A stretch of DNA of 32,532 bases from positions 1 to 32,532 of IMG/VR virus record IMGVR_UViG_3300021134_000017; one strand, 5' to 3'. The DNA comes from a virus. The notes under the pieces were generated by a model. That model made no database searches. It was given only the letters and a program-made list of their open reading frames with translations, and was not told the DNA's origin. The translations under genes and the position numbers were made by a program. Numbering within the stretch: the first letter of the stretch is position 1; each line of letters opens with the position of its first letter. Shown here one piece after another: positions 1 through 32,532 of this stretch.

Positions 1-14
1 CCGACCTGATACTT

Positions 15-87
15 TGACCTTTAGCTCAGCAGGCAGAGCACTCGACTGTTAATCGAGTTGTCCCTGGTTCGATCCCAGGAAGGTCAG
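15..87 (+). tRNA. tRNA-Asn (anticodon GTT)
   Basis: A complete cloverleaf can be folded by eye. The 7-bp acceptor stem pairs 15-21 with 80-86. The D arm has GCTC/GAGC at 24-27 and 36-39. The anticodon stem CTCGA/TCGAG encloses the loop CTGTTAA, with anticodon GTT at 48-50. The T arm CCTGG/CCAGG encloses TTCGATC. The discriminator base is G87 and CCA is not encoded. It reads AAC and AAU, codons that are very frequent in the Asn-rich capsid and fibre genes downstream, so it may support late translation (inference). Confidence 0.96.
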
Positions 88-158
88 CGACGGTACGAGT
101 GTGATTCCGTATGAAAGATTGCGATCTGCGTGCCGCCCCTATTAAAGAAAGAAAGACG

Positions 159-326
159 ATGACAGAAGTAACACCCGAAGACCTAGACCGCTGGGCAGAA
201 GAGAACCCAGATCGTGTAAGAGAGATAGCTAAGTCTCTAGATAAGCATGATGAGGTATTAAAACGCCTAGGATCTGATTATGACGAAAATGGTGTACCAT
301 ACTGGGATCAACAGATTCACGATTAA
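159..326 (+). CDS. small acidic hypothetical protein
   Basis: Encodes 55 residues from the ATG at 159, a highly charged helical-looking protein (EDLDRWAEENPDRVREIAKSL) ending in YWDQQIHD. The frame is open further upstream to an ATG at 111. The extra 16 residues are cysteine-containing and low in quality, and the purine run GAAAGAAAG sits just upstream of 159, so I prefer the shorter start. No family is recognised. It lies between the tRNA and a zinc-ribbon microprotein. The helical, acidic composition would suit a small binding protein, but no role can be assigned. Confidence 0.55.
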   Translation: MTEVTPEDLDRWAEENPDRVREIAKSLDKHDEVLKRLGSDYDENGVPYWDQQIHD

Positions 327-367
327 GTACTGACACCCTACCCGCCGAAAACACTTGGAGTATATAG

Positions 368-499
368 ATGGCACTTATAACATTTAATTGTTCTGCATGC
401 ACTAACTCGTATGAAGTAGATCTCGATGAGAATAGAACCATTATTGATGGTTTGATCTGCTACGAGTGTGGAAATCCAATGGTTGAGGCAAATGCCTAA
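368..499 (+). CDS. zinc-ribbon microprotein (43 aa)
   Basis: A 43-residue protein with two CxxC knuckles: C8-S-A-C11 near the N-terminus and C31-Y-E-C34 near the C-terminus, separated by an acidic strand-like stretch. This is the layout of a single small zinc ribbon. A GGAG Shine-Dalgarno sequence at 357-360 sits 7 bases before the ATG, which supports a real start. The stop overlaps the start region of the FmdB-type gene (ATG at 492), so the two are probably translated together. Such ribbons bind nucleic acid or protein partners; the target here is unknown. Confidence 0.72.
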   Translation: MALITFNCSACTNSYEVDLDENRTIIDGLICYECGNPMVEANA

Positions 500-653
500 T
501 TACGACTACAAGTGCAACGTCTGTGGGGGCGTGCAGGAGATTTACCAACAATTTGGTGATAGCACTGTACCCGTATGCTGCCAGCAGTCTATGAGTAAGA
601 TTTTTCAAGCAACCCCCGCCGTTTTTAAGGGTGGAGGTTGGGGTGGAAAATAA
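492..653 (+). CDS. FmdB-type zinc-ribbon protein
   Basis: A 53-residue protein starting MPNYDYKCNVCG, the N-terminal signature of the FmdB/CxxC_CXXC_SSSS regulatory family (usual form MPxYxYxCxxCG). A second cysteine pair, CC at residues 29-30, and the C-terminal Phe-Lys-Gly-Gly-Gly-Trp stretch also match the family, whose members end in a similar FKG.G(F/W) tail. The frame is open upstream to 468, but the family start fits the ATG at 492, which overlaps the previous stop. The C-terminus overlaps the start of the oxygenase gene. FmdB-like proteins are presumed regulators in bacteria and occur in many phages without a known role. Confidence 0.85.
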   Translation: MPNYDYKCNVCGGVQEIYQQFGDSTVPVCCQQSMSKIFQATPAVFKGGGWGGK

Positions 654-1149
654 ATACACTGTTATTGACGATTTTCTTCCCAAAGAATACTTTGATAAGA
701 TTCAGTCAGTAATTATGGGAACAGACTTCCCGTGGTTCTATAACAACAACATTATTGTGGGTAGCTCAGCTAATGAGATGGGTGGTTTTCAGTTTGTTCA
801 TCCAGTTTACCGCTCTAATCAATTTGTACAGAGTCAGGCTGCTGAACTCTTCTTGCCAGTGCTAAAGCAACTAGATCCTAACTTGCTTATTCGTATGAAG
901 CTCAATCTAGGTCCTAAGACTGCTGAACCTGAGCAAGGCGGTTGGCACATTGACCAAGATATCCCAGGATCTAAAACAGCCGTTCTCTATTTCAACACTA
1001 ATAATGGCTATACCCTTTTTGAAGATGGATATAAGTCAGAGAGCGTAGATAACCGCTTGGTATCATTTGATCACTCCCTTAAGCACACAGGCGTTTCTCA
1101 AACCGATACGCAAGTACGTTGCGTTCTGAATATTAACTACATCGCATAA
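643..1149 (+). CDS. 2OG-Fe(II) oxygenase-like protein
   Basis: A 168-residue protein with the iron-binding layout of 2-oxoglutarate/Fe(II) dioxygenases: H102-x-D104 in GGWHIDQD, a distal H148 in KHTG, and R159 placed to hold 2-oxoglutarate, all in a predicted double-stranded beta-helix. The best start is a GTG at 643, five bases after the GGAGG at 633-637; a GTG at 631 is also in frame but has no ribosome-binding site. It overlaps the FmdB-type gene by 11 bases. Phage members of this fold are common, and most resemble prolyl or nucleic-acid hydroxylases, but their substrates are generally unknown. The missing information here is the substrate, not the fold. Confidence 0.82.
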   Translation: MENKYTVIDDFLPKEYFDKIQSVIMGTDFPWFYNNNIIVGSSANEMGGFQFVHPVYRSNQFVQSQAAELFLPVLKQLDPNLLIRMKLNLGPKTAEPEQGGWHIDQDIPGSKTAVLYFNTNNGYTLFEDGYKSESVDNRLVSFDHSLKHTGVSQTDTQVRCVLNINYIA

Positions 1150-1574
1150 TGTCTGACAAGTATCGTGCTAAGCACTTCATGCCAGTAGTTGATCCAGATA
1201 ACTACGCCGCTGTTGCTGCTGCTCTTAAGTACGATAGAGAACGTTCCCGCCTTTGTGGCCCAGGATACGAAGAGATCTATGCCCCAACTAGTGGTGGCCC
1301 CCGCCCTCGTGCTCAGAAGTGCTGCTACAACGCCAACACCCAAACCCTAGTTATTGTAATGACAGACCCCGGCGCCGGTGGTAGGGCGCAGTACACCTGG
1401 ATCCAATACGACGGTATTAGTGCTCAGGATTGGGATGACCTAAAGTTTGCTGATTCTACAAATGAATTTGTAAATGACGCTTTAGAGGGTCTGCCATGGC
1501 TTAGGACCTCTTTTGGCAAGCTTCCACGCACTAGGGCCGAAACCTTTGAGGTTGGCACTCAAGACTATATGTGA
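1149..1574 (+). CDS. KTSC-like domain protein
   Basis: A 141-residue protein. The middle part (about residues 58-115) follows a YNANTQTLVIVM strand, then an aromatic YTWIQYDGIS, a short helix WDDL and an FVNDAL helix. This resembles the KTSC fold, a small beta-sheet domain usually described by a lone Lys, Thr, Ser and Cys, but the match is by pattern only. The N-terminal 50 residues look unrelated. The start overlaps the previous stop (TAATG). It ends in TGA, unlike most genes here. The function is unknown. Confidence 0.5.
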   Translation: MSDKYRAKHFMPVVDPDNYAAVAAALKYDRERSRLCGPGYEEIYAPTSGGPRPRAQKCCYNANTQTLVIVMTDPGAGGRAQYTWIQYDGISAQDWDDLKFADSTNEFVNDALEGLPWLRTSFGKLPRTRAETFEVGTQDYM

Positions 1575-1605
1575 TACCCTATGGGTACCAACCGGAGAGG
1601 GAAAA

Positions 1606-2175
1606 ATGACAACAATCGCAGCAATTCAAGGTGACGGCTGGGTAGTTATGGGTGCAGACACTCAATCTACCGTCTCTGAATATAAGCGCCTTAAAATGTC
1701 CAATGATAAGATCATTGATAATAATGGAATTTTAATTGCCGGTTGCGGCATGGGCCGAGGCATGGATCTTATGCAAAAGGCTTGGATAGCACCAAAACCT
1801 CGCAAATCTCGAATGAGTGTTGATGAGCTTGATAAGTGGATGGCAAAAACCTTTATCCCACAAATGCGTCAGCTATTCATTGATGGTGGCTATGACATGA
1901 AGGATGACGGCGAATATGCACAGCACGAAGGTGCCTTTATTGTAGCCGTACAGGGTGTGGTTTTCTATATTGATGATGACTACTCGTTTGATCGTGAAGC
2001 TCGTGGAGTTACCTCCTCAGGTAGCGGTGGAGACTTTGCTGCAGGCTCTTTATATAAAAAAGACCTGAGTACTATTGAAAAAGCCAAAAAGCAGATGGAA
2101 ATTGCTATTGATGCTGCCAGAGAATACGATGTTTACTCTGGTGGAGAAACACGAATTTACGTACAAGAAGCTTAA
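1606..2175 (+). CDS. proteasome/HslV-like Ntn hydrolase
   Basis: A 189-residue protein whose N-terminus, M-TTIAAIQGDGWVVMGADTQST, matches the proteasome beta/HslV family. After Met removal Thr1 would be the nucleophile; Asp17 is in GADTQ and a lysine (position 34) falls where family Lys33 is expected. A later SGSGGDFAAG (about residues 146-155) matches the SGSG loop next to the active site. The ATG at 1606 follows GGAGAGG closely and places the Thr directly after Met, so it is preferred over an in-frame ATG at 1513. The family cleaves peptides as self-assembled rings; a lone phage member might process virion or host proteins (inference). No ATPase partner is seen here. Confidence 0.85.
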   Translation: MTTIAAIQGDGWVVMGADTQSTVSEYKRLKMSNDKIIDNNGILIAGCGMGRGMDLMQKAWIAPKPRKSRMSVDELDKWMAKTFIPQMRQLFIDGGYDMKDDGEYAQHEGAFIVAVQGVVFYIDDDYSFDREARGVTSSGSGGDFAAGSLYKKDLSTIEKAKKQMEIAIDAAREYDVYSGGETRIYVQEA

Positions 2176-2181
2176 GCACTC

Positions 2182-2190
2182 TGTTACTAT
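2182..2190 (+). promoter_or_regulatory. candidate extended -10 promoter before the PASTA-protein gene
   Basis: TGT followed by TACTAT makes an extended -10 element in the gap before the 2246 gene. No good -35 hexamer lies 17 bases upstream, which extended -10 promoters tolerate. Transcription would start near 2197, at the base of the hairpin at 2196-2215. Confidence 0.4.
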
Positions 2191-2195
2191 TCTCT

Positions 2196-2215
2196 AGTCC
2201 CAAGCGCATGGGACT
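2196..2215 (+). promoter_or_regulatory. intergenic 7-bp hairpin
   Basis: AGTCCCA and TGGGACT form a perfect 7-bp stem with a 6-base loop. Only three T follow, so it is a poor intrinsic terminator. Its position at the predicted transcript start suggests a 5' stabilising hairpin for the mRNA of the 2246 gene, but weak termination after the Ntn hydrolase remains possible. Confidence 0.5.
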
Positions 2216-2245
2216 TTAACCCTCTCTATAGAAAAAGGTAACACA

Positions 2246-3208
2246 ATGGCAACAAGCCTCGAAGGTAACAACCTCGACTCAGCTGGTAACGTAGCAGTTG
2301 ACTTTGTATGGGGTAACTTCCCTATTCAGCCAAATGACCAACGCTCAGCTGGTACCCCAACCGCAACTGTCACAGTAAGCCCTGCACAGAACAAGCAATG
2401 GACTACTACTTCAACAGTTAACTCAGCTTATCTTAACTATGCTTACGATAGCCACGCTATTGCAGAAGCTAACTATTCAGGTCACCCAAGCTTCATCGCT
2501 GCAGATCCTGTTCTTCGTGTAACTGCTGCTTCAGGCAACGGAACAACTGTAACCTATACAGCTCAGAACCCTAACTGGCTCTTTGCTGCTGGACAGAACG
2601 TAACAATCACAGGTTGCACAAACTCAGCATTCAACCTTTCAAATGTAACAATCGCTACAGCTAATGCATACAGCTTCACTGTAACTAACGCAGCTGGTTC
2701 AGGCGTATCAGTCACAGGTCAAACAGCTATTGCACAACTTGGTGCAGGCGCTGCTGATTCAGATGGTTCATATGTTGGTGGAGTTGCTTATGTAACTGTC
2801 CCATCAGTTATCGGACAAACAACTGCAAACGCTACAGCGATCCTTACAGATCTTGAGCTTGTCCCAACAACCGGTTCTGCAGTTACCCCAGCAATTTCTA
2901 ACGTAGCTCGCACAGGTACATTGGTAACAATTACTACATCTGCTGCTCACGGATTTGCTGCTGGTGACTCAGCTACAATCGCTGCTGTAACTAACACAGC
3001 TGTAAACGGAACATTCACTCTCGTTTCAGCTTCAGGTTCAACCCTTACATACAACACTGTTGCATCTGGAACAATTGCTTCAGGCGCAGATACAGGTACT
3101 GTTAAGGTTGCAGCTCGTGCAGGTACAATCTACAGCCAATCAATCGCTGCAGGTACTGCTTCAGTTGCTGCTGGTGCTGCTATCACAATCGCACCATACG
3201 CTGCTTAA
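2246..3208 (+). CDS. virion-like protein with split PASTA domain and FCCH-like modules
   Basis: A 320-residue protein. Residues 1-87 hold an N-terminal region with the phrase VDFVWGNFPIQPND. Residues 88-162 are a beta-rich E1_FCCH-like module (GQNVTITG, FNLSNVTIA, YSFTVT). Residues 183-213 (VTVPSVIGQT...AILTDLELVP) are the first half of a PASTA domain, residues 215-289 a second FCCH-like module, and residues 290-317 (GTIYSQSIAAGTASVAAG) the second half of the PASTA domain. PASTA domains bind peptidoglycan or muropeptides in other proteins. The codon choice (AAC, TTC, CTT) resembles the capsid gene, so it is probably abundant, for example a head decoration or fibre protein (inference). It has its own terminator. 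Confidence 0.7.
   Translation: MATSLEGNNLDSAGNVAVDFVWGNFPIQPNDQRSAGTPTATVTVSPAQNKQWTTTSTVNSAYLNYAYDSHAIAEANYSGHPSFIAADPVLRVTAASGNGTTVTYTAQNPNWLFAAGQNVTITGCTNSAFNLSNVTIATANAYSFTVTNAAGSGVSVTGQTAIAQLGAGAADSDGSYVGGVAYVTVPSVIGQTTANATAILTDLELVPTTGSAVTPAISNVARTGTLVTITTSAAHGFAAGDSATIAAVTNTAVNGTFTLVSASGSTLTYNTVASGTIASGADTGTVKVAARAGTIYSQSIAAGTASVAAGAAITIAPYAA
2507..2731 (+). repeat. FCCH-like module, copy 1 of 7
   Basis: Residues 88-162 of the 2246 gene. The pattern is a TVTYTA strand, F..GQNVTITG, AFNLSNVTIA, then a FTVTNA strand. It is most similar in protein to the copy at 24088-24309 (shared GQ.VTI.G, FNL.NVTIA and FTVTNAA), but the DNA has diverged. Confidence 0.7.
2888..3112 (+). repeat. FCCH-like module, copy 2 of 7, inside a PASTA domain
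   Basis: Residues 215-289 of the 2246 gene. It reads LVTITTSAAHGFAAGD, TIAAV, VNGTFTLVSA, LTYNTV, and matches the family consensus (strand, HGF..GD.V.I, NG.F.V, tFt). It separates the two halves of the PASTA domain. Confidence 0.7.
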
Positions 3209-3222
3209 TCTCAGTAGAAAAG

Positions 3223-3250
3223 AGCCGGGAGTTAACGCTCCCGGCTTTTT
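3223..3250 (+). terminator. rho-independent terminator
   Basis: AGCCGGGAG (3223-3231) pairs perfectly with CTCCCGGCT (3238-3246) around a 6-base loop and runs into TTTTT. It ends the transcript of the 2246 gene. Confidence 0.93.
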
Positions 3251-3261
3251 GCTTTACTGGG

Positions 3262-3267
3262 TAGAAT
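3262..3267 (+). promoter_or_regulatory. -10 element placed for a leaderless transcript
   Basis: TAGAAT lies six bases before the ATG at 3274, so transcription would begin at or next to the start codon. No good -35 is visible, because that position falls in the terminator hairpin. Leaderless mRNAs are common in Actinobacteria. No Shine-Dalgarno sequence precedes this ATG. Confidence 0.45.
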
Positions 3268-3273
3268 ACTCCT

Positions 3274-3495
3274 ATGACTCAGACAGTTCTGGAAGAGATC
3301 GAAACCCCTTCTCAGGGGCGAATTCAGTGTGATGGCTGCTCTGCCAGGGCTCAGGTAGTGGTAACATTGCCGTATGGGGAACTAGCCTTCTGTCTGCACC
3401 ACTATAATAAAAATGCTGATGTGCTTACAGAACAGGGCGGAGTTGCTAAACTTTTGTCCATATCGGAGAAGACAGGACCTGTAGATGAATCTTAA
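3274..3495 (+). CDS. DUF7455-type zinc-ribbon protein
   Basis: A 73-residue protein with C19-D-G-C22 followed by SARAQVVVTLPYGELAFCLHHYNKN. The order CDxC, A-A-V, a GEL-FC-HH segment is that of the short DUF7455 zinc-binding family, which is typical of Actinobacteria and their phages. C40, H42 and H43 would complete the metal site. It begins directly after a strong terminator with a -10 element placed for leaderless transcription. Its last 11 bases overlap the next gene. The family has no established biochemical role. This is one of the better clues to the host. Confidence 0.8.
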   Translation: MTQTVLEEIETPSQGRIQCDGCSARAQVVVTLPYGELAFCLHHYNKNADVLTEQGGVAKLLSISEKTGPVDES

Positions 3496-4474
3496 TAACA
3501 GCCAGAACTTTGTACAGCCTGGCGGTAATGCCGGTGGCGGTGCTCTTGGCGCAATCGTAGGTGCTTTTGGTCAAGCCGCTGCATTTAAGCGTCAACTCCA
3601 ATTTGCTACCTATCAGAATCATCTAGCACAGCAACGTGATCTTTTTAAGATTGTAGCTAAGAACCATGTTGAGACCCAAGGTGTTAAGGGTCGTCAAGAT
3701 GCTGAAATGGAAAGCTACATTAACGCACATACAAAGGGCATTGATGCAGAAACAGATCCTGAGGGTCATGCAGCTGCTCGTAAGCGTGGAATTGATCTTT
3801 ATCAAAAGCACTTAGCTGAATCAGGTATGAAGGGCGGCTCTCTTGCCTGGCAGCGTAAGCAAGTATCTCTCCAACGTGATTATCGTGCAGAAGATAAAGC
3901 AAACGATACTAAAGGTGAAGCAAACGATACTAAAGGTGAAGATACACCTACTCGTACAGAAAATCAATTTGATGAAGTAACTCCTGCACCATCTGGTTCA
4001 CGTCAAGATAATCCTGAAAATGGAAACCCATTTGCTAATAAACTTAGTTCTGAGGATATTTTTGCCCAAACTGGTCGTGGAAAAGTAAATAAACCTGGAG
4101 GTGCCGGCTTAGATAATCTACGTGCTGGTGGAGCTATGCCATTTAATCGTGTTCAATCTAATGTTCCTGGAAGAGCTGCTTGGGATTCTAGTTGGAATAC
4201 TAATCTTGCAAAAGACAAAGCCGATAAACTTTCTAATATTCAAGCTGAAAATTCAGCAATGGACTACCACTATGCTAAAGATCCAGATCCATTTGATGTA
4301 GCACAAGCACATATTGGCGGACATATTACTGACTCAGAAGCTAATAACCTTTCTGGTACCAACCGTTTTAATACTAATACTAGTGGGGATGATGATGGAA
4401 ACTTCAACATGTCTACTGAAGATGTTCATGGATCTAACCGCAATAACGAATTTAACGCTGGAGGCAATAACTAA
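3485..4474 (+). CDS. polar, Asn/Lys/Gly-rich hypothetical protein
   Basis: A 329-residue protein. Residues 1-35 are Gly/Ala-rich (GGNAGGGALGAIVGAFGQAAAF). Residues 36-145 form a charged helical region (FKRQLQFATYQNHLAQQRDLFKIV). The rest is low-complexity, rich in Asn, Asp, Ser and Gly, and probably disordered. A perfect tandem 21-base repeat encodes two ANDTKGE units near residue 140. An AGA-rich site precedes the ATG at 3485, which overlaps the previous gene. It is coupled by TAATG to the 966-aa gene, and the shared composition suggests the two products work together. A virion-internal protein is possible, but no family is recognised. Confidence 0.7.
   Translation: MNLNNSQNFVQPGGNAGGGALGAIVGAFGQAAAFKRQLQFATYQNHLAQQRDLFKIVAKNHVETQGVKGRQDAEMESYINAHTKGIDAETDPEGHAAARKRGIDLYQKHLAESGMKGGSLAWQRKQVSLQRDYRAEDKANDTKGEANDTKGEDTPTRTENQFDEVTPAPSGSRQDNPENGNPFANKLSSEDIFAQTGRGKVNKPGGAGLDNLRAGGAMPFNRVQSNVPGRAAWDSSWNTNLAKDKADKLSNIQAENSAMDYHYAKDPDPFDVAQAHIGGHITDSEANNLSGTNRFNTNTSGDDDGNFNMSTEDVHGSNRNNEFNAGGNN
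3899..3940 (+). repeat. tandem 21-bp direct repeat (2 copies)
   Basis: GCAAACGATACTAAAGGTGAA occurs at 3899-3919 and again, identically, at 3920-3940. The units are in frame and add a seven-residue repeat to the protein, consistent with a recent slippage duplication. Confidence 0.93.
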
Positions 4475-7374
4475 TGGCCAATCAATTTTTAAAGTTTATG
4501 ACTCAGAATTCTGAGCAAGCCCCAGCACAATTAGAGCTTCCTGAGGGTGCTGATAAAAGTCGTCAGGGAAATAACGGCGGTCCAGCAAACAGCTCATTGC
4601 CTGCAGTACATCCAGATTTAGCGTTTGCTGTAGAACAAAACAAGGTAGATGAGCGAGCAGACGAAGCTACTAGGTCTGCAGAAAAATCACGTCAAATTAG
4701 TGGTGCTATTAAGAATATTGAACGTCGTCGTGATGCAGGAAGCCGTCCTGAAGGAAAGCGTAGACTTCGTGCAGGAATGCCTCAACCAAAGGCCAACCCA
4801 ACTACATTACTTAATGTTGATCTTAGCGATGTAGAACCACAAGCAGTTATTAGCAATGACGATAAAGGTGGGGCTCTTGCACCAATTAAGACTAAGAAGA
4901 AAAAAGGTCCGGCTCCAGTAACTGCTGCAGAAATTGAGGCTCGTTCTAAAGAAGGTCAAGAACGTGCAAAAAACATTAGTATGGGCAGTGAAGCTTCAGA
5001 AAATGTAAAGAATGCGGCTAATGATTTCTTTAAGCGTCGTAATTCTGTTGGTTATGACCTGGATGCAACCGGTATTGTTAATGAAACTCCAACTCAAGCT
5101 GGAGAACGTAGAGCAGCTGGTGGTAGTGGTCTTCTAGAAGGATACGATGATTATGAAAATCATCCAGAAAACACTACAAGCATGCGTTGGGATGAAGACG
5201 CTGAGTCTATTATTAATAAAGAAACCGGTAAGGTTAATTACGGCAATATTTCTGCAAAAGAGATGAAGCTTATTCACAACGGCAAGAGCAAGCAGTTTGA
5301 AAAGGTAAAGGGTGCTGCTGTTGAGGCAGGTCTTCCTACGCTTCCTAGTGAAAAAGCAAAGCGTGAAGCTATGGGTGCTTTTACTCCCGTCCCAGACACA
5401 GATGCTCTTCGTGCACCAGTAGTAAAAGTTTCTCCTCCAAAACCTCAAACAGCAACAGTTAATGGTAAAGAGGTTGACTTAGGTGAGCTAAATGCACAAA
5501 ATGCAGCTGCTGGTTATCCTGGTGGTAAGAAGCCTGCTGAAGAAAAGCCAGTAGAGATGGAAGAAGTAGAGCGTCAACGCCCTGCTGCTCCAGCACCACT
5601 ATTCCGCTCTGAAAAGCATGAAACAGCCTTTAACGCCCGTATGGCTCGCCTTAAGGAAGTACACGATCGTTTTAGCGGCAGGATCCTTGACCCATCATAC
5701 GATACTTTAAATCGTCAACAACGTAAAGGTCTACATGCTAATTACCAGGCTGCTTTGAAAGAAGTAGATCGTACACATCCAGAGCCAGCAGAAGGATTCT
5801 TTGCCCCTGAGCAACCTGAGACTCCTGGTCCTATTGAAAAGGTAATGCGCCGTAAGAAGGCAGCACCAGCTCCAAAGCCTTCTACCTCATCTAAAAACAA
5901 TATTGTTAATTGGCCTACTTCAAATGAGGCAGATGAGGGACGCTCTGAAGAAGATTTGGATGAGGAATATAAGAGTAATGCTGGGGATCGTTCATATCCT
6001 ACAACTACTACTGAACTTCGTGGAAATGAGCTACCTAATAAGGGCTTGATCAAAAATGAAAATCAAATTGGACGCCATCAAGAAGATTTAGATGCGGCTG
6101 TTAAATCAGGTGCAGTTCCTCAAGGTGGAGCCATGGATGAGGATACAAAGTATCTTGCAGCACAACTTGCTGCTCACCGTGGTGATAGCGTGGCAAGCAA
6201 TCTTGATACTATTGGTCAAAGCATCCACGGTACACATGCATATCTTTTAAAGAAGTCAAATGCTGAAAAAACAACTGCAGCAGAAAGTTCTAAGCATATT
6301 TATAAGTACACAGGTACTGGACCAGAAGCCGAGCTTCGTGCGAGAGCTGCATATTCGGTTATTAATAACCAAGATCGTTATGAGCGTGGTAAGCAAGTAA
6401 CCTATGATGTTTCTGACGGTATGCATAATTCTGTTGATGCAGAAGGAAAGCCTACACGTAAGGAAGCTTACTTCCTTACATCTAAGGGCGAAAAAGTATC
6501 TTTAAAGAATACATCTCACCCAGAACATCCTGGAAGCCATCTAACTGGTGATGAAACCCCATTTATTGGATTTGATCAACACCCAGCCTATGGAAATGCA
6601 AAGCCACTTGTTGCACATGGAGACATGGCACGTGGTGATTTTATTCACAATGGTTGGCATCCATATAAAGATTCTGCCGGGGATACAGTATTTGAAAAAC
6701 ATCAAGTTCCAGAAGGTGCTGTTCATGCTGGAACAGTAATTAAGGGTCTTATTCACGAAGGTGTTGGACCAACAGCAGCTATCAAGAAGATTACTAGAGG
6801 AGAAAATCTAGATCTTGGTGAAGGAGTGGACGAAGAGGGCGGACAAACTTATTGGGGTGCACAACCTTCCCCTATTAAGGGTGCAAATCGTCGTCCTCAA
6901 AATCCTTATACCCATGAGTTCCACGTAACAAACAATATCATTAGTCCTTCATGCCCAGATTGCGGAAGAATTGCTTCGCAAGCTTCTAAAGACCGTGCTG
7001 CAGCAAAAGCTGCTGAATTTGATACTGTTGCTGAAAATCTTCAAGCCAAAGGTCGTGCACCACTAGGAGATCGTGGAGTTCGTGTTACTAATGCTGAAGG
7101 TAATACTGAAACTCGTGAATTAACTAAGAGTGAGCAAAAAGGTCCTACAAGTAATCGTAGTGAAGGCATGTTTATTGATATGAGCGGTGGATCTAGCGCT
7201 ACAGAGGCTCGTAAGAGGCTTGGAAACATGGTTCCATCTGGAAAGCCTGCAGGAACCTCCGATATTGATGAGGCAAGAGCTGAAGGACATATCTCAAAGT
7301 CTGAAGCTTTAGAGCTTAAAGTAAGCTCTGGAATCCTGTCTTCTGATAAGTCTAAGTTTAAAGACGAGGAGTAA
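4474..7374 (+). CDS. large disordered polar protein (966 aa)
   Basis: A 966-residue protein, mostly charged low-complexity sequence: many KKKK, RRR, EE and Pro-Ala-rich stretches (RPAAPAPLF, RKKAAPAPKPSTSS). Folded-looking parts are a helix near residues 380-430 and a segment near residues 640-790 with many His/Gly/Asp motifs (NGWHPYKDSAGDTVFEKHQVPEGAVHAG has a beta-rich look). One CPDCG occurs near residue 830. There are no transmembrane segments and no long coiled coil, which argues against a tape measure. It follows the 3485 gene by TAATG and precedes small CxxC and basic proteins. A role as an internal head or DNA-associated protein is a guess; no family is recognised. Confidence 0.72.
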   Translation: MANQFLKFMTQNSEQAPAQLELPEGADKSRQGNNGGPANSSLPAVHPDLAFAVEQNKVDERADEATRSAEKSRQISGAIKNIERRRDAGSRPEGKRRLRAGMPQPKANPTTLLNVDLSDVEPQAVISNDDKGGALAPIKTKKKKGPAPVTAAEIEARSKEGQERAKNISMGSEASENVKNAANDFFKRRNSVGYDLDATGIVNETPTQAGERRAAGGSGLLEGYDDYENHPENTTSMRWDEDAESIINKETGKVNYGNISAKEMKLIHNGKSKQFEKVKGAAVEAGLPTLPSEKAKREAMGAFTPVPDTDALRAPVVKVSPPKPQTATVNGKEVDLGELNAQNAAAGYPGGKKPAEEKPVEMEEVERQRPAAPAPLFRSEKHETAFNARMARLKEVHDRFSGRILDPSYDTLNRQQRKGLHANYQAALKEVDRTHPEPAEGFFAPEQPETPGPIEKVMRRKKAAPAPKPSTSSKNNIVNWPTSNEADEGRSEEDLDEEYKSNAGDRSYPTTTTELRGNELPNKGLIKNENQIGRHQEDLDAAVKSGAVPQGGAMDEDTKYLAAQLAAHRGDSVASNLDTIGQSIHGTHAYLLKKSNAEKTTAAESSKHIYKYTGTGPEAELRARAAYSVINNQDRYERGKQVTYDVSDGMHNSVDAEGKPTRKEAYFLTSKGEKVSLKNTSHPEHPGSHLTGDETPFIGFDQHPAYGNAKPLVAHGDMARGDFIHNGWHPYKDSAGDTVFEKHQVPEGAVHAGTVIKGLIHEGVGPTAAIKKITRGENLDLGEGVDEEGGQTYWGAQPSPIKGANRRPQNPYTHEFHVTNNIISPSCPDCGRIASQASKDRAAAKAAEFDTVAENLQAKGRAPLGDRGVRVTNAEGNTETRELTKSEQKGPTSNRSEGMFIDMSGGSSATEARKRLGNMVPSGKPAGTSDIDEARAEGHISKSEALELKVSSGILSSDKSKFKDEE

Positions 7375-7379
7375 TCCTT

Positions 7380-7577
7380 ATGGCTAGCTTTATGCTTGCT
7401 GAGTTCTTTGACAGCATGGTCTCCTGTGAATCTTGCGGAAGAATGTCGCCTAACTTGCGCTACGGTGCTAGGGAAGCTAAAGACTACCTAACCAACCAAA
7501 TGTATGAGCCAGATCCGAACAAAGAAACCTTTGTTGCACGTCCTGGCCGTGGTGCTAATGGTGAGTCGAGTAACTAA
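7380..7577 (+). CDS. small CxxC protein (65 aa)
   Basis: A 65-residue protein with one C16-E-S-C19 knuckle near the N-terminus and a disordered Gly/Asn/Ser tail. The GAGGAG run at the end of the preceding gene serves as the Shine-Dalgarno sequence. Its stop overlaps the next start by one base. A single CxxC could bind zinc as a dimer or with the neighbouring CxxC protein (inference). No family is recognised. Confidence 0.68.
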   Translation: MASFMLAEFFDSMVSCESCGRMSPNLRYGAREAKDYLTNQMYEPDPNKETFVARPGRGANGESSN

Positions 7578-7837
7578 TGCCTAAAAGAAAAGAAATCTAT
7601 TACGGCAAGGTTGGCAACCGCATGTCGGTATCTAGCCGCACTTCTAAGGCTGCTAGGCCTTGGAATCACCCGGATGTTGTAAAAGCATCTGAGGCTTACG
7701 GAGTTTCTTTTGGAAGCTACAAACAAGTACATAAATACGAAAATACTATTCAAGACATGGGCTCTTTAGAGGATAATGAGCGTTTTACATGCCGAGAATG
7801 CGGTAAACTTAACTCTGAGCATGAGGAGCACTTCTAA
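7577..7837 (+). CDS. small basic protein with C-terminal CxxC (86 aa)
   Basis: An 86-residue protein with a basic N-terminal half (MPKRKEIYYGKVGNRMSVSS) and a C-terminal zinc-knuckle-like FTCRECGKLNSEHEEHF, where two cysteines and nearby histidines could hold a metal. It is coupled by one-base overlaps to genes on both sides. The position in a series of small basic proteins ahead of the packaging genes fits a nucleic-acid-binding role, but this is not demonstrated by any recognised family. Confidence 0.68.
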   Translation: MPKRKEIYYGKVGNRMSVSSRTSKAARPWNHPDVVKASEAYGVSFGSYKQVHKYENTIQDMGSLEDNERFTCRECGKLNSEHEEHF

Positions 7838-8130
7838 TGGCAACTACTAAGAAAAAAGAACACCATAAGTCAGCTGCATGGACTCGTAAAGAGGGTCAAA
7901 ACCCCAATGGCGGATTAAATGCCAAGGGTCGTGCCTCTGCTGCAAAAGAAGGACATCATTTAAAGCCGCCTGTAAAGAAGGCAGAAGCTGCCAAGTCTAA
8001 GAAGTCTGCTGCTCGTCGTAAGTCTTTCTGTGCACGTATGGAAGGCATGAAGAAGCACAATACCTCTTCTAAGACAGCTAAAGATCCTAATTCACGTATT
8101 AACAAGTCATTGAGAGCGTGGGACTGCTAA
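7837..8130 (+). CDS. DUF6321-like basic protein
   Basis: A 97-residue lysine-rich protein. The order AWTRKEGQNPNGGLNAKGR, then LKPPVK, then AARRKSFCARMEGM, then RAWDC matches the short phage/bacterial family I know as DUF6321, in which GGL.AKGR, LK.PV and RRKSFCAR are the conserved blocks. It probably binds nucleic acid, given its charge (inference). It is joined by TAATG overlaps to genes on both sides. Proteins of this type often lie near HNH nucleases and packaging genes in phages. Confidence 0.75.
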   Translation: MATTKKKEHHKSAAWTRKEGQNPNGGLNAKGRASAAKEGHHLKPPVKKAEAAKSKKSAARRKSFCARMEGMKKHNTSSKTAKDPNSRINKSLRAWDC

Positions 8131-8294
8131 TGGCTGAGAAAAAAGTTTGGGATAAAAAAGATCCTGATGGTGGCAAGCATAAGAAGTTGTCATCAAAGAA
8201 GAAATCTGCCGCTAAAGCACGTGCTAAGGCTGCCGGTCGTCCCTACCCTAATTTAATTGACAATATGGCCGTAGCTAAGAAAAAGGGCAAGTAA
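8130..8294 (+). CDS. very basic 54-aa protein
   Basis: A 54-residue protein, about one third lysine, reading MAEKKVWDKKDPDGGKHKKL then a KKKSAAKARAKAA stretch and a RPYPNLIDNMAV tail. The ATG at 8130 overlaps the previous stop and its own stop overlaps the next start. The RPYPNLxDN tail recurs, in my memory, in other small phage proteins, but I cannot name a family. Composition suggests DNA or RNA binding. It is too short for many gene finders. Confidence 0.7.
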   Translation: MAEKKVWDKKDPDGGKHKKLSSKKKSAAKARAKAAGRPYPNLIDNMAVAKKKGK

Positions 8295-8590
8295 TGGCTA
8301 CTAAGAAAAAAGAAGTAGCTGGCGGTAAAGAGTACAAAGGCTCTAAGCAAAACGGTGGCCGTAAGATAATCGTAGAGCACTTTAAAGATTCAGCCGGTAA
8401 ATGGCACACTACATCTAAGAACGCTGCTCGTGCTAAATATGAAAAGAAGCACGGAAAGCTATCTAAGGGTACAGACGTGGATCACAAAGATAATAACCAC
8501 GATAACGATTCTTCCAGCAACCTACGCCCACTCAAGCATGGCAAAAATACTGCCAAGGAGAATAAGCGTAGGGCCGGTAAGAAGTCTTAA
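8294..8590 (+). CDS. HNH-type endonuclease
   Basis: A 98-residue protein with an HNH signature in residues 59-92: TDVDHKDNNHDNDSSSNLRPLKHGKNTAKENKR. The DH pair, the Asn of SNLRPL and the NT-x-x-x-N end are the usual conserved points of HNH nucleases with a DHxDxN form. The N-terminal half is lysine-rich and similar in composition to the two preceding proteins. Phage HNH proteins near terminase genes can assist DNA packaging, as known for HK97-type phages; others are homing nucleases. Here it sits 1.5 kb before terL with a minus-strand gene between, so the packaging role is uncertain. Its TAA overlaps the minus-strand stop in TTAA. Confidence 0.78.
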   Translation: MATKKKEVAGGKEYKGSKQNGGRKIIVEHFKDSAGKWHTTSKNAARAKYEKKHGKLSKGTDVDHKDNNHDNDSSSNLRPLKHGKNTAKENKRRAGKKS

Positions 8591-9108
8591 GCTGCCAATA
8601 TTTGAGGGCAGAGCTTAAGCCACATATTTACTAAGTAGTGGTCACGCTCACCAGGATTGGAATGCCAAGGAGACCAATCCTTACCCCCAGAACTCATTCT
8701 GTAGGCAATTTGAGCGTTTAAAACAGGATCGGTAAGGTCTTTAGGTGACTTCAGATTAAACTCGCTCAGACGGGCCTTTAAAGCCCCGTAAAGGTTAATC
8801 TGGAATACACCATAGGAGTCGTCTCCTGTTTTGCGACTAAAGTTGTGGGCAAGAGGGTTGCCGTGGGTTTCTTTCATCGCAACAGCCCAAGCCACCTTTA
8901 AAGAATGACCCTTAAACCCTACAAAGCTCAATACTTCGTAAAGTTGTTTTGGGGTTAATTTTTTGGCTAGGCTATCTTCCCCTATAGGAGTTAGGCATCT
9001 TTGGACCATTGGGGCCGCTGCTCTAACTGGGAAAGTCAACACATTTGTAATTGTTAAAAGGCCTACAAGGCCAAGGATTATAAATTTCCTTTTTCCATTA
9101 AAATTCAC
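8587..9108 (-). CDS. exported lysozyme-like/SLT lytic transglycosylase
   Basis: A 173-residue protein and the only convincing minus-strand gene. Residues 1-30 form a signal peptide: GKRK, a hydrophobic FIILGLVGLLTITNVL core and a probable cut at PVRA-AA. The mature part resembles goose-lysozyme/SLT domains: a probable catalytic Glu80 in AMKETHGNP, then S98-Y-G-V-F-Q-I-N. It should cleave peptidoglycan glycan strands outside the membrane, for lysis or for cell-wall passage. C38 and C167 could form a disulphide. It starts with GTG at 9108, after AGGAG. No holin is seen nearby. Alternatives are a Sec-exported endolysin or a superinfection factor. Confidence 0.8.
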   Translation of the reverse strand: MNFNGKRKFIILGLVGLLTITNVLTFPVRAAAPMVQRCLTPIGEDSLAKKLTPKQLYEVLSFVGFKGHSLKVAWAVAMKETHGNPLAHNFSRKTGDDSYGVFQINLYGALKARLSEFNLKSPKDLTDPVLNAQIAYRMSSGGKDWSPWHSNPGERDHYLVNMWLKLCPQILAA

Positions 9109-9316
9109 ACTATCTCCTAGGCTAGAGAGCCAACCCGAATCTTTACCTACCTGTCACTTAGATAAAGATAGCCCGGCGTCGGTCTGCCAGGCTAGTTGCA
9201 ACTCTTTTGTTTCGTTGTTAGTGTTGGAGGCTAACCTCCTGCTATTAGTATACCTGTAAATACAGTTACATTGCAAACCGTAATGTGGTGTAAGATATGA
9301 GAATATATATAGAGAA
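9109..9316. promoter_or_regulatory. divergent intergenic control region
   Basis: This 208-base gap separates the minus-strand lysin from the packaging operon and should hold promoters for both. Three dyads are visible: AGTTGCAACT (9194-9203), GGAGG-CTAA-CCTCC (9226-9239), and CTGTA-AA-TACAG (9254-9265), which overlaps TGTAA...TTACA (9255-9270). The last pair lies just upstream of the forward -10 candidate and would suit an operator. No open frame of note is present. Confidence 0.55.
9291..9296 (+). promoter_or_regulatory. candidate -10 for the packaging operon
   Basis: TAAGAT lies 20 bases before the ATG at 9317, with a weak TTACAT at 9266-9271 as a possible -35 (19-base spacer). The dyads at 9254-9270 overlap the -35 position. 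Confidence 0.4.
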
Positions 9317-9604
9317 ATGGGACAAAATATGGCAATTGAGAGAATTTATACCAAACAAGGGCATCCAATACCTCAATCATCTCAATCTGCTAAGGGACCG
9401 TTTCCACCTGAAATATTTATGAGACCTGAAGTGATTCACGATTATGCAAGACCTGGCGATGAAATATTAGAGGGCGCCACTGCTCAAAATCAATTTAGAC
9501 CTCCTAAAGTATTTAAATGTCGTAATTGTGAAGAATTAGTTCTTGAGCACGAAATACCAGACCATGAATGCCCAGAAGAGGATGAAGATGGCGAAAACGC
9601 ATGA
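9317..9604 (+). CDS. small protein with C-terminal zinc knuckle
   Basis: A 95-residue protein with a Pro/Ser-rich N-terminus (HPIPQSSQSAKGPFPPEIF) and a C-terminal CRNCEELVLEHEIPDHECPE, where two cysteines, two histidines and a third cysteine could bind zinc. An alternative ATG at 9329 would remove four residues, and neither start has a strong ribosome-binding site. It is the first gene of the operon that ends in terL. The codons are AT-rich, unlike the capsid genes. The family is not recognised. Confidence 0.65.
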   Translation: MGQNMAIERIYTKQGHPIPQSSQSAKGPFPPEIFMRPEVIHDYARPGDEILEGATAQNQFRPPKVFKCRNCEELVLEHEIPDHECPEEDEDGENA

Positions 9605-9878
9605 TGTAGGTAAAAATTACTTTTGGCACTTTATGGTATATCCATTAAAGCCTAAGGTAGTTTTTGAAAAATCTACTACGCAAGAAATCGAACACCCTTT
9701 TAGGTTTGGCAGTGGCTTAGTCTTTAGACTACCGTTTACTAGACTATCTATTGTCATAGGTAAGTGGTTGGCGCAATATGAAGAAAGCCAGGCGTTAACT
9801 AATGCAATTGCAGGTAGGCCTGTAAAACAAGACGAGTTTGATTGGGATAACATAAGGGGCGAAGAATATGATGTTTAA
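9588..9878 (+). CDS. hypothetical protein (96 aa) in packaging operon
   Basis: A 96-residue protein beginning MAKTHDVGKNYFWHFMVYPLKPKV. The ATG at 9588 has GAGG six bases upstream, and I prefer it to in-frame ATGs at 9543 and 9582 that would extend it into the previous gene. It contains beta-like segments (RFGSGLVFRLPFTRLSIVIG) then a helix KWLAQYEESQALTNAIAG, ending acidic. The 17-base overlap with the previous gene and 11-base overlap with the next indicate translational coupling. No family is recognised. A small-terminase-like or packaging-accessory role is conceivable only from context. Confidence 0.6.
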   Translation: MAKTHDVGKNYFWHFMVYPLKPKVVFEKSTTQEIEHPFRFGSGLVFRLPFTRLSIVIGKWLAQYEESQALTNAIAGRPVKQDEFDWDNIRGEEYDV

Positions 9879-10098
9879 GAAAAAAGAAGTAAGAGAAAAG
9901 ACTAAAATAGAGAAGCGTGTAGCAAAGCTATCTACGCCAGAGCTTCTTACATGGAGCGATCAAGTTATCTACTCAATTGGGCGCAATCTGTCCAGTTGGC
10001 AGAAAACAGATGAAACTTTTTATCTAGAAGAGGGAAAAGTGGCGGCAGAAGCTCTCCACGCTATTTTAGATACCCTATACGAAAGACACCCTAAGTGA
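9868..10098 (+). CDS. small helical protein before TerL
   Basis: A 76-residue, probably all-helical protein: a basic start (MMFKKKEVREKTKIEKRVAKL), a helix ELLTWSDQVIYSIGRNL and a C-terminal helix GKVAAEALHAILDTLYERH. It ends in TGA that overlaps the GTG start of terL. The size and location immediately before terL could suit a small terminase or regulator, but no helix-turn-helix or oligomerisation motif is evident, so I leave the role open. Confidence 0.62.
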   Translation: MMFKKKEVREKTKIEKRVAKLSTPELLTWSDQVIYSIGRNLSSWQKTDETFYLEEGKVAAEALHAILDTLYERHPK

Positions 10099-11678
10099 GC
10101 GAAAACGATTTTGACGAAGTAGAGCTAGAAGAGGTAGAAGACGAATCCTATAGCCCGCTTCCAGAAGACGATGAAGCAGACGAGCTAGATGAGCTTTCTA
10201 AAGAGTTTGTAAAGGTTTTGATCAATAAGATCATGGACTTTATGGAAATGCTTGTAGGACATAGGCTTCACCCATATCAAGAGCCTTTGGCCCGCCGTGT
10301 TATTGAGTCCGTTCTTATTAACGATGGTGAAGAAATCACCGCCCTTGCTTCACGTCAGTCAGGAAAGTCAGAGACCATTGCTAACACAGTGGCCACACTG
10401 ATGGTTATCCTTCCACGCCTAGCCCGCATGTATCCAGAGCTTCTAGGTAAGTTTGGTGATGGTATTTGGGTGGGTATGTTTGCCCCTACGCAGAACCAGG
10501 TCGAAACACTTTACTCCCGTACAGTGTCCCGACTTACATCTGAGAGAGCTATGGAAGTCTTTGGTGATCCCGAGATTGATGATATGCCTACTAAGACACC
10601 TGGTGTCGTACGAAACATCAAGCTTAAGAAGTCAGGCAGTAGCCTAATGATGATGACAGCTAACCCAAGAGCTAAGATTGAATCTAAGTCATTCCACCTT
10701 ATTATTGTAGATGAGTGTCAAGAAGCTGATGACTTTGTAGTCTCTAAGTCTATTGCTCCTATGGGTGCGTACTACAACGCTACTATGGTTAAGACCGGTA
10801 CGCCAACAACACATAAGAATGGCTTTTACCGCTCCATTACTCTTAATAAGCGTCGTCAAGCTGAAGGAAGAAAAGCCAAGCAGAACCACTTTCAGTGGGA
10901 CTGGAAAGATGTGGCTAAGATCCAAGCTAACTATGAAAAGTTTATTAAGAAAGAGATGCTACGCATCGGTGAAGACTCTGACGAGTTCCAGATGTCGTAT
11001 AACTGCAAGTGGCTTCTTGAGCGTGGTATGTTCGTAACATCCAACATTATGGATGATCTTGGAGATACTTCACAAGAAATTGTTAAGTCTTGGCACCGTT
11101 CACCTGTTGTGGTTGGAATTGATCCAGCTCGTAAGATGGACAGTACAGTGGTCACAGTGGTCTGGGTAGACTGGGATCGTCCAGATGAATATGGATACTA
11201 CGATCATAGGGTGCTTAATTGGCTTGAGCTTCAGGGAGATGACTGGGAAGAGCAATACTTCCAGATTCAACAGTTCCTTGGAAACTACGATGTACTTGCT
11301 ATCGGAGTAGATGCCAATGGTGTAGGTGATGCAGTGGCCGGTCGTTTAAAGGTATTGATGCCACGAGCTGAGGTAGTGCCTGTTACATCTAGCCCTACTG
11401 AGCAGTCCAAGCGCTGGAAGCACCTACAAGCTCTAATTCAGCGTCAAATGGTCTCTTGGCCTTCCCATGCTAAGACTCGTCGCCTACGTATCTGGAAGAA
11501 GTTTTATCAACAAATGACAGATGCAGAGGTACAATATAAAGGCCCTAACTTTTTAGTGGCTGCACCGGATGAAGCCCACGCTCACGACGATTTTGTGGAC
11601 TCTTTAGCCCTAGCCTGCTCTCTAACGCAGGAAATGGTTATGCCTACAGTAGAAGTAAGCTCTTCGCCTTTCTTTTAA
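10095..11678 (+). CDS. terL: terminase large subunit
   Basis: A 527-residue protein with both domains of the packaging motor. The ATPase has Walker A in ASRQSGKSET (residues 85-94) and Walker B LIIVDECQ (202-209). A possible coupling segment lies near TGTPTTH (234-240). The RNase-H-like nuclease has acidic residues in GIDPARKMDS (D343), GVDANGVGD (D406) and HDDFVDSLA (D498, D499, D502), spaced as in other terminases. It translocates DNA into the prohead and cuts it. It starts with GTG overlapping the previous TGA. The first 40 residues are very acidic, which is unusual and may mediate a contact (inference). No small subunit is identified. Confidence 0.96.
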   Translation: MSENDFDEVELEEVEDESYSPLPEDDEADELDELSKEFVKVLINKIMDFMEMLVGHRLHPYQEPLARRVIESVLINDGEEITALASRQSGKSETIANTVATLMVILPRLARMYPELLGKFGDGIWVGMFAPTQNQVETLYSRTVSRLTSERAMEVFGDPEIDDMPTKTPGVVRNIKLKKSGSSLMMMTANPRAKIESKSFHLIIVDECQEADDFVVSKSIAPMGAYYNATMVKTGTPTTHKNGFYRSITLNKRRQAEGRKAKQNHFQWDWKDVAKIQANYEKFIKKEMLRIGEDSDEFQMSYNCKWLLERGMFVTSNIMDDLGDTSQEIVKSWHRSPVVVGIDPARKMDSTVVTVVWVDWDRPDEYGYYDHRVLNWLELQGDDWEEQYFQIQQFLGNYDVLAIGVDANGVGDAVAGRLKVLMPRAEVVPVTSSPTEQSKRWKHLQALIQRQMVSWPSHAKTRRLRIWKKFYQQMTDAEVQYKGPNFLVAAPDEAHAHDDFVDSLALACSLTQEMVMPTVEVSSSPFF

Positions 11679-11684
11679 TTTACT

Positions 11685-11747
11685 ATGACAAATGGCCTCA
11701 TACAAGACAGAATTAACCCTGAGGAACCTCAATCCCTTATCCTATAG
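11685..11747 (+). CDS. possible 20-aa microprotein
   Basis: An ATG at 11685 opens a 20-codon frame reading MTNGLIQDRINPEEPQSLIL, ending in a TAG that overlaps the Shine-Dalgarno of the 11758 gene. There is no ribosome-binding site. A TTTAAT lies at 11674-11679, right for leaderless transcription. It could be a leader peptide coupled to the next gene, or chance. Confidence 0.3.
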   Translation: MTNGLIQDRINPEEPQSLIL

Positions 11748-11757
11748 GAGATAAACA

Positions 11758-12165
11758 ATGGCAACACCAAATATCGCACCAACACCACAATACCCAGAGC
11801 GTCCAGGAAACGTATACGAGCGCAAGTTCTCTCCTGCAACTCCAGGTCTTCGTGGACCACTTCGTTTTGAAGAAGGCATCGCATCAGATACCGACGTCCC
11901 AAATGATTTCCAACTTGGTTTGGATCAGGGTTATGAGACACCAGCTGGTCGTCCTAACCACAACAATAACGTCTTTGAAAAGTATGCTGATGAGACAATG
12001 CGTGAGCGTGCTCACGTCGGTTCAGCTGCATGGGTCGAAGCTCCAACATTCCTTGGTGAGTTCTCACAAGGTAACTTCGGAGACCACTCAACAGTTGTTA
12101 TCGAAGAAGTTGTTCGTAGCGGTTCACGCCAGGAGCGTATGAACCCTGCATCAGTAAACGACTAA
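11758..12165 (+). CDS. putative virion protein (135 aa)
   Basis: A 135-residue protein, Pro/Asn/Glu-rich with few hydrophobic stretches (QYPERPGNVYERKFSPATPGLRG; ETPAGRPNHNNNVFEKYADETMRERAHVGSAAW), probably extended or partly disordered. It has a good ribosome-binding site (AGGAG at 11747-11751) and uses the C-ending codons preferred by the capsid gene, so it is probably made in quantity. It lies alone between terL and the portal and is closed by a hairpin terminator. A capsid cement, decoration or head-stabilising role is an inference from these facts; no family is recognised. Confidence 0.65.
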   Translation: MATPNIAPTPQYPERPGNVYERKFSPATPGLRGPLRFEEGIASDTDVPNDFQLGLDQGYETPAGRPNHNNNVFEKYADETMRERAHVGSAAWVEAPTFLGEFSQGNFGDHSTVVIEEVVRSGSRQERMNPASVND

Positions 12166-12190
12166 AGTACGATAAAATAATCCAAGGTTT

Positions 12191-12225
12191 CCAGCCCCGT
12201 ACCCTTTCTCCGGGGCTGGTAAATC
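12191..12225 (+). terminator. hairpin terminator after the 11758 gene
   Basis: CCAGCCCCG (12191-12199) pairs perfectly with CGGGGCTGG (12211-12219) around an 11-base loop. The following TAAATCTTT is only partly T-rich, so efficiency may be moderate. Confidence 0.72.
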
Positions 12226-12278
12226 TTTAACACTAGAGACTGGCATGCGGGGGCAAATCAAATGAATGGACTTAACCA

Positions 12279-13997
12279 ATGAGTGGTGGTGTTGACTTTT
12301 CACCTCCGTCCTATAGGGCGGCGTCATCAGACCTAACCATTTCTATTTCACCTCTTGGTCTTGTTGAACTTGCTGATGAAGAATTTGAAGTACACGGTCC
12401 ACGTCTAAACCGTTACTCACTTAACTGGGCAATGTATCTTGGACATCACTGGTCTTATCGCCGTGAAATTGGCGAATCACAGATGGTATATAACTACTAT
12501 CGTGCTTTTACAGATTTTATTACTAACTTCACATTTAGTCGTGGAGTTTCATTTAGAAGTCCTCAAGCTACTGAGGCAATTGTTCCAGACATCTTAAAGC
12601 GTGCTTGGGAAATTGATAACAATAAACATGGCGTTCTTTGGGAGATGGGCCAACAAGGCGGAGTATCTGGTGACTGCTTTGTTAAAGTCGCTTATGAAGA
12701 AGGCTTTGAAGATTCTGTTGGTCGTTTTCACCCAGGACGAGTTCGTATCCTTCCCCTGAACTCATCTTTCTGTTTCCCAGAGTTTCACCCACACGACCGT
12801 TCACGTTTGATCCGTTTTAAGCTTAAGTACCGTTTCTGGGGAACATCTATTGAAGGTACTCGTCAGGTCTACACATATACTGAAATTCTTACTGATGACC
12901 GCATTGAGGAATACATTAATGACGAACTCATTGACTCTCGCCCTAATCCTGTTGGAGTCGTACCGATCATTCATATCCCGAATGTAATGGTATCTGGATC
13001 CCCATGGGGTCTGTCAGATTGTCACGATCTTATCGTTCTAAACCGTAACTATAATGAAGTGGCCACAGATATCGCTGATATCGTTAACTACCATGCGGCA
13101 CCAGTTACAGTTATTACCGGTGCTAAGGCATCATCTCTTGAGAAGGGCCCTAAGAAAGTATGGGGCGGACTTCCAAAGGAAGCACAAGTATTTAACCTAG
13201 AAGGCGGAGGAGCCGGTTTACAAGGCGCCCTTGAGTACCTAAAGGTTGTTAAGGCTGCTATGCACGAAATGGTTGGTGTTCCAGAGACAGCTCTAGGACA
13301 AGTACAGCCTATCTCTAATACCTCTGGTGTTGCCCTTGCTATTCAGTACCAGCCTCTGATGAATCGCTACCACCAGAAGATGGTGCAGTATAGCGAGGGT
13401 ATTCGCCGTATCAACGAATTAGTGCTTCTAACCCTTGCTTTTAAGGAGCCAGAGGCATTTATCTATAATCCAGATGTTAATGGACCTATCAAGGATCAAC
13501 AGCTTCCAGTACTAAATCTAGAAGATCCACTTACCTATGAATCTGTTGTTCACTTCCCACCTCCACTACCTCTAGATAAACTCATTACTTTGCAGGAAAT
13601 CCAAGCCAAGATGCAGATGAATCTTGAAAGCCGTGAGGGTGCTCTACGCCAGCTTGGCGAAGAGTTCCCAGATGAAAAGCTTGAGGAAATTCGTGCAGAG
13701 CTTATTGCTGATGCTAAGGCTGATGGTGCCCTAAACCTCATAAAGCAGCAGATCCAGTCAGCAATTACGTCATTAACTGGTATGATGCCTGATGGAAGTC
13801 TTCCTCCTGGAGCTGCTCCAGCAGATGGAATGGGCCCTGGTCCTCTAGGACAACCTGGAGTCATCACACCATTTGAAGAACAGACATTAGCCCAGATGCA
13901 AGCAGAGCTTGTAACTAAGGCTTATGGAACAAAACTTCCTGGACGAGGAATATCTAACGATCAAACAGATACTCCTAACTCAGAGGAAAATAAGTAA
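12279..13997 (+). CDS. portal protein (SPP1 gp6-like)
   Basis: A 572-residue protein. The region about 40-450 carries the portal core, including the NYYRAFTDFITNF helix, an LNRNYNEVATDIADIVNYHAAPV segment and the VPETALGQ...SGVALAIQYQPLM stem/clip region, which are typical of the SPP1 gp6-type family. It should form the dodecameric ring at the head vertex that TerL docks on. The C-terminal 100 residues are Pro/Gly-rich (PDGSLPPGAAPADGMGPG) and probably disordered. The ATG at 12279 has no strong ribosome-binding site, but a six-codon frame (12262-12282) ends in a TGA that overlaps it, so reinitiation is possible. Confidence 0.93.
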   Translation: MSGGVDFSPPSYRAASSDLTISISPLGLVELADEEFEVHGPRLNRYSLNWAMYLGHHWSYRREIGESQMVYNYYRAFTDFITNFTFSRGVSFRSPQATEAIVPDILKRAWEIDNNKHGVLWEMGQQGGVSGDCFVKVAYEEGFEDSVGRFHPGRVRILPLNSSFCFPEFHPHDRSRLIRFKLKYRFWGTSIEGTRQVYTYTEILTDDRIEEYINDELIDSRPNPVGVVPIIHIPNVMVSGSPWGLSDCHDLIVLNRNYNEVATDIADIVNYHAAPVTVITGAKASSLEKGPKKVWGGLPKEAQVFNLEGGGAGLQGALEYLKVVKAAMHEMVGVPETALGQVQPISNTSGVALAIQYQPLMNRYHQKMVQYSEGIRRINELVLLTLAFKEPEAFIYNPDVNGPIKDQQLPVLNLEDPLTYESVVHFPPPLPLDKLITLQEIQAKMQMNLESREGALRQLGEEFPDEKLEEIRAELIADAKADGALNLIKQQIQSAITSLTGMMPDGSLPPGAAPADGMGPGPLGQPGVITPFEEQTLAQMQAELVTKAYGTKLPGRGISNDQTDTPNSEENK

Positions 13998-14007
13998 TTT
14001 AGGCTGA

Positions 14008-14025
14008 CAAACTAGTGATAGTTTG
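14008..14025 (+). promoter_or_regulatory. hairpin between portal and scaffold genes
   Basis: CAAACTA and TAGTTTG form a perfect 7-bp stem around GTGA in the 111-base gap after the portal. No T-run follows, so it is not a classical terminator; it may be an mRNA-processing or stability element. The rest of the gap holds no gene. Confidence 0.45.
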
Positions 14026-14108
14026 CGAGTCTATATACCACTAAACAAAACCCGCAGGTCATCGTGGCACTCATTCGGACAACGACCTCTCAAACCTAAG
14101 GAATAAGC

Positions 14109-14882
14109 ATGTCAGAAAACTCAACAGCAGTAGACAGTGCAGTGGCTCAAGATGCATTTGCATCTGAAGTAAACCATACCGCACCTGTAGCCCAGCAGGC
14201 AGTGGCTGAAGATCAGTTCACTCAAGTTAAGGGATATACAGAGCAAGACTTGCAGCGTGTACGTGAGCAAGAAAAATCAAAACTTTATCCACAAATTGAT
14301 TCACTTAAGGAAGAACTTAATCTTCTTAAGAAGGATCGTGAAGAACGTCTAGCAGAGGCTCGTGCAGCTCAAGAAGCCGCAGCAGAAGCAGAGCGTAAAA
14401 AGCTCGAAGCTGACATGGATGTCCGTACTCTCCTTGAGACAAAGGAAAAAGAGTGGGCTTCTAAGATCGAATCTGAGCGCCTAGAACGTGAACGTGCATT
14501 TGCTCTCCTAGAGCGTGAACGTGAGTATGCTGAACTAACACAGTATCTCAATCGCCGCATTAGCGAAGAGCAGGAAAACATTGCACCAGAACTCATTGAT
14601 ATGGTTACTGGAAACAATGTTGAAGAGATCGAACAGAGTATTACAAAGCTTAAGGATAAAACCTCAAAGCTTCTGGAATCGGCGCAGCAAGCCATTCAGG
14701 CTCAGCGTCGTGATATGACCGGTACAAGGACAACCTTGCCACCAACCTTGGAAAACAATTCGGACCAACAATCGTACACACCGGAGCAGATTGCTTCTAT
14801 GTCGGTAGCTGACTACGCAAAAAACCGATCACGTCTGTTGGGAACAGCAGCAAATGATCGCAACAAGGGAATCTTCGGGTAA
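14109..14882 (+). CDS. capsid scaffolding protein
   Basis: A 257-residue protein, almost entirely helical and charged. Residues 1-44 are Ala/Gln-rich; residues 45-205 form a long coiled coil (EQEKSKLYPQIDSLKEELNLL; RLERERAFALLERER); the C-terminal 50 residues have a Tyr-Thr-Pro-Glu-Gln stretch and a basic end (NRSRLLGTAANDRNKGIFG) suited to contact the capsid protein. Its place directly between portal and major capsid genes and its composition are those of phage scaffolds (DUF4355-like in outline). It should direct prohead assembly and be removed afterwards; whether the 1606 Ntn hydrolase takes part is untested. Confidence 0.85.
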   Translation: MSENSTAVDSAVAQDAFASEVNHTAPVAQQAVAEDQFTQVKGYTEQDLQRVREQEKSKLYPQIDSLKEELNLLKKDREERLAEARAAQEAAAEAERKKLEADMDVRTLLETKEKEWASKIESERLERERAFALLEREREYAELTQYLNRRISEEQENIAPELIDMVTGNNVEEIEQSITKLKDKTSKLLESAQQAIQAQRRDMTGTRTTLPPTLENNSDQQSYTPEQIASMSVADYAKNRSRLLGTAANDRNKGIFG

Positions 14883-14892
14883 GTAATTACCC
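14877..14892 (+). promoter_or_regulatory. hairpin at the scaffold stop codon
   Basis: GGGTAA-GTAA-TTACCC is a perfect 6-bp dyad that includes the scaffold stop codon and is followed by TCGTTTTA. It could partly terminate or mark an RNA-processing site that sets scaffold to capsid ratios (inference). Confidence 0.4.
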
Positions 14893-14937
14893 TCGTTTTA
14901 CTAACCTAACCATATATGAACAAGGAGTAACACCGAC

Positions 14938-16014
14938 ATGGCATCAGCCGTAACAGGTACCGGCAATCTCGCCGCAGCACCTACAGCGTATTCTGGCGCA
15001 AACAGCCAGCTTACACAAGCAATTCAGACCATCTGGTCTAAAGAAATTCTTTTCCAATCAATGCCAATACTTCGCTTCGAACAGTTCGCTGTTAAGAAGA
15101 CTGAACTTGGCGTCGCACCTGGTCTCCAGATCAACTTCATGCGTTACAACAACCTCGGATTCGCTTCAACTCTTACTGAAGGTGTCCGTATGTCAACAAA
15201 CGCATTGACAGCACAACAGTTCTCAATCACTGTTGCTGAGCAAGGTTACGCAATCGCAGTATCCGAGCTTCTTCTTAACGCATCATTTGATGACGTTATG
15301 GCATCAGCTTCACGTCTTCTTGGACGTAACATGGCTCTCTACCTTGATGGCCAGGCTCGTGACACACTCATGGCTGCTTCTTCAGTCATCTACGGTGAAG
15401 ATCGTTCAAACCTCTCAGCAGTTAACAACTGGTATGCATACGGAACAGAAGCTACTTCACGTGCTTCTATGACCGGTGCTTCATACCTCTCAACACGTAC
15501 CGTTAAGGACGCTGTCGAGACCTTGGCAACCAAGAACATTCCAAGGCTTGGCGAGACCTACGTTGCATTCGTACACCCTCACCAATCACGTCGTCTTCGT
15601 GACCTCCCAGAGTTCATTGAAGTCACAAAGTACGCTGCTCCAGGTAACTTCATGCTTGGTGAAATTGGTCGCCTCTATGACACAGTCTTCATCGAGACAA
15701 CTCAGATCTCAAAGGTCACAAACGGTGCTGGTACAAACTACACCACAGATACAGCAGTGGCTCCAGGATCAATCTCTTACCCAACAGGTGGAGGTTACAC
15801 AACTCCAGTAACAGCTACAGGTAACGGTTCAAACGATCGCTACTCAGCTATCTTCATTGGAGACAATGCATTCGGTCACGCTATCTCACTTCCAGTTGAG
15901 CTTCGTGACGGCGGTATTCTTGACTTCGGTCGTGAGCACGCTCTTGCATGGTATGCTATCTACGGTCTTGGTCTTATCACTGACCAGTCTGTTGTTATCG
16001 CAGAAACCAACTAA
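14938..16014 (+). CDS. major capsid protein (N4-gp56 family)
   Basis: A 358-residue protein with an HK97-type fold in the N4-gp56 family. Residues 78-110 (STLTEGVRMSTNALTAQQFS and EQGYAIAVSELL) form the characteristic E-loop/spine area. FVHPHQSRRLRDLPEF (211-226) and GEIGRLYDTVFIETT (241-255) are strong family signatures. It builds the icosahedral shell. Residues 262-300 (Gly/Thr/Asn-rich) look like an added surface loop. AAGGAG upstream, the strongly biased C-ending codons and a terminator just downstream fit the most highly expressed gene of the window. Confidence 0.95.
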   Translation: MASAVTGTGNLAAAPTAYSGANSQLTQAIQTIWSKEILFQSMPILRFEQFAVKKTELGVAPGLQINFMRYNNLGFASTLTEGVRMSTNALTAQQFSITVAEQGYAIAVSELLLNASFDDVMASASRLLGRNMALYLDGQARDTLMAASSVIYGEDRSNLSAVNNWYAYGTEATSRASMTGASYLSTRTVKDAVETLATKNIPRLGETYVAFVHPHQSRRLRDLPEFIEVTKYAAPGNFMLGEIGRLYDTVFIETTQISKVTNGAGTNYTTDTAVAPGSISYPTGGGYTTPVTATGNGSNDRYSAIFIGDNAFGHAISLPVELRDGGILDFGREHALAWYAIYGLGLITDQSVVIAETN

Positions 16015-16026
16015 TTTAGCTTAAAG

Positions 16027-16060
16027 GGCGGGGAGACCTTGAAGCCTCCCCGCCTTATCT
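16027..16060 (+). terminator. terminator after the capsid gene
   Basis: GGCGGGGAG (16027-16035) pairs with CTCCCCGCC (16046-16054) around a 10-base loop. TTATCT follows, a weak T-run, so partial read-through into 16092 is plausible. Confidence 0.8.
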
Positions 16061-16091
16061 AATCAAACAATCTAACAGGAGAATATATATC

Positions 16092-16460
16092 GTGGCAAAA
16101 GCAAAAGTTACAGATGTTACAGGACGTCAGCGTGAAGCCCTCATTGCAGCAAATGCAGAGGCACTAGCAGAGCGAGCTAATGAGATTTCATTGGCCACAC
16201 AAACTAAGGCTCATAAAGATGAGACTGAGATTGTGGATCTAACCCAAAACCCAGAATCACCAACCGTACTAGACGAGGTTGAAAGCGTAGGCGTAAGCCT
16301 TGCTGAGGATCAAGTTGTTATCCGAGTGGCAGAAAACCTTGAGATGGTAACCATTGGTGCTGGTAATAACTATTCTTTCGTAGCAGGTAAAAAGTACAAG
16401 GTTCCAAAGCATGTAGCAGCACACCTTCAGGAAAAGGGTTACTTGTACGACCGTATGTAA
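16092..16460 (+). CDS. small head-region protein (122 aa)
   Basis: A 122-residue protein starting at GTG 16092, with AGGAGA about ten bases upstream. The N-terminal 60 residues are helical and charged (RQREALIAANAEALAERANEISLATQTK). The C-terminal 50 are beta-like and end FVAGKKYKVPKHVAAHLQEKGYLYDRM, a pattern I have seen in short actinophage proteins just after the capsid gene. Bounded by two terminators, it is its own transcription unit. A head-completion or structural role is an inference from position. Confidence 0.65.
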   Translation: MAKAKVTDVTGRQREALIAANAEALAERANEISLATQTKAHKDETEIVDLTQNPESPTVLDEVESVGVSLAEDQVVIRVAENLEMVTIGAGNNYSFVAGKKYKVPKHVAAHLQEKGYLYDRM

Positions 16461-16477
16461 GCTGCACCCCCTAGATC

Positions 16478-16522
16478 GCTCTCATAGACAACCGCCCTCC
16501 TGTCTATGAGAGCCCTTTTTTT
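16478..16522 (+). terminator. strong rho-independent terminator
   Basis: GCTCTCATAGACA (16478-16490) pairs perfectly with TGTCTATGAGAGC (16501-16513), a 13-bp stem with a 10-base loop, followed by CC and seven T. It separates the head genes from the tail genes. Confidence 0.96.
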
Positions 16523-16579
16523 AGCAAGACTAATTGCACGTTTTGTTGGATGATTTACCTACTATCTTATGGAGGATCA

Positions 16580-17923
16580 GTGGCAGATTTAAATTCACTT
16601 TCGAGCCGTTTACGCTCCGAGATAGGTGACACCCCCAGGTCGTTTATTGATACCTTTACCGGTGATGGTACAACCACCCGCTATCAGCTCTCTCAAGCTC
16701 CAGTTCAAGGAGCCACACTTACTGTAACAGTAGCCGAACCGTCAACAACTTGGCCTGTAACCGGAGCCATTGCAGCGGCTGGAATCATAACTTATAACTC
16801 AAAGAATGAATTTGTTCCTGGTCAGGTAGTAACTATTTCAGGATTGCCATCATCTCCATTTAATCTAACAGGCATAGTAGCTTCCACAACACCTACAGCG
16901 TTTACAATTGCTAGCTCTGTTACCGGAACCACCATAACAAATTCCTCTACAGGAACCGCTACAGGCTTTCCAGCAACCACAGACATTTCTGCCCAAGTCA
17001 TCATTGAAGAGGGTGTAGGTGTTTTAACTATCCCTACCCTAAACACCCCACTTAACGGATCGGTTATTACCGTATCTGGTCAAGCTTATCGTTACTTTAC
17101 AGATTCTGAAATTGCCTACTATCTCAATACAGCTTTTGCTCAACATACAAAGGGTGAAACAACAAGTTTGGGCAGTCGTATTACCCAGCTAGCATTTCTT
17201 CCCCCGGTTGAGGAATACCCACTAGTTCTTCTAGCATCAACTCTTGCCCTATACACTTTGGCTAACGATGCAGCTTTTGACATTGACATTATCTCCCCAG
17301 ATGGCGTCTCTATACCTCGTACTGAGCGTTATCGCCAACTTATGGAGATGGTGCAGACTCGTAAAGATCAGTATCGTGAGCTATGTACAATGCTTGGTAT
17401 TGGTCTATACCGTATTGAGGTATTTAGCCTACGCCGCATCAGCCGTCTTACAAATCGTTATATTCCTATCTACAAGCCTCAAGAAGTTGATGACTGGTCT
17501 CTTCCACAACGTGTCATGCTTCGTATGCCTACCTATGGGGACGAAACTCCAGAGAGCCCAATTCTTGTACAAGATTTGGAAATGTACTCGGGAGACGATT
17601 TCTCACAAGAATTTGGCTTCAGCTTTGACCTTACCAATTACACTGCACAATCAGAGATTGTTCTATACCAGAACAGCGAATTCTCTCAAGTTGGTCCAGT
17701 TGTTCTTGGCACCTTTGGTGTCAGCAAAGTTACACCTCTTGGCGGGGTTTACCCAACCTTGATTGCCCTTACCTTGCCAGGCAGTGTTACACAAACGCTA
17801 CCTAAGGTTTCTTACTATGATCTAGTACTTACAGACGGGGCAGGTAAGAAAAAGACCTACTTTGGCGGCAAGGTCTATACCTTCCCATCCGTAACCAATT
17901 CCTATAATCGTGGGGTCGTATAA
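16580..17923 (+). CDS. connector/baseplate-like adaptor with inserted FCCH-like module
   Basis: A 447-residue protein from the GTG at 16580, which follows GGAGG by four bases; an ATG at 16550 lacks a site. Residues 1-57 (LNSLSSRLRSEIGD; TRYQLSQAPVQGATLTVTV) and 134-200 (GVGVLTIPTLNTPLNG; YFTDSEIAYYLNTAF) together look like one head-tail connector domain, interrupted by a roughly 75-residue FCCH-like module. Residues 200-320 are helical. The last 110 residues (EMYSGDDFSQEFGFSFDLTNY) resemble a BppU-type Ig domain of baseplate upper proteins. It may join head to tail or fibres. The family name is uncertain. Confidence 0.62.
   Translation: MADLNSLSSRLRSEIGDTPRSFIDTFTGDGTTTRYQLSQAPVQGATLTVTVAEPSTTWPVTGAIAAAGIITYNSKNEFVPGQVVTISGLPSSPFNLTGIVASTTPTAFTIASSVTGTTITNSSTGTATGFPATTDISAQVIIEEGVGVLTIPTLNTPLNGSVITVSGQAYRYFTDSEIAYYLNTAFAQHTKGETTSLGSRITQLAFLPPVEEYPLVLLASTLALYTLANDAAFDIDIISPDGVSIPRTERYRQLMEMVQTRKDQYRELCTMLGIGLYRIEVFSLRRISRLTNRYIPIYKPQEVDDWSLPQRVMLRMPTYGDETPESPILVQDLEMYSGDDFSQEFGFSFDLTNYTAQSEIVLYQNSEFSQVGPVVLGTFGVSKVTPLGGVYPTLIALTLPGSVTQTLPKVSYYDLVLTDGAGKKKTYFGGKVYTFPSVTNSYNRGVV
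16751..16978 (+). repeat. FCCH-like module, copy 3 of 7, inside the connector-like domain
   Basis: This covers residues 58-133 of the 16580 protein. The order is GIITYNS, F..GQVVTISGL, PFNLTGIVAS, FTIASS. GQVVTI.GL and FNLT are shared with the copy at 24088-24309. It lies between two halves of an otherwise continuous domain. Confidence 0.68.
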
Positions 17924-18273
17924 TGCCTACAGTATGGACACCGTCCGGTACATCAGCCCAGCAAACAATCCTTTATGCCTGCAGTGGCACCAGCACCTGC
18001 ACATGCGGCCAAAACGATGCGGTAACCATCGTAGAGCCTGCCCCAATCACACTAACCAACCAGACCCTTCAAATCCCGGCAGTAGCCTTTGCCTACACTC
18101 AGCAGACAGCTTCCTCAACTTGGACAATTAAACACGATTTAAACTTTTATCCGAACGTAACTGTTGTAGACTCAGCAGGAACGATATGTGAAGGTGAGAT
18201 CAGCTACGTGGACCTGAACAACATCACCCTCACATTTCAATCAGCATTTAGCGGCAACGCTTACCTGTCATAA
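17923..18273 (+). CDS. small tail-fibre-type protein (116 aa)
   Basis: A 116-residue protein. Residues 1-55 are Thr/Cys-rich with a CSGTSTCTCG cluster. Residues 56-116 (QQTASSTWTIKHDLNFYPNVTVVDSAGTICEGEISYVDLNNITLTF) are a beta-sandwich seen widely in phage tails, with the WxIxHxLN-YPxVTVxD pattern. The C-terminus of the next gene carries a diverged copy of the same domain. Its ATG overlaps the previous stop (TAATG). It is probably a fibre tip or attachment protein (inference). Confidence 0.7.
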   Translation: MPTVWTPSGTSAQQTILYACSGTSTCTCGQNDAVTIVEPAPITLTNQTLQIPAVAFAYTQQTASSTWTIKHDLNFYPNVTVVDSAGTICEGEISYVDLNNITLTFQSAFSGNAYLS

Positions 18274-18287
18274 GGAGACCCCAGTAA

Positions 18288-19868
18288 ATGTCACGTTTAT
18301 TCCTAACGCCTATAAACTTAAACAAGAACGAGCTTCAGAATGCCTCCATTCAGAACCTCGCTACGGCGCCGTCCTCTCCTGTCACAGGTCAAATCTACTT
18401 TGATACTGTCTATAACCAACTTAAGGTATACGAAGGAACTGGTTGGGCACCAGTTGGTGGAGTTGCTTACGGAGCAGGAGCTCCCGGCTCAGCCCCTCTC
18501 TCTACAGGTTCTCTATACTTAGATACAACTAACAATCTTCTTTATGTCTCTAACGGAACAGCAACTACAGCTAACTGGGTAACAGTTGAGCCTCGTGGAG
18601 CTACTGGAGACATCTCACTTCTTGGTCTTGCTAACGCTGCAGGTACTTCTCTCAAGGTAGCTAACGCAGATCACGTTCACCGCCACATTGATGCGGATCA
18701 CTCTGGCATTCACCTCAATGCTCTTGCTACCGCAACAGGTAACTACTCACTTGGTGGATATAACCTAACCAATCTTGCTGACCCAGTTAACCCTCAAGAT
18801 GCTGCAACTAAGCACTATGTTGACGCAACTGCTCAAGGTCTTGATGTACTTTCTTCTGTTGAGTATGCAATTCGCACAACTCTTCCAGGTACATATGCTG
18901 CTGGCACAACAGGTGCTGATGGTGGAACAGGTGTTGGCGCAACAATTACATTTACTGCTTCTGGCCGTATTACCATTGATACTGGTCCAGACCCACTTCA
19001 AACAGCTGACCGTATTCTTGTCATGGGCGGTACAACAAACTACGGTGGAACATCATCTATTGCTAACGGTCTTTATGTTGTTACAAATAATGGTGCTAGC
19101 GGAAACGTTGTCCTTACTCGTTCTACAGATTACGATAACCATATTGCTGGTCAAGTTATCGCAGGTACATTTGTATTCGTAGCTTCTGGAACAACCTATG
19201 GAAATACCGGTTGGGTACAGACTCTACAAGGAAGCCTAAACTCTAACCCAGCTGATGGAATTATCCTTGGCACAGATCCAATATCATTTACACAGTTCTC
19301 AGGTGCTGGAACCTACACAGCCTCTAATGGTGTAACCCTAACTGGAACCAACTTTACCTTCACACCGCTTTCAACTGGTGGTTTGGCAACCGGTGTATCT
19401 GGTGGATACGTACTTCTTCCTTCTACATCTGGTTTGAAGACAGACTCTAATGGTCTTGCTCTTAACCCAACCAGCACAGGTGGTTTGACAACTAATTCTT
19501 CTGGTTCCTTAATTCTTCTTAATACCACCTCAGGTTTAAATACTACAAGCAGTGGCTTAGCTGTAACACCTGGTCTTGGTATCACAATTTCTGGTCAAGG
19601 TGCTGCAGGCGCTGCCACTACTAACCAAGTTGCAATTAACACTGACGTAGTGGTACGTAAGTATGCAACCACTATCGGTGACGGAACCTCGACATCTATC
19701 ACAGTTACTCACGGTTTAAACACTCGTGATGTTACTACTGTGATCTTTGATGCCTCAACATACGCCGAAGTTGGTTGCGATATCACACATACAACGGTTA
19801 ACACCGTAACATTTGCATTCTCAGTAGCGCCTTCTTCTAATGCCTACAGAGTAGTGATCCACGGATAA
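18288..19868 (+). CDS. tail fibre protein (526 aa)
   Basis: A 526-residue protein. Residues 1-57 hold an N-terminal attachment module (LTPINLNKNEL; GQIYFDTVYNQLKVYEGTGW) that is repeated around 73-100. Residues 127-180 contain HVHRHIDADHSGIHLNAL and NPQDAATKHYVDA, common fibre motifs. Residues 185-340 follow a widespread fibre domain (DRILVMGG...NGLYVV...GTFVFVASGTTYGNTGW). Residues 362-429 are four tandem units of about 17 residues. Residues 455-526 form a C-terminal beta-sandwich. It should extend from the tail and contact the host. It has AAGGAG upstream and ends by one-base overlap with the 19868 gene. Confidence 0.86.
   Translation: MSRLFLTPINLNKNELQNASIQNLATAPSSPVTGQIYFDTVYNQLKVYEGTGWAPVGGVAYGAGAPGSAPLSTGSLYLDTTNNLLYVSNGTATTANWVTVEPRGATGDISLLGLANAAGTSLKVANADHVHRHIDADHSGIHLNALATATGNYSLGGYNLTNLADPVNPQDAATKHYVDATAQGLDVLSSVEYAIRTTLPGTYAAGTTGADGGTGVGATITFTASGRITIDTGPDPLQTADRILVMGGTTNYGGTSSIANGLYVVTNNGASGNVVLTRSTDYDNHIAGQVIAGTFVFVASGTTYGNTGWVQTLQGSLNSNPADGIILGTDPISFTQFSGAGTYTASNGVTLTGTNFTFTPLSTGGLATGVSGGYVLLPSTSGLKTDSNGLALNPTSTGGLTTNSSGSLILLNTTSGLNTTSSGLAVTPGLGITISGQGAAGAATTNQVAINTDVVVRKYATTIGDGTSTSITVTHGLNTRDVTTVIFDASTYAEVGCDITHTTVNTVTFAFSVAPSSNAYRVVIHG
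19371..19574 (+). repeat. four imperfect tandem repeats in the fibre shaft
   Basis: Residues 362-429 read STGGLATGVSGGYVLLPS, TSGLKTDSNGLALNPT, STGGLTTNSSGSLILLNT, TSGLNTTSSGLAVTPG. The units alternate STGGL and TSGL starts, so the true period may be two units, as expected for a beta-helical or trimeric fibre shaft. Confidence 0.75.
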
Positions 19869-20074
19869 TGAGTAAGCAAAACCTTACGCCGATAAATATC
19901 CCGGCGTATGTTACTCAGCCTCTGACTCCTACTCCTAAGCAAGGAGATGCCTACTTTAATACGTCAGACCTTAATACCTATATCTATAACGGTACAGTTT
20001 GGATTGCGGTAGGAACAGGCTCTGGCGGAGGTAGTGGTACTGGAGAAAACGTAGCTTGGTGGTTAGGAATATAA
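19868..20074 (+). CDS. truncated fibre-like module (68 aa)
   Basis: A 68-residue protein that matches only the N-terminal attachment module of the 18288 fibre: LTPINIPAYV, then KQGDAYFNTSDLNTYIYNGTVWIAVG. It ends in a Gly/Ser-rich linker and ENVAWWLGI, with no shaft. It could be a short adaptor fibre or the remnant of a longer gene that lost its shaft and was replaced by the small proteins that follow. It overlaps the previous stop by one base and lies one base before the next ATG region. Confidence 0.72.
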   Translation: MSKQNLTPINIPAYVTQPLTPTPKQGDAYFNTSDLNTYIYNGTVWIAVGTGSGGGSGTGENVAWWLGI

Positions 20075-20075
20075 T

Positions 20076-20411
20076 ATGGCGGGTATAGCAAGACTAGCAG
20101 TAGTCAATGATGCTTCAGGAACTACAGTTGGAACTCCTGGGGGAATTTTGGCATGGACTGCCACAGCTAGCTATGTATTATCAGTGGTTGTAACAAACAA
20201 AGGCACAACTAACGGTACGTTCTATGTATGGGTTGCCCCTACAGGAACTACTAGTACTCCAGGATCTTGGGGGTGGATTGCCTACAATCTTCCACTAAGC
20301 ACAAGCAATACATATGAAACTTTCAGATTTGGCGTAAACAATACAGACATGGTCTATGTAGCAGGTTCGGCAGGAATGTCCTACTACATCCAGGGAATTA
20401 ACCAGAGCTAG
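20076..20411 (+). CDS. small beta-rich tail protein (111 aa)
   Basis: A 111-residue protein predicted to be a beta-sandwich: ATASYVLSVVVTNKGTTNGTFYVWVAP, then WIAYNLPLSTSNTYETFRFGVNNTDMVYVAGSAGMSYYIQG. The strand pattern, with a 'NKG...fYVWV' edge and a 'fRFgvn..D.vYV' core, resembles small tail proteins placed beside fibres. It starts one base after the previous gene's stop and is likely part of the same fibre complex. It ends in TAG, the only clear one among the main genes. Confidence 0.65.
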   Translation: MAGIARLAVVNDASGTTVGTPGGILAWTATASYVLSVVVTNKGTTNGTFYVWVAPTGTTSTPGSWGWIAYNLPLSTSNTYETFRFGVNNTDMVYVAGSAGMSYYIQGINQS

Positions 20412-20420
20412 GAGATATAG

Positions 20421-20822
20421 ATGCCAGGATATGCAACTACCGGCGCCACAATTGATGGCCAGGCTGGTACCGCCTTTGCTCGTAACGTTGGAACCTCAGA
20501 GGTAACAATCTTTACTGCTACGGTTAAAACCCGCCTCAACATCTGCACTGTAACCAACCAGATTAAGACTACCCTTCCTATCCGTATTTATATCAAGGAC
20601 GTTTCTGGTAATACCTATGATGTAGTTCGTAACCTTCGGGTTACCAATCAGATCATAGCATGGCACTATCTTGTACAGCCTAGCTCTCCGGTCTTTGGAA
20701 CCCTCTCGGAGGACAGCATGCCTACAGGCGTGGTCCTACAGGCTGGGCAGTCAATCTGTGCCATCTCCAACTATCCTAATGCTTTTGACGTAGTTATAGA
20801 CCTATCTACAGGAGTTCAATAA
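20421..20822 (+). CDS. small beta-rich tail protein (133 aa)
   Basis: A 133-residue beta-rich protein: TSEVTIFTATVKTRLNICTVTNQIKTTLPIRIYIKD, and a C-terminal PTGVVLQAGQSICAISNYPNAFDVVIDLS. The outline (interfacial strands, an LQAGQ...I turn) is close to that of the preceding protein, so the two may be distant paralogues that assemble together. AGGAG precedes the ATG at 20421. The stop overlaps the next start. The exact role is unknown. Confidence 0.65.
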   Translation: MPGYATTGATIDGQAGTAFARNVGTSEVTIFTATVKTRLNICTVTNQIKTTLPIRIYIKDVSGNTYDVVRNLRVTNQIIAWHYLVQPSSPVFGTLSEDSMPTGVVLQAGQSICAISNYPNAFDVVIDLSTGVQ

Positions 20823-21097
20823 TGACAGTACTAACCGGCTACCAGATTTTCAAGGATATTGATCCGGGCAATTCGGATACCCTGGAAGATCTTGTTGATA
20901 AAGTATTCTACGGTGCCCGCCTAAATCCCCAGACAGGACAGGCTTACGTTGATATTATTGCCGGTGATGCTACAATTAAGCTACCGGATGTAAGTAACTT
21001 ACAGCCTACGGACTACATAAACTGGATGTTTACACTCAGTACCTTTGGTTTTACTTGGAATAACTCGAACGGACATCTTCTCTTGGAGGTTTACTAA
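20822..21097 (+). CDS. small tail-associated protein (91 aa)
   Basis: A 91-residue protein: YQIFKDIDPGNSDTLEDLVDKVFYGARLNPQTGQAYVDIIAGDATIKL, then DYINWMFTLSTFGFTW and a HLLLEVY end. It is linked to both neighbours by one-base TAATG overlaps, directly upstream of the long fibre. By position it may be an assembly helper or adaptor for that fibre (inference). No family is recognised. Confidence 0.65.
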   Translation: MTVLTGYQIFKDIDPGNSDTLEDLVDKVFYGARLNPQTGQAYVDIIAGDATIKLPDVSNLQPTDYINWMFTLSTFGFTWNNSNGHLLLEVY

Positions 21098-24000
21098 TGG
21101 CTCAGATCCTCGATCTTGGCAAGCTTCGCTTCAACTGGGCCGGAGCCTACTACGGCAGTACAACGTATGGTTACAACGATGTTGTCACATACGGACCAAA
21201 CGTGTACGCTTACACCAACGCAACTGCTTCATCTGGTAACCTACCAACAAACACTTCTTACTGGGCTCTTGTTATTCAAGGCTATAACTTCCGTGGAACA
21301 TACACAAACGGATCAACTTACTACCTAAATGACCTTGTTTTTGATGGCACAAGCACATACGTTGTAACCATCCCACACACAGCAAGCTCCTCAGTAGCTT
21401 CTGGTAACTCTAACCTAACTGTTTTTGCTCTTGGACAGCCAGGACTTCCTGCACAGACTGGTAAGGCAAACTATGTTCTTTCAACAAATGGAACAACACC
21501 TGCCTGGGCAACCACGCTTCAATTAACTAATACCTATGTAGATAGCATTAGCGCTGGAGCTTCGGCTTTTGGACTTACTACTGCATTTAATGGTTCCCCA
21601 CTTACAGATACCATGGGTATCTACGCTATCAATACAACAACAGATAATAGCTTTGGTCAATTTGTAATTGCTAACTTAGGTCACGGTACAAACGTATCAA
21701 CTGACTTTATTGCTTACTCATCTTCTGGTAATAATGACCATGGTTGGGTTGATATGGGTATTACCTCATATGACTTCTCAGCCGCAGTTTATGGAATTAC
21801 CGGTCCTGGAGATGCTTACATCTTTGGTTCACACCCAACATTCCAATACAACATCCCAACAACCTACACAATTGCAGGATCAACCTGTACTGTAGCTACC
21901 TATGCTGCTCACGGTTACTCTGTAGGTAACGTAGTTGTATTTAACAACACTAACGTAGCTGCTTTGGATAACAACCCAAAGACAATTCTCAGCACGCCTA
22001 CTTCAACAACCTTTACATTTGCTACAAGCTATGCACCAATTGTTACAACAAATATTACAGGAACAGGTGCTTTTGTAACTCGTCCTGTAGGTAACGGTAA
22101 CTTAGTACTTGCTACAGACGGAACTGGTCTTTCAAACAGCATCGTCTTTGCTGCCGGTGGCTATGACAATGGTCGTACCCAGATGACAATTGTTCCTAAC
22201 TCAACAGTTAACATCAACATCTCAACCAACTCTACTTCTACAACCACAGGTGCTTTAACTGTTAATGGTGGTGCAGGTATTCAGGGAGATGTGTGGGTTC
22301 TTGGAGCCATCCACGCTCACGGTACTCTTCTTGCTGGTGACTCATCAGTAGAAAACTTCTACAGCACAGCGTTCTTGACTGCACCTGCTGCAGTATTTGA
22401 GCAAACATCTCCAAACAATACTTATGCTCAGGTTGCTCTTCGCAACGTCAATACATCTTCATCTGCCGACTTTATTGCTTATCCAGATAATGGTAACGAT
22501 AGCCATGGCTGGATTGACATGGGTATTACCGGCTCAACATTTAGCACAGCTACCTATGGAATTACTGGCCCTAATGATGGTTACCTATTCATGGATGCCC
22601 CACAGCTTGCTACACCAATAGGTAATGGTAACCTTGTTTTAGCAACAGGTAATAACGGTAAGCTTAACCAAATCGTATTTGCTGCCGGTGGATTCGTATC
22701 TGGTACTTCCCAGATGATTATTACTCCTAACCAGTCTGTAGCTATTACAATTGCTACCCCATCAACATCTCCAACAACTGGTGCTCTCACCGTTGCCGGT
22801 GGTGTTGGTATCTTGGGTAACGTTAATATCCAAGGTTCTATTACCTTCGGTGGTTCTGGAACTCAGGTTACATCTGCTAACTTGGCAGTTAACGCTCCAA
22901 TGGTATTCACAGGTTCTGGATCTACTACTAACGCAAACGATCTAGGTCTTGTAACCCAAGGTCTCTATACAATTACAAACTTACCAAGCTCTACGATTAT
23001 TGCCTATCAGCTTACAAATAACGTAGCTACCTTGACTACCTTGCTCCCACATTACTACCTTGTTGGAGACTCAATCACAATCGCTAACGTAACTACCCTA
23101 CTTAACGGTACTTACACAATTACAGCGGTTACATCTAACACATTTAGCTATGCTAAGACTAACTCCAATATTGCTCTTACCTACCTAGGTCAGGTTAACT
23201 ACACAGTAGCATCTAAGACGTTGACCTCTAACGTAGCTACCCTTACTTTGACCGGTACACACGCAATTACCGTAGGTACCACAATCTTTGTAACTGGTGT
23301 AGATTCTACATTTAACGGTACTTGGACAGTAACAGCTATTGCAACTAACACTGTTAGCTTTGCAGTTACTGCGGCTAACGTAAGCTCTACCGCTTCAACC
23401 GGTACAGTTACCTACTACACATCAGTATCTACCGGTGTAGTAAATAGCCCACAACGTACCCGTTACTCTGCTTGGACAAAGCACGCTTCTGATGGACAAT
23501 GGAACGTTATTTCCAATATCAGCACCTTGCCTACAACCAACATTAACTACACTCAGAACACCTACGGAAACGGTATTGATATCGTTTACGATAAGGTTGT
23601 AGTGGGTGGACTTACAATCCAAGGTTCTGGATCAGGTTATGGCGCCCCTTATGGTTCCCTAACTATACAAGGAAATATTTCTTCACCTGCCTGGACAACA
23701 ACAGGTATTCGTCACGTAGGTTCTGGAGCATCAACTCTTACAGATACTACCTCAACAGGTACTGTAGCTGCTGCATACACCAACACATTTGGATCTAATA
23801 TTACGATTGCGGCATCAAGTGCAGTTACCTACACCACTTATGCTAACGCTTACTTTGGTACACCAACTGCTGGTACAAACGTAACTATCACCAACCCTTA
23901 CGCAATCTACGCTGGTGGTAACGTCTATACCTCAGGCAACCTTGTAGTTGCTGGTACATCTACCTTTACCGGTGCAGTAACCTTTGGTCAGACCACAGGT

Positions 24001-24831
24001 GTTATCGGAATTGGTCTTGGAGTTACAGTCAACGCAGCTACTGGTGCTACAACCTTGGGTGGAGGAACAACCGTTTCCCCAGCAGCAACAACTGCAGTTG
24101 TAACAGCAGCCTCTGCCTCAGCCGGAACAATTACCTACACAGCTACCAACACCTTTACTACAGGTCAAGTTGTAACAATTGGTGGATTGTCTACTGCAGC
24201 CTTTAACCTAACTAACGTAACAATTGCTTCAGCAACAAGCGCACAGTTCACCGTAACTAACGCAGCAACAGGTACTGCCGTAACAGGTGCTAACGGAACT
24301 GCCGTAGTTTACGGAACAACTGGTGTAAACGGCGGATTGAGCGTAAGCTCAGGCGCCGTAACGGTTGCTGCAGGTACAGGTAACACCTCTATCGCAGGTA
24401 CTTTGACAGTTACCGGTGCTGCAACAATTAATGGTGGCTTAACAATCAATGGTCCAATTGATATCAAGGATCTTGAAGAATACATCAACGATACAACCTT
24501 GACTTCTGGTACAACAGCTACCCTTGACTGGACACAGTCAAATATCTGGTACATTACCACCACACCAACAGGTAACATGACTTGGAACGTAACTAACGCC
24601 CCTCTAACTGCTGGTCAAGTCTTTACAATGACCGGATTTGTAACCCAGGGTGCTACAGGATATGTCCCAACAACTGTTACTATCAACGGCTCTGCAGCAA
24701 CAATTCGTTGGTTGGGCGGTACTGTACCGTTCCCATCAAGCTCTGCAGGTAAGATTGATATCTTCAACTTCACATTCGTATATCGTCAGAGCACTTGGAC
24801 ATGCTTCGCTAACGCAACAATCGGATTCTAA
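21097..24831 (+). CDS. long tail fibre/adhesin (1244 aa)
   Basis: A 1244-residue protein rich in Thr, Asn and Gly. Residues 12-110 carry two short carbohydrate-binding-like units (WAGAYYGSTTYGYNDVVTYG and FRGTYTNGSTYYLNDLVFDG). Residues 183-409 and 440-586 are two copies of a domain with DFIAY...GW.DMGIT...YGITGP and GNGNLVLAT. Four FCCH-like modules lie at about 255-328, 630-703, 704-775 and 998-1071. The last 120 residues (DLEEYINDTTL; DWTQSNIWYITTTPTGNMTW) form a common C-terminal fibre domain. It probably reaches host surface sugars (inference). GGAGG precedes the ATG, which overlaps the previous stop. Confidence 0.88.
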   Translation: MAQILDLGKLRFNWAGAYYGSTTYGYNDVVTYGPNVYAYTNATASSGNLPTNTSYWALVIQGYNFRGTYTNGSTYYLNDLVFDGTSTYVVTIPHTASSSVASGNSNLTVFALGQPGLPAQTGKANYVLSTNGTTPAWATTLQLTNTYVDSISAGASAFGLTTAFNGSPLTDTMGIYAINTTTDNSFGQFVIANLGHGTNVSTDFIAYSSSGNNDHGWVDMGITSYDFSAAVYGITGPGDAYIFGSHPTFQYNIPTTYTIAGSTCTVATYAAHGYSVGNVVVFNNTNVAALDNNPKTILSTPTSTTFTFATSYAPIVTTNITGTGAFVTRPVGNGNLVLATDGTGLSNSIVFAAGGYDNGRTQMTIVPNSTVNINISTNSTSTTTGALTVNGGAGIQGDVWVLGAIHAHGTLLAGDSSVENFYSTAFLTAPAAVFEQTSPNNTYAQVALRNVNTSSSADFIAYPDNGNDSHGWIDMGITGSTFSTATYGITGPNDGYLFMDAPQLATPIGNGNLVLATGNNGKLNQIVFAAGGFVSGTSQMIITPNQSVAITIATPSTSPTTGALTVAGGVGILGNVNIQGSITFGGSGTQVTSANLAVNAPMVFTGSGSTTNANDLGLVTQGLYTITNLPSSTIIAYQLTNNVATLTTLLPHYYLVGDSITIANVTTLLNGTYTITAVTSNTFSYAKTNSNIALTYLGQVNYTVASKTLTSNVATLTLTGTHAITVGTTIFVTGVDSTFNGTWTVTAIATNTVSFAVTAANVSSTASTGTVTYYTSVSTGVVNSPQRTRYSAWTKHASDGQWNVISNISTLPTTNINYTQNTYGNGIDIVYDKVVVGGLTIQGSGSGYGAPYGSLTIQGNISSPAWTTTGIRHVGSGASTLTDTTSTGTVAAAYTNTFGSNITIAASSAVTYTTYANAYFGTPTAGTNVTITNPYAIYAGGNVYTSGNLVVAGTSTFTGAVTFGQTTGVIGIGLGVTVNAATGATTLGGGTTVSPAATTAVVTAASASAGTITYTATNTFTTGQVVTIGGLSTAAFNLTNVTIASATSAQFTVTNAATGTAVTGANGTAVVYGTTGVNGGLSVSSGAVTVAAGTGNTSIAGTLTVTGAATINGGLTINGPIDIKDLEEYINDTTLTSGTTATLDWTQSNIWYITTTPTGNMTWNVTNAPLTAGQVFTMTGFVTQGATGYVPTTVTINGSAATIRWLGGTVPFPSSSAGKIDIFNFTFVYRQSTWTCFANATIGF
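21643..22323 (+). repeat. fibre domain duplication, copy 1 (interrupted)
   Basis: Residues 183-409. The order is DFIAYSSSGNNDHGWVDMGIT, YGITGPGDAYIF, an FCCH-like insert (255-328), then PVGNGNLVLATDG, IVFAAGG, MTIVPN and TGALTVNGGAGIQG. Compare the uninterrupted copy at 22414-22854. Confidence 0.85.
21859..22080 (+). repeat. FCCH-like module, copy 4 of 7
   Basis: Residues 255-328 of the long fibre: CTVATYAAHGYSVGNVVVFNNT, then TFTFATSY. It is the most diverged copy, but the HGYSVG.VV turn is conserved. The flanking segments join directly in the second copy of the fibre domain. Confidence 0.62.
22414..22854 (+). repeat. fibre domain duplication, copy 2 (uninterrupted)
   Basis: Residues 440-586. 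It has DFIAYPDNGNDSHGWIDMGIT, YGITGPNDGYLF, then directly PIGNGNLVLATG, IVFAAGG, MIITPN and TGALTVAGGVGILG. The same blocks as in copy 1 are present with no insert between them. Confidence 0.85.
22984..23205 (+). repeat. FCCH-like module, copy 5 of 7
   Basis: Residues 630-703 of the long fibre: NNVATLTTLLPHYYLVGDSITIANV, LLNGTYTITAVTSNTFSYA. It is followed immediately by another copy. Confidence 0.7.
23206..23421 (+). repeat. FCCH-like module, copy 6 of 7
   Basis: Residues 704-775 of the long fibre: SNVATLTLTGTHAITVGTTIFVTGV, TFNGTWTVTAIATNTVSFAVT. It is in tandem with copy 5; the two share SNVATLT, NGT-T-TA-.-TNT-S-A. Confidence 0.72.
24088..24309 (+). repeat. FCCH-like module, copy 7 of 7
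   Basis: Residues 998-1071 of the long fibre: GTITYTATNTFTTGQVVTIGGL, AAFNLTNVTIASATSAQFTVTNA. It is the copy closest to the one in the 2246 gene. Confidence 0.72.
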
Positions 24832-24845
24832 TAGGAGGCCATTAA

Positions 24846-25910
24846 ATGCCAGCGTTTGCTTCGCAGCGTAACATTATTGGTCCTATCAGCTCCCTCCAAC
24901 AATATGGGGGAGCTGAGACTCCCTATAAGTATCGCCAAGTTATAACTACCGGCTACTGTGTAGCCGGCTATGCCAACTCAGTTGCATGGCAAGATGTTAA
25001 CTATTTTCCCATGGCTACAGAAACACCAGTTAGCTATGGAAATATTTTAAACCAGGCAGGCGGATATATTACTGGTGCGTTTAACCGTACCTATGGTTAT
25101 GCTATTGGCGTTTCTGGTACTGGTTCTAGCGGCATGGCTGTTTCTAACCAGGTAGCTAAATTTGCTCTTAAAACTGGTACGGGTCAAACACAGCCTTCAA
25201 GTGCCTCAGGTTGGTGGAATGACCCAGAAGCTATAATTCAAACAGATGTTTTAGGAACTGGCTATATTGCTTATGTAAACGGTTCCACATACACAAGCTC
25301 AGCAGCAACGACGGTTTATTCGTACATTCAGCAGTGGAATATGACAACTGAAACTTGGGGATCCGTAATTGGTACAAGCCTTACCCAAACTGGTAGTGGA
25401 GCTTCTGCCCACTACGATGTAGGTGGTGGAATTTGGTACGGAGATACCACAATTACCGGTGCTGCAGGTGGACAAACTTCATTTAACTTTTCTAACGTTA
25501 CAGAGTCTGCACTGTCAGTTTCTATATCTTCTTACGGGAACCAAAAAGGTCTTTCTTCTAAGAATGGTTTTGGATTCTCAGGAAACGAAGGTAACTACAA
25601 CGGTGGATATACTTACCGTAAGTGGAACTACACTACTTCTTCTATGATGGGCTACAACTCATCTATGACTAAATGCGTACCTAACTCAGGTGAAGAAAAC
25701 TACTTAACTGGACAGAACAAAGGTTATACCTTAGGTACATATACAGGAGCTGGTCAAGTTAACGACTCTGGCAGCTATAACTATGCTACAGATATTGGTG
25801 GATATATGCCATCATCTTCGTGGCCTGCAGGTATCCAATCAGGTACCGGTTCTTCTCCTGGTTCAGCTATTCCAGGACGTTCTTCTGGTACAGGAATGTG
25901 GAGTGACTAA
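24846..25910 (+). CDS. tail fibre/tip protein A (354 aa)
   Basis: A 354-residue protein rich in Gly, Ser, Tyr and Asn. Conserved blocks shared with the next gene are YRQVI..GY..AGYAN.VAW..VN near the start, a G.GG/SGNEG.YNGG...RKW.Y unit near residue 240, GEENY..GQ..GY near 290, and the C-terminus AIPGRSSGTGMWSD. Repeated aromatic/glycine turns suggest a beta-propeller or stacked-strand fold. AGGAGG precedes the ATG. It is likely a receptor-binding tip or fibre, being placed straight after the long fibre (inference). Confidence 0.72.
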   Translation: MPAFASQRNIIGPISSLQQYGGAETPYKYRQVITTGYCVAGYANSVAWQDVNYFPMATETPVSYGNILNQAGGYITGAFNRTYGYAIGVSGTGSSGMAVSNQVAKFALKTGTGQTQPSSASGWWNDPEAIIQTDVLGTGYIAYVNGSTYTSSAATTVYSYIQQWNMTTETWGSVIGTSLTQTGSGASAHYDVGGGIWYGDTTITGAAGGQTSFNFSNVTESALSVSISSYGNQKGLSSKNGFGFSGNEGNYNGGYTYRKWNYTTSSMMGYNSSMTKCVPNSGEENYLTGQNKGYTLGTYTGAGQVNDSGSYNYATDIGGYMPSSSWPAGIQSGTGSSPGSAIPGRSSGTGMWSD

Positions 25911-26926
25911 TGCCTTTTAGCACACATGATGGCGTATTTGCTGTTACTACGGCTCGTGATGAGCGCCTAGTACTTCCTTATCTTTATCGTCAAGTAATTA
26001 ACTATGGTTATGTTGCCGCAGGTTACGCTAATGGCGTAGCTTGGCGTAATGTGAACCAGATCACACACTCTAACGATACTTTTACAAACCTAGGTGATTT
26101 ACTACAAGCTGCAGCTAACTATACTTCTGGAGCTTCTGGAAGAAATAACGCTTTTGTTTGGGGAACTAACGGTACAGGTACTCAGGGTGTCGGAGCATTT
26201 ACTACAACTTCTAACTTTAATATGCGTAACAACACTACATATACCGCAACTACTTCTATGAATACTGCTCAAACTGTTGGTGACTCATCCACAATTCAAA
26301 AACAAGATCTTTGGGGAACATATCAGCTTTCTTACCAAAACGGTAACCAAGGTGCGGCAGTTTGGCAAAAGTTTAATCTTGTAACTGAAGTTGCTGCAAG
26401 TACGGGCTCAAGTAACTTCCAGCAAGGTGGAACAGGCGCCGGAGCACACTTCAGTGAGAACTGGGGTTATTTCTGGGCTGATGCTGCTGACACTGCAACA
26501 ACAGACAGAGTTAAGTTCACTTTTGCAACTGAACAAGAGTCAGTACCAGCAACTTCTCCAGGAAACCATGGTCAGCAAAAGGGCACAAATGCTAAGACTG
26601 GCTATGGATACGGAGGCAATGAAGGCACCTATAACGGAGGAAACAACTTCCGTAAGTGGAGCTATGCTACAGAAGTTAGTGTAGGAACTTACGGCAAACC
26701 TATTACTAACGCCGGTGAAGAAAACTATGATATGGGCCAAACCCACAACTATTTGGGCGGCATGTATAACGGTGCTCAAAATAACCTATCTTGGCGTTGG
26801 AACTATGCAACAGATAGTGGAACTACTTCTGGTATCGGATCCCCTTCAGGAACTGCTACAGGAACTGGATCCACTGCCGGAGCTATCCCAGGTCGCTCAT
26901 CGGGAACAGGCCACTGGCGAGATTAA
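25910..26926 (+). CDS. tail fibre/tip protein B (338 aa), paralogue of A
   Basis: A 338-residue protein paralogous to the one before it, with YRQVINYGYVAAGYANGVAW near residue 27, GYGYGGNEGTYNGGNNFRKWSY near 235, GEENYDMGQTHNYLGGMYNG near 265, and the C-terminus PGRSSGTGHWRD. The middle thirds differ, as expected for receptor-binding proteins under diversifying pressure. Its ATG overlaps the stop of A, so both are made together and may form a mixed complex. It is the last gene before the accessory cassette. Confidence 0.72.
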   Translation: MPFSTHDGVFAVTTARDERLVLPYLYRQVINYGYVAAGYANGVAWRNVNQITHSNDTFTNLGDLLQAAANYTSGASGRNNAFVWGTNGTGTQGVGAFTTTSNFNMRNNTTYTATTSMNTAQTVGDSSTIQKQDLWGTYQLSYQNGNQGAAVWQKFNLVTEVAASTGSSNFQQGGTGAGAHFSENWGYFWADAADTATTDRVKFTFATEQESVPATSPGNHGQQKGTNAKTGYGYGGNEGTYNGGNNFRKWSYATEVSVGTYGKPITNAGEENYDMGQTHNYLGGMYNGAQNNLSWRWNYATDSGTTSGIGSPSGTATGTGSTAGAIPGRSSGTGHWRD

Positions 26927-26928
26927 GA

Positions 26929-26934
26929 TATACT
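26929..26934 (+). promoter_or_regulatory. candidate -10 element before the accessory cassette
   Basis: TATACT lies in the 30-base gap between the fibre block and the 26957 gene, with GGAGG then following before the ATG. No -35 match is seen 17 bases upstream, so the strength is doubtful. Confidence 0.35.
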
Positions 26935-26956
26935 AATACCCTACACGGAGGACATA

Positions 26957-27733
26957 ATGGAAAACAAATGGTTGGATAAGAGCTCAGTAGAAATTGAGAA
27001 CTTACTAGTAACAGATACCTCAGATTTGACAGAAGATCAAATTAATCTTCTCAAATTCTCTACAACTGCTGATCAGGGCGTACCCTACTTTAAGATTAAG
27101 CACTTTATTGGTAATGCTCAGATTACCCCTTATGCTAAATACAAGCAACTTCTTTTAGAGCTTCGTGCTCGTGAAGAAGTGTTAGAAAACTTTCTTATGA
27201 ATACGGCTAAGCAAGAAGCCCAGGTTGAAGTCCTTAGAGAAGAGTATGAAAAAGAGACTTCACCAGCAAAACGTAAGCTAAAAGAGTTCGAACTTATTAC
27301 AAATAAGAACGACCTTATTAAAATTAAGCGTCGTTTAGCTCAAGCCTATGAAGAGCGCAAGCGGTTTATTACAGCTATCGAAGAGATGTATGCCTCAGGA
27401 GAAGCCTATCTACCAGACGGAACGGATATGGCTGAAGCTATTCGTAATCCCGAGCTTGGTGAGAAGCTTGAGCGTGAGCATTGGATTGCCCGCCTAGGAA
27501 AACAAACAGCCCTAGACCTGATTTCTATGGGTCGTCTAGGAACTGGTAATATGGATGCTATTGCCATGCTCTCAGAAAATGATGCTGTAGAGACTTTGAA
27601 GGTCGCTGTTGACTGGTCTGCTCGTGTTCAAAATGCTCTAGGCAGCATTGAAAAAGAAAAGCTAGCTGAGCTATCGCAGCGTGAATTTACGATTGAGCTT
27701 CTAGAAAAAAATACTAAGCTAGAGCTAGAATGA
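26957..27733 (+). CDS. helical protein of unknown function (258 aa)
   Basis: A 258-residue, mostly alpha-helical charged protein, with a probable coiled coil from about residue 65 to 150 (LLLELRAREEVLENFLMNTAK; LREEYEKETSPAKRKLKEFEL; KRRLAQAYEERKRF). There is no signal peptide or membrane segment. GGAGG at 26947-26951 is well placed. The stop is TGA in an ATGA overlap with the next gene, a pattern repeated at the next two strong junctions, so the cassette is translated as a unit. Its codons differ from the neighbouring fibre genes. The family is not recognised. Confidence 0.7.
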   Translation: MENKWLDKSSVEIENLLVTDTSDLTEDQINLLKFSTTADQGVPYFKIKHFIGNAQITPYAKYKQLLLELRAREEVLENFLMNTAKQEAQVEVLREEYEKETSPAKRKLKEFELITNKNDLIKIKRRLAQAYEERKRFITAIEEMYASGEAYLPDGTDMAEAIRNPELGEKLEREHWIARLGKQTALDLISMGRLGTGNMDAIAMLSENDAVETLKVAVDWSARVQNALGSIEKEKLAELSQREFTIELLEKNTKLELE

Positions 27734-28146
27734 TAGGCGCAGTTACTGTAGATCATATCTACTCCCTTCCTTTAGAGGAGCAGAATAAGTTTAATATCAT
27801 AGGTCAATGGCAGGTCTGGCATATCATAGATTTTGGTGACGGACCTGTTGACTTTCCCGTTGATATAGAGCTCTCAGAGTACGAAGCCTACGGCTGGAAG
27901 TTTTGGCAAAATTCACACACTGATAACATAAAGGTTCAAGAAGACTTTGTGGCCTATCATCAACTTCCAAAAGATAAGCTAGAATGGTACCCTCGTAAGA
28001 ACCGGGTAACTGGAGAAGTTCTGCCAGATGCCCCAGCACGTTGGAAGTACAAGTTCACCGAGGAAGATGTAAAGCAAGGTCAAGCATTCGGAGCAAAGAT
28101 GGAGCCACTATATGTTCAGCGTACCTTTAAACCCCAAGCTCAATGA
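27730..28146 (+). CDS. hypothetical protein (138 aa) of the cassette
   Basis: A 138-residue protein with an aromatic-rich N-terminal half (IIGQWQVWHIIDFGDGPVDFPVDIELSEYEAYGWKFWQ) and a basic C-terminal half. It is coupled by ATGA to the preceding gene and overlaps the U32/methyltransferase gene by 35 bases. The strand/turn pattern suggests a compact beta fold. No conserved motif or family is recognised. By linkage it may act with the fused enzyme that follows. Confidence 0.66.
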   Translation: MIGAVTVDHIYSLPLEEQNKFNIIGQWQVWHIIDFGDGPVDFPVDIELSEYEAYGWKFWQNSHTDNIKVQEDFVAYHQLPKDKLEWYPRKNRVTGEVLPDAPARWKYKFTEEDVKQGQAFGAKMEPLYVQRTFKPQAQ

Positions 28147-29755
28147 AAAGGATATGGCTGACTTCGTACAGTTCCTGATTGACTGTAAGGATGTTCTGTT
28201 TGACTTCTATTTTACTTGCCGCATAGAGCCTTTTACACAGGATGCTATGGGCGATACCTTTGTAGGTGAAAAGGAAGACCATGACTATCTCAACGAGCTA
28301 GCTATTAGTATTCAGAACTATACTGGCGTAACTGCTTCAGCCGTATTTAACAACATCTACGTGCGCCCCTCCCAAGAGAATCTAGATCTGTTTATAAAGA
28401 ACTTTAAGCCTCTTTATGATGCAGGCATCCGCTCAGCTACTATTCCACATACTCACTGGATGTCTACCGGGCAGATCAAAGAAGCATTTCCTGATCTATT
28501 TGTAAAGAACACCATCCTTAGAAATGTCAGCGAACCTAGGGACATAGAGAAGCTGGCTAAGGCCGGATTTGACTATATCAATCTGGATCGTGATCTTATG
28601 CGTGATCATGACAAGCTTATGCGTTTTAAGAAGGCCAAAGATAAGTACGGCGTAAAGCTATCCCTCCTAGCTAATGAGGGCTGTCTTGGCGGCTGCATCA
28701 TGATGGATGAGCACTACCAGTTTAACAACACCCGTGTGGGAAATGATGCCCAGTATTTTAACGACCCTATCAGCCGAGTCTCATGCATGAAGTGGAACTA
28801 TGAGGAACAAGGCACCACACTTAAGCTAGCTAACTTCCCACCCTGGAAAGAAGACTGGGACTTCTTCCTATCAGATCTAGGCATTGACGTAATCAAGATG
28901 CATGGTCGTGAAGCCCACACTCGCCTCAAAGAAACTATGAACATTATTAGGAAGTACGTTGCGGGAGAGTCTATCCTGTACGAACACTTCAATGACTTCA
29001 TCAATGAGACCAACCTAGTAGATAAGCCTATTGATATCTGGCGCAATAAGATTAAGAATTGTAAGTTTGACTGCTGGGATTGCGGCTACTGCGACAAGAT
29101 TGTGGCAGCTAAGTACGGTGACCAGAGGATTCCTAAGACCCTGGTTGTTACCCAAGAGCTTGTAACCTCAGTTAACCGTAAGGTTGACATTGATATTCCA
29201 GGCCTAACCAGCAAGAGGGTTCAGCAGCTTCTAAATGGTCTTGCCTCACGTTCCTCTACATACCTCGAAATCGGGGCGTATTTGGGCGCTACGGCCGCAG
29301 GAGCTTTGGCAGGTAATAATCTGACCGCCTACTTCATTGACATGTGGGAAGAGGATTTACAGCCCGCTGAGGCCCATATGCAACTTCCCCCTAATAGCCT
29401 AGTAGAGTTTGAAAAGAACATCGCACCTTATGTAGGAAATAACAAGGTCCATATCCTGAATGAGGATATGCACGAGGTTGAGGTTTCAGATATAAATGGT
29501 GTAGACTTATTTTTTTATGATGGCCCACATCAACCGGAGGAACTGATTAAGGTTCTTACCCGGTACAAAGACTGCTTTGCAGATCAGGCAATCTTGGTCT
29601 TTGATGATGCTAACTGGACTGACGTAGTTATGGCAGCAGAGGAAGGTGTTAAACGAGCTGGCTTAAAGTTGCTATATGGTAAGAAAGTACTTAACAAGAT
29701 TGAGTCAGCCCAAGACTGGTGGAATGGGCTTTACATTATGGTGGTAAATAAATGA
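28112..29755 (+). CDS. U32-peptidase-like domain fused to a class I methyltransferase
   Basis: A 547-residue two-domain protein. Residues 1-335 follow the U32 family (RlhA, TrhP, UbiU/UbiV type): FSVPLN start, a barrel-like DAGIRSATIPHTHW, DYINLDRDL, then NEGCLGGC (C191, C195), RVSCMKW (C225) and CKFDCWDCGYC (C317, C321, C324, C327), candidate Fe-S ligands. Residues 360-547 are a Rossmann methyltransferase with the SAM motif YLEIGAYLGATAAGAL (384-399), then FIDMWEE and FFYDGPHQPEE. U32 relatives hydroxylate or modify RNA or quinones using iron-sulphur clusters. A coupled modification step is an inference. It starts at ATG 28112 after GGAG. Confidence 0.78.
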   Translation: MFSVPLNPKLNEKDMADFVQFLIDCKDVLFDFYFTCRIEPFTQDAMGDTFVGEKEDHDYLNELAISIQNYTGVTASAVFNNIYVRPSQENLDLFIKNFKPLYDAGIRSATIPHTHWMSTGQIKEAFPDLFVKNTILRNVSEPRDIEKLAKAGFDYINLDRDLMRDHDKLMRFKKAKDKYGVKLSLLANEGCLGGCIMMDEHYQFNNTRVGNDAQYFNDPISRVSCMKWNYEEQGTTLKLANFPPWKEDWDFFLSDLGIDVIKMHGREAHTRLKETMNIIRKYVAGESILYEHFNDFINETNLVDKPIDIWRNKIKNCKFDCWDCGYCDKIVAAKYGDQRIPKTLVVTQELVTSVNRKVDIDIPGLTSKRVQQLLNGLASRSSTYLEIGAYLGATAAGALAGNNLTAYFIDMWEEDLQPAEAHMQLPPNSLVEFEKNIAPYVGNNKVHILNEDMHEVEVSDINGVDLFFYDGPHQPEELIKVLTRYKDCFADQAILVFDDANWTDVVMAAEEGVKRAGLKLLYGKKVLNKIESAQDWWNGLYIMVVNK

Positions 29756-30663
29756 CATTTTCAGATTACATTTCAGACTGGCAATATATTGTTGCCCTAG
29801 CTTTTGTGCTAGTACTCTCATATTATGCTACTAAGTTTGATGTGTTCCAACCTTTCTTTAGCTTGCTTGCTAGGAGAATGAAGTCTAAGCGTGGAGTAAT
29901 GGTACTTACTTCTGCTATAACTGCGGTGCTTCCTATTAATGGACGTACCGTAGTTTCAGGTGGAATCCTAAGAACCATTGCCCCCGAGGATCCTGCAAAG
30001 CGTAAGAAGTTTGCTGTTGTAGATTATCTCAATGCCCACCACTTCTACTTCTGGTCCCCACTAGAAGCCTCTGTAATTCTACCTATGGCAGCTCTTCATA
30101 TTGGATACTGGAGATTCTTTGGGCATATTTGGCCTGCGCTATTAACAGTAATCATCACGGGTTTGGTCTATGACTTTTGGGTAGTCAAAGAAGACGATGT
30201 TGATATCGTAGTTCGTGGACACAGAGAACGTCAAGATCTTGACGGCAGGAAATATTTTAAAGAGGGCGTAATAACCGTAGCGTCTGTGTTTACCCTTATG
30301 GTTTTAGGAAACATTGTCTATGCTCACTCAGGTTGGTTTGACCATCTATTAGCCCATACCAACAAGAACGTAGCAATCATTGCTATCTTGCCCCTAGTAT
30401 TTACCATGAGCTGGTTATTTGGAAGCAGTGAAAAGTTTACTGGAGTGGTTGCCCTAACTGCAGCCACCTTTGGTATCTCATACCTGCCTCTCCTATTCTC
30501 AGTAGGATGGTCAGGATATATGCTGTCTCCATTCCATAAGTGCATGCTCTTAGGTCAACGATATTTTGGAGCTAACTGGAAAGATTATTACAAAGTTATA
30601 GCAGCTATCTGTGGAGTAGTTATCATGGTGGCTTGCGTACACACGTTTACGACAGGACTCTAA
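29752..30663 (+). CDS. DUF401-like integral membrane transporter
   Basis: A 303-residue protein with about eight hydrophobic segments (near 11-25, 48-62, 100-118, 125-144, 173-192, 207-224, 229-249 and 281-298). VLPINGRTVVSGGIL with LNAHHFYFWSPLEASVILP and YMLSPFHKCMLLGQRYFGANWKDYYKVI follow the pattern of DUF401 proteins, relatives of ion/arsenite/citrate-type transporters. It should sit in the host inner membrane; the substrate is unknown. Its ATG overlaps the TGA of the U32/methyltransferase gene, which suggests it exports or imports a molecule linked to that enzyme (inference). Membrane transporters are rare in the tail-gene region of phages. Confidence 0.72.
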   Translation: MTFSDYISDWQYIVALAFVLVLSYYATKFDVFQPFFSLLARRMKSKRGVMVLTSAITAVLPINGRTVVSGGILRTIAPEDPAKRKKFAVVDYLNAHHFYFWSPLEASVILPMAALHIGYWRFFGHIWPALLTVIITGLVYDFWVVKEDDVDIVVRGHRERQDLDGRKYFKEGVITVASVFTLMVLGNIVYAHSGWFDHLLAHTNKNVAIIAILPLVFTMSWLFGSSEKFTGVVALTAATFGISYLPLLFSVGWSGYMLSPFHKCMLLGQRYFGANWKDYYKVIAAICGVVIMVACVHTFTTGL

Positions 30664-30664
30664 T

Positions 30665-31366
30665 ATGGCAAAAAAGATCAAGTTTATTCCTATGTCCCAA
30701 GAGGTTGAGGATAAGTACGACCCACCTAAGCCTTCTCGGTCATATGTGCCGGATTGGTACAAGAAGGCTAATCGCTGGCGTTCGGGAAAGATGGAGCCTC
30801 TACCTGAGGGCGGACTAAACAAAGATCTTAAGCTATGCGTACCTTTCCTAGATGGGATGACTGCAGGCTATATGATTGAGCTTCCAGCAGACTTACTAGT
30901 TAAGCGTGATGCTCAAGGGGTTGGGTTTTTCTGGAATGAAGAGCCTGGCCCCATCGAGATCCGCTCAGCTGATATGGCTAGGACTCTTCCCCGCCCACCA
31001 GGAATGGATGAGACTCTTTACGCTTGGAACTTCCATTGGGCAATAGAAACCCCACCTGGGTACAGCCTTATGATTACAAGTCCGCTCAATCGTTTTGAGC
31101 TGCCTTTTGTTACGACATCAGGAATTATGGATTCAGATGGCTTCTCTCTTGGCGGTCAAATACCATTCTTCTTGGCAAAAGATTTTGAGGGCATTATCCC
31201 TGCGGGCACTCCAATCATTCAGGTAATCCCAATCAAGCGTGATTCCTGGAAGTCCCAGGTATTGCCTTATAACGCCACCTATATTAAGAAACAGCTTTTT
31301 GCTGTCACTAAGTATATGTATGGCGGGTACAAAAAGGTGCGCTGGGTTAAGAAGGAATACGAGTAA
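30665..31366 (+). CDS. DUF6065-like protein
   Basis: A 233-residue soluble protein. Blocks match my memory of DUF6065: a CVPFLDGMTAGYMIELPADLLV stretch, HWAIETPPGYSLMITSPLNRFEL near 119-141, then TSGIMDSDGF and GIIPAGTPIIQVIPIKRD. The family function is unknown. The PPGYSLMITSP and G.I.SD/Q(I/V)IP pattern also recalls double-psi or dUTPase-like beta folds, but no nucleotide-binding motif is conserved, so I do not call it a dUTPase. It starts one base after the transporter stop and ends the cassette, with a 43-base gap to the next fibre gene. Confidence 0.66.
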   Translation: MAKKIKFIPMSQEVEDKYDPPKPSRSYVPDWYKKANRWRSGKMEPLPEGGLNKDLKLCVPFLDGMTAGYMIELPADLLVKRDAQGVGFFWNEEPGPIEIRSADMARTLPRPPGMDETLYAWNFHWAIETPPGYSLMITSPLNRFELPFVTTSGIMDSDGFSLGGQIPFFLAKDFEGIIPAGTPIIQVIPIKRDSWKSQVLPYNATYIKKQLFAVTKYMYGGYKKVRWVKKEYE

Positions 31367-31409
31367 GCCCTCTGCTAAACTACCCTCATCTAGTTTTTAG
31401 AGGAGTCCC

Positions 31410-32342
31410 ATGGCAACAGCTTCATATCCAAATCAGGTTAAAACCTACCAACCAGAGGTTGACCTTGTCAGCACCGTTTTGGCTGATAACGTCAATGCAC
31501 TACAGGTTGAGATTACTGCTATTGAGACAACCCTTGGTTCTGCCCTGACCAATCAAAGTCCCCTGATTTCTACCTACTCAGGAACTTTTGCTAAGACTAC
31601 CGGTTGGTCTACCTTGGGCGATCGCCTCAACAACATTGAGTATGGCTTGGTAAATGGTGTGGCTAATAGTCCATATGTCAGCATCAATGGCGGAAGCACT
31701 ATTATCACTAGCTCTACAAAAGGACTTGTACTAAAGGTAGGCTCAGGAACAGCCAACCTTATTGAGACATATACTTCTGGCTCTGTGCTTGGCTTCAACG
31801 TCAACTCCTCCGGTATTCCAGCTGTGGGTTCTAGTAACGTTCTCTATGTTAATAGCACTGACTACAATACTCTTACAGCTGCTACGACTGCCGCCAATAA
31901 TAATGCCAATACCAAGATCCCGCTCTCAACCGTAACAGCTGCAGGCGATCTTCTTATCGGTTCTGGTAACGCCACAGTAACTAACCTTGCTAATGGAACT
32001 GCCGGCCAATCTCTTATTATGAACGGCACCTCAGTTGCTTGGGGTACCCCAACAGATACTACAAAGATCCCACTAAGCACAGTTAGTGCAGCTGGTGATC
32101 TTGTGGTGGGAACAGGTGCCTCAGCTGTAGGACGCTTGGCTATCGGTGGAGCTGGTACAGTTCTTAGCAGCAATGGTTCTGCCCTTTCATGGCAGACTCC
32201 AACAGTTTATCTTGCAACAGCAAATGCTTCAGTAACAGCCGCCTCAACTTCTCTAGGCGTTGTCCGCAATACATGGGTCTCTACAACAGCACCAACAACA
32301 GGCCAGGGCAACGATGGAGACATCTGGATTGTGTATCAGTAA
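31410..32342 (+). CDS. tail fibre protein (310 aa) with tandem repeat
   Basis: A 310-residue fibre protein. The N-terminal 40 residues are a helical attachment module (PEVDLVSTVLADNVNALQVEI). Residues 85-165 are Ser/Thr/Asn-rich beta sequence. Residues 168-216 and 218-266 are two imperfect copies of a 49-residue unit starting TKIPLSTV.AAGDL. The C-terminus DGDIWIVYQ matches a widespread phage fibre end. GAGGAG precedes the ATG at 31410. A one-base overlap joins it to the next, partial gene. It resumes the fibre cluster after the accessory cassette. Confidence 0.82.
   Translation: MATASYPNQVKTYQPEVDLVSTVLADNVNALQVEITAIETTLGSALTNQSPLISTYSGTFAKTTGWSTLGDRLNNIEYGLVNGVANSPYVSINGGSTIITSSTKGLVLKVGSGTANLIETYTSGSVLGFNVNSSGIPAVGSSNVLYVNSTDYNTLTAATTAANNNANTKIPLSTVTAAGDLLIGSGNATVTNLANGTAGQSLIMNGTSVAWGTPTDTTKIPLSTVSAAGDLVVGTGASAVGRLAIGGAGTVLSSNGSALSWQTPTVYLATANASVTAASTSLGVVRNTWVSTTAPTTGQGNDGDIWIVYQ
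31911..32207 (+). repeat. two 49-residue tandem units in the fibre
   Basis: Residues 168-216 (TKIPLSTVTAAGDLLIGSG, then WGTPTD) and 218-266 (TKIPLSTVSAAGDLVVGTG, then WQTPT). The units share start, middle and end phrases and differ by substitutions, as in other phage fibre shafts. Confidence 0.8.
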
Positions 32343-32532
32343 TGCCAGGAAAAATTAGACAAAACGGAAATATAAATACATCCGTAGGTATCCTTGTAAA
32401 GGTAAGCGGCGCATGGCATGGGGCTACTTCAGCCTTTATTAAAGTTGGCGGTCAATGGAAGCAATGGTTTAAGGCCTCTGTCATTGACTCCTTTAACCGT
32501 ACAACCTCAGGCAATCTAGGCACAGCCGATAG
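32342..32532 (+). CDS. fibre/adhesin gene, truncated by the window
   Basis: The ATG at 32342 overlaps the previous stop and the frame runs off the end after 63 residues. The visible part starts MPGKIRQNGNINTSVGILVKV, then SGAWHGATSAFIKVGGQWKQWF and DSFNRTTSGNLGTAD. The last phrase is the usual beginning of a lectin/LamG-like domain found on phage adhesins. The full length and fold cannot be seen. Confidence 0.7.
   Translation, partial: MPGKIRQNGNINTSVGILVKVSGAWHGATSAFIKVGGQWKQWFKASVIDSFNRTTSGNLGTAD

Follow-up and report, generated by a model that had tools for sequence, protein, structure and literature searches.

A conserved phage module linking a putative PHROG_1417 fibre to a U32-like barrel/O-methyltransferase protein, a candidate adhesin-tailoring enzyme

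Introduction

The T4-GC351-354 cluster of the cyanomyoviruses Syn19, P-HM2, S-RIM2 and S-ShM2 (PHROGs 1417, 1604, 1409 and 1458) is annotated simply as 'hypothetical', with no function attached. Its four large families are found in abundant marine and freshwater phages, in hundreds of contigs and at least 123 isolate records, and had no assigned role. Among characterized enzymes, the Bacillus subtilis genes trmR-trhP2-trhP1 (yrrM-yrrN-yrrO), which make mo5U34, combine U32-type barrels with a COMT-type O-methyltransferase, while UbiU/UbiV of O2-independent ubiquinone synthesis have a U32 barrel whose conserved cysteines bind [4Fe-4S] (PMC6747719). In pelagimyophages and cyanomyophages, host-recognition clusters form a variable block of fibres and enzyme genes, mainly glycosyltransferases, for which alteration of the host surface has been proposed (PMC7029224).

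Here, we analysed a 32,532-nt stretch of viral DNA (IMG/VR record IMGVR_UViG_3300021134_000017; hereafter, the window), focusing on a five-gene cassette and the fibre genes beside it.

Results and Discussion

The window phage carries a portal of the SPP1 type, and its capsid protein shares 74% identity with that of Streptomyces phages; S-H25 and Syn19 carry T4 gp23. By sequence, the window phage is Borockvirus-like and not T4-like, and the module described below therefore crosses phage lineages. It consists of one to three PHROG_1417 fibre/adhesin genes followed by g1, g2, g3 and, optionally, g4 and g5. In the window, its genes are:

24846..25910, + strand: fibre copy 1, putative fibre/adhesin, PHROG_1417 (T4-GC351 C-terminal type), E 4e-23
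25910..26926, + strand: fibre copy 2, putative fibre/adhesin, PHROG_1417, directly 5' of g1, E 1e-39
26957..27733, + strand: g1, helical protein, PHROG_1409 (T4-GC353), proposed fibre-module helper, PHROG E 2e-38
27730..28146, + strand: g2, short divergent T4-GC352 member (PHROG_1604/10301/2618), by iterated profile, proposed helper
28112..29755, + strand: g3, U32-like TIM barrel plus O-methyltransferase (T4-GC354, PHROG_1458), E 8e-165
29752..30663, + strand: g4, DUF401-family membrane transporter, optional, PF04165 40.7 bits (cut-off 24)
30665..31366, + strand: g5, PHROG_7084, dUTPase/dCTP-deaminase-like beta-clip fold, DUF6065-related, optional, AlphaFold2 pLDDT 89.5

The original prediction of five genes lying between fibre genes agrees with the confirmed open reading frames, all on the + strand, with two PHROG_1417 copies 5' of g1 (24846-26926) and an ORF 3' of g5 (31410-32342) that matches a virion protein weakly (E 6e-4). 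Since homologues were found for all five, g1-g5 are real genes. Their joins had been described as ATGA overlaps or near-zero gaps, which holds for g1/g2 and g3/g4 (the only ATGA overlaps) and for the 1-nt gap between g4 and g5, but not for g2/g3, which overlap by 35 nt; a long overlap at this junction is also seen in cyanophages. The TGA stops of g1, g2 and g3 are present as described, but because an ATGA overlap dictates the upstream stop, two of the three carry no independent signal, and these stops were dropped as a cassette signature. Similarly, TATACT does occur at 26929, where a -10 had been read, but a consensus scan gave no promoter there (17 promoter-like sites in the region against 13.2 +/- 3.6 in shuffles), and a promoter at this position was rejected.

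The survey of gene neighbourhoods covered 80+80 contigs, which represent the nearest relatives. A PHROG_1417 fibre gene was found directly upstream in all 68 g3 contigs having enough upstream sequence, and g1 adjoins g3 in 45/45 non-redundant contigs. Conversely, g3 lies downstream of the fibre at 54 of the 55 fibre loci with at least 3 kb of downstream sequence and at 35/35 of those with at least 6 kb; the single locus without g3 has just 3.2 kb available downstream and contains g1 and g2. Among isolates, many of which are near-identical strains (S-RIM2, S-RIM12), g3 was detected in 123 records and the C-terminal part of the fibre in 123, with identical breakdown by organism and listed hosts, the two sets having been compared via these counts and breakdowns. 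Another 16 records match the full fibre without matching its C-terminal part, and in the three of these that were inspected, which retain just the N-terminus of the fibre, g1-g3 are missing at that place. At the level of gene content, these comparisons establish that g1-g3 are obligate companions of the C-terminal region of the fibre across unrelated phages. The predicted conservation of a linked set is thus borne out, as the genes do occur together in other genomes, and, judged by this co-occurrence, the functional unit reaches 5' past 26957-31366 to take in the fibre genes.

The PHROG_1417 proteins are putative virion fibres, by position and annotation, and the family has the invariant residues G269-E270-E271, Y39, Y71 and Y286. 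The module genes were not found in the searched parts of S-CREM2 (49 kb), S-SCSM1 (first 50 kb) and S-SZBM1 (46 kb), so the virion proteomes of these phages are uninformative here.

Co-occurrence of this kind might reflect linked inheritance alone: a single stretch of DNA in the host-recognition region, comprising the fibre tip plus the genes that follow, would pass between phages as a unit although its products do not interact. In line with this, the block is entirely missing at the corresponding site of phages that have a different fibre tip, and pelagimyophages are known to have hypervariable host-recognition clusters of unrelated genes (PMC7029224). Passengers, however, would be expected to be often lost or separated, as g4 and g5 are and g1-g3 are not. 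The g1-g3 genes stay linked across unrelated lineages and at several genomic locations (about 31-40 kb in Syn19, S-RIM12 and S-H25, 89-95 kb in P-HM2 and 98-103 kb in S-CAM4), and in S-ShM2 despite an insertion, with 5.8 kb of other genes separating GC353 from GC354. We therefore regard linked inheritance alone as improbable.

The assignment of g1 and g3 to T4-GC353 and T4-GC354 holds by homology (PHROG E 2e-38 and 8e-165) and by position beside GC351/GC352, with labels in Syn19, P-HM2 and S-ShM2; g1 is labelled T4-GC353 in Syn19 and P-HM2. Of the module's genes, g3 is the most conserved among relatives (66-75% identity, against 31-66% for g1). The second gene had been listed as an unknown protein, and a single-sequence search with g2 found nothing, but this orphan status was overturned by profile iteration. 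The iterated profile picks up GC352 of S-H25, Syn19, P-HM2, S-ShM2 and S-CAM4 (E 8e-40 to 5e-34 for P-HM2, Syn19 and S-H25) and recovers the window g2 at E 7.5e-23; other family members fall in PHROG_1604/10301/2618. Long members of the g2 family show a W-x2-Q-x2-EA pattern, which we take to be a trait of DUF4376 tail-fibre assembly proteins. An assignment of g2 to DUF4376 (PF14301) was rejected, because the Pfam model matched none of 23 records at E<=10.

The AlphaFold2 model of g3 (pLDDT 86.6) comprises a barrel (about residues 1-335) and a metal-dependent class I O-methyltransferase (about 352-547). The barrel aligns with the U32 protein Mk0906 (5d88; VIA-align Z 16.3, rmsd 3.1, 223 residues), the sole barrel among the best 50 structure matches of g3, a set in which, as the aligner warns, absence does not amount to exclusion. 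The predicted structure thus has a U32-type TIM-barrel fold. At the sequence level, hhalign gave a weak match to U32 (prob 7%, E 0.005), the alignment ending at the C169 equivalent, and PF01136 (Peptidase U32) matched none of 41 g3 homologues at E<=1 and none of 23 phage records at E<=10. The U32 motif, which in TrhP comprises E162, C170 and C177 (PMC6599085), is a Glu followed by C-x6-C; in g3 it is missing, as all 41 homologues have L, I or Y eight residues ahead of C191 and the next invariant cysteine after C191 is C195, giving C-x3-C. The corresponding stretch reads N188-E189-G-C191-x3-C195. The seven invariant cysteines (C191, C195, C225, C317, C321, C324 and C327) are spaced C191-x3-C195-x29-C225 and C317-x3-C321-x2-C324-x2-C327, unlike CX6CX15CX3/4C. 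Since the barrel fails the U32 sequence tests, hydroxylase chemistry for g3 is an analogy. A radical SAM assignment was also rejected; C317-x3-C321-x2-C324 resembles CX3CX2C but sits past the barrel, and there is no radical-SAM family match.

The methyltransferase half matches Methyltransf_24 (PF13578; 32.8 bits, cut-off 26.3), found in 41/41 members, with invariant SAM/metal residues E386, G388, G392, D410, D470, D498, D499 and N501, and it aligns with O-methyltransferases at Z up to 16.8. Of the predicted U32-methyltransferase fusion, the U32-like fold and the methyltransferase stand, whereas the U32 Pfam model and motif do not. Barrel and methyltransferase are adjacent separate genes in another clade (L228, L231, L259). 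P-SSM3 was rejected as a barrel-only case, because its record splits g3 between two frames. Cellular relatives were confined to three GTDB contigs; a barrel without methyltransferase occurs in a Syntrophaceae MAG (1/297 genomes of that phylum), and the plasmids searched gave no match.

This architecture could be that of a one-piece RNA wobble-modification enzyme, like TrhP1/TrhP2 plus TrmR, which would hydroxylate pyrimidine C5 in host or phage tRNA/rRNA and then form the 5-methoxy product, improving late translation. The U32 proteins TrhP and RlhA are required for pyrimidine C5 hydroxylation of tRNA/rRNA, yrrM (trmR), yrrN and yrrO share one B. subtilis operon, and some eukaryotes have TrmR fused to a different hydroxylase, TrhO (PMC6599085). 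The best PDB profile match of g3 is TrmR/YrrM (E 0.034; Z 15.8), but this match ties with many small-molecule O-methyltransferases, the catalytic U32 motif is absent and strict pairing with one fibre type would be unexpected for an RNA enzyme. An RNA target is thus unlikely, although it deserves serious attention.

The last two genes behave differently. The DUF401-like annotation of g4 was confirmed, and the gene lies at most 5 kb downstream of g3 in 30/41 non-redundant contigs, directly adjoining it in 19. In S-CAM4 the transporter sits far from g3, and the window g4 is 76% identical to a copy in a phage whose g1 is 31% identical and which lacks g5; from these sequences, g4 is swapped independently of g3. 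These observations bear on the idea of an enzyme-plus-transporter pathway that remodels the surface of the host or carries a small molecule out of the cell, for host takeover or superinfection exclusion. A true membrane protein so often close to g3 would suit it, as would the surface-altering glycosyltransferases of the same kind of region in pelagimyophages (PMC7029224). The absence of g4 from most g3-bearing isolates (9/123 records have it) and its independent exchange, the obligate partner of g3 being the fibre, argue against such a pathway, which we consider distinctly improbable.

g5 is present within 5 kb of g3 in 27/41 non-redundant contigs. Its best 50 Foldseek matches are all dUTPases or dCTP deaminases, and the model aligns with 2y8c_B (VIA Z 9.5, rmsd 2.9, 120 residues), which places its predicted fold in the dUTPase/dCTP deaminase superfamily. 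G153/D156 (motif-3-like) and G181 (motif-4-like) show little or no variation, motif 2 Arg-Ser-Ser was not seen, and the Pfam dUTPase model gave just E 0.26 in one relative. The DUF6065-like label needs softening, as the window g5 falls below the PF19541 cut-off (11.8 against 26.6 bits) while 3/36 relatives match (up to E 1e-7); by sequence, g5 is a distant DUF6065 relative. Given this fold, and halovirus relatives that adjoin ribonucleotide reductase, g3 might convert pyrimidines of DNA or of the dNTP pool to 5-hydroxy/5-methoxy forms, while g5 would act on nucleotides; phages have reused RNA-modification chemistry for DNA, as with CmoX of Synechococcus phage S-B43 (PMC12783734). But g5 is optional and often missing, and g3 is tied to the fibre and not to replication genes, making DNA modification very improbable.

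Taken with these alternatives, our preferred explanation, held tentatively, is a transferable host-recognition module in which a PHROG_1417 adhesin travels with a dedicated tailoring enzyme, g3, and the helpers g1 and g2. The g3 barrel would bind an Fe-S cluster through some of the seven invariant cysteines and, by analogy, hydroxylate or otherwise activate a substrate that the methyltransferase would then O-methylate. The substrate, modified in late infection, may be the adhesin or a molecule required solely alongside it; g1 and g2 may help to fold or present the fibre. The effect of the modification would be to adjust how the fibre tip binds its receptor or how stable it is. A more specific version, in which the U32-like Fe-S barrel hydroxylates adhesin residues (e.g. 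Y39, Y71 and Y286), the COMT-type domain O-methylates them and unrelated phages exchange the matured tip as a single module, is quite unlikely. To our knowledge, U32 proteins act on RNA or quinones and not on proteins, which counts against an adhesin substrate, as does the fact that the co-occurrence of fibre and g3 could stem from linked-block exchange. Of the modification pathway envisaged in the original prediction, the modification chemistry is plausible, but our data do not support host takeover by five linked genes, since g1-g3 partner the fibre and g4 and g5 are optional; its view that the set is dispensable for virion assembly is doubtful where g1-g3 are concerned.

With these families joined in an obligate unit that includes a specific fibre, and with the central protein recognized as a U32-like/O-methyltransferase enzyme, their role becomes accessible to experiment. 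Should the enzyme act on the adhesin, the chemistry of the fibre as well as its sequence would determine phage host range, and g3 would be the first enzyme of the U32 superfamily with a protein substrate; should it act on RNA, phages would carry a one-gene wobble-modification enzyme.

Comparison with known systems

The cyanomyovirus T4-GC351-354 cluster shares all four families, their neighbourhood and their gene overlaps with the window, which differs in its Borockvirus-like phage, short GC352, two fibre copies and additional g4 and g5. Whereas the pelagimyophage cluster is variable, the window module has one fixed enzyme behind one fibre type. In S-MbCM6, a 2OG-Fe(II) oxygenase (hydroxylase-class) sits directly behind the fibres, where relatives have g1-g3, but it belongs to an unrelated enzyme family and lies outside the g1-g3 module. 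UbiU/UbiV resemble g3 in pairing a U32-type barrel with conserved cysteines, but their spacing (CX6CX16CX38C and CXnCX12CX3C) differs and they have no methyltransferase domain. The B. subtilis trmR-trhP2-trhP1 system is like g3 in its domain types and possibly in its hydroxylate-then-methylate logic; it consists of separate genes with a canonical U32 motif, a tRNA substrate and no fibre, whereas g3 is a fusion without the U32 motif and is tied to a fibre.

Organization and conservation of the gene set

In the window, a 32.5 kb IMG/VR virus record, two fibre-like genes, whose products are both of the cyanophage GC351 type according to alignment, precede five ORFs:

24846-25910: PHROG_1417 fibre-like protein, copy 1
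25910-26926: PHROG_1417 fibre-like protein, copy 2
26957-27733, + strand: g1, PHROG_1409 (T4-GC353)
27730-28146, + strand: g2, short member of the T4-GC352 family
28112-29755, + strand: g3, PHROG_1458 (T4-GC354)
29752-30663, + strand: g4, DUF401 membrane protein, above the curated cut-off
30665-31366, + strand: g5, PHROG_7084

The five ORFs, originally predicted to form a host-takeover or modification cassette, are real and densely packed. ATGA joins link g1/g2 and g3/g4, but g2 and g3 overlap by 35 nt and g4 and g5 lie 1 nt apart. The TGA stops noted for g1-g3 are present, but TGA is forced on the upstream gene by any ATGA overlap, and the proposed -10, TATACT, is found at 26929 but lacks promoter support. 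Single-sequence searches of phages and IMG/VR returned no relative of g2; its family, comprising PHROG_1604/10301/2618, all of unknown function, was recognized by profile iteration over positional equivalents of g2.

IMG/VR contains at least 546 relatives of g3 and at least 413 of g4. Synteny was scored in the 80 contigs with the closest g3, of which 54 are non-redundant at 90%. Of these non-redundant contigs, all 45 that were testable carry g1 and g2 no more than 2.5 kb upstream of g3. Downstream, g4 follows within 5 kb in 30 of 41, g5 in 27 of 41 and both genes in 17 of 41. The set is thus conserved, contrary to the possibility that the genes never occur together elsewhere, with g4 and g5 as optional members. 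The window g4 (29752-30663) is mosaic relative to its neighbours: it is 76% identical to that of contig L009, a phage that has no g5 and a g1 of only 31% identity. In the phages closest in g1, g3 and g5, by contrast, g4 identity falls to 39-43%. Given this disagreement, g4 is exchanged independently.

Association of g1-g3 with the fibre

Of the g3 contigs, 68 extend 1.5 kb or more upstream of g1/g2, and all 68 have a PHROG_1417 fibre gene within 3 kb upstream. Using the fibre alone as the starting point, 79 loci were recovered; in those with at least 3 kb downstream, g1 and g2 were present in 55/55 and g3 in 54/55, the single exception ending 3.2 kb after the fibre match, and with at least 6 kb downstream g3 was present in 35/35, these IMG/VR samples being nearest relatives. 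In the same 55 loci, g4 occurred in 35 and g5 in 14. Linked inheritance alone could also produce the co-occurrence of fibre and g1-g3, but this is less likely, since g1-g3 stay together, unlike g4 and g5, which come and go freely.

Among 50,697 phage records, g3 matched 123 cyanomyovirus records (77 Synechococcus, 38 Cyanophage and 8 Prochlorococcus) with ~42-45% identity across the entire protein. Querying with the C-terminal 388 residues of the GC351 fibre likewise gave 123 records, divided in the same way among organisms and listed hosts; the two sets were compared by counts and categories, and they include many near-identical S-RIM2/S-RIM12 isolates. The full fibre query matched 139 records, the weak matches sharing only the N-terminal 60-75 residues; in the three of these checked (P-SSM7, S-MbCM6 and S-H38), g1-g3 were absent at that place. 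In S-MbCM6, a 2OG-Fe(II) oxygenase directly follows alternative fibre genes at the g1-g3 site of relatives (L266:7001-9079), possibly another fibre/hydroxylase pairing.

Distinct lineages carrying the module include S-H25, Syn33, S-RIM12, S-RIM2, Syn19, P-SSM3/4, P-RSM1, MbCM1, S-ShM2/S-RIM14, S-CAM4 and P-HM2; its genome position varies among them, and GC353 and GC354 of S-ShM2 are separated by other genes spanning 5.8 kb. The P-SSM3 g3 homologue is split over two frames and unannotated in the deposited record (L184:4995-6715).

The window phage itself does not belong to the T4-like phages. It has an SPP1-type portal and lacks gp23, which is present in S-H25 and Syn19. The Streptomyces phages LuckySocke and BRock, of the genus Borockvirus, share 74% identity with it in the capsid protein (common to 4/23 searched records) and about 51-52% in the terminase. 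LuckySocke and BRock were not among the g3 matches. The same module therefore occurs in unrelated virions, as expected of a receptor-binding cassette. The Borockvirus-like head genes (10095-16014) suggest an actinobacterial host. The fragment also carries a tRNA-Asn(GTT) at its left end (15-88) and, upstream of the terminase, a gene with a PASTA domain above the Pfam cut-off (2246-3208; 28.8 vs 23.2 bits).

Predicted folds of g3 and g5

The AlphaFold2 model of g3 (pLDDT 86.6) has two domains. Residues 1-272 match the U32 protein Mk0906 (5d88; Z 16.3, 223 residues), the sole barrel among the 50 best rows, and residues ~352-547 match O-methyltransferases of the COMT type (highest Z 16.8, with 15.8 for TrmR of B. 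subtilis). The methyltransferase domain of the window copy exceeds the Methyltransf_24 cut-off, the family matches 41/41 homologues, and the best PDB profile match of g3 is TrmR/YrrM (E 0.034). The barrel fails all U32 sequence tests (hhalign probability only 7%) and is hence U32-like, not a U32 member; it lacks the Glu and C-x6-C essential in TrhP (PMC6599085) and has seven invariant cysteines (191, 195, 225, 317, 321, 324 and 327).

In one clade, g3 exists at the same site as two neighbouring genes, one for the barrel (340-346 aa) and one for the methyltransferase (218-221 aa), each having its own start codon; all key residues are retained:

L228:8269-9958, split g3
L231:10638-12310, split g3
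L259:12577-14266, split g3

This natural split and fusion implies that the two predicted activities belong together. A Syntrophaceae MAG (L179:5980-7911) encodes a g3 relative consisting of the barrel alone and, after it, another protein that carries a similar Asn-x-Gly-Cys motif, close to CysD/CysN and a sulfotransferase-like gene; such a relative is rare in that phylum (1/297 genomes).

The 50 best matches of the g5 model (pLDDT 89.5) are all dUTPases or dCTP deaminases, the top Foldseek E being 1.2e-3 and VIA giving Z 9.5 over 120 residues. This dUTPase-like fold fits the ribonucleotide reductase adjoining g5 relatives in haloviruses, which is class II in HF2-like ones (L185:3857-4693, L186:4857-5741). 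One module has two g5-family genes, one between g2 and g3 (L016:5270-5998 and 8564-9256).

Proposed function and known systems

Known U32 proteins are required for pyrimidine C5 hydroxylation in tRNA or rRNA (PMC6599085) and for quinone-ring hydroxylation (PMC6747719), and TrmR, of the operon yrrM-yrrN-yrrO, methylates the newly made hydroxyl (PMC6599085). The main rival reading is that g3 modifies RNA. Since the strict partner of g1-g3 is the fibre C-terminal domain, we infer that the adhesin itself is the likeliest substrate; by analogy with U32 and TrmR, g3 would hydroxylate and then O-methylate one site, with g1 and g2 as putative helpers. Sullivan et al. (2010, PMC3037559) had already listed these gene families as clusters without an assigned function, and the papers searched gave no account of the g3 fold, split g3 or strict fibre pairing. 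The chemistry of the module may be new; its general arrangement, a fibre module with dedicated accessory genes, is of a known kind.
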